From Isoetes taiwanensis (lineage: Eukaryota; Streptophyta; Lycopodiopsida; Isoetales; Isoetaceae), in the NCBI GenBank assembly GCA_021234155.1, contig JAJEKV010000047.1, positions 8,596,033-8,660,032 on the forward strand: a DNA stretch of 64,000 bases, in the 5' to 3' direction. The stretch's first letter is position 1. The number at the start of each line of letters is the position of its first letter. The notes beneath the pieces are model-generated. The model saw only the letters and a program-made list of their open reading frames with translations. It ran no database searches and had not been told where the DNA came from. Of this stretch, positions 1 through 64,000 are shown in pieces. A program made the position numbers and the translations under genes.

Positions 1-365
1 CGTGTCCATCCACTTTGTAACAAAGATTAAAGTCAAAGTATCCAAAGGGGACCAGTATATTATTTGCATAAGCAACAGAATAGTAAATATTTCAGACCTT
101 TCCATAGAATAAGAAATAATCATTTTTATCCCATGTCTTTTGCTATAGTAATCAATCTTCCTTATCTTTGGATTACTCAACCAGGCAGAACTCATAATGT
201 GTCTTGTTCTGCAATTTCAACTTAAAAAATATAAGCATTGTGCTCAAATATATTCATTTTAAGAAAGAGAAGTAGACAAAACTTATCTCGATATTTTAGA
301 ACCATATTTTAGCATGGTCTTGATCTGAAAAATAACATCGTACCATCCTACAAAAATCAAAGGAG

Positions 366-455
366 GTGAAGTTTAGGTTACCGTCAACCGGACAAATGTT
401 AGCCTCGTAAGGGTAACAATGAAAGGACCGGCAATGTAAGCTATAGAACTTCACG
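366..455 (-). repeat. Foldback of the 3-kb unit, array 1 copy
   Basis: GTGAAGTT and AACTTCAC pair across about 90 nt. The inner arms are more diverged than in the plus-strand copies at 14140-14231 and 17151-17242. See those entries. Confidence 0.5.
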
Positions 456-1147
456 GCTTATCGCCCTTCACCTTATTGTGTTAGAAGAACTTAAAAGTAT
501 GAAATAAAAATGAAAAATGCAAGATATTTATGATCAACAAATTCATTGCATCAATGCAGCTGCTTGCGGCAAGCAGGAGTAGCAACCAATTGTAGAGACC
601 TTACATTTGGGCCTAAAGATTGGCAAAGACTGGTAAAGACAGCATTGCATTAATAAACCAGCTACTGCCATGGTCCAGAAATTATGATCCCATATGAATA
701 ATTGAGACCGAAATTCGTAGAACAGAATCTAGAGAAATTTAGTCATAGCATAATATATAGTCTTAATCTTGTGCATACCAGCTAGAATCAAGGTAGAAAT
801 AAATTCGTATACCACATGTAGATATATAATGTACAGACCTGGAATGGAGAGCTTGATTTATAAAACACGAACAGAAGTTGTAACTTGGACAAATTTCAGT
901 TTTGCAGTGCTGGACCTCTTCATCCACGTTTTAACCAGCAAATTCTAGTCCTTGTTGTGACATAAAGCATTCCAAAGAATCTCCTGGACCTTATCTACAG
1001 CTTGACAAGAGGATGCATGCCAAAATGGAGCATTAAGACAATACTTCATTGTCGTCTTTCAACAGATCTCAAAGGCAAAGGAACCAACATAGAGGAGCCA
1101 ACACAGGCTTAGAAATGTGGAAACATGAGCAAAGGTGGATTAGCAAG

Positions 1148-2114
1148 CTCGTAGGCATAGTTGGAGCGACCTTCCGACCTCTCCGACCTTCCGACCTAGG
1201 TCGATATACCCCGACCCAGGTCGGGTATTTTTGCCGACCTTTCCGACCTTTTGCCAAAATCACAAATTTGATTTTTCCTTATATAAACATAAGATACATT
1301 TAAAACAACAGCTGGTCTTCATGTACTCTTATAAAAAAAAGTTTTTTAATCCGAAATACTAAGATGCAACGCTATATGTCTTTCCTAATAAACAAAAATA
1401 CACAATGTATAATATTTTTTACGGAATTCTTAACTTCAAAATAAGAAGTTCATAACATAGTATGAAAATAGAAAAAAGAAAACAAGAAGCATCAAACCCT
1501 TCTCATATTTTCAGTCATCTTCATCGTCCTCTTCTTCACTTTCCTCTTCTTCACTTTAGTGTAAAGTCTCAAAACAACTCGTGTATTTTGTTAAGCTCTT
1601 ACCATTCAGACAGAGTTTGTTTAAGAGACAAGAAAGCGGTGTCACTGATGCAGGTGTTAAGCATCGATTTAAGGGAATGCTGGCTTAAGCTTTGGATTCA
1701 GGCATGAAAGAAGAGATTCAGGCAGAGATTCAGAGATTCAGGCCTGTTCTATCATGAAATTAGAGGGAATGTTTCAAAAGTTTACCTGAGAAGCCGAAAT
1801 CCCTCTCCAAATCGGTAAACCCTCTCCAAATCAGTAGAAATCCATCTGAGATGCAAAGATGCTCGAGATCTTGAAGCATTAGTGAGAAAGCAGAGAGGTA
1901 AAAGCTTCATGAGGGGTTTTGGGAGCTTGCCGTCTACCAAAAAGTCTCTGTTTTTGGTTTTAGAAACGGGGAGGCGGGACACAAAGAAAAGGAGGAAAAT
2001 TTTTTTGGGTCTTTTTGACCCAATCGACCTGGGTCGGTTTAGACAGGTCCGAACAGGTCGGAAATGGGTCGGAGCAGAGGACCGACCTGGGTCGGCTCCA
2101 ACACTGCTCATAGG
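1148..2114. mobile_element. Non-autonomous hAT-like transposon (1156-2106) with 8-bp target duplication
   Basis: The insertion is defined by comparison with the uninterrupted paralogous site in array 2 (around 13436-13446 and 16438-16448). Target duplications are CTCGTAGG (1148-1155) and CTCATAGG (2107-2114), 7 of 8 bases identical. The termini are CATAGTTGGAGC on the left and, read inward from the right, CAGTGTTGGAGCC. Sub-terminal regions are packed with CCGACC/GGTCGG repeats (1167-1240 and 2020-2097). An 8-bp duplication, CA-starting ends and many short sub-terminal motifs fit the hAT superfamily. There is no transposase reading frame, so it would have to be mobilised in trans. Open frames crossing it are chance fusions. 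Confidence 0.75.
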
Positions 2115-3248
2115 ATCAACGATCCAACTCACGATAGGAGAAACAATGGAGACAAAAGGCAGTCTGAAAATGAAGAACAATGGCAAAAGTAAAATACAGA
2201 AGGATTTCTTGGAGTAGATCAAAGGCAAAAAGCTTCTCAAGCATATAACAGAGAGAATGAAGAGAAATATATGGCGCCGCTATTTGCTTACCGGAGAACC
2301 CGCCGCTAGGGTTAGGGCTACGTTTCCGGCATATATATCTTGATCTGATCATTAATGAACAAGCAATGGAGTCAATGGAGTCAAAATACATACATAATAA
2401 TGTAGAAAAATACCTGCTTCCAAGGATTATAGACATGCCAAAATCCTTCGATTAATAAAGCCCACTATTATGTGGTCATAAATACAACCATTGCTTGTCC
2501 TAGAAATGTTAGGAGATGAAAGTGAAGGCTAGATCGACCACCAATACATGCAATAGCATGCACACCAAATTGTTAAAAAGATGCACCAAGTGGCAACATG
2601 CATGCACTTTCAAGTTTTTATTTGGAAAAAGTAACAAGGAAAGCTTTCCCGTAAGAATATAAAGTGGTATGCAAGTGGAAAAAGTTGTAGACTAAAGGGC
2701 AAACGTCCTTCAACTTAAATATAAGATGTTTTTGCTAAGACCCATATGTAGAAGAATGCCAAGCGTAATGTGTGAAAATACATACCTTGCTCTCATCTTC
2801 AAACAAACTAGTTTTGAAATTCTTGCCACAATTCTTGTTCCAAGGCCCTGTATAAGCAATTGGACATTTACATTTATTAATGTATATAAAAACCCTACCT
2901 CCTTCCGAGGGATGATAGAGAACCCGGTTTTTTTGTATCAGATTAGTAGGATGGGCGGGCCCCTACTATTCTGATGGGGTCCTGCTTTCATCCCATTTTT
3001 TTGTTTATGTACCCATTAGAAATACCATTAAAAACATAAGACTATTTCTAGTCATATTTGAGCTGCCTGGCTCTATAAAATAACATGCCGATTGGCATCA
3101 TAAAGATAACATGCCTAGTGGCATAGATGGGCATAACCCCTTTTCATGATAATCATGTTCAAAAAATGCTTTTTTTGAAGCATTGGGCAATTTCTGAAAA
3201 CCTTGCAAATGCATAAAGGTTTTAATTTTGAAATAAAAGAGCTCATAC

Positions 3249-3475
3249 CTTTTAATATGACACTTCTTTATCCCATAGTGGACATGCCTCTTGCAACATA
3301 CTGCTATCCTTCTCCATAAATAATAAACATATTCTTTATACAACACATCAATGTTTGTGCTGACATTATTGGGACATCCAACTTTTAGCTTGTCATACCC
3401 GATTTCCACTAGTTCCTTATTCCAAATTGGTGGTACATAATCCGTATTATAGTCCTCTTGGGCTTCATATTTTTC
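3249..3475 (-). pseudogene. Exon-like coding stretch of the 3-kb unit (array 1 copy)
   Basis: On the minus strand an AG acceptor (GGCAG) precedes 3475 and a GT donor (AAG|GTATGAGC) follows 3249. The 227 bp between them is open in one frame and translates to about 75 residues beginning EKYEAQEDYNTDYVPPIW and continuing through LVEIGYDKLKVGCPNN to a basic Cys/His-rich end (CCKRHVHYGIKKCHIKR). No family is recognised. The copy at 15078-15303 is one base shorter and frameshifted, so this version is the better preserved. No start codon is supported. It looks like an internal exon of a gene fragment amplified with the repeat. Confidence 0.35.
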
Positions 3476-4175
3476 CTGCCCACATCAGCAACCAGTCAGT
3501 CATTCTATATTTTCAGAATACTATAATCATATTTTTCATGGCTCATTTTCCAAGGGTAGATGTTTCACCAGTAAAACCAGTGAGATGAAGTATCTAAAAA
3601 AAACCCAGACAGCACTAGCCTTGACATAAGCCTTACTAGCCGCCTCTACATACCTCAGTCAATCCCTTGGTACTGTTATCATCCCAACCTAAGCCGAGCT
3701 AACTTAGATTGGCACATCTGTTTCCCTGGATTTCTATTTTATTATTTTAATGTTTGCATAATGCATATTTTAAGTCCGAAAAGTCATTTCCCATACTCAT
3801 AGACAATTATCAGTCAACTATAAGCACAGGGATAATTAACAAGATAAACTTTTTATCTGATTCAAAAAGACATGGAACATCCAAATGACTGTCCAATGAC
3901 CAAATGATACCTTAGAATTGAACCTCAAGTAAAAACTTACAATGATAATATTTCTTCGTGTCCATCCACTTTGTAACAAAGATTAAAGTCAAAGTATCCA
4001 AAGGGGACCAGTATATTATTTGCATAAGCAACAGAATAGTAAATATTTCAGACCTTTCCATAGAATAAGAAATAATCATTTTTATCCCATGTCTTTTGCT
4101 ATAGTAATCAATCTTCCTTATCTTTGGATTACTCAACCAGGCAGAACTCATAATTGAGTTTGAACCTTGTTAGTG

Positions 4176-5179
4176 ACAGTCATGTGTGGGGCAGCACAAC
4201 CGGTTGGCTACGGTGATTGAGCGGCATTTGCAGTCAAATGGTACTTATTGGGGCACTCCTGAAAGTTTTTGTAGGCGTCTTGGCGTGCCCTACAATCCAG
4301 CACCACTAGATGGACAGGTTAGTAAATAATTTGATTTGTTATAGGTTTATTTTATTATCTAGCATGTTGGGGTAAATAAATGTATTTTAGTTAAATACAT
4401 AGTCTATGGTTAAACAGAACTCAACACAACGAGCCATAATCAATTTTTCGAGAGGAGTTTAGAGACATATTGGAGATGATGATGAAATAGATTCTGCACA
4501 AAGTGCATCCCACTATAGGACCTGTGGATCAAGCCACATAAATGTACATAGTGGAAGTAGTTACCAAGTTGTGGGGTGTGGCATACCTGATTTACCAATG
4601 CCGCGTCACATTGAGAGATTATTAAAACTTGTAGATCGACAAAGATTAGGTCTATTTAGTGGTCCATTGCCCAATTTAGGTGACATATTCACTTATTGGG
4701 GCCGTCGGTATGTAATAAAGTAATCTACGCTCCCTGGATCTGGAAGGGGATTATTCATTGCCCAAAATCTTTGTGTTGGATATAATTCAATTGTCCCTTT
4801 GATGATCTATGGCGGTCCAGAGTATAGTGCATCCGAGTGGGAGGCATTAACATATTATTCATTTTCTATGATGGTATATGGTTGCAACAGTAATGCATGC
4901 ACTATGGAAATGAGATCAGAGTACAATGAGGACAAGAGATCTTACATTGATGGTCGTGTGGAAGAACATGGCAATATAGCGGGGCTGATCAATTGGTGTG
5001 GTGCCAATAAAAATATCATCAATTGCATGTTTGAAAAAAGAAGTAATGATCGCGAGGAGTTCATGACAAGAATGTCTAAGCACTTTGTTATGGTTGTTGC
5101 TATCAAGAGCCTCAGAGAAGGCGACGAGTTATTTTTGGACTATGAATTCCATGAGACTGTACCTGATCGATTTTTGTAG
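4176..5179 (+). pseudogene. SET-domain protein remnant
   Basis: A first exon-like piece (4176-4317, containing IERHLQSNGTYWGTPESF) ends at a GT donor. A second open stretch from about 4459 runs to the stop at 5179. It reads LPMPRHIERLLKLVD, then TYWGRRYVIK, an in-frame TAA, LPGSGRGLFIAQNL, the middle of the domain, NIAGLINWCGANKNI, and ends AIKSLREGDELFLDYEF. The order LPGSGRGLF, then a GLIN-type loop, then EGDELFLDYEF is the canonical SET-domain layout (N-terminal GxG, the NHxxxPN-like loop, the C-terminal GEELxxDY). The usual NHS is NWC here. SET proteins methylate lysines. The internal stop and degenerate loop argue for a pseudogene. It lies beside TNP2 remains and may be captured cargo. 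Confidence 0.7.
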
Positions 5180-5981
5180 AGATATAAACTTTTAGTTATT
5201 TAAAACAAACTTTTATTTTTGGGTTGCCCCTAAGGGGGCAAACCCTCGTTTATGTGGGTTTGTGGCATATCCTAGGTATATGCTAAATATACTTAGGATA
5301 TGCTAGTGACTGCGCCAAACCTATTGCTCCCTGTAAATTGGCGGTCACCTGCGTTGTGGGCCGCTGATGTTTGAACTGGATAACTGGCAATACAGACAGA
5401 GCATCTGGCTATGGCGACCCCCAAGAGGCGAAGCCCTCTAACTGTTCTTGGGGGGCAGGGTCTTTGGATTATATAGCTCTGAACAAGGTAGGACAGAACA
5501 GAGAGTGTCGGTGGTTGGAACTTTTCACAGATTGTGGTTATTTTCCAATGCCTTTGAAGCATACAAGAGATATATCCCCTCTGTTGGTCCCTTTCCTAGA
5601 TCAGTAGATGAGCCTTTCGAGCATTGCCGACCATTAGTAGCTCCTTTTGGACTGAACTCACTTCATTTGTCTGATATGGAATTTAATATACCCCAAATAG
5701 ATCGTGTAGTTCGTGGGTTTTTGGCTGTAGATCCACAAAAAGATTCTTTCTACTTCAATGTTGGTGTTTGTGGATGAATCGGGCACTCCAATATTTCTAA
5801 GCATCTGCAATATCAGTGTTGATTTGTGCATTCGCAATTTTGTCAGGGGAGCTAGAGCAGCAATCAAGGAGCCTTTGACCAATAATAGGGATGATATCCG
5901 TGTTTTAGAAGTTGAAAACCCTGCTTCTATTCATATTATTTCCAGTTTCTCAGAAGAAAAGATAGCAAAGCTCTAGTTTTA
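5180..5981. other. Intergenic stretch with foldback and weak open frames
   Basis: It contains a near-perfect foldback at 5265-5303 (GCATATCCTA paired with TAGGATATGC around GTATAT/ATATAC) and a smaller one near 5224-5242 (GCCCC/GGGGC). Between 5448 and 5777 one frame is open for 109 codons and looks partly coding (for example FGLNSLHLSDMEF), but no family is recognised and no splice borders are clear. Confidence 0.3.
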
Positions 5982-6660
5982 ATGGATTCTGTTAAACTCA
6001 GAGAGCATGGAAACTTATTCTTTAAGCAAGGAAAACTTGAGGCTATTATGCGGTTTTATGCCCTCATTTGCAGGGTTGCACGGGATTCGATTGGGCCCGC
6101 TCTGTTTAGGTGAGATTGAATAGCCAACAATTCTTTGCTTCATGTGTATCCCGGTGTTTAATGGATTAAGGGTCGTGGCTTGGTTTGGTGTGGTTGATTT
6201 GGAGGCGGTTGTGGATCTTCGGGGGATTGACTGCGGCCTCTCTGATTCCTCGACTTCGGTACAAGCTATTTCAAAGCTTTTGGTGTTCCCAGGATTAGTA
6301 GAGCGGAAGTTTTCCATTTGGCGGGACTTCTTGGGTGTGGTAGATGGTGATGGTCAGTTTGTACAGCAGTAGAGTTGCAGTTGTTGTGGAGTGTCGAGGT
6401 ATCACTGTCTCTTTGGGGCAGTTCTCCTTCCTCCTCACTTGCTTTGTAACATTACCATTCTTTTAATATATTGCTGACACAGTTCTTCAAAAAAAAAAAA
6501 AAATGAGCATCAACAAGGCTATCTTAGATGGGGATGACAATGCTCTGCTCCTGGCTTATAACAATAGATCAGAAGTATACCTTCAGCAAGGCAAATTTGA
6601 ATCTGCCTTAAGAGACTCCAACAGAGCCCTTTTGCAAAGCATTTTGTGCAGACAACATAT
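5982..6660 (+). pseudogene. TPR-repeat gene start, split by a retro-insertion
   Basis: ATG at 5982 begins a frame DSVKLREHGNLFFKQGKLEA, the A helix and turn of a co-chaperone-type TPR (eKGNxxFKxGxyexAI). It is interrupted at about 6046. The frame resumes at 6503 with SINKAILDGDDNALLLAYNN, followed by RSEVYLQQGKFESALRDSNRAL, the second TPR helix pair (NRSxxYLxxGkfexALxDxxxAL). Removing the insert restores a continuous TPR reading. Such TPRs bind Hsp70/Hsp90 tails or serve as protein scaffolds. The frame is lost after about 6640, where a 47-bp tandem duplication and TNP2 sequence begin. The neighbouring SET remnant could once have belonged to the same gene, although the order SET then TPR is not established here. 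Confidence 0.6.
6047..6502 (+). mobile_element. 5'-truncated poly-A retroelement fragment inside the TPR gene
   Basis: About 455 bp of sequence foreign to the TPR frame ends in TTCTTC followed by a 14-base A run (6489-6502). The TPR reading resumes immediately afterwards. The tail resembles the LINE-B 3' end at 58630-58651 (GTCCTTC plus A run). Only ATG is repeated at the borders, so a full target duplication is not visible. No coding frame is recognised. Probably the 3' UTR of a LINE, or a SINE-like derivative. Confidence 0.55.
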
Positions 6661-6732
6661 TGGAAGTCGCTACATTGAAGTTTTTGCATTTTGTGCAGAC
6701 AACATATTGGAAGTCGCTACATTTGAAGTACA
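6639..6732 (+). repeat. 47-bp tandem duplication
   Basis: The segment starting GCATTTTGTGCAGACAACAT at about 6639 is repeated starting at about 6686 with one base difference in CTACATT(T)GAAG. It lies at the join between the TPR fragment and the TNP2 fragment. Confidence 0.85.
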
Positions 6733-7217
6733 CGGCTTTATTGGATCCAATGCATATCATGAAAAATATTTCAAATTCTCTATGGCAGCATATCACGGGG
6801 GAGAAAGATAGTGTTGCTTCTCGACAAGACAGTTTATTATTAGAGCCCCGTCGTAATGCAAGTCTAAAGAATCCAAAATCTCGTCCGCCATGGATTTTTA
6901 CTAAAAAGAACTTGGATATTGTGCAAGAGTCTATTAAAGAAGTGAAGATGCCAACTGGGTATTGCTCCTCTTTTAAAAGGTGTTGGGCAAAGAAGGGCAA
7001 CAATTTAGCCGGATTAAAGTCCCATGACTACCACAAGCTGTTAACAGTAAGTTCCTATAATATAAGTATATACGTCATATAGTTTATTGACCTCTGCTTT
7101 TTTAATTATTGTTTTTCTTTGTCCTTGTCATATTGTAGGAGATTTTACCTGTGGTTCTACCTGATAGGCTGCCTTCTAAAGTTTGCGAGCCTATTTTCAA
7201 GTTGGCCGAGCTTTGTA
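6662..7217 (+). pseudogene. CACTA (En/Spm) TNP2-type transposase fragment
   Basis: Translation gives YWKSLHLKYTALLDPMHIMK, then NISNSLWQHITGEKDSVASR, later MPTGYCSSFKRCW and NLAGLKSHDYHKLLT. A 92-bp GT-AG intron (7047-7138) follows, then EILPVVLPDRLPSKVCEPIF and KLAELC before another GTAAGT donor at about 7218. The order (Y)WKxLxLxxxLDxMHIxKN, RxD, LKSHDYHxLLxxxLPVxLRxLLPxxV is that of plant TNP2 transposases running into the DUF4218 region. The protein would bind CACTA termini. Only the C-terminal half is here, with no start and no catalytic N-terminal part, so it is a relic. The CACTA 3' terminus at 17856 is on the same strand and may belong to the same, much interrupted element. Confidence 0.75.
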
Positions 7218-7377
7218 GGTAAGTTCATCTTCTTATATTATAAAGTTTTAGCGTATGTCATGAATCAAACCCTAATTTAGATGGTTGAGATCATATGATT
7301 GCATCCGAAGGCCGAGACTAATCACACAACTTCCCAGCGCCGTGATTGGCCATGCTCTGATCTCTTAAGAGGAAATT

Positions 7378-8936
7378 GAACAGGGCGGAGAAAAGGGCAA
7401 AGTGAAAGGCAAAAAGGCACAGGCAAAAGGAAAAGAAGGAAAAGGGAAAAGGAAAGGGAAAAGAGCACGAGAAAAGGGAACGAAAAAGAAAGGGAGATAA
7501 GGATGGAAAAAAGGACACTATAAAAAGGAAACAGAATAAGGGAAAAGAAAAGGGGGAGGGAGGAAAAGGAAGGGAAAAGGGGCAACCGGGAAAAGGTGAA
7601 GAGGGAAAGGGTGAGGGAAGGGAAAAAGGGGAAGAGAAAAATGGTGGAGAAGGAAAAAAAGCATGGAAAAATAGAAAGGGAAAGGAAAAAGAAAAAAAGA
7701 GATGAAAAGGGGAAAAGGGCACGAGGAAAAGGGAGAGGGAAATGGAAGAGAGGAAGGAGAGGAGGGCAGGAGAAAAAAATGAAAGAGGAAAAGGTTGAGG
7801 AAAAGAAAAAAAAGAAAAGAAAAAAGAGTATGGGAAAAGGGAAAAGGGAAAAGCAAAAAGAAAAAGGAAAAAAGAAAACAGGGAATAGGAAAAGAGGAAA
7901 AGGGAAAAAGGGAAGAGGGTGAAAAAATGAGGAAAAAGGGCACGTAAAAAAGGTGGAGAAAATGGAATGGAAAAAGGCATGGAAAAATGGAAAGGAAAAG
8001 AGGAAAGGAAAAAGAAGGGGGAAAGGAAAGAGGAAAAGGCCACGAAAAAAAAAAAGAGAAAAGGATGAAAGAAGGAATGAAAAAGCAAAAGGAAAGGGGA
8101 GGCGAAAAGGGGAAAGGGAAGGAAAAAAGATTGGTTTGGAAAAAAGAAGATAAAAATGGAAAGAGAAAGGGAAAAAGTTTACGAAAAGAAGATAAAAAAG
8201 AAAGGATGAGGAACGGGTAAAAAGGAAGGGAAAAAGAGCACTGGGGAAAGGGAAAGAAGAAAAAGAAAAAGGGTAATAGGGACGGGGAAAAGGGGAAGAG
8301 GGTAGGGAAAGGCAAAAAAAAGGGCACGTAAAAAAAGTGGAAAAAAGGGAATGGAAAAACGCATGGAAAAAAGGGGAAAGGGAAAGGGAAAGAGAAAAGG
8401 AAGGGAGCAGGAAAGAGGAAAAGGGCACGGGAAAAAGGAAAAGGGTGGGGAAAGGATGAAAAAAGAAGGAAAAGGAAAAAGAAAAAGAGAGGCGAAAGGG
8501 GAGGAAGGAAAGGAAAAAAGACACGAGAAAAAAGAAAAAGAAGGAAATGGGAAAAGAGAGACATGAGATAATAAAGAAAAGGGTGAGGAGAGGAAGAAAG
8601 GGGCACATGAAAAAAGGCAGGAAAAAAGGAATGGAAAAAGGGCATGGGAAAAGAGAAAGGCAAAAGAAATGGGAAAAAAAGGCACGAGAAAAATGGGGAG
8701 GGTGAGGAAAGAATGAAAAAAAGAAGGAAAGAAGCCCGTCAGAAAAAAGGAAAAGGGAAAAAGGAGAAGGAGAAAGGGAAGGGAAAGGGGAGGGTAAAGA
8801 GAGTAAAAAAAAAAAGGGAGAAGGGAAAAAATAATGTGCAGAGAAAATAAGAAAAGGGAAAAAAGAAAGTGTGTAAGAAAATGAGAAAAAAAAAAGAATA
8901 TGCGGGATAGAGCAAAGGGAAGGGATAGCCTAGCAA
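7378..8936 (+). repeat. 1.56-kb polypurine tract with degenerate GGGCACGAG minisatellite
   Basis: The plus strand is almost only A and G (AAAAGGG-type) for about 1.56 kb. Pyrimidines cluster in a recurring GGGCACG-like word (about 7468, 7720, 7938, 8038, 8231, 8321, 8422, 8519, 8602, 8682), often spaced 80-110 bp, so it is a decayed tandem repeat. The long Phe/Ser/Pro-rich frames on the minus strand and Lys/Glu-rich frames on the plus strand are composition artefacts. Such mirror-rich purine tracts can form triplex DNA. Confidence 0.9.
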
Positions 8937-9021
8937 TGATAGGCTTGGTTTCTATTATATTAAATTTATAAAAATGAGTCTGAGCTAAATAGGTTTACAT
9001 CCACAGATCTTCCCAACATTT

Positions 9022-9050
9022 GCCCAGCAACGCTGGGCACCATAACTAGT
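9022..9050 (+). mobile_element. Helitron-type 3' terminus
   Basis: A perfect 7-bp hairpin GCCCAGC-AAC-GCTGGGC (9022-9038) is followed 7 nt later by CTAGT (9046-9050) and then T. A hairpin a few bases before a terminal CTRRT is the hallmark of Helitron 3' ends. Two related ends occur at 52473-52503 and 59670-59699. The matching 5' end (TC...) was not located, and no RepHel gene is present, so the element is non-autonomous or truncated. Confidence 0.6.
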
Positions 9051-9559
9051 TTATTATATAGGTGTGATTATAGACACAAGTATATTAAAGGATGTCTCTA
9101 CATTACAGATGGATATCATTAAAGGAGGTTAGAGGAGATTGACAGCACCCATCTCCTATCATTGGATTGTTTTTTCTTGAGCGATTAATGAGATTGATTA
9201 TGTTGGAAAAATACAACAAAATTTGGAACTTGATTTCCGACAATTCATCAAATTCCGGTTTCGAGTTAGATGGCTTGATGCACAATTACAAGGCAGAAAT
9301 GCCACATTTCATCACAGTTCTAGTGGTTTAATTCAAGTCTATATCTGCACACTGCACCTAATGATCGAGATTGGCTATACGTGATGCAGGTTGAATCTTC
9401 ATCGTCAGTAAAAGCAATGCTAGTTTTTTTTCATAGATTATTGATCTGGTACTTTCATGCAGGTCAACCCATGACAGGTAAAAAATGATGAGGTAGCGCC
9501 TTGTCTTGCAGAGGATGTAGAAGATGAAGAAAGAGAAGGCGTCAATGTTGAGGGAGGGG
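9051..9559. other. No gene recognised
   Basis: AT-rich unique sequence. I see no splice-bounded coding frame, RNA gene or repeat border between the Helitron-type end and the satellite array. Confidence 0.4.
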
Positions 9560-12340
9560 GCATGGCTCAGAATGTGCTTTTGACTTTGTGCATGAGTTTA
9601 GAACATCCAATTTACTTTAAGGACTATGCATGCAAGTTCTCGACCACTTCAGAGGCAGGGAAGTCTTCCAAAACCTAAACCCTATAGATTTAGTAGGGGT
9701 TAAGTATCGGTGCACCAAAACATCTTCATCTGCTAATCCCACCATTCAAATGGTATCTCATGTCCCATGAAACATCTCTGAAAAGAAAAAACGAACACCT
9801 ACCGCATGGATGTGCCAACCCCCAAATTTCCCCCTTTCCCACGTAGGGGTACGACCAAGAAATGGGGTGTTCCTCTAGTTCGACCACTCAAGCAAGCTCA
9901 GAATGTGGTTTTAACTTTGTGCATGAGTCTAAAGCATCAAATCTACTTTAGGGACTATGCTTGCAAGCTCTCGACCACTTCAGAGGTAGGGAAGGCTGCC
10001 AAAACCTAAACCCTACAGATTTAGTATGGTTTAAGCATCGGGGCACCAAAACAGCTTCATCTGCTAATCCCACCATTCAAATGGTAACTCACGTCCCATG
10101 AAACATCTCTCACAATAAAAAATAAACACCTACCGCATGGATTTTCCAATTCCCAAAATTTCCCCTTCTCGACGTAGGGGCACGACGAGAAAATGGCGTG
10201 GTCCCCCAATTCAGCCACTCTATTGGGATCAGAATCTAATTTTAACTTCGCACATGAGTTCAAGGCATTGAAGTTACTCTAGGGACCAACTTCCATGACC
10301 AATAGAGCTAATATCTACTCGATATGAGCAACTAGTGGACCTCTCATTCAATGCACTCCTTGCCTAGTGCGCTAATCTAAGCATAGGATGTAGGCAAGCC
10401 AGGCATTTGATTGATTGTCTGACTCTGGATGTCTAGATGCAAGGTCGGAGCCAAACTATCATGTCTTGCCTTCTAGCATGCCCGGTTGCACAATGTCTAG
10501 CTTATTACGAGCCATCGCAAGGGCACAAGTTTGGAACTGGTGCCTAGGAAGGGGTTCTTTGTTCTCACTCGTGGGGCTTTTTTGGACCCTTGAGGAAACT
10601 GTGGACGTAAGCTCTCGACTACTTTCGAGGTAGGAAAGGCTTCCAAGACCTAAACCCTATAGATTTAGTAAGTTTTAAGTATGAAGGCACCAAAACCGCG
10701 CCATTTGCTAATCCCATCGTCCAAATAAGAGTTCATGTCCCAAGAAACATCTCCGAAAATAAAAGTTGGACATCCACTGCACGGATGTGCCGATCTCCAA
10801 ATTTTCCCCTTTCGCACGTAGGGACACGACAAAAAAATGGGGTGTTCCTCCAGTTCGACCATTCTAGCAAGCTCAGAATGTGCTTTTGACTTTGTGCATG
10901 AGGCTAGAACATCCAATTTACTTTAGGGACTATGCATGCAAGTTCTCGACTACGTCAGAGGCAGGGAAGTCTTCCAAAACCTAAACCCTATAGATTTAGT
11001 ACGGTTTAAGTATCGGGGCACTAAAACAGCTTCATGTGCTAATTCCACCGTTCAAATGGTAGCTCATGTCCCATGAAATGTCTCCCAAAACAAAAAATGA
11101 ACACCTATCGCACGGATCTGTGACGTAGGGGCTTGCATGACCCATCATGACGATGCAAATTTGGAAACGATGTCTAGGGAGGGTTCTTTTTGTCTCTCTC
11201 TTGGGGATATTTCTTAAGACACTCCAAGAAACCCTGCATGCAAGCTCTTGAATATTTCAGAGGCAAGGAAGGCTAGCAAAACCTAAACCCTACATATTTA
11301 GTAGGGTTCATGGATCGGGAGACAAAGACTGCTCCATCTGCTAATCCCATCGTTCAAATGTTAGCTCGTGTCCCATGAAACATGTCCAAAAAGAAAAAAA
11401 TGACATGCACCACATTGATGTGCCAACCCCCAAATTCCCCCCCTTTTGACGTAGAGGCAAGCTGGGAAAATGGCTTGTTCCTCCAGTTTGGTCGTCTAGG
11501 GAGTTCAAAATGTGGTTTTGACTGTGCGTATATGTCCAAAGCATCCATTTTATTATAGGGACCAACTATTACGACTAGCAGAGCCAAACTTGACTCGCTA
11601 TGGGCAGCTAGTCGACCTTCCTCTCCTTGCATGGCGAGGCTGGTCTAAACATAACATGTACTCGACAATCTGTGCTTTTGATCGATTGTCTACTTCTCAA
11701 ACATGTGTTGTAGAGGAAGTCTGGCCTTCTGGATGCAATTGCACAGTTGAACTGTCATGTCGTGCCTTCAGGCATGCTCGAACGCACAATGTCAAGCTTG
11801 TCATGACCCATCACGACGATGCAAATTTGGAAACCGTGTCTAGGGGGGTTTCTTTTGTTTTCTCTCTTGAGGATCTTTCTTTGGACCCTACAAGAAACCC
11901 TGCACGCAAGCTCTTGACTATTTTAGAGGCAAGGAAGGCTAGCAAAACCTAAACCCTACAGATTTGATAGGGTTCAAGGATCGAGGAACCAAGACTGCTC
12001 CAGCTGCTACTTCCACCATTCGAAGGGTCTAAGTATCAAGGCACCAAAACTGCTCCATTTGCTACTTCCACCATTCGAATGGTAGCTTGTATCCCATTAA
12101 ACGTCCACGAAAAGAAGAAATAGAAATCTACCGCATCGATGTGCGAATCCGCAAATTTTTCCCTTCCTGGCGTAGTGCCACGACGGGAAGAAAAACTTAC
12201 ATGACCAACCCGATACGGGCATCCGAAATGTCCCCGAAAAGAAGAAACGGACATCCACATTGCACGGATGGATCCCATGTGGTCATTGTATTTATGTTGT
12301 TCCCTGGCCCATGCCCCCATTAGTATCCTGTGATACAAGT
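9560..12340 (+). repeat. Satellite-like tandem array with telobox in each unit
   Basis: A block recurs starting AGAATGTG(C/G)TTTTGACTTTGTGCATGAG at about 9573, 9899, 10211 (diverged), 10873 and 11505. Each is followed by CAAGCTCTCGAC, then AAAACCTAAACCCTA and GATTTAGTA (for example 9666, 10003, 10646, 10977, 11277, 11943), then CCATTCAAATGGTA and ACGTAGGGGCACGA. Spacing is ~320 bp, or ~630-660 bp where a second block (10290-10620, 11550-11900) is included, so there is a higher-order form. The CCTAAACCCTA word is a telobox. Units differ by 10-20%. Frames in it are not conserved between units. Confidence 0.8.
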
Positions 12341-12657
12341 GTATGACATAACATGTAATGTTTAGCAGTGTTTTTTAACTCAAAAATACACTCTGGGTCT
12401 TCAGATATATTGTTGTGATATTAACTTCCATTTACCCATGTTAGCCATACTTGGTCAGGATAATGGCTCATATAGGTGTATGTGTACGTTATGTTAGGTC
12501 AAGGACTACAAGAATCGAACATGTAGTATAGTGTTGACTAGCGTTAATATCAAAGGGACAATGTTCAATCACCTTTTCCTCAATATGCCCCGAGACACAT
12601 TCGTGCCAACGAATGAATTTATAGAACCATATGTCTTTTTTTTTTTTTTTTTTTTTT
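12341..12657. other. No gene; ends in a poly-T run
   Basis: Unique sequence ending in a ~27-base T run (about 12636-12662) that marks the left border of array 2. The T run could be the reversed poly-A tail of a retro-insert, but no body was identified. Confidence 0.35.
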
Positions 12658-14139
12658 TTTTATATATACATTAATAAATGTAAATGTCCAATTGCTTATA
12701 CAGGGGCCTTGGAACAAGAATTGTGGCAAGAATTTCAAAACTAGTTTGTTTGAAGATGAGAGCAAGGTATGTATTTTCACACATTACGCTTGGCATTCTT
12801 CTACATATGGGTCTTAGCAAAAACATCTTATATTTAAGTTGAAGGACGTTTGCCCTTTAGTCTACAACTTTTTCCACTTGCATACCACTTTATATTCTTA
12901 CGGGAAAGCTTTCCTTGTTACTTTTTCCAAATAAAAACTTGAAAGTGCATGCATGTTGCCACTTGGTGCATCTTTTTAACAATTTGGTGTGCATGCTATT
13001 GCATGTATTGGTGGTCGATCTAGCCTTCACTTTCATCTCCTAACATTTCTAGGACAAGCAATGGTTGTATTTATGACCACATAATAGTGGGCTTTATTAA
13101 TCGAAGGATTTTGGCATGTCTATAATCCTTGGAAGCAGGTATTTTTCTACATTATTATGTATGTATTTTGACTCCATTGACTCCATTGCTTGTTCACGAT
13201 GACTGTATCAGCATATATATGCTGGAAACGTAGCCCTAACCCTAGCGGCAGGGTTCTCGGGCAGAAGCAATAGCGGCGCCATATATTTCTCTTCATTCTC
13301 TCTGTTATATGCTTGAGAAGCTTTTTGCCTTTGATCTACTCCAAGAAATCCTTCTGTATTTTACTTTTGCCATTGTTCTTCATTTTCAGACTGCCTTTTG
13401 TCTCCATTGTTTCTCCTATCGTGAGTTGGATCGTTGATCCTATGAGCTTGCTAATCCACCTTTGCTCATGTTTCCACATTTCTAAGCCTGTGTTGGCTCC
13501 TCTATGTTGGTTCCTTTGCCTTTGAGATCTGTTGAAAGACGACAATGAAGTATTGTCTTAATGCTCCATTTTGGCATGCATCCTCTTGTCAAGCTGTAGA
13601 TAAGGTCCAGGAGATTCTTTGGAATGCTTTATGTCACAACAAGGACTAGAATTTGCTGGTTAAAACGTGGATGAAGAGGTCCAGCACTGCAAAACTGAAA
13701 TTTGTCCAAGTTACAACTTCTGTTCGTGTTTTATAAATCAAGCTCTCCATTCCAGGTCTGTACATTATATATCTACATGTGGTATACGAATTTATTTCTA
13801 CCTTGATTCTAGCTGGTATGCACAAGATTAAGACTATATATTATGCTATGACTAAATTTCTCTAGATTCTGTTCTACGAATTTCGGTCTCAATTATTCAT
13901 ATGGGATCATAATTTCTGGACCATAGCAGTAGCTGGTTTATTAATGCAATGCTGTCTTTACCAGTCTTTGCCAATCTTTAGGCCCAAATGTAAGGTCTCT
14001 ACAATTGGTTGCTACTCCTGCTTGCCGCAAGCAGCTGCATTGATGCAATGAATTTGTTGATCATAAATATCTTGCATTTTTCATTTTTATTTCATACTTT
14101 TAAGTTCTTCTAACACAATAAGGTGAAGGGCGATAAGCC

Positions 14140-14231
14140 GTGAAGTTCTATAGCTTACCTGTCAGTCCTTTCATTGTTACCCTTCTGAGGCTAACATTTG
14201 TCTGGTTGACTGCAGGTAACCAGAACTTCAC
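14140..14231 (+). repeat. 92-nt foldback, miRNA-precursor-like (copy 2)
   Basis: GTGAAGTTCT (14140-14149) pairs with AGAACTTCAC (14222-14231). Further in, TTACCTGTCAGTC pairs with GACTGCAGGTAA with one mismatch. The loop is about 40 nt. An identical copy is at 17151-17242. Size and arm pairing are in the range of plant MIRNA precursors, but no known miRNA is recognised. Confidence 0.45.
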
Positions 14232-15077
14232 CTCCTTTGATTTTTGTAGGATGGTACGATGTTATTTTTCAGATCAAGACCATGCTAAAATATGGTTCTA
14301 AAATATCGAGATAAGTTTTGTCTACTTCTCTTTCTTAAAATGAATATATTTGAGCACAATGCTTATATTTTTTAAGTTGAAATTGCAGAACAAGACACAT
14401 TATGAGTTCTGCCTGGTTGAGTAATCCAAAGATAAGGAAGATTGATTACTATAGCAAAAGACATGGGATAAAAATGATTATTTCTTATTCTATGGAAAGG
14501 TCTGAAATATTTACTATTCTGTTGCTTATGCAAATAATATACTGGTCCCCTTTGGATACTTTGACTTTAATCTTTGTTACAAAGTGGATGGACACGAAGA
14601 AATATTATCATTGTAAGTTTTTACTTGAGGTTCAATTCTAAGGTATCATTTGGTCATTGGACAGTCATTTGGATGTTCCATGTCTTTCGTAATCTGTATA
14701 AAAGTTTATCTTGTTAATTATCCTGTGTGCTTATAGTTGACTGATAATTGTCTATGAGTATGGGAAATGACTTTCAGACTTAAAATATGCATTATGCAAA
14801 CATTAAAATTATAAAATAGAAATCCAGGGAAACAGATGTGCCAATCTAAGTTAGCTCGGCTTAGGTTGGGATGATAACAGTACCAAGGGATTGACTGAGG
14901 TATGTAGAGGCGGCTAGTAAGGCTTATGTCAAGGCTAGTGCTGTCTGGGTTTTTTTTAGATACTTCATCTCACTGGTTTTACTGGTGAAACATCTACCCT
15001 TGGAAAATGAGCCATGAAAAATATGATTATAGTATTCTGAAAATATAGAATGACTGACTGGTTGCTGATGTGGGCAG

Positions 15078-15303
15078 GAAAAATATGAAGCCCAAGAGGA
15101 CTATAATACGGATTATGTACCACCAATTTGGAATAAGGAACTAGTGGAAATCGGGTATGACAAGCTAAAAGTTGGATGTCCCAATAATGCTGTACAAACA
15201 TTGATGTGTTGTATAAAGAATATGTTTATTATTTATGGAGAAGGATAGCAGTATGTTGCAAGAGGCATGTCCACTATGGGATAAAGAAGTGTCATATTAA
15301 AAG
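15078..15303 (+). pseudogene. Exon-like coding stretch of the 3-kb unit (array 2 copy, frameshifted)
   Basis: This is the same exon as 3249-3475 on the opposite strand: acceptor GGGCAG|GAAAAATATG and donor AAAAG|GTATGAGC. In this copy TGTCAGCAC has become TGCTGTAC, which shortens the exon by one base and shifts the frame after GCPNN. The rest (VLYKEYVYYLWRRIAVCCKR) is conserved. Function unknown. Confidence 0.35.
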
Positions 15304-17150
15304 GTATGAGCTCTTTTATTTCAAAATTAAAACCTTTATGCATTTGCAAGGTTTTCAGAAATTGCCCAATGCTTCAAAAGCATTTTTTGAACATGATTAT
15401 CATGAAAAGGGGTTATGCCCATCTATGCCACTAGGCATGTTATCTTTATGATGCCAATCGGCATGTTATTTTTATAGAGCCAGGCAGCTCAAATATGACT
15501 AGAAATAGTCTTATGTTTTTAATGGTATTTCTAATGGGTACATAAACAAAAAATGGGATGAAACAGGACCCCTACTGTAATAGTAGGGGCCTGCCCATCC
15601 TACTAATACAGTACAAAAAAACTGGGGTTCTCTATCATCCTGCGGAAGGAGGTAGGGTTTTTTTTATATACATTAATAAATGTAAATGTCCAATTGCTTA
15701 TACAGGGGCCTTGGAACAAGAATTGTGGCAAGAATTTCAAAACTAGTTTGTTTGAAGATGAGAGCAAGGTATGTATTTTCACACATTACGCTTGGCATTC
15801 TTCTACATATGGGTCTTAGCAAAAACATCTTATATTTAAGTTGAAGGACGTTTGCCCTTTAGTCTACAACTTTTTCCACTTGCATACCACTTTATATTCT
15901 TACGGGAAAGCTTTCCTTGTTACTTTTTCCAAATAAAAACTTGAAAGTGCATGCATGTTGCCACTTGGTGCATCTTTTTAACAATTTAGTGTGCATGCTA
16001 TTGCATGTATTGGTGGTCGATCTAGCCTTCACTTTCATCTCCTAACATTTCTAGGACAAGCAATGGTTGTATTTATGACCACATAATAGTGGGCTTTATT
16101 AATCGAAGGATTTTGGCATGTCTATAATCCTTGGAAGCAGGTATTTTTCTACATTATTATGTATGTATTTTGACTCCATTGACTCCATTGCTTGTTCACA
16201 ATGACTGTATCAGCATATATATGCTGGAAACGTAGCCCTAACCCTAGCGGCAGGGTTCTCGGGCAGAAGCAATAGCGGCGCCATATATTTCTCTTCATTC
16301 TCTCTGTTATATGCTTGAGAAGCTTTTTGCCTTTGATCTACTCCAAGAAATCCTTCTGTATTTTACTTTTGCCATTGTTCTTCATTTTCAGACTGCCTTT
16401 TGTCTCCATTGTTTCTCCTATCGTGAGTTGGATCGTTGATCCTATGAGCTTGCTAATCCACCTTTGCTCATGTTTCCACATTTCTAAGCCTGTGTTGGCT
16501 CCTCTATGTTGGTTCCTTTGCCTTTGAGATCTGTTGAAAGACGACAATGAAGTATTGTCTTAATGCTCCATTTTGGCATGCATCCTCTTGTCAAGCTGTA
16601 GATAAGGTCCAGGAGATTCTTTGGAATGCTTTATGTCACAACACGGACTAGAATTTGCTGGTTAAAACGTGGATGAAGAGGTCCAGAGCACGCAAAACTG
16701 AAATTTGTCCAAGTTACAACTTCTGTTCGTGTTTTATAAATCAAGCTCTCCATTCGTGTCTGTACATTATATATCTACATGTGGTATACCTAATTTATTT
16801 CTACCTTGATTCTAGCCGGTATGCACAAGATTAAGACTATATATTATGCTATGACTAAATTTCTCTAGATTCTCGTTTCTCACTAATTTCTGGCCTCAAT
16901 TATTCATATGGGATCATAATTTACGGACCATGGCAGTAGTCTGGTTTATTAATGCAATGTTGTCTTTTACCGGTCTTTGCCAATCTTTAGGCCCAAATGT
17001 AAGGTCTCTACAATTGGTTGTTACTCCCCGCTTGCCCATAGCAAAATGCATTGATGCAATGAATTTGTTGATCATAAATATCTTGCATTTTTCATTTTTA
17101 TTTCATACTTTTAAGTTCTTCTAACACAATAAGGTGAAGGGCGATAAGCC

Positions 17151-17242
17151 GTGAAGTTCTATAGCTTACCTGTCAGTCCTTTCATTGTTACCCTTCTGAG
17201 GCTAACATTTGTCTGGTTGACTGCAGGTAACCAGAACTTCAC
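17151..17242 (+). repeat. 92-nt foldback, miRNA-precursor-like (copy 3)
   Basis: Identical in sequence and pairing to 14140-14231, in the second plus-strand unit. Confidence 0.45.
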
Positions 17243-17402
17243 CTCCTTTGATTTTTGTAGGATGGTACGATGTTATTTTTCAGATCAAGACCATGCTAAA
17301 ATATGGTTCTAAAATATCGAGATAAGTTTTGTCTACTTCTCTTTCTTAAAATGAATATATTTGAGCACAATGCTTATATTTTTTAAGTTGAAATTGCAGA
17401 AC

Positions 17403-17859
17403 CTCGACGTGTCTCAGCTGCGTTGGCTGGGAGCAAACCTGCATTTATCAACTCTTTTATCCTCCTCCTCCTAAGGAGGCAGATTGTTAAAAAGCTTGGG
17501 ATCCATACCAAGCACCCAACAGAGCACCTAGAAGAAGAGGAGCATAAAAAGGGAGCTGAAATGAACAGATTTAAAATCGAAACGGCTATATTATTTGTCA
17601 TGCGCGACAAACGTTTGTCACGCATGATAAATATTTATTACGCGTGACAAAAGCTATTAAGGTTTTGTCACGCATGACAAATATTTGTCACGCGTGTCAA
17701 ATTTTAGTCTTTTGTCACGGTTTTTGAGTTTGAATTTTTGTCACGAGTTGCAAAAAAAGATTTGCCTTTGTCACGAGTGGCAAAATTAAAATACGTGACA
17801 AACTTTATTGACGTGACAAATTTGCCCGTGACAAAAGACCCTTGTGCCTTGTAGTGAAG
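17403..17859 (+). mobile_element. 3' end of a CACTA (En/Spm) element
   Basis: The segment ends CTTGTGCCTTGTAGTG at 17856; read inward this is CACTACAAGGCACAAG, a typical plant CACTA terminus. Just inside it, from 17595 to 17835, TTTGTCACG/CGTGACAAA occurs about a dozen times in both orientations, the sub-terminal repeat pattern bound by TNP-type transposases. The next three bases (AAG, 17857-17859) would be the target duplication. Left of that is a short frame (17423-17600, GSKPAFINSFILLLLRRQ) that could be the transposase tail. The element abuts repeat array 2 at 17402, and no matching 5' CACTA end was found. Confidence 0.75.
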
Positions 17860-18185
17860 GTTATGATTATCATAATAAAGGTTATGATGGCAACGTCCCA
17901 TTTAAGGTGACATAGGTTATGATGTTAACCTTTTGAGGTGACAAAGGTTATGATGTTTGGCCATAAGTGTTGCCATAAGGGTTAGGACCATAACTACCAT
18001 AGGGGTTAGGACAACATTTCAACATCCCATATGCCAACATTATAAACCATTGGCCAACCATTTCAACATCCCATATGCCAACATTATAAACCATTGGCTA
18101 ATGGTTTATAAACATTGGCCAACATTCCAGTATATGTATGATAAACATCGGCCAACATTCCAGTATATGTATGGGAAAGGGTATA
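17860..18185 (+). repeat. Short tandem duplications
   Basis: GGTTATGATG-type words recur at about 17859, 17879, 17912 and 17946. A ~47-bp unit containing CCATTTCAACATCCCATATG is duplicated at about 18012-18105. A ~33-bp unit containing GGCCAACATTCCAGTATATG is duplicated at 18117-18172. Confidence 0.75.
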
Positions 18186-18333
18186 TGGATTGCTAGTTGG
18201 GACTGGAGTACATGTACGGATAAGGGGCCAAAAATTAAAATTCATATGTACGTATGGTTGGGGGGTTTCGCCCGCAAAAAGCCGTATACAGGGGGGTTTC
18301 TGTCGACCCCTTGCATGCACATGCCATATGCCC

Positions 18334-18525
18334 TATATAAAGGGGTGAAGCCCCCGGGCCTCTGCCAGCTACACTTGTATGCAGGAGAACCAGCGAGCCG
18401 CTTCCAGTGTCATAGATTACGTTCCAGTAGCTGAGGAGGATCTGCACCTGGTCATCCACTTTCGCGTTGGCACAAAAAGTAGAGATGAAGAAGTAGATTC
18501 AGATAATCAATCACTTTTTCTGTAG
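18334..18525 (+). CDS. Possible small ORF or first exon behind a TATA box
   Basis: TATATAAA at 18334-18341 precedes an ATG at 18379 by about 40 bp. The 48-codon frame 18379-18525 begins MQENQRAASSVIDYVPVAEE and ends at TAG inside CTGTAG|GTAGC. The residue mix is protein-like and acidic, but no family is recognised. The promoter spacing is a little short for a 5' UTR. It may be a fragment of an exon. Confidence 0.25.
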
Positions 18526-19024
18526 GTAGCTGTGTTACAATCTAGACAGCTGCATTGTGTGGCGCAGAAATTAGCCATCGCCTTTAGGCTTTTATATAGT
18601 TCACCGCTATAAAAGAAGGCATTTTTCGAGCTGTGCCACTTGAGCTCTTTCAGTCATAGAGGAACAAGACATAAAGCATGCGCAAAATATAAGTATTTAC
18701 GAACTCAAAATACACATAATAAGTGTTGGACCTTTGACACTAACAAGCATAAGAAACTTTTAACACATTGAAATCATTAATGCTCTTCAGTAAATAATAA
18801 ATCACATCATCCCCAAGTATGAATCTTCTCTGCTGGTGTATTGTTAGATTGTTTATTGTGTGTGCTTTGATAATGTTTGATGTCTTGAGTAATCGTTGCC
18901 GTGGAATAGTTGCTATCTATGTTCTGCTTATATGATATAATCTTTTATATGATATGTTCATGGTGCACCCCATTGATTAAGTGGTTGAAAGATAAAGTAA
19001 AATGCATCTGTAGCCACTCTTAGT
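18526..19024. other. No gene recognised
   Basis: AT-rich. No coding frame with splice borders, no repeat and no RNA gene seen. Confidence 0.4.
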
Positions 19025-19368
19025 CTAGCTAGTGACAATCAAACCATATTTGGCTCCCAAGTAAAGCCCATATGCAGTCTTGATATCGTCCATGTAGGGT
19101 TTGCCATATGTCTGAGGGAAGTCTAAGCAATATTGTGGCAACCATGTCTGGAAGCTATGGCGAGTCTGATAACGGCTCGGTGATTCGGGTGGCCTAACTG
19201 AATATGCGGAAGAGCAGGATACTTGGAGGTATTCTTGACATTGAGCATCTCTAATGAGATCTTTTACTTTAATGAATCGTACTATGTAGTAGGATTTGAT
19301 GTCCCAATCTTCTTCTCCTCTTAGAGCACCTATTTGGTCTCCCAGGCAGATGCCGACGAGCCTCTGGA
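19025..19368 (-). pseudogene. Unrecognised exon, minus strand
   Basis: From a possible AG acceptor before 19368 the minus strand is open for about 114 codons to TAG at 19025-19027. It reads LVGICLGDQIGALRGEED, then DIKSYYIVRFIKVKDLIRDA, a Pro/Ser-rich stretch, and LPQYCLDFPQTYGKPYMDDI ending LYLGAKYGLIVTS. The composition is strongly protein-like, but there is no start codon and no recognised family. A second decayed exon lies upstream at 19440-19775, so this may be the last exon of a decayed gene or transposon gene. Confidence 0.35.
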
Positions 19369-19439
19369 CTCATGAGGCAGCACTATGGATTATATTCCAA
19401 GTGTCGAGGTCACAAAGCCCAATGTCCCGTCTCTAGTGA

Positions 19440-19775
19440 GATATATTTAAATCTATTTGCAAAGGGATTGGAAAATATTTATGCTCGTTCAGTCCCATCC
19501 GCCGTGAGCCCACATGGCAGCCAAGCTAATCTTGGGAGAGTGTAAGAGGCCATACCTATGTGCAGAATAAATGACACGGGCAAAATTGACAGGAACACGG
19601 GAAAAGAGAAGCATAGGCAAAAGCTCATGCAACAAGCATGGCCCCACAGGAATATGACAGATACTCAAACTTAGCGACAAGTCCCACCCACTCTTCTGCA
19701 CCATCAGACTAAACACCAAAGAGATATGCGCGAGTCTCATTAAAGGTGGTCTTGAAGAGCTGCGGGTTATTCTGC
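19440..19775 (-). pseudogene. Decayed exon upstream of 19025-19368
   Basis: After an AATGCAG acceptor near 19775 one minus-strand frame reads NNPQLFKTTFNETRAYLFGV, stop, SDGAEEWVGLVAKFEYLSYS, CGAMLVA, stop, and so on. The stops show decay. A different frame happens to be open (83 codons from 19740). No family is recognised. Confidence 0.3.
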
Positions 19776-20022
19776 ATTCAAAATCAGGGAAGGCTGGTTA
19801 GATGGTTTGAACAGGGGCAACGGACTTGCGCATTAGGGTGACCAGAAAAATACTGGCAATACCAAGTTCGGAGCGGTTTTTAGAATAGTCTATGTATATA
19901 CCAACGTATATTGGAATATGCCAAAAACCCACACAAAGGGCAACCCAAAAATCCGGTACGTAAAAGCAAGTTTTCTGGTTGTGCCTGAATATTTTTCGAA
20001 CCCTAAAGCTGCCCATCGTATC

Positions 20023-21277
20023 ATGCCTCCCTCCATCGATCGATTTGAACGCCTTCCCGACTCTCTCATTTCTTATATTTTCTGTCAGCTCACGCCTTCT
20101 GCTAGATCTCTGCGTCGCTGCGAAGTGGTTTGTAAGCGCTGGAACCGCATAAGCAAGCTAGTAAACACTCTTGATTTTTCTGACATCTCCGTGAATGACG
20201 AACCTATCATTTGGCAATATCTTTTCTCTAACTCACATATTCGAAGCCTCACATTTAATCCACTTACTGCATACAGGGAGAAGTCTGTCAACAGTTGGCT
20301 CCAACAGGTTAGTTCCACACTTGAATCCTTAGCAATAAGAACCCCAAATTTCGCCTATGTTTTATGTTGCCAAAATCTTGTTGTTCTTCGGCTTTATCGC
20401 TGCAGAATTAGGGGTTTTACTCGTGGCTTACCTTGCTTGCGTACATTGTTAATAGAATTAGTTCGTGTGTCTAATAAAGATTTAGGTGCATTTCTCATGC
20501 TTTGTCCACAGTTGCAATACCTTCATTTGTATCCAATTGGAAATACTCGTGTAAACATAAGTTGTCCAAAACTTAAGATCCTTGTGGTTTACATGACTGG
20601 CGCAAAGATCACCATCTCTAACTCGGCATGCTTAGAGCACCTTATTGTTGACTCTTTGTCAGAGATAGTGTTTAAGTCCCCTAAGCCTAGATTGGAAACT
20701 GCTACTCTTTTGATCGCTTCGGAGAAGACCCTAGAATGCATTCAGGATATGTCTATTGGACGCCTTATAGTCCACCCTGCTAAATGTTGCAAGCTTTTGA
20801 AAATGCCTGAGCTTTTTAAGCACATTATAACTGTTGAAGAACTTGGGATGACAGCCTTATTCTTCAAGGTGAGTCTCCTGGCAGTATCTTACATGTTCGG
20901 CATGATATTTGACTTTTTGAATTGTGACATTGCATCTTTGACAGACTTTGGAGGATGAAGTTGGCATACGTGTAGGCGATGCAGATAAATGCATATTGCA
21001 CCTTAAAGAGATTGAAATAAGGTTTAACGTGATGGATAAAGTCAGCATTAAGAAACTAGACAGCTTTTTGTCGAGCTTGTCGTTATGCTGCTCAAAGTTG
21101 GAAAAACTTTTTATATATTTTAAGACTGAAGGCAAAGGAGTTCTCAACGATTTGCTACAGTTGCAACAATCAAACAGGGATGTTCGAATTATGTGTGATG
21201 AACAGGATGCGTCACTGTTCGATTCAATTGAAGAATTCAACCATCAACTGCCTGATCACTTATTCAATTTGGATTGA
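20023..21277 (+). CDS. F-box / LRR protein, two exons (copy A)
   Basis: Exon 1 is 20023-20868, the intron 20869-20944 (GTGAGT...TTGACAG, 76 bp), and exon 2 is 20945-21277, giving about 392 aa. The F-box is near the start: FERLPDSLISYIFCQLTPSA, then RSLRRCEVVCKRWNRI. Degenerate leucine-rich repeats follow (SHIRSLTFNP, NLVVLRLYRCRIRGF, LPCLRTLLIELVRV, CPQLQYLHLY, CPKLKILVVY, ACLEHLIVDSLSEI). Such proteins act as substrate receptors of SCF E3 ubiquitin ligases: the F-box binds SKP1 and the LRRs bind the target. I chose the ATG at 20023 because it precedes the F-box directly; an upstream in-frame ATG at 19918 would add 35 unconserved residues. No stops or frameshifts. A broken paralogue lies at 30934-32849 with the same intron. 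The target is unknown. Confidence 0.85.
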
Positions 21278-21940
21278 TCTGTTTTTGCTAAAGTTGTCGC
21301 AACTTTATCTCCTTTGGTATTGTTGACAGTATTACATCAAGTTATCCAAATGCAACAAGCATGATTGCTAAATTGTTTATAGTTATTGGCTAGCATGCAG
21401 GGTTTCAATCATGCTGCCAGAAAAGATATGAAAGTTTGGGGAGGAGTCATAAATTTTGAGTAACTGGTAGGTTTGACTATATTATGTGATGTAACTTATA
21501 AACAGACAACTTGAACAGTCTAAAACCTCCTTTGTTGCTTTAAAATTGTGGGTGTCTCTTTACCTTTTTTTTTCCGTGGGTTGTCATTGCCATGACTTTG
21601 CTTACGTAATGAACGTAGATGCTTGGGAACTTTCGATTGCTATCAGTTTGCCTATGTAATCAACAGGACCTGTGAATTCCATCTATATGAAGCTGATTTG
21701 GCATGGATATAGTGGCAGTATGGTTGGCAGCTCTGCAATTTGGAGGCTGGAATTTTAAGGAATTAGCATCATCCTTTGATACCTCGTACGTAACTAGATA
21801 CAGCTTGTGCACAAACTTTCTTTTCTGCATAAAGAATTCAGTTTGTGCTTCAGTTTCTCTGTACGAACTTGTATAAAATGTCCACATACATGCTGAGTGA
21901 ACTATATGTAGGATGATTCGATAAGTTCAAAGTTATTCTT
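21278..21940. other. 3' flank of F-box gene A, duplicated in copy B
   Basis: No gene. The sequence is closely matched by 32850-33448, so the duplication includes the downstream flank. ACATA at 21884-21888 is the uninterrupted target site corresponding to the 12.5-kb transposon insertion in copy B. Confidence 0.7.
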
Positions 21941-22502
21941 TTAAGCCTCTGCACTCTCAGAGGCCTTACTTGCTAGACTTTCAACTTGGCAACTAATTTG
22001 TGCTCTAGTTTGACGATGTTCCCTAGCTTCATCTTCCTGGGCCTGTGCCTGTCTTTGATGTTCCTGAAACCTTTTGTTGGTGTATATACTGGCCTTCAGT
22101 GACGATCCGTCGGCAGATGTTTACAATTGATAGGGCTAATCTGGTAGCTTCGAAATGGCATTTATGAGCTCTTTCAGTATCTTTCATCACCTCTGAACAT
22201 AGCTTACCCATTCTGCTCATATCCAGGGCTTCATTCTTCACATCTCGTTCACGAGTCAACAATGCAGCTTGCCTATACATGTTCTATAGCATCCCAAGCA
22301 TAAAAATCTGGATTTCCTGATTTCCATGCAAAGCTTTATCAACAAATGCATGACCTTTAACCCTAGCTTAAATTGACTCACACAAGACTACATACAATCG
22401 AACCTGTTCTTTCGAATCCTTCAATTCATGAGCAAGCATTTCATCTCCATCTAAACTTGACACCAGTTCTTGTGCCACTGTAATCATATCGAGACACTTC
22501 AT
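21941..22502 (-). pseudogene. Coiled-coil-like gene remnant, minus strand
   Basis: From an ATG at 22500-22502 the minus strand reads MKCLDMITVAQELVSSLDGD, with further Glu/Lys-rich helical sequence, two in-frame stops (TAA, TAG), then YRQAALLTRERDVKNEALDM and MKDTERAHKCHFEATRLALS. After a frame change it ends QEHQRQAQAQEDEAREHRQT, RAQISCQVESLASKASESAEA and TAA (21941-21943). The heptad-like, charged composition suggests a coiled coil; the family is not recognised. The last ~21 codons are duplicated at 45930-46065 behind the large transposon, which shows that this gene's 3' end was part of the F-box segmental duplication. Confidence 0.45.
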
Positions 22503-23162
22503 GCAGTGAGATCTTCTACTCTTGCAAAATCTCATGATTCATTGTTTGAACGTACATTCTGCCAAAACCTCATGCCGTAACGGATCTGCTCTTGGTGGCA
22601 TTGAAATTGAAATGCTCCTCCTACACGCTTATTTGAGTCCGATAAGCTAACCTAGGAGGAACTTATAAGGCTGCGATGAAGAACCGTATTATTATAACAT
22701 ATGATTTTTAGATGTTTTTTGGGGTATTCGTATTGTTATACGTAGAAAGATGACGCTGGCAGGCCGGTTTTGGGAAGAAGAGCCCGTCATGGATTGGGTA
22801 CCTGGCAAATCCCATTCCTCTTTCTAAATCCGGCCCCTGCAGGTGTCGTCCCGGAGGCCTGCATCCGATGGGAGCCCTCTTTTTGCGAATCTCTTCATGT
22901 TCTCTTCTTTCCGTTGGCTCTTGCGCCGGATTTCTTCAGCAGGGTATTCCTGTGGGCACCGGATCTCTGCAATGGAGAAGTTTGCACCATGGCAGAATTG
23001 GCAAAATTGTACAGGCTCAGAAATTTTGGTGCCGAACCAGACCCAGGAATAGGGAACTTTACATTTGCTAAATTCTTGTGTTCCCTTTTAATTCTTGTGT
23101 TTCCTTTTTGTCTTATCGGTGTTGCTCTGTTTTCTTCAATCTTCACAGGCTAAAGTTTCCGG
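22503..23162. other. No gene firmly recognised
   Basis: Between 22740 and 23150 several frames are open in GC-richer sequence (for example one from 22992 reading MAELAKLYRLRNF), but no splice-consistent gene or family could be assigned. Confidence 0.3.
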
Positions 23163-23232
23163 TTGGCTCATGCCTCAGGTAAGCCAAGGGCATTGGACTT
23201 TTGTTGGGGTTCGATTCCCCAAGCCCTGGTCT
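23163..23232 (+). other. tRNA-like Pol III boxes (possible SINE head)
   Basis: A perfect B-box core GGTTCGATTCC flanked to GGGGTTCGATTCCCC sits at about 23206-23220, about 40 bp after an A-box-like TGGCTCATGCC (23165). This spacing fits tRNA-derived SINE heads. No complete cloverleaf and no tail were identified. Confidence 0.25.
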
Positions 23233-23275
23233 TCGTCATACAATACTGCTTATTACACGGAGTTCATGACACGAT

Positions 23276-23653
23276 ATGAGGCTAAGCAATGGTTCCGGGC
23301 CTTGGAATCCCAGATTTCTACATCAAGAAGGCTTCATCGTTGGATTCAAGGAGAAATACTCTGTTATATACCAGCAGGTTGTTAGCTCGACGAAGACTGC
23401 AAGTCTGTTTATTGGACAAAGTTACACAGCTGAATCTGTAAAAACTCCATGGATTTGTTTATTTTTTGGACGGGAGGGAGGACATGGGTGGCCTCCCTCC
23501 CGTCCAAATCTGCCTTTGTTTTCATAAGCTGCCGGAATTGATCCCATCTTCTTCGCCCGCCAAATCTGCCAAATCGATGAGTTCGGTGATCCGGTGAAGG
23601 CCAAGGTCAGGGTTCCATTGGAAATTCATAAGCTGGGTTACAGGAATTGTTAG
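23276..23653 (+). pseudogene. Unrecognised exon-like pieces
   Basis: One frame reads GPWNPRFLHQEGFIVGFKEK and YSVIYQQ up to a possible donor (CAG|GTTG) at about 23380. A second stretch after AAG at 23527 reads AAGIDPIFFARQICQIDEFG and DPVKAKVRVPLEIHKLGYRN before TAG at 23651-23653. The two could be exons of one gene. The second vaguely resembles LINE ORF1 (DUF4283-type) sequence, but not well enough to call. The hairpin at 23465-23508 lies between them. Confidence 0.25.
23465..23508. repeat. Perfect 17-bp inverted repeat, G-rich arms
   Basis: TTTGGACGGGAGGGAGG (23465-23481) and its exact complement CCTCCCTCCCGTCCAAA (23492-23508) are separated by 10 nt. The arms contain GGGAGGGAGG, so a cruciform or a G-rich structure is possible. 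No flanking target duplication was found. Confidence 0.8.
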
Positions 23654-24346
23654 AATTTCTTGCCAGTATGTACAGCTTCGTACTCTGTTGTGATACACAT
23701 TAAACCATGGAATGGTTTGTTTATGAGGGGTAAGTCAAGAAAGGGGGATTTGACCCCATCTTGACTTCTAATGGAGGGCTGGTAGGCTGTGAGAGGGAAT
23801 ATTACGGGAAATATCCGTTCATCCAATGGTCCAAACAAATTTTAAAACACCCCAAACGATAATGCACCCCAAATTCAAATTTAAATGAAGCTTTACTATC
23901 AAGGTTTCCAATAGTAATGCGATTGTTAGTGTATTTGGCGCACTTTACTGGCTCCCCTAACGGGAGCCAATTTTCCGACGGGAGGGATTCCGCCGGAAAA
24001 CTTTGGACGCGGCGCCGCCAGTTGAGGCGGCTCCGCTAAGAGGGTTTTCCGGTAAGAGAATTTTCTGACGTGGAAAAAAATCCCTTTCTCCTCTGATGAA
24101 CTCTGTTTTCCTGTTTCCAAGCTTCAGCAAACCCGCGAGGATGGGAGATCCAAACTTAGCGAAGATGGCGATCTCCGGTGCCATCACTCATTTTGAGCCA
24201 CAATGACGTTTGAAGGAGGCGCTGCATGGTAATGCATGGATTTGTGGTGTATTTTTTTTATTTTTCTTATGTTCTATATGTATTAATCATGTTTTTATTT
24301 GTGTGGAGGTGTTTTAGGGCTTTGGAGGCTTATTTGGGAGAGATTT
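23654..24346. other. No gene recognised
   Basis: The stretch 23940-24190 is GC-richer and contains CCGCCGG and GGCGCCGCC words, resembling a leader or promoter. No coding exon is supported. Confidence 0.3.
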
Positions 24347-24625
24347 TTTAAGGATTCGTCATCTGGAGTGTTCTTTTGAAGAGTTTTTCTTGAATTTGTC
24401 GCCTAGAGTCTTCTTTGGAAGATTTTTTTTGCTGGATTCCACCCGGAGTCTTCGTTTGAAGAGTTTTTTGCTGGATTCGTCGTCTGGAGTCTTCTCTTGA
24501 AGAGTTTTTTGCTGGATTTGTTGCCTAGAGTCTTCTTTGGAAGATTTTTTTTTTGGGATTCATCTCTTGGAGTGTTCTTTAGAAGAGATATTTGCTGGAT
24601 TTGTCGCCTGGAGTCTTTCAGCTAA
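24347..24625 (+). repeat. 41-bp minisatellite, seven units
   Basis: The unit GGAGTCTTCTTTGAAGAGTT plus TTTTGCTGGATTCGTCGCCT repeats with GAGT(C/G) starts at about 24366, 24406, 24446, 24487, 24528, 24570 and 24611, a spacing of 40-42 bp. Confidence 0.9.
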
Positions 24626-25025
24626 GTAATGCAGCACTCTTTTGTTTTCTTTTATCTTTAATGTTTGATTAATTAACTTAACCTTTTGCATAGGGTTTCC
24701 ATCTGTTCGGATACTCTGTTTTCGCTCTAGAGTTCGAGTGTAGTGTTTGGAAGAATTTGTGACATAATTTTTAAGGTAAGCATTCTATTTCTTAGAGAAA
24801 TCTTTACTGAAATCTTCGAGCAAAATCTTTGACATATTTATATTTGTTTTTGTATGTTGCAGATTGTTCAAGATCCTGCATGCAGGTGTAGCAGAGTATA
24901 TATTGAATATGGTTTTCAATTTCAGCAATTTGATTGTTGTGTTTGTACTGCTCAGTATATCCAGACAATTTGAATCAATATTCTTTAAATGGTGAGAAAG
25001 AGCTACAGTTATAACTACATGTATG

Positions 25026-25108
25026 GTAGGTAAGCTCTCGAAAGCCAGAGAGCTTTTCAAAGAAGTGCCTTAGCGGGATATAATTTCATGGAATGCAATC
25101 CAATCTTT
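25026..25108 (+). pseudogene. PPR motif fragment
   Basis: The plus strand reads VGKLSKARELFKEVP, a stop, then RDIISWNAIQS. This is the helix B / helix A junction of a plant PLS-type pentatricopeptide repeat (GxxxxARxLFxxMPxRDxxSWNxxI). PPR proteins bind organellar RNA. Sequence around 25262-25310 (DAWHIFNMVL, stop, AMPRD) may be a second, more decayed motif. The stops and short length show a relic. Confidence 0.5.
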
Positions 25109-25109
25109 T

Positions 25110-26214
25110 AGTAAATGCCTGAGTATGACATGGTTGCATGGTTGAGCAAAACATACGCAATCCTCTCTCTTTGGATTAAGTTATGATATTGTCCTCATCT
25201 TGCTATGCTATATTCTATTACCATTAAAACTAACAGTCTGGAAAATTGTGCAATGTTGACAGGATGCTTGGCATATATTCAACATGGTCTTGTAAGCCAT
25301 GCCCAGGGATTCTTCCATCAAAAAGATATTGGAACAGGTATAAAAGAGATGATGTTTCTTCTAAGCTATAACATTTAAAAAAAAAATCAGGAGGATGTGA
25401 TACCATTATTATTATGGAAATTGCTCAAGAAGTAATGCTGGCACGAGCCTTCCAATAGAAAGGCATATTAGATCTTGAAATGCCATGATGTCTGCGTGAC
25501 AATCACAAAAATCTCTATATCTTGCAATGAATAGCCAGCTTCATAAGCCAATATTTAAAGCTTCCAGTGTGAAGGAGTTTTGCTAGACACTTGGAACCAG
25601 GGGCATTCTCAACCTTAAATGGTGCACTACTTCAATGTTTGATTATACAGACACCAGAGATAACACGAGATGCTCTGCAAAAGATCATAATGGTGTAGGA
25701 AACTTGCTCAGATGTTCCCTTCTTGCAGAGTTCGAACTTGCTCGGATGGTCCTTGAGCTTGCCAAGTTCCTGGATGCTAGAATTGAACAGCTATGCAAAA
25801 GGTACCCTAATAGTTAGATCAGCTTGGTACTCTCAAATACGGATAATACTGGAAAAATGTAACAAATATAAGAGTGATGTTAGAACACTCCGTGCAATAT
25901 TAGTATTTATGAATCAAAACAATCACTAGCATGTGAGTAGGCATGGTCAGGCAATTCTGCCTTCCTCTGCTATAGAATCTTATGTCCTCAAGGTTTTGGG
26001 TTTCTACACAGTACAAACAAGATTTATAATATAAGGACATCCTTGCCGTGTATATGATTCCTCTACTAGTGCATTCCCTTTGACATGGTGACAGGACAGC
26101 CAGTGTATTAAACACACATTCAACTTCCTCCAAACTTTGCATATTTTGCATTTTTGTAATAATAAAAGGATATTTAACAATAGTAACTAACTGAATCCCA
26201 CTTTCAACATTTTG
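25110..26214. other. No gene firmly recognised
   Basis: Open frames at 25635-25817 (plus) and 25900-26229 (minus) have no recognisable family or splice borders. The minus one ends in the left copy of the Replitron flanking repeat. Confidence 0.3.
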
Positions 26215-29200
26215 TTTGTAAATATGCATGCCTCTTCCTAATCGCTCTTCCTAATGGCTCTTCCTAATGGCTCTTCACTCATTCCATCCCAAAAAAATCA
26301 CCGCTGTCCATACAGATCGACGGTGGGCGCATCACAGAATCGGACAACAGGAGCCGAAATTTGGTGCCCCCCACCTCACAATCCAACAATCACAAGGAGA
26401 TTCGCTTATGAGAGAAGTCCAGAGGGAGAATAGGTCAGTGCCATCCACCTCACAATCCAAGAACGAAAAACAGAACCACTATTTAAGAAAAAGGGGCCGG
26501 AAGTTGCAGATTTATCATAACACAGATGAGAATTTGCTGCGCAAAGCTTGTTCTTCACCTCCTGCTGAAAGCAACGTTTCTGAAAACATACAACTGATTC
26601 AAACATTACACAGATATTACACAGATGCTGAAATCTTTCTGCAGAAAGTGAAAACCTGATTCAAACATTAGAGAGATGTTCAAAGCAACATTTCTGATAA
26701 GATATCATTCAAACATTACACAGAAAATAACCCACAAACTACAAAACGTGATTCAAACATCTCCACAAACTACAAAACGTGATTCAAACATTACACAGAA
26801 AATAACCCAAGCTTCCTGACAATTGCACTGATTGCAAACAAACCAACATTTCTGATAACTTAGCATTTAAAAGGTTTCTGTTGAAAACTTGTTCTATAAG
26901 TCACTCATTGCTGAAACCTGACTTCTCACACAACCAACCAAAGACTTGTTCTCTAAGTCATCCACTGCCAAAACCTGACTTCTCACACAAGCAACCAAAG
27001 CTATAAAACTGTACAGAGAAGATAAAGTCTGATCATGCTCGCATAGTGCTAGGATGTGCCGCTGCAAGCTCATGAAGCTGCCGCAGCTTAGACAACAGCA
27101 TCGCTCGTACATGATTCACTTCACCTCTAAACACTCTTCTGTCCCGCACTGAAATCTCAATATCCGGATCATCTGCTGCAACTAGAGCTTCTTCTAGGAG
27201 CGTTGGTTAAAGCAACGGACAATGCATGCACGATTCGCCAAGTCTGCGATTTCATCCACTCGACATCAAAAAAAGGAGCAACAAAAGCAGGAACCACTCC
27301 TATAACACGCCTCTCCATAGGCTCAACATCCAACGCAATAAACGTAGAGAAGGGAGGAGGAGGAGTGGGATCCCTCTGTCTCCCCTCAGGCGCAACATCA
27401 ACATCCGCCCCTGCAACACAAGATTCACCTCATTAGCAACCTGCAACATGAAAATCAGCAAACAATTCAAAAGCTCATACTATCCAATATCAAACGCAGG
27501 GTCCGGCTCATCTAAAGGAATATAATCCTGGAAAAAGGGGCGGCTGCCATCTACAGGTGGAACGAAAGCGGGAGTCTCGTCACGGTACTCCTCATCTGGA
27601 GGATAATCCACTATATCTACTCCATCATCGTCATCATCACTCTCATTCTCATCCTCTTCTAGCATTGCGTCCAGCTTGTCTAGCTCTGCACATGCCAGAG
27701 CATCATCCCAAAATCTATGGCGCCTTTTACCCACTTTCTCTATGGGCTCTTCCCCAGGCGGCAATCCATAAATGACGCATCGCACGTCCTTGATAGAAGC
27801 ATTCCTCGGATCCAGCGTAAGCCTCCATGCAGCCTCTACTCTATAGTAACTGATTCTCGCTGAATTCCAAGGAAGGACCCATGCGCTAGACAAAACAAAC
27901 TTACCAGTACGTAACATCCGTGCAATCATGTAGCAGAGACTCGGAGTTCTCTGCCTTCGCCCGTGGTATAATACAAAGTGGCTCCCACGACTGAGCAAGT
28001 TCCTATTATCTAGAACCACGCAATGTTTTATCTCCCCAGCACCATACAATGCGTACAAGTTTTTACCACGTTCGAGCTGCTCGGCTGTAACCTCCTTCAT
28101 ATGATTCCTGTAATGTAATTTCCCAGCATCTTTCAGACAATAGCCAAGCATCCCTTCAAAACAATGTAAGCGCATGTCTTTCAACGCCTTACACATGATT
28201 ACTCCACCTGGCGGCCGAAAATTTGTCCAATCTAACGCCTGCCTCAAACGAATGTTTACAGCTGCTGGTGATGTTGCAGCAATTCGAAAAACACATTGCA
28301 GGTATAAATGGTCAAGCTCGGAACCACGCTCTACCGCCACCATCCCTGCAACGCAATCAGAATCCAAAAACCTGCACACCCTGACATAATGGTCTTCCAC
28401 TATGTCTGACCCACTGATAGTTACAGTGACGCTGACATCCAGCACACTGCTTTTAGCTTCTCTCTGCATGCTTTTTCTCATCTCTTTCTCCTTCCTCTCC
28501 ATAGATTTCTTCTCCTCTCTCTCCTTCTTCAGTCTCTCCCGCTCTTCCTCTCTTTTCTCTTTCCACCTGCTTCTTCTCCCTTTCCACCTGCTTGTTCTCT
28601 CTCTCTACCTGCTTGTGCTCCCTCTCCACCTGTTTAAATCTTTTCCTCTCCTCCCTCTCAAACTGCTTTCTCTTCTTCTCCGCATCCCTATCATTCTGCT
28701 CTCTAATTACAATGCCACTATCCTTCCTTGGCCTGCCTCTCTTCTTAGACTGCTCACATGCATTGCAGGCATCAGCTAGAAGAGCCAAATTATACTCACC
28801 TCTCTTTGGTGACAAATGGAGCTGCTCAGAAGGCACTTCAACAAAATTACTACGATGGAATATGGGATGGGAATCAAGGCAGAGGGACCTATGTTCAGGC
28901 ACAAAATTCATGGGCACAGCAGAGCCCATGCAATTCAATTCATGGGAACCAGTATCTAACCTCCCTCTAGCAGCTCCAGTGCTGCTGCTCTCAGGAGGCC
29001 TTTCCTCCTCATCTAGGCAACCGTGCATGCCCTGCCCTGATCTAATACTCCTAGCAATTCTCTTCAACATAGAAAGACTCTGGAACATACCTGTGTTGGC
29101 CTGCAATTCCACACCTGTGTTGGCCTCCACAGATCCTTGGCTGCTCGGCATGGCGCTCAGACACAAAAACAAACGCACAAGCAGACGATGGCAGTCTCTT

Positions 29201-29391
29201 CCTCCCGGTCCGGAACTGGTCGCAGCGCCCATTCCATCCTACATGTTCTTGCTATTTCAGGCCGTTGACATCCAGACGTCCATGCACAAATCCGACGGCC
29301 AACAACATTAACACCAACAAAAAAAAACCCCTGCCACACCACCAGTTCCCATTTTCCATCGGGGAACCTACTTTGTAAATATGCATGCCTC
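26215..29391 (-). mobile_element. Replitron-like transposon bounded by a 20-bp direct repeat
   Basis: TTTGTAAATATGCATGCCTC occurs exactly at 26215-26234 and again at 29372-29391. The 3137 bp between contain one minus-strand gene with Rep (HUH/Y1) motifs (27480-29232). Replitrons are a recently described class of Rep-only DNA transposons with short direct repeats at or near their ends, abundant in non-seed plants; the gene and the direct repeat both fit. Next to the left repeat (3' side of the gene) is a 13-bp repeat, TTCCTAATGGCTC, present about three times (26235-26273). No terminal inverted repeat or poly-A tail was seen. The copy probably sits in an intron: an exon-like piece ends at 29520. 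Confidence 0.65.
27480..29232 (-). pseudogene. Rep (HUH, single-tyrosine) endonuclease of a Replitron, frameshifted
   Basis: Two overlapping minus-strand frames, 28453-29232 and 27480-28502, form one ~580-residue protein once a one-base shift at about 28545-28565 is allowed: the Glu/Arg/Lys-rich coiled coil runs across both. Order: Ser/Gly-rich N terminus, an AT-hook-like KKRGRPRK (about 28724-28747), a charged coiled coil (KQVEREKKQVERE), then the Rep domain and a Glu/Asp-rich tail (LEEDENESDDDDDGVD). In the Rep domain, ELDHLYLQCVFRI (28290-28315) is the HUH motif with the second His read as Tyr (TAC at 28302-28304, one transition from CAC). MLGYCLKDAG carries the motif III YxxK, with the candidate catalytic Tyr at 28140-28142. 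Rep nicks and joins single-stranded ends. The frameshift and the lost His suggest an inactive copy. Confidence 0.65.
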
Positions 29392-29519
29392 GGTTTACAT
29401 TTTCTAGACATTTTAATGCACAAAATATCTAAATGAAACAACTAAACAAAAACGGGCAAGGTCAAACTCGCTCAAGCACTACTGGGTTTAGCATGAAAAT
29501 TGAAGGATAAATTACTCAC

Positions 29520-29637
29520 CTTCTGTGGACCCATGTCCTGTTTGGCATGTAATACTAGGACCTTGATTGATAGCACATGAATAGAGCATCGCCAATAACG
29601 CACCAGTGGATTGCCTAGAAACCTGAGATGCCCCGTC
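29520..29637 (-). other. Exon-like stretch next to the Replitron
   Basis: On the minus strand an acceptor TTTTTTAG precedes 29637 and a donor GAAG|GTGAGT follows 29520. The 118 bp between is open: DGASQVSRQSTGALLAMLYS, then CAINQGPSITCQTGHGSTE. No family is recognised. If real, it is an internal exon of a minus-strand gene whose downstream intron received the Replitron. Confidence 0.35.
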
Positions 29638-30933
29638 TAAAAAAGAATACATCTAGCATTCAAGAGTCCAGAGACCTGCATTCTAACGTATTTATTTCCA
29701 AAGAATACATTAGAAACATATATTTGGTAGGCCTGACTTTCAAAGACAGTCTCCAATATGTATACACCTAATGCAAAAGCCCACTTCATAGCACACAAGA
29801 TGAAGATGCAGAGCCTAATAATTTCTTGTTCTTAAAAATTAGTAGAGGATTTTGATCACAATCTTAATTCGATCCAGTGCACTTGTTTGCTACTTTTCTT
29901 TCTCAGCTACCATCTTGCTATTTAACATTTAGGGCATTCAAAGCCAGCAGCATCATATATTCCATCACACCACCATACAAAAATAACATATCTTCGGGTA
30001 CTAATTAAAGAAAAACACAGGTACATTATCAACAAGTCAATTTGCCGGTTCATTACGCCCTACCTTCAAGCGCAGTGTATCAAACTCCATTCTTGATGTC
30101 CTCAAGTCTCAGAACTTCCCAACTCTTGAAAGGATTTGAAGCCCACCACGCAACCACGGTCTTCATAGCTCTCCCTCGCAAAGCTCTGCCATGATTTTTT
30201 TGCACACATTTGTAAAAAAAAAGATTGGCGTGGCTGAACACGTGAATGGGCTTGAATTCCAGAAAATCTCGCCCCTCGAGTTAGGCAACCATGCCAGTGA
30301 TCAGACTTCTATCCCTAAAACTCAATAGAAAGATGAATATATGATGGGGGATAACCCAGTAAACCATACATGGACCAATTAAGGGTTGAGGCTACAGACC
30401 AGGCTGCGTAAAAGGTTTTTTTACTCTTTAACTCTACACGTATAGACTACGTTTTATGGTTGTATGTGTTCTTAATTGCATTGAAACTTTGGTTGTTCAT
30501 TTAAGAATGTTCCTATTCTAAGGAATAACATGTCTCAGCACCTATTCTACTTTCTGATACTAGATTTTTAGCAAGTTTTGCTTATACAATATTGATTCTT
30601 TTATTTTTATTTAGGCATACACTGTTTTAATTCAGATAAAAGATCTACATTGGGTGAAAGGCTATACGGCGGAAAAATATAATGTATCTTTTGGACCTCA
30701 CATAATTACCATTATCATGCTAAGTATGTGTTGTTTGGCTGCAGGTACTGGTTTCTCCCTCTCAATGTGGATGCTTTTGCTTGAATACGATCCTGGAAAA
30801 TGAGAGGCACTTGGATCATCAAGTTAAAATGGTCTACTTCAAATAGGAATTTTGATTCATCCTCCTACGTGCTTTATTGACACTAAGTTATTGTGCTAGG
30901 ATTTCTAGTTCATTTCGTTGCTAAAAAGCAAGT
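29638..30933. other. No gene recognised
   Basis: AT-rich sequence, no coding frame with recognisable content. It marks the unrelated left flank of F-box copy B. Confidence 0.4.
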
Positions 30934-32849
30934 TGCCTATGTTTTATGTTGCCAAAATCTTGTTGTTCTTCGGCTTTATCGCTGCAGAATTAGGGGTTTT
31001 ACTCATGAATTACCTTGCTTGCGTACATTGTTAATAGAATTAGTTTGTGTGTCTAATGAAGATTTAGGTACATTTCTCATGCTTTGTCCACAGCTGCAAT
31101 ACCTTGACGTGTATCCAATTGGAAATACTTGTGTAAACATAAGTTGTCCAAAACTTAAAGACCCTTGTGGTTTATATGACTGGCGCAAAGATCACCATCT
31201 CTAACTCCGCATGCTTAGAGCACCTTATTGTTGACTCTTTATCAGAGATAGTGTTTAAGTCCCCTAAGCCTAGATTGGAAACTGCTACTCTTTTGATCGC
31301 TTTGGAGAAGACCTTAGAATGCATTCAGGATATGTCTATTGGACGCCTTATAGTCCACCCTGCTAAATGTTGCAAGCTTTTGAAAATGCCTGAGTTTTTT
31401 AAGCACATTACAACTGTTGACGAACTTGAGATGACAGCCTTATTCTTCAAGGTGAGTCTCCTGGCAGTATCTTACATGTTCGGCATGATATTTAACTTTT
31501 TGAATTGTGACATTGCATCTTTGACAGACTTTGGAGGATGAAGTTGGCATACGTGTAGGCGATGCAGATAAATGCATATTGCACCTTAAAGAGATTGAAA
31601 TAAGGTTTAACGTGATGGATAAAGTCAGCATTAAGAAACTAGATAGCATTTTGTCTAGCTTCTGCTTAAAGTTGGAAAAACTTTTTATATATTTTAAGAC
31701 TGAAGGCAAAGGAGTCCTTAACACTAGAGTTGTCTCAGGGACCTGTTTGGGTTCATCAACCCGTATGGGTCCCTCAATCCCTTCTCCATATTAGGGACTA
31801 GTTCTTCATGATACTTATGAGATTTTAAATATGAACACTTGAATTGTAAGATTAACTCGAAGTTGTACCACCATATTCAATGACGAAATAAAATTCTGCA
31901 CAAGTTTGGCACAAATCGCACCTTGAAATACACTCAATTCAATGGTTTCGATGATATGATATAATCTCATGACACTCAACATGGAATACAAATTTCAAGA
32001 TAACATTAATTTTCTATGAACGTAGCCTACAAATGCTACTCATTTTTCAAATTTCATGTGATTGTGATATATCAATGAGCAAATCATAATTTCAATCCTT
32101 GAGAGACCCAGTCGGGTCCCTAAGGAATTTATGAAAAACAGACATCCAGGAACCATTTCATATCTATGATATTTGAAATAGAATAAGAATGTGAAGGTAC
32201 TATTATTTTTCAATGGAAATAGATACTAAGTGTTACACGTCTTGCTAAATGGATTCCTTTTTTTCAAAAAGTGGAATAGTACTATGAATTTTCAAAATTT
32301 TGACCCTCGGGGGACCTAACTGGGTCCATAAAGAACTTCTGAACTTCAAACTTTAAGGAATTATTTCTCAAAAATTCTACCATAGATTTTTCTAATTCTT
32401 CTTGTGATAGATTTCTCATATCATGAATTACAAGATGGAAGAATTAGAATTCCTAGGAAAAATCATATTTGCAAAATAATGTGAGAAATGTTAAAGACTT
32501 TGAAAATAAACCTGACCCCTTTGCATTCGGCTCCACATTATGTTTGGTAATAGAAGCTTTCTATATTTTACATAAATTTTTTCTTATATGTACACTCATG
32601 GAGGACAATATATTGTGAGTATGTAGACAAATTCTTTATCTCGGAGCTATAATAGAATTTCAAAAAAAGTGTACGAATGAACCCATTTTGGGTTCATCGA
32701 GGGACAACTCTAGTGTTAACGATTTGCTACAGTTGCAACAATCAAACAGGGATGTTCGTATTATGTGTGATGAACAGGATGCGTCACTGTTTGATTCAAT
32801 TGAAGAGTTCAACCATCGACTGCCTGATCACTTATTCAATTTGGATTGA
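30934..32849 (+). pseudogene. F-box/LRR paralogue (copy B), truncated and disrupted
   Basis: Homology to copy A begins abruptly at about 30934 (AYVLCCQNLVVLRLYRCRIR), so the F-box and first third are missing. One extra base at about 31160 (CTTAAAGACC against CTTAAGATCC) shifts the frame inside the LRRs. The GT-AG intron is retained (31452-31527). Exon 2 starts at 31528, has a short in-exon deletion near 31660, is split at 31721 by a 994-bp TTAA-flanked element, and resumes at 32716-32849 with copy A's C terminus (HRLPDHLFNLD). It cannot encode a functional SCF receptor. It serves as a dated reference for the insertions. Confidence 0.9.
31718..32719. mobile_element. 994-bp TIR element with TTAA duplication inside F-box copy B
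   Basis: Element 31722-32715. The left end is CACTAGAGTTGTCTCAGGGA; the right end read inward is CACTAGAGTTGTCCCTCGAT, 13 bases perfect and more beyond. It is flanked by TTAA (31718-31721 and 32716-32719). Copy A has the uninterrupted site at about 21151-21156. There is no transposase frame. The interior is AT-rich, with GGGTCC words near the ends and at about 32107 and 32330. TTAA duplications are typical of piggyBac and Kolobok, while the CACTA start is typical of En/Spm (3-bp duplications), so the superfamily is unresolved. Confidence 0.8.
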
Positions 32850-33448
32850 TCTATTTTTGCTAAAGTTGTCGCAACTTTGTCTCCTTTGATATTATTGATA
32901 GTATTACATCAAGTTATCCAAATGCAACAAGCATGATTGCTATGTTGTTTATAGTTATTGGCTAGCATGCAGGGTTTCAATCATGCTGCCAGAAAAGATA
33001 TGAAAGTTTGGGGAGGAGTCATAAATTTTGAGTAATTGGTAGGTTTGACTGTATTATGTGATGAACAGGCAACTTGAACGAAGTCTAAAACCTCCTTTGT
33101 TGCTTTAAAATTGTGGGTGTCTCTTTACTTTTTTTTTTGCCTGGGTTGTCATTGCCATGACTTTGCTTACGTAATGAACGTCGATGCTTGGGAACTTTCG
33201 ATTGCTATCAGTTTGCCTATGTAATCAACAAGACTTGGGAATTTCTATATGAAGCTGATTTGGCATGGATATAGTGGCAGTATGGTTGGCGGCTCTGCAA
33301 TTTGCAGGCTGGAATTTTAAGAAATTAGCATCATCCTTTGATACCTCGTACGAAACTAGATACACCTTGTGCACAATAAACTTTCTTTTCTGAGAATTCA
33401 GTTTGTGCTTCAGTTTCTCTGTACGAACTTGTATAAAATGTCCACATA
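32850..33448. other. 3' flank of F-box copy B, cut by the large transposon
   Basis: Matches 21278-21888 downstream of copy A and ends at ACATA (33444-33448). Homology with copy A resumes at 45919 and continues to about 46065. Confidence 0.85.
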
Positions 33449-33485
33449 ATCATCATTCAATTAAATTGGGATTATGACTATTCCA

Positions 33486-34539
33486 AAATCGCGCCGTATA
33501 AGCCTTTTATTGACCATTATATTGAATTAACCACACTTTTGCACTGTGTTCATTTTCAGGCTAGGAAGATGCATTTTATGTTGAAATGCAAAGGCATTCA
33601 AATATTCGATGCAAAATGACCCATATTATGACAGAATATTGGCAATAGAAAAAGTAGGAAGTTGCTTATTAATTCGTACATTCACGGACGACAACGAAAT
33701 CTAAACATTGAAATTGTAGTGCTTTATTTAATAAATAACAAACCAAACAAGTTGCTACAAACAGATTTTTTCGTGGTTCAAATCGAAGGCGTGGCGCGAT
33801 TTTCTTGGCATAAATAACGATTATAATAGAACATAAACTTAAAAACTAATCCGGATTCATCGCCGACAGCGCTGCCGAAAGCGTCCCCGAGATCCCCGCG
33901 ATCATGAACAAACCATGCTCTGGATTCCATATAAGATGGATTACAACATCAAAGGGATCATGATAGAAGTGTACGGGATTCATAGCAATGACATCAAGCC
34001 AGTCCACGAAGTTCTATTTCTAGCTCGCGGCACTGCGCAGAGGTCCCGATGGTTCATCTTGGGTAATAGAATGTGCCATAATAACAAGCGTATATGAGAC
34101 CGGCTTCGATGGTTTGCCAATTTCATGCATACCTATTTATACACACCTAAATTATTGACGGTATATACATACAAATTATTGCAAGTATAGCAAACCATAC
34201 ACATAATATAAAAACAAATACGCATAAAGAACCAATAATGCTTTGATATAAGAACACAATATATATTCAAAACCTTTTCGTAAAGTATATTTCATATTCA
34301 AAACTTTTTGAAAGTGTATTTCAGTGATACATATATATCAAAAAGTTCCCTTTCTAGAACGATTTTCTCAAGGTCCCATCAATTTCCCGTCCGATCAAGA
34401 TCGGGTATAGTGTTTGTATCTCTTCAACCGTTTTTCCCGGCTATTTCATGCAAGACACTAATAAAACAAGCAGGAAGTCATCTTTGTCAAAATCTTGAGG
34501 ATGATAGGATGGCGGATTCAATGACCGTGATTGAAGCAA
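33486..34539. other. Left sub-terminal region of the transposon
   Basis: Two half-sites of the element's palindrome occur (AAATCGCGCC at 33486-33495 and GGCGCGATTTT at 33793-33803). No convincing exon. Frames on both strands near 33915-34100 are short and unrecognised. Confidence 0.4.
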
Positions 34540-34944
34540 CACTTTAGAGCGCCATCATCCACAATGATCATGCCTTCCTTATCCTCAACACCTGGGGCAT
34601 CCATCATGTTGCGCAAGCATTTCACAAATATCTTTTACCCGCTTCGGTTCTTTAGGGTTTGTGAATGAAGCACATTTGCTTTGATCCCGGATGGGCCTTC
34701 AATCTCTATTTAGCTCGGGCACTACTTTCAAAACATCTGTGATATTTCTATGCTCCATAGATGACCAAATTGCAAACTAAAACGTGTGAAGGCCTGGTCC
34801 AACATCTCCTTCGATAAGGGCTGGTAAACATATTTGGTACATGTCTCAAATGGTTGTTGTGCATACCATGACTTTTCAAACGTTGCTTTAGGTAGCACGC
34901 CATTCAAATCAAAGACCAGTACTTTTGGGGAAGCCAAATCATTT
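34540..34944 (-). pseudogene. HAD / FCP1-like phosphatase fragment in the transposon
   Basis: After a CTTATAG acceptor the minus strand reads NDLASPKVLVFDLNGVLPKA from 34944. DLNGVL is at 34893-34910. It continues KEMLDQAFTRFSLQFGHLWS and SMEHRNITDVLKVVPELNRD, a stop, then, after frame changes, MIIVDDGALKC at about 34545-34585. The order LVFDLNGVL, LWSSM..., IIVDD matches plant NIF/FCP1-like HAD phosphatases: motif I with D-x-N, motif II WS(S/T), and the final DD. The D-x-N form differs from the DxDx(T/V) of active FCP1. Stops show decay. It lies downstream, in the same direction, of the methyltransferase-like exon, across an intron holding two palindromes (34991-35083), so it may be the last part of the same gene. 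Confidence 0.5.
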
Positions 34945-34990
34945 CTATAAGGAGAACAATAACGTATGAGAACAATGAAATGGAAAACGA

Positions 34991-35083
34991 AAACGCGCCA
35001 GGCGCGATTTCATGAATGATGCATGTCAACATAATTTAAAAATATGATCTCTGGGAAACTCTAAATCGCGCCAGCCGCGATTT
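34991..35083. repeat. Two copies of the transposon palindrome (intron)
   Basis: AACGCGCCAGGCGCGATTT at about 34992-35010 and AATCGCGCCAGCCGCGATTT at about 35064-35083. Both lie between the donor at 35144 and the acceptor at 34945. Confidence 0.85.
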
Positions 35084-35143
35084 CTATATGCTTGTAGTTT
35101 GTAAAATGCATGGATATCAAAAAAAGGAACATTGTTACGATAC

Positions 35144-37127
35144 CTTTCTTCTTCTTCATTCCCCGTGGTGTCTTCTTCCGTTGCATCCTTATTCTGAGTT
35201 GTCTCCGGTCTGATAGAAGCACCAACCACATCAGTTGAGATCTGTACAGTGTGAACTATGCTTGATAGTTCATTACTCTTTACGCTAACCTGGCTAGTGT
35301 TTTCAGATTTGGAGTCTGCTTCATCATCATTATTGTTATTATCATCATCCTTGTTATCTTCATCCTGTTCTATATTTTCAGGGCCAAGGATGTTCACAGG
35401 GATGTCGATAGGTACTTGGTGATCTGGCTGCTCTTCGGTTTCATCCATGATGTTGTGGCCAACGAATAGCTTTCTCATATTCTCCCGTTCCTTAAGCAAA
35501 TCGGCAGGTATTTCGGCCTTAGAGCTAGAAGCTTTGTTTTTTGCACTGCCGATTGGTCCCCTAGGTGCTTCCTCTAGTACTTTCTCAAAGAAGAGGTCCA
35601 AGAAATTTTTGGTGAGATCATCAGAGATGACGCTCTGACATTTCCTTGCTAACTTCAAAGCTTCTCTACCGATGTAACCTCCAACGTGAAGTTCCCAGCA
35701 AGTTGTTCCCAATGGACAAAATGCTTCAATGAGATACTGGGAAAGGTCCATAGAGAACCCGTTCTTGTTTAGCTTACCCTTATGTGAAGTTAGGAGCTCA
35801 TACTTAATGTGGCCCACAAGAATTGGGTCGTCCTCGTTTTCATCCTCTTCTTCCTCTTCTTCCTCTAACTCTTCCACGACCTTGACACCCTTCCCTTGTC
35901 TTCTTGCTCCGGATAGAAGACGTTTTCGCGATTATCGTTCATCTAGCGATAATACTTGCCATGCTAGTTTGTCTCCATCTGGTTTTCCTTGAGCCTTTCA
36001 TATTCCTTATCATCCATCATGGCTATCATAATTATAAGCACATGAGAAATTTTACTTTTGTCAGGCAAGTCATCGTCCCTGTTTTCATCTATGAGGATGG
36101 CACGTGGGATGACTTTCACGCATTCTAAGTCATTTGCAGCAGGTTAGAGCATATGCATAGGACATGTTGGAGGGACATATAGTGACAATTGTGTAGTTCA
36201 TCTCCGTGGTGAAACCATTGCATATGTTGAAGAACGTATTATAGTCATCAAGTGACCATCTGGTGCCTCGGCTATCAAGGGACGAAGAGTGTGATATCAT
36301 GGGGACTGCACCCACTTCCTTGGCAAGGCACACTTGAAACCAAAGTGGACACTTTCGATAAAAAAGTGGATTAAGTCTCCGGGTCCGCTTCACCATCGCG
36401 ACTTTTCGTTTCAAGTCGGATGCAACTTTAGTGTGAATCCCATCGATCTTTGCAACGTTCTTCAACCTGGCGCTTGACAAAGTCCTTGGACCAAAATACA
36501 TACTTCTTTAGGTCGAGTTGGAGGCGTTATACTTTTGCATGAGTCCTAACTCAGACAACGACCACTCTCCGTAAGCCTTTGTAATTCCTCACCAAGCGCC
36601 TTCTTGAGCACTCTAATATTCTTATTTCGCCGCATGCATCTTCAAATGATTCCGAGCCTTTGTTGCCGAGGGTTTTCTTGTAAAGAATTTCCTTTTCGAT
36701 TAACCTATCAAAACCGAGATCAGCTCTTGATCCTCCAATCCCTCTGAGCCTTCCTCATCTCTGTTATATGTATATAAAAAATTGATGTGCCAACAGGGGG
36801 AAATCTTCCTTGTGAATCTGGCAACTTCTTCTCGACGTAGGCATCCCAGAATTCATTCCATTTCTCCCATACTGGATCTGAAGCAAATACTATCTTGCAG
36901 GCATCCTTGGGCACAGTTGGTTCCTCGGAAGCATCACCCTTTTCATCTCCTTTTTTTTTTCTTTGATCTGGTGCTCTTGGTTTTGTCCCGTATTATCGCG
37001 TCGACTAAGTGTCCTCTCCAAAGAACTTGAATTCGCCGCTTTTGACCGGCCCCGCATGCTGGTTGGCATTGGCTTCCCATATTCAATCCACTAGTTCCGA
37101 GCATGCCGAAGTTGCTCTATATAGGGA
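35144..37127 (-). pseudogene. Methyltransferase-like gene segment of the transposon (multi-exon, decayed)
   Basis: Exon-like pieces on minus run from an acceptor at 37127 (TTGCAG|TCCC) through KDACKIVFASDPVWEKWNEF (36720-36900) and TRWSLDDYNTFFNICNGFTT followed by YTIVTICPSNMSYAYAL (36130-36290). An acidic EELEEEEEEEDENEDD block follows, then YLIEAFCPLGTTCWELHVGG, YIGREALKLARKCQSVISDD (35600-35730), a low-complexity Asp/Asn tail and a donor at 35144. The last motif follows the pattern LIExFSPPGxxVLDxFxGxGxxGxAALxLGRxCxxxExD of DNA adenine methyltransferases, and TIVTICPSNMSYAYAL could be the strand after DPPY. No DPPY itself was found. If right, the enzyme would modify DNA, or once did. Several frameshifts and stops. 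Confidence 0.35.
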
Positions 37128-37186
37128 CTGCAAGGAGTAACCTTGTTAGCTTCATAATCGTGAATAAAATAAATCCTTCTAGTTTA

Positions 37187-37580
37187 AAATCACGCCTGGC
37201 GTGATTTCATATTAGAAAGCAAATCGCGCCAGGCGCGATTTGCCTACTCTAAAGAGAAAACGCTTCCTGGATTGGTAGCCGTTTCTCGTCAAACAAGTAA
37301 ATCACGCCTGGCGCGATTTCATATTAGAATGCAAATCGCGTCACGCGAGAATTGCCTAGCCTGAGGAGACTTGGCTATTAGACGGATAGCCTTTTCTCCT
37401 GAGGGTAGGCAAATCCCGTGGGGCGCGAAACATTCGATATGAAATCGCTACGAGGCCGATTTGCTTGTTTGAGGAGAAACGACTACCATTCCGTGAAGCT
37501 TTTGTTTTTTAGTGGGCAAATCGCTACCGGCGCTGGCGGTTTTCTATTATGAAATCGCTACCGGGCGCTGATTTGTAAAA
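37187..37580. repeat. Palindrome cluster in an intron of the transposon gene
   Basis: Good copies: AATCACGCCTGGCGTGATT (about 37188-37206), AATCGCGCCAGGCGCGATT (37222-37240, perfect) and AATCACGCCTGGCGCGATT (37300-37318). Decayed copies start near 37333, 37411, 37442, 37517 and 37551. The pairs come in ~112-bp units (37187 and 37299) that share TTCATATTAGAA and can fold into larger hairpins. The cluster lies between the donor at 37613 and the acceptor at 37127. Confidence 0.85.
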
Positions 37581-37612
37581 AACAAAAACGAAACCTAAGG
37601 GAAGAGAATTAC

Positions 37613-38120
37613 CTTTTGTATAAGAATGTTTTTCCCATGTCATTCAGGAGTGCGCTTATTTCGCTAGCTCGGCAGGTGTTGTTGAGCCGCCAGAACCGCA
37701 GGTTTACGGCTGAATCTGAGGTTATAGAACAACTGATGCCCAGTATGATGTGCCTTCCTGATCAGAACCTTCTGGGCCTCTATTGAATGCTGGCCATCTA
37801 TTATCATAAAATGTATGTCAGGATTCTCAATGAAGTTAGATCGACTTGCTCCACATGATTACCTTCCTCGTTCTGGTATCGTACGGCACTACATCTGCAG
37901 GCATTGGCACTTGCCCTGGATTTTCGATCATGCTGTTCACTATCTCCAAGGAGTGCTGCTTGTCATACCTTCTGCTGATATAAATGGCTTTAGTGGACCT
38001 GAAAAGCCTATCCACGTGGACTGGATGGGTGAAGTTTAGGCCCAGTGGATACTTGTCAGCATATTTTTTGAGCTTGCTCATTGCCTCCAACTGCCTGGCC
38101 TTGTCATCGTCACTTGTAAG
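37613..38120 (-). pseudogene. ParB-like (DGQH) domain gene segment of the transposon
   Basis: The minus strand reads LEAMSKLKKYADKYPLGLNF, THPVHVDRLFRSTKAIYISR, RYDKQHSLEIVNSMIENPGQ and VPMPADVVPYD. After a frameshift near 37835 it continues NFIENPDIHFMIIDGQHSIE and AQKVLIRKAHHTGHQLF to a donor (CAAAAG|GTAATT) at 37613. DGQHS is at 37784-37798. The layout (a V-x-V-x-x-L segment, R/K turn, helix with V-xx-M/S-I-xx-xG, then a hydrophobic strand into DGQHRxEA) is that of ParB/Srx-type 'DGQHR' domains, which bind DNA or a nucleotide cofactor. In prokaryotic mobile elements ParB-like domains are often joined to DNA methyltransferases, which agrees with the neighbouring segment. The frameshift marks this copy as decayed. 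Confidence 0.5.
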
Positions 38121-38403
38121 GCCTGGCGTGCCGCTTCGTGGTTTCCGCGCCTTTAGAGCTTTCTTCTTCCCTTATCCTTCCTTTGCACGTAGTAGACACC
38201 GCCCGAGGGGCCTCGTGCTAATGGCTCGTCGAATACCGTGTAAGCCCTCGCATATTCTTTTAGGAGTCAATGGCTCGCCAACCGCCCGACCAAATTTGAA
38301 GAGGTTATCGGCCATGTCGTCGATCTTAATGCGCCTCTTTAAAAGAGCTAAAACGTGATCGATTGATCTTCTTTAGGCTCTTCTTATGTTTTGGCCCACT
38401 TCA

Positions 38404-38734
38404 ACTAGTACGTAACGAGAAAGAATCGTCTTGTACTGCGCATGTAATAAGAATTCCCCGCTTCTTCATTTGATCGGTCTCTCTTACCCTTGACATGAAT
38501 ATGAGGTCTGTCTTCCCACCAGTTTTGAATATCTCCACATACCATTTCGACCCCTCTATAAGATCTTCTTCGGACATGGAGGTTCCACTTGAGCCTTTAT
38601 TATTCCGGATGTATCTTCTAACGATCAATACATTTGCAGTGTCAGAAACAATAACATCTTCATCGTCCTTTGCACTACGGGGTGTAGAGGTCTCGCTTTG
38701 CTTGTTCCTCCCTCTTTTGCTTGTCTTTTGTGAT
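38404..38734 (-). pseudogene. Exon upstream of the ParB-like segment
   Basis: After a TTTCACAG acceptor (38735-38736) the minus strand is open: QKTSKRGRNKQSETSTPRSA, KDDEDVIVSDTANVLIVRRY, EDLIEGSKWYVEIFKTGGKT and DLIFMSRVRETDQMKKRGIL, ending with the stop near 38403. The basic start and conserved look suggest a real exon, but no family is recognised. The sequence between here and 38120 (MADNLFKFGRAVGEPLTPK, then AYTVFDEPLARGPSGGVYYV in another frame) links it to the ParB-like part across two or three frameshifts. Confidence 0.4.
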
Positions 38735-39301
38735 CTGTGAAATTACAAGCACATGGGTTAATCTTTTAATGCTAAAATATATGCTAAGTCGAGAAACATA
38801 TGCAACAAAAAAAGCTTTGGCGACTTTGAAAAGAATAAAGAGCAAGTTCATTTACTTAATTGGAGCTAACAAAAATGCGCTTGGTAGCGATTTGAAAAAG
38901 AATCTGAGCAGGTTCATTTACTTAAAATGTTCGGGACATAACTAACTATAAAAATACAACTTAAATTGTCGAATCTTCATCTCAAAATATAGAAACTAAT
39001 GTAATGCCTTATTCAACAAATGGCTTTGACACAAATAACTATAAACACCACAACTTAAAGAGTTGAATCTTCATCGAGGAGGACGAGAACTAACTATAAA
39101 AAACACAACTACCTACTGAATCTTTGTTTAGCCACACATTAAGCATTTATTTGCATACATTTTTGGGACATATGAACTCAAATATTAGAGGACACATGCT
39201 TCTTATCGGAGAATTACTCTATTGTCTGAGAAAAACATCCTAAAAACCTAACAAAAAAAGGGACACAGAAATCAATTACAGAACAAAAACAGATCAATTA
39301 C

Positions 39302-39440
39302 CTGAGGCGCTTGCTGGATTTGTGCTTTCTGCTTGTTCAGCAAGCTCCAGGCTTGGGATTTATGCTTTGGCCTGTCGCCCACCTCTACCTGCGCCTCGGC
39401 GCGATCGAGATCCTCTAGGCGCCCATAGAAGGCTGCAAGT
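39302..39440 (-). pseudogene. Exon near the 5' end of the minus-strand transposon gene
   Basis: The minus strand reads LSALAAFYGRLEDLDRAEAQ, VEVGDRPKHKSQAWSLLNKQ and KAQIQQAPQ, then a donor CAG|GTAATT at 39302. It is helical and charged. No start codon or acceptor is certain; it could begin at about 39440-39470. Confidence 0.35.
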
Positions 39441-39658
39441 GCGGATAATATGAGACTGGGGTTTTGGTTTAAACTTATATGTATGCGTTCATAATCTAGG
39501 CCATCAGATTTACAACCCTAAATTCAAATTCGCGTCCTTTTCAATTTATACCGCCTTAATTAACCGCCCGTCCCGCTCATTTACAAATTTAAATTATGTT
39601 TTTCTTTTTAGTGCAATTTCAAGATAACAATTAATTATTAATTTCAAGAAACGCATAT

Positions 39659-40162
39659 ATGGCAATCTACTACCACCTAATCGGCCACCTACTATCAGAG
39701 CGCCCAAGATCATTCCTACTATCAGAGCGCCCAAGAACAATCGACTATCACAGCGCCCAAGATCCGTATACAACGCCTTCAATCCCATTCGATCGAGCCG
39801 CCTTCAATCCCATTCGATGTCTGCTGAACTATGGTGAGTGTGATTCCATTCCGAATGCATTCTCTTGTTCTCTATTTTTCGTCCTCTATTTTTTCCAATG
39901 CATTCTGGTTCTTTATCAGTGTCGGAGAAGAATGCTATCTTTTAACAGCAAACTTGAAGCGTAGAAGTAGGCTTATGTAAAATCAAGATCTGAATCAAGT
40001 TCTATGTGTCATGGTGTTCCTCTTGGAAACAGTTTACGTAAGATTTCCATTATAAACCGCAATTATGAAGATGAGGCTCTTCCACGAAGACACCGGTGGC
40101 TTATACTGATTAGTGAAAGCGTGGGCACATTTGTAGCATGGCCAAAAGAACGTCCGAAAAAG
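39659..40162 (+). pseudogene. DUF8039-like exon pair, plus strand of the transposon
   Basis: An ATG frame from 39659 reaches CTATG|GTGAGTG at about 39833. It contains three copies of CTATCAGAGCGCCCAAGA (39690, 39719, 39746). After an acceptor (GAAGTAG, about 39970) the frame reads SSSMCHGVPLGNSLRKISII, then RHRWLILISESVGTFVAWPK and ERPKKV, to a GTATGT donor at about 40161. 'HGVPLGN..R(V/I)S(V/I)' followed by 'VG(T/S)FVAWP' is the pattern of a plant transposon-associated domain (DUF8039 type). The transposase gene at 42752 also has an IVAWPR motif. Function unknown. The exons are short, and continuation downstream was not found. Confidence 0.4.
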
Positions 40163-40238
40163 GTATGTATATTACGATATTAAAAAAAAAAATGAATATA
40201 TCATAATATCTGGCGTGATGTTGTGAATTTTTGTATTC

Positions 40239-40339
40239 TTTGATGCTCTTTTTTGATCCATATCAACCCATGAAACTACACATTAATGAGAATGTGTAGT
40301 TTCTTCAGGGGTTGGTCATGTTTGGCTGAGGGCATCAAA
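40239..40339 (+). repeat. 101-nt imperfect hairpin, miRNA-precursor-like
   Basis: TTTGATGC (40239-40246) pairs with GCATCAAA (40332-40339), CAACCC with GGGGTTG, and GAAACTACACATT with AATGTGTAGTTTC (13 bp perfect) around a 6-nt loop. About 45-bp arms with scattered mismatches resemble a plant MIRNA foldback. No known mature miRNA is recognised. Confidence 0.5.
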
Positions 40340-40411
40340 GGATTCAATGTTTTCGACATTGCATATAAAAAAATATAATAAAATAAACGTGACATAAAAG
40401 TTTAAGCTGCA

Positions 40412-40433
40412 AAATTGCGCCAGGCGCGAGATT
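40412..40433. repeat. Transposon palindrome copy
   Basis: AATTGCGCCAGGCGCGAGATT, one inserted base relative to the consensus. It lies downstream of the 123-aa frame. Confidence 0.8.
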
Positions 40434-40501
40434 GTATTTATATTCAAAAGATATATATGTACATTTTTCCTTTTGTGAAAATGCGCCTGCTCTACATATC
40501 T

Positions 40502-40873
40502 CTACAAAATGTCGCAAAGGCCCACTTCATCGGCCCAATACCGAGTAAAATGCCACCTGGACCACTGTGATATGACATCATCCTCTTCTTCCCTGCGAAT
40601 GTCGAGTCTCCAAATCAGAGTGTTGTATCGATCCTTGATACTGTAAATCAAATCCTCATACTTATTTGTGGGCATGAGCCTTACTAAGAGCATGAGGAGC
40701 CTTATATGTCCAGTGATGCGATGATAGCATTCCCATGGCCCCTGATACAGACTCTCAACTGGCTTGTCCAACTCTCTGTGAATGTTTTGAACAGCACAAT
40801 CAAGTAGTATCTTGTACAGGGTCCAGCGTTGATGGTCGTCTAGAGGAAGTATATTTGAACTAGAAGCAGCCAT
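40502..40873 (-). CDS. Conserved-looking 123-aa protein of the transposon
   Basis: An intact ATG-to-stop frame: MAASSSNILPLDDHQRWTLY, KILLDCAVQNIHRELDKPVE, SLYQGPWECYHRITGHIRLL, MLLVRLMPTNKYEDLIYSIK, DRYNTLIWRLDIRREEEDDV and ISQWSRWHFTRYWADEVGLC, then DIL. It is mostly helical, has no signal peptide and no recognised domain. Palindrome copies flank it on both sides (40412 and 40981-41036), so they could act in its promoter and 3' region. Apart from the host genes it is the cleanest frame in this element. An acceptor in its 5' region cannot be excluded, so it could also be an exon of a longer gene. Confidence 0.5.
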   Translation of the reverse strand: MAASSSNILPLDDHQRWTLYKILLDCAVQNIHRELDKPVESLYQGPWECYHRITGHIRLLMLLVRLMPTNKYEDLIYSIKDRYNTLIWRLDIRREEEDDVISQWSRWHFTRYWADEVGLCDIL

Positions 40874-40980
40874 GTGTAATGCACTAGAACGAGAGAAATT
40901 AACTAATTAGCAAATGATATTCCTATCCCCAGAAAATGATTCTACGTTTACTATAGTGTTCTTTTTACAGATCTACTGCA

Positions 40981-41036
40981 CACGCGCCTGGCGCGATTTA
41001 TATAAAGCCAAACTAGAAATGCGCCAAGCGCGATTT
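40981..41036. repeat. Two transposon palindrome copies upstream of the 123-aa gene
   Basis: CACGCGCCTGGCGCGATTT (40981-40999) and AATGCGCCAAGCGCGATTT (41018-41036), 37 bp apart, about 110-160 bp upstream of the minus-strand ATG at 40873. Confidence 0.85.
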
Positions 41037-42740
41037 CGCCATGGGAATAGATAGAGCAAATCTAAGAGCAAATAGAGCAGAATAAGAACTCATAGAGCGT
41101 TATTTAGTTTAGTTCATTATTTACTTCATTGTTTTAGTTCATTGTTTAGAACTCCTTGTTTAGTTCATTATTTAGTTCAGTGTTTAGAACTCCTTATTTA
41201 GTTCATTATTTAGAGCAGATAGAAGAAGAGCTAATGAAATAGAATAAGAGCAGATACAGCAAAATCATATAAGCAAGATCGTAGAGCAGATAGATCATAG
41301 AGCAGATAGATCATAGATCATAGAGCATAGAGCATATCATATAGGCAAGATCATAGAGCAAGAGCAGAGAGCAAGATCATATAAGCAATAGAACATGTTT
41401 ATTAGCAATAGATCTATATATGAAGGTGCTAGGGCAGTATAGGACTGATGCATCTAAAAGTCTAAGCCAGTAAGCACTCCCCTTCATTAAGCCTGAAGCT
41501 CATATAATAGATAAAGAACAGATAAAGCAGATAGAACAGAAAATTCAAATACTAGAATAAAAACAAGAATAAGATAACAGACTTTAAGTAAAGAACAGGA
41601 AATACTAACCTAGTTGATTTGAGCCGAGAAGAAGCCAATAGCCGATGATTTGAGCCTTAAGAAGCCGAGAAGAAGCAATAGCAGATAATTTAGAAACCGA
41701 GAAGCCGAGAACCTTTAACACAAAACCAAAAACCCAGAAAACTTAGTTATTCCAAGCCGAAGCCAAAAAACCAGAGAGATTGTAGAGAGCCGAAACCTTT
41801 AGCCGAATGCTTTGCAGAAAAGCCTTTGAGCCGAAAACCCAAAAGCAGAAAGCTCGAAAAGCTCGAAACCGCAGATAAAAACAGATTGAAGCAGATTGAA
41901 GCAGATAGAAGCCGAGAAGCAGATTGAAGCCGAGAAAGATAGAAGATAAGATAATATTATCTCCTCCTTAGGTCATGCAGCAAATAGATTGATGCCGAGA
42001 AGCAGATAGAAGCCCAGAAAGCCGAGAAAGATAGATTGAAGATAGATTGATGATGCCGAGAAGCAGCTAGAAGCCGAGAAAGCTGAGAAATTGGAAGGCA
42101 AAATTGGAAGCAGAAGCGCCTGGAATGCCTGGAATTGGAAGCAGAAGCGCTAATGTTCGAAAGTGTGAGAGAAAAGTTTGAAAAGGAATGCTAACTTGAA
42201 ATAATAACTGCTTTTAAAATTTCGTACCGCGCCATTATAACTTCCGCGAAAATTTATTACAAGGGTTAATTGTTTTAAAGACAATTGTTTTAATGGTTAA
42301 TTGTTTTAAGGACAATTGTTTTAAGGGTTATTAAGTTTAAAAGTTTAAAAGTTATTGAGTTATAAGTTTATAAAATAGTTTTAAGTTAATAGTTAAGTTA
42401 TAAGTTTAAAAGTTCATGAATTAGACTTCTAACCTTAAAACTTTTAACCTACAATAACTTTCCAACCTTAAATTTTCTAACCTATAATAAACTTCTTAAC
42501 CTTAAAACTGCTAACCTATAATAACCTTAAAAGTTGTTTCTAAGGTTATTATAGGATACAAGTTTGAAGGTTATAAGTAGAGGGTTTTATTTATATATAG
42601 TGTGGAGGAAAATAACTTGGGGAATCCCATTATATAAATAGAATGATCAAATAGAATAAGACATATGAGGCTTTCATTTATGAACATGTTAGTTAGAGGT
42701 TATTTGGATATGCTAACTTACTATATGTTTTTATGCATTC
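41037..42740. repeat. Low-complexity region between divergent transposon genes
   Basis: Short words repeat: AGTTCATTATTTAG (41100-41220), ATAGAGCAGATAGA (41220-41400), GCCGAGAAGCAGATTGAA (41640-42090), TAAAAGTTATTGAGT and AACCTTAAAACTTTTAACC (42290-42560). There is no coding exon. It separates minus-strand genes from the plus-strand transposase gene and probably contains both promoters. Confidence 0.6.
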
Positions 42741-42751
42741 TAGGTCAATGG

Positions 42752-45702
42752 CATGCAAAATGCTAAAAACAAAGCCCCCAATGATGCTGATCAAGGCAAG
42801 GAAAAATCCCCAACTAATGAACATGATGGCCAAGGAAAGGAAAATACCTCAAATGATGTTGATGATGGCAAAGGAAAGGAAAAGACTCCAAATGATGTTG
42901 ATGATGGCAAAGGAAAAGAAAAGACCTCAAATGAAAAGGATGATGCCAAAGGAAAGGAAATTGTACTTTATACTCGGGTCGATAAAAACAAAAAGGTCAA
43001 GATCCGCATGCATGCAGCAGAGGCGATGGGAGAAGGGATTATTGTTCTAGGAGATCCTATCAATGCATTGAATGATGAAAGATTAGGGGAGGACGGGTTA
43101 GGTGTGGCAATCTCAAAATTATATGACAATTGAAAGGAAAAGGGTTCAGGCAAACAAGAATGCCTAGCTTGTGTGAAGCAACTAGAGGTTCCAACTATTG
43201 TTGCATGGCCTAGGGGCAGATTCAACCCGGAGGGAACTACACGTTTCCTATAGATGTAGAACCATTGTCAATAATGTTCACACAAAGTGTAGCAAGAGGC
43301 CACTTCCAACTTTCAAACATTATCCCACCAAAAGATGCAAGTCGATTATGATTGTTCTCCGAAGCCCCGATGCAAGTTAGAGGAAGTGAATGTTGTTGGG
43401 CCTCCGTATTAGAATGTTCACAATAGAGGAGATGGTGGTAGCAAGAGCTACATATCAGGAACATAAGTGTGATAGCAGGAGGAATTTCATGTACACCATA
43501 TTTGGCTATGCAATTGGGATGAAAGATCAAAGAAGAAAAGATTCCCATTGAATGGAAAGTGGATATGTTCAAAAGCATGGATGGCTATACATGGAATTCC
43601 AACATCTTCTTGGCACAACTTGGTAAAAAAAAGAGACATGAAAATGGTAGTAAAATTGCATTGCATGGGAACACCGGCACGTAAAGGCCTACCTCAAGAA
43701 CTATAGCTGCAAAGGAAATATTTGAAAGATATGTGGATTTCAAATGCGAGAAAACATGCCACATAAGAGTAAGAAGGATGAACAGGGGTAGAGTTATTGT
43801 TGAAAAGAGATTGCCATCCCATTGTACCCGAGAAGAGCATATTAGAGGAAATAAATGCATTGCTTCGGGAACTTGGAGTGGCCTCTATATCCCCCGGTTT
43901 TAGTAGGCTATGGAATAAGCATTTCAAGCATGTGACCATAGCAACTTCAAACAACTTTGCCAAGTGCAATTTATGTGCTAAGCTGAAGGAGACACTAGAT
44001 AAGGCTGTGCAACCAAGTCTAAGGGCAAAGATAAGGGAACATATGAAGGACCATATGACGGATCAACTATCATGTAGATCAACTTATTGGATGTGGAGGA
44101 CCTTATACGCAATGGAATCTAATAACTATCTATGTATTATACATGATAAAATGGACCAATGTAAGACTTGTCTTCCACAATTCAAGTACATTCCTAAGTC
44201 ATGTGGAAGATCATACCCTTTGCAGATTTCAATGGATGGGGCAATATTGCATGGGCAGTCTCTGGACATATTATGGCCATTTTAGGTTTAGAGTTGTGGA
44301 GTGATGGTCCAGATTTTCACATTGGGAGTATCATGAGGTGTTTAAGAAACTATGAGAAGGGTTACAATGGTCACCTACAGGATCCTACTGACTAGCCGGG
44401 CACTACATAGTGCATTGTTGGATGGAACCCCTAATAGTATTGAAAAGTTTAGCAAGGCAAGGTTTAGAAGGAATGGACCTAATGAACATGTTGGAGCTTG
44501 AGATCTGCCTGTAAAGCTCCTCTTGCAACTAGATAATTGTGCTGGTCAAAATAAGAACAGTGGATGTTTTCTTTCCTATCCTACTTAACATTTGTGGGTA
44601 TTTTTTTTGAAAGAGTCAATTTGGGGTTCCTAATGCCCGGACATACTCATGAGGATGTGGATGCATTGTTTGGAAAATATAGTCATGTATTGAGGCAACA
44701 GACGGTTACCAACTTTTCCAGGGCTATTGGAAATATTTCATGGATGTACAAATCCATCTCCTATAGGATCTATCATAGAAGAAGTGCCTGATTGGAAGAG
44801 TTTTGTGGATGGTTATGCTCGACATGGAAGGTCATTCTAGACCTCTTCAATTCACTTTTGGGTGAGAGAAGGGATTCCAATCATGCAATGGAAAATGAGA
44901 CCTTGAGGAGGAGAAGTGGAGAGGTGGGGCAGAAATTTGGCGAGGGATGCAAATGGCAAGCCTATGATACCTCTGGTCAACCAAAAGCTCTAAAACCAAC
45001 CGAAGAAGTCAAGCAATTGGGATTGACTAAGGATGGCATCAATGACTACATCAAGCATTGGCAAACTAATTCGGATGAGACTAATCGTGCATTGATAGAT
45101 TATTGGAAGAAGGTGATCAACTTGTTGGATGAGGTAGACACATCCTGAGAAAAGAGCTGAAAGAAGGGTGGTTCCCTAAAAGTAAGTGGAAAACATTAGG
45201 GTAGGCCGGCGAAGATGATGGTACCATTAGTAGCATTGTGAAGGCATATGCTCCTCCTCAATCGATAAACACTATGTTGGTCCTAAGAAGGATAGGCCAA
45301 AATATCTAGGCATGGATTGTTATGAACCTTCTCTTCGGCGTGGAGTGCCACCAATTTGTAGTAGTAAAACCAAGCAGATCTAGAGACCTATCCGGTGTGG
45401 TTGGGATACACTATCTCGGATATTTGCAAAGAAGAAGGTGATGTTAACTTCAATAAGGTGCTTGGAATGGTGGTGTCCAAAGTACATCGGTTGAGTAATG
45501 TCACCGATAAAGAAAAGATATTGATTGTTGGACAAAGAGGTGGAGGAGAAATCCTAGCGATCCTGATCTTTGGCTAGACATTGAAACCGTATTGTACTCA
45601 TGGACTCCAAAAACTATTCCTAGTAAAACAGCGAGAGTTACAATACCTCAGGATGTAAGGAATAAGGTTCTCATATCCTTGGGGATGCTGGTGGAAAAAT
45701 GA
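42752..45702 (+). pseudogene. DUF7869-like transposase gene of the 12.5-kb transposon (decayed)
   Basis: In order: a Lys/Asp-rich leader with a 13-15-residue repeat (NDVDDGKGKEKTP; 42800-42960); EGIIVLGDPINALNDERLGE; VPTIVAWPR; RNFMYTIFGYA; a HGI...HGN stretch (43570-43680); PEKSILEEINALLRELGVAS (43826); KCNLCAKLKETLDKAVQPSL; CIIHDKMDQCKTCLPQFKYI; ISMDGAILHGQ; LLLQLDNCAGQNKNSG (44518-44566); VNLGFLMPGHTHEDVDALFG (44610-44670); and a C-terminal end VTIPQDVRNKVLISLGMLVE with a stop at 45702. The HGN, DxMDQxKxxLP, QLDNCxxxNKN and PGHTHEDVDxxF motifs are those of DUF7869 proteins, widespread transposon-like genes with a probable RNase H-like core. At least six frameshifts or stops. The copy at 61003-63980 is a sister with different breaks. 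Confidence 0.75.
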
Positions 45703-45918
45703 AAAACATACTATGTATCAATCACAGTTAATAAAAGTTGTGTAAAACTTGAGTTTCATGATATATGATTTTGTAATTTGAAGTTAAGGTGTGAATTTAT
45801 ATTAAGGTGTGTGATTATATGTTAACATATTGTGACTTTTATCAAGTTACTAAAAAACTTGCAATATGAAATTTGTCCCAAAATCAAGACATAATCCCAA
45901 TTTAATTGAATGATGGTT

Positions 45919-46065
45919 ACATACATGCTGAGTGAACTATACATAGGATGATTCGATAATTTCAAAGTTATTCTTTTAAGCCTCTACACTCTCAGAGGCC
46001 TACTTGCTAGAGTTTCAATTTGGCAACTAATTTGTGCTCTAGTTTGACGATGTTCCCTAGCAGAA
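45919..46065 (-). pseudogene. 3' end of the coiled-coil gene, duplicated copy
   Basis: Resumes F-box copy B's flank after the transposon and matches 21884-22030. The minus strand encodes AREHRQTRAQISCQIETLAS as in copy A. A base loss in AGTAGGCC against AGTAAGGCC shifts the last codons. Homology ends at about 46065 (TTCCCTAGC). Confidence 0.7.
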
Positions 46066-47684
46066 ACGATTGCCAACACTCTCAAAGAATACCGGCAGTG
46101 CCTGAACCAAAATAAAGAAAACTTGAAAACATTGTGCCAAAAAAATAGTTGAAGACATTGTGCCAAAAAAATAGTTGAAGCACGACCTCGTGCACTCTGG
46201 CAACCACGAGACCTAAATAACCTGCAAGGCTAAGGCTGAAGGAAATTTGCAAGGCCAAGGCTAAAAGGAAATTAACACGTCCGAGAGTTAGATGCCTCGA
46301 GCAAGAACGTGCACCAATGCGCAATATAAAATCCGTATTGAGACTCGGAGGCTCCAGGGCCACGCCGAGAAAGAAACAACAGCCGACCAATCAGGAACCA
46401 TCTGCGAAATGACCATCATGGAAAAAACATCTGATTAGTACTGCCTCGGAGATTACATTGCCACGCCGAGAGAAAATAATGAAAAAGAACGATGCCTGGA
46501 GGATAGAGTGCCACAATGAATATGATAACTATGCCTCGGAGTCCACAGTCCCATGCCGCGAACATTTAAAAATACACTTTTAAGGAACGGAGAAAGAAAC
46601 GAAACATCAAACCTGATCAAGTGCAGGGAGGGAGGGTGAGGAAAACTAGTAGGATAGAGAAGAAGGAGAAAACTAGCTCAAGAGGATGCCAATGACAGAC
46701 AAATAAAGAGAGGCAGAATAATAAAGAGATATGCAAAAGAGACGTCCCCATCCAAGGAATGTCGGTTCTATTACTAGCACAATAGAACGTGGCATTAATT
46801 GCCGATATGGATGATAAATAATATAATGTATAGGGGAATGGAGGTTGGGATTCTACTCTCGATTTTGCAAGTGGGCTCCTGCGATCAGTGTTAACTAAGA
46901 GAGGGTCACCTGCTCTGTGGCAACAAGAAGCTTCACAACAAAATCTATGCGGCAACAGGAAGAATAAGAATCACAACAAGATCCGGCAAGAAGCTGCAAC
47001 AGATTCGGCAAGAAGCTTTGCAACAGGAAGCTTGGATCTTGGCGACAGCCCAACCTAACCCTAATTCATTACTAGCTGTTTACCTCTTGGGGAAAATGGA
47101 TGCCTCGATTTCCATTATGTGTTATTGACACATGCCACGTGGTTGCACAGGAACACATGCTAGCAGAAACCGATGACCCAACTACTATATTGTACCACAA
47201 AATCTCATACAAAAAATAAGGTACCTTAAAATCCAAAATGCATACACAATATTCCATGTCACCTATTGGCATGAGAAAACTACCTTTTACTCCCAACAAA
47301 TTCAACAAAATCAACATGCGATTCAAGGTAGATGATTTGTATGTCCGTATATGAAGCGTTAGGGGATGCTTCATCAACTAACAGAATGATGCGAAGGTAT
47401 CACGACATTAAGGACAACATTATTTGAACCTAATGACTACCCGTAGATTTATATTCTTGGTTGAAAGACTTTATACTTATTGAATATATTGCTCGAACGT
47501 GAGAATTAAATTTATATAGTGTTATTAAGCATTTTTATGCATATATGATCTAAGCAATTTGACGCAAAATCTTGTATAAAATCTCTTAGTTCCTATAGAT
47601 TCATATAGCTTAAAGGTTTTAACAACACGCGCAAGTGTTTAATTTAACATTTTCTGCATATAAAAAGTGAAAGCATAGCCCTTA
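46066..47684. other. No gene; short repeats
   Basis: ACATTGTGCCAAAAAAATAG is tandemly duplicated (46129-46180). GCAAGGC(T/C)AAGGCT-containing 26-bp units are duplicated at 46222-46272. GCCTCGGAG...CACGCCGAG words recur every 80-100 bp between 46340 and 46560, suggesting an eroded repeat or LTR fragment. The rest is AT-rich without a supported exon. Confidence 0.4.
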
Positions 47685-47789
47685 TTGAAGTATCTGTTTC
47701 TTCACCACCGGCCAAACAGCAGATTGGACACCACCGCTCCATCTCGTTGCGCGCCTTTTGCCGTGAATAGCCCACATGCTCCGGACAAC

Positions 47790-48221
47790 GGGCATCACTG
47801 CTTTGGGATAGCTAATGTTGCCCAGCGACTTCGATTGGCGGCGGGGAAGGAGCAGACGCGGCGTCATAATGTGGTGGTACTTGGACTCTCGGAGGAGGCA
47901 GGAGAAGATCTCAGCAAGCACATCCAGGATCAGATCCTGTCTCACATGGCATTTCAGACTGCAGTGCACATTGTTCGAGCAAGCCGCCTTGGGGCTCAAC
48001 GCACAGATCGCCCACGCGTTGTCACCTTCACGGTGGCAGACATGCGAGTGCATGAGGCAATTCTGCGTCAGAGTAGGCAATTGAAGGGGACTACTCTGTA
48101 TATCGACCAGGATCTTACTCCGATGCAACAGGAGTCCCGCCGACAGCAGCTGGCTCAAGTCAGGGACGTCCGTCGTCGAGGGGTCTTTGTAGGCTGGTTC
48201 GAGGTAAGCTTCGCATTTTAG
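47790..48221 (+). pseudogene. LINE-A ORF1 (L1-type RNA-binding protein)
   Basis: NVVVLGLSEEAGEDLSKHIQ, later IVRASRLGAQRTDRPRVVTF, LRQSRQLKGTTLYIDQDLTP and MQQESRRQQLAQVRDVRRR. This follows the L1 ORF1p pattern (NVxIxGLPE, RxGxxxxxRPRxIxVxFxxxxxR, LKGTxxYIxxDLTxxQxExRxxL): an RRM-like core plus C-terminal domain that coats LINE RNA. The frame is open but leads into a shifted continuation, so the true N and C termini are unclear. Confidence 0.6.
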
Positions 48222-48399
48222 GCGGCGCTGCCGAGGTCCACCCGTGCAATGTGTCGTTGCTGCCACTCCACGTACTGCGCCACCCGGTACCCCTCGCACC
48301 TCTGCTCGCTTCTCCAACTACTCCGTAATCGCCGCCAGCGCCGCGACACTGCTTCCCCCTGCAACCGGAACAGATCATCGAACGTCTACATCAAATGCC

Positions 48400-49110
48400 A
48401 ACAAATAGGAACTGTGCCTCCGGATGGTATCTTGGAATTGTTGGGGCTTCCCTTGGCAGAAAGGGGAGAGTCTCAACTCTATTGCACCAGATATGGATCT
48501 CATTTTCCTCATGGAAACATGGGAACATGCGAGAACCTGATCGCCGGACCTCCCATTTGCATTTCCCGGTGTTCAATGAGTGCACAGGCAAGCGAGGACA
48601 TGGCGGGGTTGCCTGCTACTATCGTGCAACCTTGGGGCACTTTCGGTCGACAAAAAGCATGTGTACAATCGCTACTTGTGGGTGGCGTGCAGCATGACAG
48701 TGGCAGCATTCTCTTCATAGCAGCATGCTACTTTCTACATACCGAGAGCAACTTTTATAACACTCATTCGGATGTGGATAGATTGGAGCCCTATGTCGAT
48801 CTATATGATGACATACAGTAGCACAAACAGTTGGGCAAGATTATGTTGCTTGGCGACTTTAATGCCTGCACAGGAGCCAAACAGGTCCCAAAATTTGAGC
48901 CCTTGGCAGAGGACGTCTTGCAGTTGAACCCTGCAGAGGTGGCTTGCTCAAGGATATTAGACGACAACCATATTTCGCGCTATGGCAGGCAGTTGTTGTT
49001 GCTAGGTAGTATCTTTGACCTGGTTATTTATAATGGGTTGGCACAATGGCCATCTTCAATGGCCGCGACTTGTAGGCGGGGAGAATCAAGGGGCGGCTCC
49101 GGGTGCGGTG
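48400..49110 (+). pseudogene. LINE-A endonuclease domain (EEP), broken
   Basis: Fragments in different frames: FPVFNECTGKRGHGGVACYY (about 48560-48620) and, from 48832, KIMLLGDFNACTGAKQVPKF followed by GRQLLLLGSIFDLVIYNGLA. GDFNA with the downstream GxxLLxLxxxxDLxIxNG is the APE-type endonuclease signature that nicks target DNA. Several frameshifts. Confidence 0.65.
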
Positions 49111-49849
49111 GATTATCTATTTGGTTGAGGAATAGGATGCGCACTGGTTACCCATTTTTCCATTGGAACAGATTTTCGGGACGCAGGAAGTGGACGGACC
49201 ACCAGCCCCTGCTTGCATCTCCATTGACAAGCTCCCCCGTGCATCACGCCTCAACACCCGGTGTGCCCCAGCCCGCCGACTCACGACCGATGCGGGGACC
49301 TATGCCCGACTACTTGAGCATGACCTAGCGGGGATTAGCGCAACTCCCCACACTTGAACAACAATGCGCTCCGGTGACTCACCCGCTTCGACGACATTTG
49401 GCGAGATGCTTTGGGAGAGGCCGCTCATGGCGAACCTCGGAGCTACCACCTTTCCCCAGCGGATGGTTCGATGATGAGTGTCGGGAGCTCAAAACACACT
49501 TCCTAAGGTCATCGATCCCACCTCCCGCCCACAGGCCATCGGTCAATACCGCTCCTTCCTCAAGAACAAGAAAGCCGGATACCTTGCGTGAGCATCAAGA
49601 AGATGTTTGGTCTCCTAGATCGGCACCCCAGGACATTCTGGAGAAGGGTCTTGAGCAAAACTGCACAGCCCACGGGGAACATCACCTCGGAGCAATGGGT
49701 ACAGTATTTGCAATAGCTTTATGACCCGCTCGAGGGGCGGACACCAGTCCCTCCACGAGATAGGCATGGCTCACGGTCATCCACAGAGGGAGATGTCATC
49801 ATGGGCCTACAACGCCTAGCTAATGGGAAGGCAACAGATTTAGATGGCA

Positions 49850-50800
49850 TGCGGTGAGCTTCGGAAATGGGGTGGGCCTCCTCCGGTGCTTTGTCCTCAC
49901 GGCATTATTCAATAAAGCATTGCAAGAAGGCTTCCCTCCACAGTGGACCACTAGTAGAGTTGTGCCCATATACAAGGCAGGCAAGGGAGGGGACCCTCAC
50001 TGCCGGCCAACTATCGTACTATTATGGTCGGTTCTCTCTTTGCAAAACTGTTGGGGCATCCTTGAGCGGTGTGACAATATGGGAGGAGGAGGCGGATGTG
50101 CGAAGCTCACACAGGCAGGTTTTCGGCCCAGGCATTCCACCATTGATCATATCTTCACTCTGCGCACATTGATTGAGGATAGCAGGAATCACCGGCAAAA
50201 CCTGTACTATTGTTTCGTGGATTTCGCAAAAGCTTTTGACACGATGCCCAGGGCCGGGTTATGGGGACATTGCGGCGGCCGGGGACCCTCTTTGACTTGC
50301 GAGAATGCGGTGTATAGGCTATCTGAGGCATGCTCGGGGCCGTATCACATCGTCAGGACAGCCGGTAATCAGTAGTATTGGAGTACGTCAAGGTTGCCCC
50401 CTCTCCCCCACACTCTTTGGCCTATACATTGACCAGCTGGAAGATTGGCTCTCTGAGCATGGAGGTGCGGGCACCCATCTCATGTATCACACAATCCGGC
50501 AGCTCATATATGCTGAGCCTATACTCCAGAGGACATGCAACGTCACTTGGATGCTCTTGACACTTTTTGCCGATTCACTGGCATACGAGTTAACTTGGCC
50601 AAAACTAGGGTGCTGCTAGTTTCGTCGTCCCGTCAGCCAAGGCTTCCCTCATTCACTTACCAGGGACAAGATGTAGAGGTGGGTCTGACCTACAAGTACT
50701 TGGGGATCAAGTTCTCTACTACCACCCATTGGGATGCTGCCATCAGGCTGCGGGTCACGGCAGGTTGGAAAGCATTATATGCTGGTGATATTCCTTAACA
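49850..50800 (+). pseudogene. LINE-A reverse transcriptase, broken
   Basis: FNKALQEGFPPQWTTSRVVP (49905), QAGFRPRHSTIDHIFTLRTL (50117), YYCFVDFAKAFDTMPRAGLW (50207), VISSIGVRQGCPLSPTLFGL (50365), then RQLIYAEPILQ where YADDI is expected (about 50500-50530), VNLAKTRVLLVSS and YKYLGIKFSTTTHWDAAIRL (50690). These are RT motifs in the right order. The YADD catalytic pair is lost (YAEP), and frames change at least three times, so it is inactive. Confidence 0.8.
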
Positions 50801-51019
50801 CCTAGAATGACCTCGAGTAGGTGCAGAAAGCCTTCTTGGCACGAGCCCTTGGGGTAAAGTCCACAGTTCCATACCAGATCCTACTCCAGGAGACAGATTT
50901 TCTACCCCTTCAAAACGCCATATCATTTACTTCCAGAAGGTCGTCGCTATGGGTGATACACGTTTGCCCAACCTTGCTTTGGCCATGGCGATGGGTCCCT
51001 AACGCCGAAAGCTTCTTTG

Positions 51020-51595
51020 GAAGGACAAGCAAGCTTCGGTGGTTTTCATTTGGGGTGTACAAGCTCGGTGGTTCTCATTTGGGGTGTACAGCAAGCAGTC
51101 GCATTACATGTAAGGACAAGGAAAGATCACAAGGCACTTAAGCTGTACCTGGATGCTACTTTCCTTCGCAAGCTCTGGGATGCAGATGCTCTGGCGCATG
51201 TTAAGCTGGCACACAATCAGCAACAAGTCAATCCTAGGCTCCCAAGAGGCCCACACCAGTACTTGTACACCCAGTTGCCCAAGAAGAAGCGCAGACTTAT
51301 AACTTCCATTCGCACGGGTGCACATCGCCTCCACATTGAGACAGGACGTTGGGCTCGGGAAGCACGAGAGCAAAGGCTTTGCCAATGTTGCCACCAGGGC
51401 GCCATTGAGGATGAATGTCATGCCCTCCAGATCTGCCCAATGTTTGCCCATATCCAAGAGCAGTATGTTCGATTACTAGTGCCAGGCCAACCGTTGCATG
51501 AGTTATTGAATACGGCGTCAGTGGGTTTGTTGGGGTCATACCTCCAGGAGGTTATGGATGCACGAACTCAGTTGTGTCCTCTGGGACGGTATTGA
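51020..51595 (+). pseudogene. LINE-A C-terminal Cys-rich region
   Basis: An open frame of about 190 codons: KLYLDATFLRKLWDADALAH, LITSIRTGAHRLHIETGRWA and LCQCCHQGAIEDECHALQIC, then P. The CxCC...ExxxHxLxxCP arrangement is the C-terminal zinc-knuckle-like motif of L1-type ORF2 proteins. It ends with TGA at 51593-51595 and is followed by the 3' UTR. Confidence 0.65.
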
Positions 51596-51783
51596 ACTCT
51601 CCTATACAATTTACAAAGATGCCAAAGATACTTATTGCGCTAAAGGTTTTCCCTCGAAAACCCGCCGGAAGCGGGGTTTTTAATCCTGTCAGTAATACGC
51701 TTGCTGCTCTCTTTTTGTTTGGGTCCCATAGGCCAGTCGGTCTCCGTGGACGCTAAAAAATCTATTCTATTCTATTCTATTCT

Positions 51784-52472
51784 TAAACTTAACTTTGGCA
51801 AGTAGTTGATGCGGCTGTCAAGATGGACAACTAGTGTTATTGTGGCTTTATAGCATTTTATAATAACCTTCGGGTTGAGATTCTAACTTATATGAAAAAT
51901 GCCATCTAGAACCTAAAAGAAGACATCTTTGTAGTTGTTTATCTCTATTTGCAATGCGATAAACTTGGAGCCACTTATTTGTAAGGTTTTTTTTTACTAC
52001 TTTTTTAATTGAAACTTAAAAGTCAACATTGGCTTTTGCATGAAGGACATCTAATAGTCCATTTGGTTCCTACTCTCTTTAAGACTATCTATCTATCTAT
52101 CTATACAACAGTTAGCTTACGTCATTATTTGAGATAGTTTTGGAGAGCAAAACTAAAAGGCTTTACCTACTAGCCAAAAGGTGAAGGATCAATGTAATAT
52201 TTTGTATGCATGGAATTGGCTTCCCACTTTGTAAATTGTAGGGACATGCCACATGGCAGCATGTAATTCATTTCAGACAAAAATTGCAGCCCACTTTTCA
52301 TATTGTAAACAATAACTAAAATATAAAGTAGTTTTCTTCGAGCAAGGCATAAAAACATGTGGAGCCATGGGGGAATACATTAATATGATTCCTTAAGAAA
52401 GGGACGATAAATTCTTTTTTTTTTTTCAAATAACATCGATACATGGTCCTTATGACACACGCATCAAAGTAT
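51784..52472. other. No gene; (TCTA)n microsatellite at 52086-52104
   Basis: AT-rich. Apart from five CTAT units and a T run at 52418-52428 I see nothing. Confidence 0.4.
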
Positions 52473-52503
52473 GCCCATCGCCGTTGGGCACGCATTAGCT
52501 AGT
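52473..52503 (+). mobile_element. Helitron-type 3' terminus (second)
   Basis: ATGCCCATCGCCGTTGGGCA: GCCCA/TGGGC stem (52473-52489), then CTAGT at 52499-52503. Weaker than the other two: a 5-bp stem with a 7-nt loop, and the base after CTAGT is A, not T. Confidence 0.45.
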
Positions 52504-52585
52504 ATAGCATTAAATTTCAATTCTTGGCAACATAACATCTTGTTGCATTTTATTAGACATTTTTATTTGAAATATTGCCAGATTT

Positions 52586-53380
52586 TCATTTCCCTCCATG
52601 CCCTCTAAGAAAGGCTTTTTTAGCAGCTCGAGCATCTAGATGTCCTGTACCTCCATTTCCAAGAAGAGGCCCCCTTGGTCCAGGAAGCACAGGAAGAATA
52701 GGATGGGGTCCTATAGGAAGAGGTCCTCTTGGTTGAGGATGAGCACCTCCATTAGTTCCCTCTCCACTTCCTCCATTGCTTGCACCTCCATGTGCACCTT
52801 CACTACCTACGGACGGTGCTGAAGCAGGAGCACTCTTTGGAGATGAAACTGGAGTGGATGAAGGAGTTAAGACAGAAGGCGCTGGAGTTTGTGTAGTTGT
52901 CGACGATGGTGGAGAAGAGTTTACAATTGGTGTTGAGTTTGCATGAGGTGAAGTTGGAGAAGAGTTTACAATTGGTGTTGAGTTTGCATTAGGCGAAGTT
53001 GGAGAAGAGTTCACAATTGGTGCTGAGTTTGCATTTGGTGAAGGTGGAGAAGAGTTTACAATTGGTGCTGAGTTTGCATTAGGTGACGATGGATTTGCCT
53101 CAGATGGGGATGGGCTTACTTTTGGGGATGCAGATGGGCTTTGAGGAGGGGGGAAAGTATACCCATGAACTGTAATAGCATTATAAGATACTTGAGAACT
53201 TTGGCGATGCAGATTTGGTATCTTAGACCATGTACCCTTTGAACTATGAAGTGGTGTGCTATGTGTGTGATATAATCCTCTCTCAATATGAATTTTTGGT
53301 TGACCATTAGAGAGGTTGGTTGAGAATGATCCTGTGAACAAAAACATGCTGAAAATGAGATAATAATAGATTAACTCCAT
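52586..53380 (-). CDS. Secreted proline/serine-rich protein with tandem 15-residue repeats
   Basis: I start at ATG 53378-53380, because MELIYYYLIFSMFLFTGSFS is a good signal peptide; an upstream in-frame start would add 11 residues. The protein is about 264 aa. After the signal: a basic/Ser stretch, PPPQSPSASPKVSPSPSEAN, then four copies of a unit like SPNANSAPIVNSSPP (DNA unit 45 bp, 52905-53090), a Ser/Pro/Thr tract, a Gly/Ser hinge (GGASNGGSGEGTNGG), a Pro-rich segment (GPLPIGPHPILPVLPGPRGP) and the tail TGHLDARAAKKAFLRGHGGK. Many SP/AP/TP dipeptides are likely hydroxyproline O-glycosylation sites, as in arabinogalactan or extensin-like wall proteins. The conserved-looking basic tail could also be a peptide-hormone-like end. 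No breaks. Function not known. Confidence 0.6.
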   Translation of the reverse strand: MELIYYYLIFSMFLFTGSFSTNLSNGQPKIHIERGLYHTHSTPLHSSKGTWSKIPNLHRQSSQVSYNAITVHGYTFPPPQSPSASPKVSPSPSEANPSSPNANSAPIVNSSPPSPNANSAPIVNSSPTSPNANSTPIVNSSPTSPHANSTPIVNSSPPSSTTTQTPAPSVLTPSSTPVSSPKSAPASAPSVGSEGAHGGASNGGSGEGTNGGAHPQPRGPLPIGPHPILPVLPGPRGPLLGNGGTGHLDARAAKKAFLRGHGGK

Positions 53381-53413
53381 TGCGATGATAGACGCTTGTA
53401 CTAGATGAAACAA

Positions 53414-54493
53414 AAGAGTGCTCTATTGTATAATAGTCCATGTCTTAAATACAATGTAGATTCATATCAAATTCATGAGCTATTCTTTATTCAATTTCAA
53501 GAAACTATATTTGCATGTTGATGATGACTATACAATATAATATAATACAAGTACTGGTAACGTAAAGTCAAATTGTGATCAAGAAGCATGTGTCTACCTT
53601 AAAGGCAAATAGGAATAATGTGTTCTAATTATTTCCATGGAGGCGCTAGGAAGAGTGTGTTTTATTGTTTCACTTCTATACTCTTGGTTCATTATATAGC
53701 CGTTGCTAAGATTGTATAGAAATTTTAATTTTGTTAGAAAATTATTTTCTTACATTGCTAATTTAATAAAGTCATTTGAGCTATTTTTGAGTGGCAAACT
53801 CTTGTTTGATGGTAGGGTTGAGCACAGTCCCTTGGTTCCTAGCTCATATGTAGGTCATTTAGGGTATACACTAGTTTGGGTCCAATTATATTTGTAGACT
53901 CAAACGACTCACAAATGTATTTCAATTGCAATTGTAGCAATCATAAGGTTTTATCTAGACAAATATTTGTCCTAGTTAAGACACTCTTCAAATATTCGAC
54001 TTGAATTTATCAAAACATATAACACCCTTATGGCATACACTGTTCATTTGGTCATTGACCAAATCTGTTCAAATGATGACCGACTGCCCTCGATCGATTC
54101 TACTTCTGCCCTTGTTGCCACTTCCGGGGTACAATCTTATTTATACAATTCTCTATTCTAGCATCACAGATCCGTGTCACAACCACTGAAATTCCCATTT
54201 GCAACTGCTAAAATAGGTTCTGCTATTTTTGAACATTTTCTTACCACGTAACCATGCCTGTCCATTTGTTTTATAACCACAAACATATTAGGTTAATAAG
54301 ATAAGCATATCGTCTCTTCTTATATACCTATTCTCTTTTTTCGACCTTAGCATTCCATTCCACGCTTCCACAACTTCTCAGCGCACCATCTGTGCATGAC
54401 TTGGCATTATACATACTTGAGGTTCTAGATAAACGTCTGCAATTACTGAGCCCTCAGTAGTCATTGTCTAAGCTTGTCTAGTATCATCATTAC
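53414..54493. other. Upstream region of the proline-rich gene; no other gene
   Basis: AT-rich, no supported exon. TATATAGC near 53692-53699 and similar words occur, but on minus no convincing TATA at the right distance was fixed. Confidence 0.35.
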
Positions 54494-54637
54494 TGCAAAG
54501 GTTTTTCCCTTGAAAACCTTTCGAGGCAGGGGTTTTTTAATCCTAGTAGTAATGATTGTACTAGCCCATTGTATGGGTCCCATGACCTATTGGTCTCCGT
54601 GGACGTTAAAAAAAACTATTCTATTCTATTCTATTCA
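54494..54637 (+). mobile_element. 5'-truncated LINE-A copy (3' UTR only)
   Basis: GCAAAGGTTTTTCCCTTGAA, GGGGTTTTTTAATCCTAGTA, GGGTCCCATGACCTATTGGT and CTCCGTGGACGTTAAAAA correspond in order to LINE-A 51638-51760, and the copy ends in the same CTATTCTATTCTATTC tail. Both 3' UTR hairpins are at least partly kept. Confidence 0.85.
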
Positions 54638-54659
54638 TTGTTATCGAATGGTCTGGCCC

Positions 54660-55163
54660 TTGCAACCTTGCACGATTATTTCCGTGAGTTACACATAGCT
54701 TCACAAAATCACCACAAAATATCTCGACCATATTAAAGTCGCCAACGAGCAACCATGCAACATTCTGTCCAAGCTGAAGAACTTTACTCCTCAGAGTTGC
54801 CCACAAAGCACCACACTGACGAGGTCTATTATGAGCATATACATTTATCAAACCCCATTCTTGGCCCTTATCTTTCCATTTGATTATTATCCACCGCCCG
54901 AACCTATCTGTTTGAGTAAAAGTGACATCCATAGAAGACTTCCATGCAGTTAGCACACCCGCCTTAGATGCATCAGCAGCAGACACCAAGACATTATAGG
55001 CACGTCCAAATACACTAGCTACTTTATGTACATCACCTCGGCGGCATTTATGCTCTTGAAGGCAACAAAAGGTCGTAGAAAACTTAGACAGGTAAAGAGA
55101 CAACCTGCTTCTTTTACTTGGGGAAGAAGCCACTCCCTTCACATTCCAAGGCAACAGGTTCAT
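54660..55163 (-). pseudogene. LINE-B endonuclease domain, N-terminal part
   Basis: The minus strand reads MNLLPWNVKGVASSPSKRSR, LQEHKC, ADASKAGVLTAWKSSMDVTF, WGLINVYAHNRPRQ and VAWLLVGDFNMVE. WNVKG..., LQEHK, NVYAHN and GDFNM are the motifs of APE-type LINE endonuclease (N, E, Y/N, D-x-N). It starts 4 bp before the ORF1 stop, as in plant LINEs where ORF2 overlaps or follows ORF1. It is cut soon after GDFNM, where the inverted segment joins the flank. Confidence 0.75.
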
Positions 55164-56524
55164 GTGGCCAAAATATTATGTTCCACCTCCATACCAATAG
55201 AGCCAGCATCAACCATGTCCATCTCGCATGGTTCTGAAGGGAGGTCAGCCCACCTCATCCTGGAAATTGGCAAGGGGGAGCCTTCTCTCTGTTCCACCCT
55301 TCCATTGTTTTGTTCAGCACTTAGTGAGGGAGAGCCTCCTCTCTGCTCTACCCCCCCATTATTTTGTTGGGTAACTGGCAAGGGGGAGCCTCCTCTCTGT
55401 TCCACCCTTCCATTGTTTTGTTCAGCACTTGGTGAGGGAGAGCCTCCTCTCTGCTCTACCCCCCCATTATTTTGTTGACTAGCCTTATTGCGTGCGGCTC
55501 TTTTCCAATTAACATTTGTCCATCCCTCTTGGGCATTTTCATGATGCTCTTGAACACTTTCATACCGCTCTTGCAATTCCTGGATGTTCTGTAACTTAGC
55601 CCTAGCATCCTCTTCAAAAGCGGGAGTATGCACAATCTTCTGTGGGATAGTGGTTCTAGCAGCAGATGAAGTAGCAACAACAGAGGTAGCAGTAGCATTG
55701 GCAGAAGGGACAACAGAGGGTAAAGGGGACTCAACAGAGGTAGGAGGCATAGAGGAAGAAGGGACCATTATAGGGTGATCTCTCTTAGCACGAAAATTTG
55801 CAAATAAAGCAAGTTGAGGAAATAAATCAGCAAGCTGAGGGCCATTGAGCAATTGCAAAGCATACTTCAGAAAGATAGGGCCACTTTTCACAACCACACA
55901 GTCAGGAAGACTACGACCAGAAGGAAGAGAGACACAAATTTTAGCACCATCAACAATAGAATGGGCCAGATGAGTACCCAGACCATTAGCAATACTGATA
56001 AGAAACTCCGGCACCAAGAGATCAGGAGGAAGATTTGGAATAGAAAACCAACATGGCATCCTAAGAGCGCGAACCGTACCAGGAGAAAATCCAGGCGAGT
56101 AAGGCTGGTACGAAATATAATCACTCCACATTGGGTCCACACCACGTGCCACCAGTTGCTCCACAGCCACAGCATCATAAAAAACGATCAAAAAGAACTT
56201 CTTATCCAGCATCTTTAAAGTACGATAAGGTGGCAACCCTAATCTCCGAAGATGACCAGTCAACCAATAGCCAAGCTTCCTAGCGTCAAGAAATGCTCCA
56301 GTATATTGACCAACCACACTAAACGACAACAAGTTACTAATACACTTCTTGTGTAGGTCATGATCAATCTCGACCACATTGTACCCAGACGCTTGAAGAG
56401 TATTCTTACACATTTCAGGCTGATAGAAAACTTCAACAGGAGGTAACTGAAGCTCCAACTGAGTTTCTTTTTCTCGCAACTCACCCAAAAGATTATTGAG
56501 ATCTCTTTTGTTATCCTGAATCAT
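55160..56524 (-). CDS. LINE-B ORF1 (DUF4283-like RNA-binding protein)
   Basis: ATG at 56522-56524, about 454 codons, unbroken. Residues ~40-200: VVEIDHDLHKKCISNLLSFS, VVGQYTGAFLDARKLGYWLT, KMLDKKFFLIVFYDAVAVEQ and MPCWFSIPNLPPDLLVPEFL, then VDGAKICVSLPSGRSLPDCV. This is the plant LINE ORF1 (DUF4283) fold: an RRM-like domain followed by 'W(F/I)xIPNLPxxL'. The C-terminal third is a Gln/Glu coiled coil and three 28-29-residue repeats of the type NNG(G/R)VEQRGGSPLP (DNA 55260-55470). It coats LINE RNA. Minus orientation results from the 5' inversion. It is probably untranslated now, as it lies cut from the element's own 5' region. Confidence 0.7.
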   Translation of the reverse strand: MIQDNKRDLNNLLGELREKETQLELQLPPVEVFYQPEMCKNTLQASGYNVVEIDHDLHKKCISNLLSFSVVGQYTGAFLDARKLGYWLTGHLRRLGLPPYRTLKMLDKKFFLIVFYDAVAVEQLVARGVDPMWSDYISYQPYSPGFSPGTVRALRMPCWFSIPNLPPDLLVPEFLISIANGLGTHLAHSIVDGAKICVSLPSGRSLPDCVVVKSGPIFLKYALQLLNGPQLADLFPQLALFANFRAKRDHPIMVPSSSMPPTSVESPLPSVVPSANATATSVVATSSAARTTIPQKIVHTPAFEEDARAKLQNIQELQERYESVQEHHENAQEGWTNVNWKRAARNKASQQNNGGVEQRGGSPSPSAEQNNGRVEQRGGSPLPVTQQNNGGVEQRGGSPSLSAEQNNGRVEQREGSPLPISRMRWADLPSEPCEMDMVDAGSIGMEVEHNILAT

Positions 56525-56530
56525 CACATA

Positions 56531-58527
56531 GCTTGATTTTGCTAAAGCTTACGATAGTGTTGATTGGGGTTTCTTGGAGAAGTGTCTTCTTGCACTTGGG
56601 TTTGGGGAGTCATTCACAAGGAATGTCATGAAGCTCCATACATCAGCCAGATCTACTGTCCTTTTCCAAGGCGAGCCATCTGATATTTTTGTAGTGGGTA
56701 GAGGAATTCGGCAAGGCTGTCCCTTAGCACCTTTGCTTTTCACAATTGTGGCAGAAGTATTATCCCAGCTCTTCTTCGTGGCTACCCAAGATGGCATTAT
56801 TCAAGGCCTCCCAATGGACGATGGTTCTCAAGAGGTATGTAACCAATATGCCGATGACACTTTTTGTTCCTAATTGCCGAGGCTGAGAATCTTCGTAATG
56901 CTAAGCTATTATTAGACACATTCTCCTTAGCATCAGGGGTTCTTGTAGGGTGGCAAAAATGTACAGCTTTGTGGACGTTGAACAGTCCCATCCCTCCCTG
57001 TATTTTGGACTATCCTGGAAGATTCTTCTGCATGGCAATACCACAAAGTTGCTTGGTATCCCAGTTGGTATTCACGTCTCTGCTTCAGATGCTTGGGATG
57101 AAATCATTAGTGGGTTGCAAAAGCATTTGTTTTGGTGGAATACAGCTAAACTGTCCATGCCCGGTAGAATCACTGTGGCTAAATGTGTTCGTAGTAATAC
57201 TCATGTTTACATGGCGTCTGCTCTATTAGCTCCGCAGTGTAAGATGGAGGAGGTTGTGCGTATCGTCAGAAATTTTATTTGGGGTGGAAATGAGTTAGGA
57301 GCGGTGGTCAAGGTAGCTTGGGCGAAGTGCATTAGACCTAAGGCAGCTGGTGGTCTTGATATGTTGGATTTTCACCTCCAGAGCAAGGTGATGATATCAA
57401 AGTTTATTTGGAGGATTTTCATTGGTAAGGATGATTTTCCTGGCCTGAGGTTGTTGGTGCAGTCGATTCAGCATTGTCCCCCATTTCATAAGGCCACCAT
57501 TAAGCCCCTCCTTCCTTGGGCTTTGCTTTATCATATGCATCCGTATCCTAATGCGTCTCCCTTTCTAAAGGGGTTGCTTGCTGCTTGGGACACTGTCAGG
57601 TCTCTTTTCCATATTAATCCTGAGGCATGTCTTCAGTTGTCCTCTCCATGCTGGTGGATTCCTTTGCAGGACACTCCAGAGAATGTGCATCTAAGTGTGG
57701 TTGTTCATCCAAAGACACAACGACGATGGATAGCAGCTGGTATAAGCATTATTGCAGCTTGGTATGAGTCTGGTCATCTCATGTCATGGGAAGCATTTAG
57801 AACAAAATTCTTGTTGTACAGATGGGACAGAGTAATCTGGAATCATATTGCTGCATTGTTGCCACAGGATTCTGGTCCACAGATTGAGCTAGTCGTATGG
57901 GGTTGCCATCAGGGTATCCAGCCATGGCGATTTGTGTCTTCTGTGTATAAACTGCTTGTGCATTCTGAAATCCTGCCTCCATCTAATAGGTGGCATCTTC
58001 AGGTCCCTCAGCCACAATGGAAAAATGTTTGGATATGGGTATGGGATAAGCTGCTTCATCCCAAAGTAGTAGTTTTGTGGTGGCAAGTGATCCATAGATG
58101 CCTCAGGGTCAACAGATTGGTCCATAAAATGGATAACCGGATTTCAGAGCTCTGTCCTTTATGCCTGCAAAGGGTTGAGAGTATTGAGCTTTGTTTTTTC
58201 TTGTGTGAGCGGCTTCGGCAGGCATGGTCTTGGTTGTTGACCCTATTTGGCACGTCTCGATCTAGCCAGCAAATTTTGCTTGCTATCTATCCTGATGCTT
58301 GGCCCAAACTACGGAAATGAGCTTTTCATCTCGCATGTGGCTGGTTTTTATGGTCAATCTGGAAGAGAAGGAGGTTGTTTATCTTTAAGGGCGTAGATAC
58401 TGTGGATGAGATTGTTCTTCAGTGGGCGCAAAATAAAATTGTTATGGCTTACAATTGTTCTTCTCTTGATCAAGAGAAGAAAGTACTGATCTGGCATACT
58501 TACCTTCAGATTCATTCTTTTGCATAG
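56531..58527 (+). pseudogene. LINE-B reverse transcriptase and zf-RVT region
   Basis: It starts inside RT: LDFAKAYDSVDWGFLEKCLL, then VGRGIRQGCPLAPLLFTIVA and VCNQYADDT with an intact YADD (about 56847-56858). The frame shifts, then FLIAEAENLRNAKLLLDTFS, and from 56950 a long open frame: TKLLGIPVGIHVSASDAWDE, WWNTAKLSMPGRITVAKCV, FIWGGNELGAVVKVAW, and a zf-RVT domain with LLHPKVVVLWWQVIHRCLRV, NRISELCPLCLQRVESIELC and FFLCERLRQAW (58040-58225). A TGA at 58318-58320 interrupts it; the same frame continues to TAG at 58525-58527. Because of the inversion it cannot be an active copy. Confidence 0.85.
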
Positions 58528-58651
58528 GCAGGTGGTTGTGCTTAGTTGGATCGGTTTGTCCACTGGGGGTTATAATCCTGTCTTTGCATTTTATGTTGCT
58601 CTAGTTCTTACTGGGTGAATAAAGCTTGTCGTCCTTCAAAAAAAAAAAAAA

Positions 58652-59669
58652 TCTATCCAAGTTGTGAGTTTCAGTTCTGTACCACACATGGTAAAGGCCA
58701 GTTTGTGTCTGTGTGATTGCATTTCATGCGAAATGTCTATGATTTTCTTTTAAACTTAACTGTCCAGCCAGCTAATTGTACCAGATGCATAATTTTATCC
58801 ACATGAATTATTGCTGAATTTCTCAAAGTGAAGCTCAAAAGCCATGCATCTGTTATATTGAGGATTTTGAGAAAATAATTTTTTAAAGTGAAGCTCAAAA
58901 GGCATGCATCTGTTATATTGAAGATTTTGCGAATATGCAAAAAGCTTCAAATGCATGCAATTCTTCTTTTGATCAGCTATTAGAATGCGTCATATTCAAG
59001 GTTCACATTTCCACATCTATATTCTCTTTCTAATTCAATAAAATTTTGTTGAGATGTTTCTCTTCATTGAACCCCTTTTCAACAATCTAAGACCCTCCTA
59101 AATGAATCATGCATCTTACATGCTTTCAAATGCGATCATAGCCACAATGATGTAACACTGCATATGTTTAGGTGAAGTTGCTTTATCATTGTTGATATGT
59201 TATTTCACCTTTTGCATTTGCAACCTCTCAAAATTGCAATTCATGGCACATTCTTACTTACATTGGAATCAAAGTGCACCTTGCATGTAGGAAGGCATAT
59301 CAATGTCCAACATAATTTAATAGAGCAACTCGCTATATTACCCTTTATTGACCATAACATGTAATAAGAATGCTGAGTCAAGTTCCACTTTTTCGTTTGT
59401 ATGGAACTCCATCCATAACAAAAATCTTTTAATACATACTATAGATACATGCCTTCCTTTTGCTCTGATGTCTCCTCATAAGCAAATATATGCATCAAGT
59501 GAGCAAAACAACACATTGTATTATGTTCATCAAGGAAGATATGATAGTGACAGAATTTGAGTTCCCGATATCTCTGTTCGCCAATTTTTCTCTTCGTTCC
59601 ACCTCAGGTATAGTTAGGTATTATAAGTTTTTCTACAAGTTCATGGTTGTCGCACAGAACCGTACTTAT
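58652..59669. other. No gene; one 60-bp duplication
   Basis: AAAGTGAAGCTCAAAAG(C/G)CA plus TGCATCTGTTATATTGA and flanks occur at 58825-58870 and 58885-58930, exactly 60 bp apart. No coding exon is supported in the rest. Confidence 0.5.
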
Positions 59670-59699
59670 GCCCGGCGACGCCGGGCACCTAGTACTAGT
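59670..59699 (+). mobile_element. Helitron-type 3' terminus (third)
   Basis: A perfect hairpin GCCCGGC-GAC-GCCGGGC (59670-59686) is followed by CTAGT at 59689-59693 and again at 59695-59699. The hairpin differs from the one at 9022 at compensating stem positions (GCCCGGC/GCCGGGC against GCCCAGC/GCTGGGC). Confidence 0.55.
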
Positions 59700-60569
59700 C
59701 ATAATTAGACTAAATTGCATTTGGAATATATCAGTGCATATGTTCAACAGGTTGCGTACTTGCAAATAGATCAAATGCATTTGCAGAAAATAGTTCATCT
59801 AGGAAAAGGCACTAAAAGCTGAAAAAACATAAAAAGAGCATTCTAAACTTGCCTATTTACAACAATCTAGCTTATTTTTGCAATATTCAGATTAAAATTT
59901 GCATTTTTTATTTTATAGCTTCATCTCTGATTAAGCAAGCAGTCCTCCCTTGATTGCAGACCATAAGAAGTTATAGAGTGCATCTAGAGTGCAGAAAAGA
60001 CCAACAAGACATCGATTTGCCAATCTCTGCTTGCTGTTCTCTTTTTATAACAGTCAGTCTAGCCAAATCTTAAATTTCAAGCTCATTTTGCATCTGTTCT
60101 TGCAAAAAGAGAGTTTGATTCTTGAATGCAGACACATAAGAGAGGGAGTCGAGCATCAGAACACAAAAAGAATTTATATTATTCGATCTGCCAAAAATTA
60201 CTCTGCCATGGATATTGACTTATTTTTGACCCAGTCAGAAATGCTTTTTTGAGTGATCTGTGCTATTCTTTTGGCATCTAACTTTTGTCTTAGCATTCCT
60301 CAAGAACTTAAGTGGCTGTGACATTTGAAATCATGGTTAAATCTTTCTCGGTTTGCAAATGGCATCATTTTTCATGAGGCAGTCTTTTTTTTTGAATTGG
60401 AAAAGCAGTTCAAAACTTGGTTTCAGGCCTTATTCTTGGGATTTTCTCACACAGAATGGTTGCCTTAAGCAACCTGGAGGTTTTAAACCATTGAGGGTGA
60501 AGGTTTGCTAGGAACACCTTCAACATTTTGGAGGTTCAATCGAGATCTCACCTGGATCTTGTGGAACTC
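59700..60569. other. Possible LTR/leader of the gag-bearing retroelement; nothing firm
   Basis: AT-rich. The 60480-60569 stretch is the leader before the gag ATG. No TG...CA pair or primer-binding site could be fixed. Confidence 0.25.
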
Positions 60570-60779
60570 ATGGCTCCTAGAAGAAGTAATGAGGCTGCTG
60601 AGCAAGTACATACTGAATCTCAAGAAAATACAGGAATGTCTGCTGCAGGACTTGGATCAACTAGTCAAAGCACTGCAGGTATGCAATATTGTGAGCTGAA
60701 TATGCCTATTTCTCCTCCTATCTTCGACTCTAGTGTCAATGCTAACAATTTCCTAAAGACTTTTGAGGAATACTACTTA
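60570..60779 (+). pseudogene. Ty3/gypsy-like gag start, cut by a transposon
   Basis: ATG at 60570: MAPRRSNEAAEQVHTESQEN, a Ser/Gly stretch, then MPISPPIFDSSVNANNFLKT and FEEYYL. A basic MAPRR start and the motif PPxFDGSxxxxxFLxxFExYY are typical of Ty3/gypsy gag proteins. The reading is broken at 60780 by the right end of a DUF7869-type transposon. The rest of the retroelement would lie beyond the window. Confidence 0.5.
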
Positions 60780-63700
60780 AACCATCATTCAATTAAATTG
60801 GGATTATGTCTTGATTTTGGGACAAATTTCATATTGCAAGTTTTTTAGTAACTTGATAAAAGTCACAAGATGTTAACATATAATCACACACCTTAATATA
60901 AATTCACACCTTAACTTCAAATTACAAAATCATATATCATGGAACTCAAGTAGTACACAACTTTTATTAACTGTAGAAAAGATACATAGTAACTGTTTTT
61001 CATTTTTCCACTAGCATCCCCAAGGATATGAGAACCTTATTCCTTACATCCTGAGGTATTGTAACTCTCGCTGTTTTACTAGGAATAGTTTTTGGAGTCC
61101 ACGAGTACAATACGGTTTCAATGTCTAGCCAAAGATCAAGATCACTAGGATTTCTCCTCCACCTCTTTGTCCAACAATCTGAATATCTTTCTTTATCGGT
61201 GACATTACTCAACCGATGTAATTGGACACCACCATTCCACGCCGCACCTTATTGAAGTTAACATCACCTTCTTCTTTGCAAATATCCAGAGATAGTGTAT
61301 CCCAACCACACTTTGGATAGGTCTCTAGATCTCTTGGTTTTACTACTACAAATTGGTGGCACTCCACGTCAAGAGAAGGTTCATAACAATCCATGCCTAG
61401 ATATTTTGGCCTATCCTTCTTAGGACCAACATAGTGTTTATCGATTGAGGAGGAGCATATGCCTTCACAATGCTACTAATGGTACCATCATCTTTCACAA
61501 ACACCACTAATGTTTTCCACTTATTTTAGGGGAACCACCCTTCTTTTTAGCTCTTCTGAGGAGGTGTCTACCTCATCCAACAAGTTGATCACCTTCTTCC
61601 AATAATCTATCAATGCACAATTAGTCTCATCTGAATTAGTTTGCCAATGCTTGATGTAGTCATTGATGCCATCCTTAGTCAATCCCAATTGCTTGACTTC
61701 TTCAGTTGGTTTTAGAGCTTTTGGTTGATCGGGGAGGTATCATAGGCTTGCCATTTGCATCCCTGTGCCAAATTTCTGCCCCACCTCTCCACTTCTCCTC
61801 TGAAGGTCTCATTTTCCATTGCATGATTGGAATCCCTTCTCTCACCCAAAAAGTGAATTGAAGAGGTCTAGAATGACCTTCCATGTCGAGAGCATAACCA
61901 TCCACAAAACTCTTCCAATCAGGCACTTCTTCTATGATAGATCCTATAGGAGATGGATTTGTACATCCATGAAATATTTCCAATAGCCTGGGAAAGTTGG
62001 TAACTGTCTGCTGTCTCAATACATGACTATATTTTCCAAACAATGCATCCACATCCTCATGAGTATGTCCGGGCATTAGAAACCCCAAATTGACTCTTTC
62101 AAAAATACCCACAATTTGTTAAGTAGGATAGGAAAGAAAACATCCACTGTTCTTATTTTGACCAAAGACAATTATCTAGTTGCAAGAAGAGCTTTTCGGC
62201 AGATCTCGAGGTTTAGCACGAGATGTTGAAGCTCCAACATGTTCATTAGGTCCATTCCTCCTAAACCTTGCCTTGCTAAACTTTTCAATACTATTAGGGG
62301 TTCCATCCAACAATGCACTATGTAGTGCCTGGCTAGCTGTAGGATCCTGTAGGTGACCATTGTAACCCTTCTCATAGTTTCTTAAACACCTCATGATACT
62401 CCCAATGTGAAAATCAGGACCATCACTCCACAACTCTAAACTGAAATGGCCATAATAGGTCTGAGACTGACCATGCAATATTGCCCCAGTCATTGAAATC
62501 TGCAAAGGGTATGATCTTCCACATGACTTAGGAATGTACTTGAATTGTGGAAGACAAGTCTTCTGTTGGTCCATTTTATCATGTATAATACATAGATAGT
62601 TATTAGGTTCCATTGCAGATAAGGTCCTCCACATCCAATAAGTTGATCTACATGATAGTTGATCTGTCATATGGTCCTTCATATGTTCCCTTATCTTTGC
62701 CCTTAGACTTGGTTGCACTGTCTTATCTAGTGTCTCCTTCAAACTTAGCACATAAATTGCACTTGGCAAAGTTGTTTGAAGTTGCTATGGTCACATGCTT
62801 GAAATGCTTATTCCATAGCCTACTAAAACTGGGCTAGGATATAGAGGCCACTCCAAGTTTCCGAAGCAATGCATTTATTTCCTCTAATATGCTCTTACGG
62901 GTACAATGGGATGGCAATCTCTTTTCAACAATAACTCTACCCCTGTTCATCCTTCTTACTCTTATATGGCATGTTTTTACGCATTGAAATCCACATATCT
63001 TTCAAATATTTCCTTTGGTACTATAGTTCTTGAGGTAGGCCTTACCGGGCCGGTGTTCCCATGCAATGCAATTTTACTACCATTTTCATGTCTCTTTTGC
63101 GGTTTGTGCCAAGAAGAGGTTGGAATTCCATGTATAGCCATCCATGCTTTTGAACATATCCACTTTCCATTCAATGGGAATCTTTTCTTCTTTGATCTTT
63201 CATCCTGAATTGCATAGCCAAATATGGTGTACATGAAATTCCTCCTGCTATCACACTTATGTTCCTGATATGTAGCTCTTGCTACCACCATCTCCTCTAT
63301 TGTGAACATTCTAATACAGGAGGCCCAACAACATTCACTTCCTCTAACCTTCATCGGGGCTTCGGAGAACAATCATAATCGACTTGCATCTTTTGGTGGG
63401 ATAATGTTTGAAAGTTGGAAGTGGCCTCTTGCTACACTGTGTGAACATTATTGACAATGGTTCTACATCTATAGGAAACATGTAGTTCCCCTCCAGTTTA
63501 ATACTGTCCCTAGGCCATGCAACAATAGTTGGAACCTCTAGTTGCTTCACACAAGCAAGGCAATCTTGTTTGCCTGAACCCTTTTCCTTCCAATTGTCAT
63601 ATAATTTTGAGATTGCCACACCTAACCTGTCCTCCCCTAATCTTTCATCATTCACTACATTGATAGGATCTGCTAGAACAATAATCCCTTCTCCCATCTT

Positions 63701-64000
63701 TGCCCTACATTTGCATGCATGCATGGGATCTTGACCTTTTGTTTTCCAATCGACCCGAAGTATAAAGTACAATTTCCTTTCCTTTGGCATCATCCTTTTC
63801 ATTTGAGGTCTTTTCCTTTCCTTTGCCATCATCAACATCATTTGGAGTCTTTTCCTTTCCTTTGCCATCATCAACATCATTTGAGGTATTTTCCTTTCCT
63901 TGGCCATCATGTTCATTAGTTGGGGATTTTTCCTTGCCTTGATCAGCATCATTAGGGGCTTTTTTTTTAGCATTTTGCATGCCATTGACCTAGAATGCAT
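60780..64000 (-). mobile_element. Second copy of the 12.5-kb transposon family, opposite orientation (partial)
   Basis: It begins AACCATCATTCAATTAAATT, identical to the right end of the element at 33449-45918 read inward, and matches it inverted to the window end (60780-64000 against 42733-45918). The possible target duplication is ACTTA (60775-60779). Only the transposase-gene end is visible; the cargo end lies outside. Confidence 0.85.
61003..63980 (-). pseudogene. DUF7869-like transposase gene, second copy (decayed)
   Basis: Same order as 42752-45702: Lys/Asp-rich repeat leader (63980-63770), LGEDRLGVAISKLYDNWKEK (this copy has TGG where the first has a stop), VPTIVAWPRDSIKLEGNYMF, RNFMYTIFGYAIQDERSKKK, GKWICSKAWMAIHGIPTSSW, ALHGNTGPVRPTSRT (63005-63050), LCIIHDKMDQQKTCLPQFKY, ISMTGAILHGQ (Asp of the first copy is Thr), NLGFLMPGHTHEDVDALFGK (62030-62090), and the end DIETVLYSWTPKTIPSKTAR to the stop at about 61003. 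Frameshifts fall at places partly different from the first copy, so comparing the two would give the ancestral gene structure. Confidence 0.75.

Follow-up and report, generated by a model that had tools for sequence, protein, structure and literature searches.

A probable Sola-like DNA transposon family with a second conserved gene and an internal palindrome in the genome of Isoetes taiwanensis

Introduction

According to a published review, the Sola elements are associated with 4-bp duplications, a DDD-type transposase and variable terminal inverted repeats (TIRs); some of the elements are long, but they are mostly 2 to 9 kb in size and are known from some plants, such as a moss, and from metazoans, while they seem not to be common in flowering plants (PMC10741241). 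A much larger Sola-1 DNA transposon, Sola1-1_Ec32 of Ectocarpus, measures 21.5 kb and carries on the strand opposite to the transposase an accessory gene for a 1104-amino-acid protein with ParB-like and DNA methyltransferase domains (PMC12477816).

The element considered here was analyzed in a stretch of 64,000 nucleotides of the Isoetes taiwanensis genome (the window). It shares with Sola1-1_Ec32 the location of the accessory gene (gene B) on the strand opposite to the transposase gene (gene A), but it is shorter (12,471 bp against 21.5 kb), and gene B shows a NIF domain in place of recognizable ParB-like and DNA methyltransferase domains. With respect to the Sola superfamily in plants, the 4-bp duplication is common to both, whereas the Isoetes family is a high-copy, 12.5-kb one with a second conserved gene and a lycophyte host.

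Element boundaries and genomic copies

The features of the element are collected in Table 1. Its inverted ends extend over approximately 32 to 33 nt and are 94% complementary over 33 nt, and the 26 perfect bases reported in the original prediction correspond to their longest uninterrupted match. The same prediction placed the start at 33449 and proposed a 5-bp duplication, ACATA; both had to be amended, as the element begins at 33448 and the duplication consists of the 4 bp ACAT. In fact, other copies start with AACC where the window copy starts with AATC, and the apparent fifth duplicated base is due to this mutation of the left end, whose first base, A, matches by chance. The other copies also rule out longer ends bordered by a 2-bp CA duplication. 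The unoccupied target that had been recognized in F-box copy A is present at 21884; the flanking sequences show 93.6% identity over 747 columns on one side and 95.1% over 144 columns on the other. Exact 4-bp duplications were found in nine of the nine insertions readable at both ends, i.e., the window copy, a second copy at the window edge (C2), a short derivative at locus L040 and 6 of the 10 fetched copies; the right end was unreadable in the other four (L009, L013, L015, and L025), from which no duplication was obtained. TIRs common to many copies, a duplication of fixed length and an empty site thus characterize a cut-and-paste transposon with TIRs.

Table 1. Positions of the element, its parts and related features in the window
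Feature	Position	Strand	Remarks
Unoccupied target ACAT in paralogous flank	21884..21887	.	Alignment of paralogous flanks
Left target-site duplication ACAT	33444..33447	.	Identical 4 bp at 45919-45922
Whole element	33448..45918	+	12,471 bp; decayed copy, genes A and B interrupted by frame breaks
Left TIR	33448..33479	+	AACCATCATTCAATTAAATTGGGATTATGTCT in other copies; AATC... here, single near-tip mutation
Last exon of gene B: NIF/FCP1-like domain with LVFDLNGVL motif	34340..34940	-	Projection; Pfam NIF on copy L013
Palindromes 34990-35010, 35063-35083	34990..35083	.	Gene B intron 3
Gene B middle exon (originally predicted as methyltransferase-like)	35146..37090	-	Projection; no significant family match
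Palindromes 37187, 37221, 37299, 37333	37187..37353	.	Gene B intron 2; 4/4 at <=4 mismatches, 3/4 at <=3
Gene B exon 2 (originally predicted as ParB-like)	37612..38735	-	Projection; no significant family match
Palindromes 40412, 40979, 41016	40412..41036	.	Flank gene C on both sides
Gene C, small ORF	40502..40906	-	134 aa in window; matched in 8/10 fetched copies and C2
Gene A, DUF7869 transposase-like	42753..45702	+	Broken in window copy; start and stop set by eye
Right TIR	45887..45918	-	Pairs with left TIR
Right target-site duplication ACAT	45919..45922	.	Identical 4 bp at 33444-33447
Right half of second copy C2	60780..64000	-	Continues past window edge into L029; duplication TAAG, 60776-60779 on this side

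When the left 500 bp was used as a genome query, 1021 first-look candidates were obtained, the best 40 of which were scored. All of these matched: besides the window itself, there were 39 places with 91 to 93% identity. The element therefore belongs to a high-copy family in the I. taiwanensis genome, of which we found no description among the open-licence paper titles listed. The analysis relied on the window copy and on 10 further copies out of the 40 scored places, picked by left-end identity, so that copies without gene B are under-sampled. Two outcomes named beforehand as unfavorable, namely, ends confined to this locus and cargo private to this insertion, did not occur: other copies possess the ends and 4-bp duplications, and each of the 10 fetched copies contains gene B sequence, from which it follows that the cargo is not private to the window insertion. 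The original view, that of a multigene DNA transposon whose cargo lies on the strand opposite to a DUF7869 gene, is supported.

The short derivative (L040:630-2245; 1,616 bp) is nonautonomous and retains only the ends and three of the palindromes described below; as a derivative keeping the palindromes, it is a single case. Its junctions show that it sits inserted in a host NIF-like exon, and for this reason the locus is not regarded as a third family that possesses a NIF gene.

The putative transposase and the relation to Sola

Gene A matches Pfam DUF7869 (PF25273; E value of 4e-38) on the plus strand, as anticipated; DUF7869 itself was not found in the open-licence literature searched. In 6 of the 10 fetched copies, the gene is nearly whole; L009 and L013 contain part of it, and in L015 and L025 it was not reached. 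The protein search gave 43 homologues, and, over 36 of them (P0031 and P0038 to P0043 were left out), D350 and D353 (P0002 numbering) are conserved in 35/35 sequences and D485 in 34/34, as well as a cluster formed by H521 (32/32), H523 and E524 (both 33/33), and D525 and D527 (both 32/33). The signature that the alignment alone suggests is an invariant D...D...(HxHE), which may be read as invariant D, D plus an H-x-H-E-D-x-D cluster. Gene A is thus likely the transposase of the element, judging from its sequence. No sequence match was found among solved structures, and none of the 47 stretches of viral contigs that fit a pattern was related to gene A. The variants within one subfamily, given as synonymous:nonsynonymous, were 46:101 (singleton) and 24:25 (shared). 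At the protein level, gene A shares both its domain and its acidic signature with the DUF7869 proteins of the liverwort Riccia sorocarpa (30 to 34% identity) and of the sea cucumber Holothuria leucospilota (26%).

The 4-bp duplication, which the Isoetes element presents in 9/9 insertions as Sola elements do, and the layout resembling that of Sola1-1_Ec32 point to a Sola-like element, and the initial statement that no named superfamily fits was too strong in light of the Sola reports. On balance, we favor membership in Sola as fairly probable, the likeness being drawn from published descriptions. It would be less plausible that the element represents a separate, unnamed superfamily, with a DUF7869 protein distinct from Sola and a merely similar duplication and layout: the long branches among the DUF7869 proteins and a gene B without relatives in the database searched would agree with it, but Sola is reported to present both the 4-bp duplications (PMC10741241) and an opposite-strand accessory gene (PMC12477816), and DUF7869 proteins are found in a liverwort and also in a sea cucumber, Sola being reported from a moss and metazoans (PMC10741241).

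Domains of gene B

The C-terminal domain of gene B matches Pfam NIF (PF03031) with an E value of 2e-17 in copy L013 (63.8 bits against a curated cutoff of 21.8), and, on this profile match, the end of the protein is a genuine NIF/FCP1-like domain. The catalytic motif of such domains is DxDxT/V. In gene B, this motif was not found, since both subfamilies show DLNGV, in which the first Asp is kept and the second is Asn. Hence, among the opposite-strand exons originally predicted, the FCP1-like one held, on the minus strand, while the ParB-like and methyltransferase-like ones failed the profile tests.

In particular, the ParB-like part (exon 2) gave no significant family against Pfam and PHROGs up to an E value of 10 (best PHROG, 0.12, of unknown function), an unrelated best hit among solved structures (E value of 0.8) and no homologue at an E value of 1 in the protein database (8000 best candidates scored); full-length gene B had no homologue at an E value of 0.001 among 5442 candidates. 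With hhalign, a six-row ParB profile scored 9.35 against four of the six A2 rows, inside the range of 20 column shuffles (7.2 to 16.6), these being shallow alignments run without a positive control. The structure model of exon 2 (pLDDT of 37) presents a weak strand-helix pattern of low confidence, and the ParB reading found no support in any of these comparisons. The same applies to the methyltransferase reading in solved structures (best hit, a fucosyltransferase, E value of 0.16), in Pfam (best hit, RFC1, E value of 0.076) and in hhalign, where a score of 17.12 on shallow alignments fell inside 30 shuffles (mean of 15.2, top of 20.5), while one held-out methyltransferase used as a control reached 99.96%. 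We regard as doubtful that gene B encodes a true ParB and DNA methyltransferase accessory protein like that of algal Sola1, diverged past recognition; the strand layout of Sola1-1_Ec32, the two motifs noticed by eye in the original prediction and the weak strand-helix pattern speak for it, against which stand the two hhalign scores within shuffles, the absence of a significant Pfam or PHROG family and the low pLDDT.

An internal palindrome

A 21-bp palindrome, AAATCGCGCCWGGCGCGATTT, which we report here as a new feature of the element, occurs at 9 to 15 sites per complete copy. In 11 copies (120,305 bp of element DNA), 120 sites were counted, whereas none was found in 59,766 bp outside the element at the same loci or in 48,308 bp of the rest of the window (108 kb in total, with 600 bp counted in both parts). 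Moreover, none of 132 sites (12 copies, including C2) falls in an exon block mapped for gene A or gene B. Genome wide, 613 exact sites were counted, against 0 in the reversed-sequence control, and 15 of 15 sampled loci, i.e., the first listed of the 613, several of them from one copy, lie inside the transposon family. Where examined, the palindrome is therefore confined to this family. The sites are placed in the gene B/C part of the element and not around both ends, although other copies also have some close to their left end, and a subfamily with weakly aligning introns has them in corresponding gene parts.

The intronic position of many sites, their variable number between complete copies and a clustering that resembles repeats grown by slippage might suggest that they are not protein sites but form RNA hairpins, or that they expanded by slippage without benefit to the element. 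This appears unlikely to us, since the same gene parts are occupied despite weakly aligning introns, the dyad is conserved, the L040 derivative retains the palindromes without gene B, and not all sites are intronic, some lying around gene C or, in other copies, close to the left end.

Selection on genes B and C

Between the two subfamilies, i.e., with respect to C2, dN/dS was 0.06 to 0.10 for gene B exon 2 (10/10 copies used; L015 was dropped for coverage), 0.08 to 0.12 for the middle exon (11/11 copies) and 0.12 to 0.18 for the NIF exon (11/11 copies), at a dS of 0.6 to 2.1, where values near 1.7 are close to saturation. Within one subfamily, the synonymous:nonsynonymous variants summed over the three exons were 180:379 (singleton) and 77:96 (shared). 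From the ratios between subfamilies it follows that gene B is a maintained component of the element, and, on these sequence comparisons, purifying selection holds it in the element lineage. Capture of a host gene as Pack-type passenger cargo, already disfavored, is very improbable, given these low ratios and the presence of gene B sequence in 10/10 fetched copies, even though NIF domains are eukaryotic and the genome contains a NIF-like gene of the host (L040). As for gene C, dN/dS spans about 0.2 to 1.6 at low divergence (pairs printed) with no clear selection, and we do not claim it as a functional gene.

Proposed mechanism

With good confidence, we interpret the element as a cut-and-paste transposon family with maintained parts, namely, the ends, genes A and B and the palindromes, and, somewhat less firmly, as a Sola-like one. 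Gene A would act as a DDE/D transposase, cutting at the TIRs and joining the element to 4-bp staggered targets, with gene B as a putative partner in transposition. The palindromes may be bound by a dimeric DNA-binding protein encoded by the element, gene B being the likeliest candidate and gene A or C the alternatives, and such a protein could pair, mark or regulate element DNA. The position of the palindromes in the gene B/C part, unlike that of simple subterminal transposase sites, speaks against this view. That gene B binds the palindromes is a tentative proposal, suggested by their co-residence.

In ParB-parS partition, a single mobile or replicating unit carries several copies of a palindromic site. 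The Isoetes element likewise presents a repeated palindromic site in one mobile unit, but it is a eukaryotic transposon without detected ParB homology, and its palindrome is, to our knowledge, unlike parS. It is conceivable, though quite improbable, that the palindromes serve gene B as a parS-like loading site, from which it spreads and pairs or marks copies for the transposase. If so, a eukaryotic transposon would possess its own partition-like or self-recognition system, and nonautonomous copies would have to retain the palindromes as cis sites.

A single enzyme together with the ends is enough to explain many cut-and-paste transposons. In this family, selection in the element lineage has kept a second protein, and an internal palindrome, restricted to the family as far as examined, is retained by a stripped-down derivative; thus the role of the giant Sola-type accessory proteins becomes testable with few parts. 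Furthermore, a high-copy two-gene element is added to the little-described mobilome of this lycophyte.

Ends, target duplications and copies of the element

Copies were searched for in 1,658,258,908 bases of the genome (1110 contigs), where the left 500 bp of the element returned 1021 first-look candidates; the best 40 were scored and 40/40 matched, the unscored remainder not being confirmed copies. The window element is bounded by a 33-nt inverted-end pair, 94% complementary, with 12.4 kb between the ends. Ten further copies were retrieved, each as a pair of adjoining stretches, and six of them contain both ends; all six begin with AACCATCATTCAATTAAATTGGGATTATG and are flanked by exact 4-bp duplications (TAAT, GTAA, TAAA, ATCT, CTTG and TGGT). 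Because the window copy starts with AATC, the duplication flanking it is ACAT; the fifth matching base, from which a 5-bp duplication (ACATA) had originally been predicted, is the element's own first base. Together with C2, a second copy entering the window (TAAG), and a short derivative at locus L040 (TAAA), an exact 4-bp duplication occurs in 9/9 insertions. The predicted unoccupied paralogous site indeed carries a single copy of the target, and the element family has been mobile in the past.

Gene B, on the minus strand, is represented in all ten fetched copies, several of which contain nested insertions, and the DUF7869 gene (gene A) is nearly whole in six and partial in two, the remaining two (L015 and L025) breaking off before it.

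Features of the window and of related loci
Feature	Location	Strand	Remark
Element	33448-45918		12,471 bp
Gene C	40502-40906	-	Small ORF; matched in C2 and in 8/10 fetched copies; neither a significant family match nor clear selection
39-bp tandem repeat	42782-42976		Near gene A start; encodes a K/E/D-rich repeat
C2	60780-64000, continuing in L029		Same element, 15 kb away; chimera of two subfamilies
Long ORFs	27480-29238	-	K/R/E-rich stretch and 374-aa frame
Probable LINE	54621-58320		Frames resembling an endonuclease and a reverse transcriptase (by eye)
Derivative	L040:630-2245		1,616 bp, non-autonomous
Mid-gene change	L013, joined coordinates 10955-13553		Abrupt

A repeated palindrome of the element family

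A 21-bp palindrome with a central A/T is repeated in the gene B introns and around gene C; other copies have it immediately upstream of exon 2 and close to the left end as well. When up to 4 mismatches were allowed, 11 copies contained 120 sites in 120,305 bp of element. Two control sets, which overlap by 600 bp, contained no site: 59,766 bp of flanking and nested DNA, and the remaining 48,308 bp of the window. In the window, at up to 3 mismatches, 7 palindromes were found versus 0.00 expected from window shuffles. Adding C2 raises the total to 132 sites in 12 copies, and none falls within an exon block mapped for gene A or gene B; the introns of C2 align weakly, yet above shuffles, with those of the other copies. 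Genome-wide, 613 exact sites were counted, and the reversed-pattern control gave 0. Of the 15 loci retrieved around such exact sites, 14 match full-length copies at 85-91%, and the fifteenth is L040. Where examined, the palindrome is restricted to the element family.

The L040 derivative has nothing in common with the full element beyond the ends and three palindromes, which suggests, from this one derivative, that the palindrome may matter in cis. It is possible to hypothesize that a dimeric element-encoded protein binds the palindrome, with gene B as the leading candidate. The derivative is inserted inside a host NIF-like exon; the insertion point lies within the DxNGVL-type codons, in the same type of domain that ends gene B.

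The putative transposase

The original identification of a DUF7869-like gene was borne out, as a gene A mosaic built from two copies matched Pfam DUF7869 at an E of 4e-38. Forty-three database proteins match it, including two from the liverwort Riccia sorocarpa and one from the sea cucumber Holothuria leucospilota. Across the 36 of these 43 that were compared, D350, D353, D485 and E524 (numbered on homologue P0002) are invariant in every protein that has a residue at the position, while D525 and D527 are each kept in 32/33. This acidic pattern is as expected of a DDE/D transposase, and gene A would carry out cutting and joining; a sequence search of solved structures with gene A gave no match. 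In the tree, the homologue P0001, which is JGI-sourced and lies on a contig of 2,165 bp, joins the family's gene A (support 100/100), and a second, distant DUF7869 piece of L013 adjoins (84/96), a join flagged by the program as long-branched. In L013, the element's transposase gives way to another DUF7869 gene, about 34% identical, by either nested insertion or recombination.

Gene B and comparison with Sola elements

Exon 2, the middle exon and the last exon of gene B agree across copies, with splice sites placed by eye. The last exon, predicted to be FCP1-like, does match a NIF/FCP1-like domain (E 2e-17), reading DLNGV at the position of the catalytic motif, DxDxT/V. For exons 2 and 3, no significant family was found in Pfam and PHROG (lowest E, 0.076 for RFC1 and 0.12 for a PHROG with no assigned function), and no convincing match among solved structures. 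The ParB-like and methyltransferase-like readings of the original prediction scored no better than column shuffles; one held-out methyltransferase, as a control for the latter test, scored 99.96%. Because the alignments were shallow and ParB had no positive control, these sequence comparisons make both readings less likely rather than excluding them.

Sola elements have 4-bp duplications and a DDD transposase and are present in moss, seemingly not being common in flowering plants according to a plant review (PMC10741241); an Ectocarpus Sola-1 element carries a ParB plus methyltransferase gene on the opposite strand, and proteins similar to this accessory protein are cited for green and red algae (PMC12477816). 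The quillwort element has the same layout as that described for Ectocarpus but, different from it, ParB and methyltransferase domains were not recognized in gene B by the tests run. The quillwort element is probably Sola-like, and a new variant.

The chimeric C2 matches the window element at 94% identity over its transposase half and at about 75% over much of its gene B half. Compared with C2, dN/dS was 0.06-0.10 in exon 2 (10/10 copies used), 0.08-0.12 in the middle exon and 0.12-0.18 in the NIF exon (11/11 copies each); dS is near saturation in exon 2 and the middle exon, so that the ratios are rough, and dN in these two exons is only 0.12-0.16. These substitution patterns indicate that gene B has been maintained and is not dead cargo.
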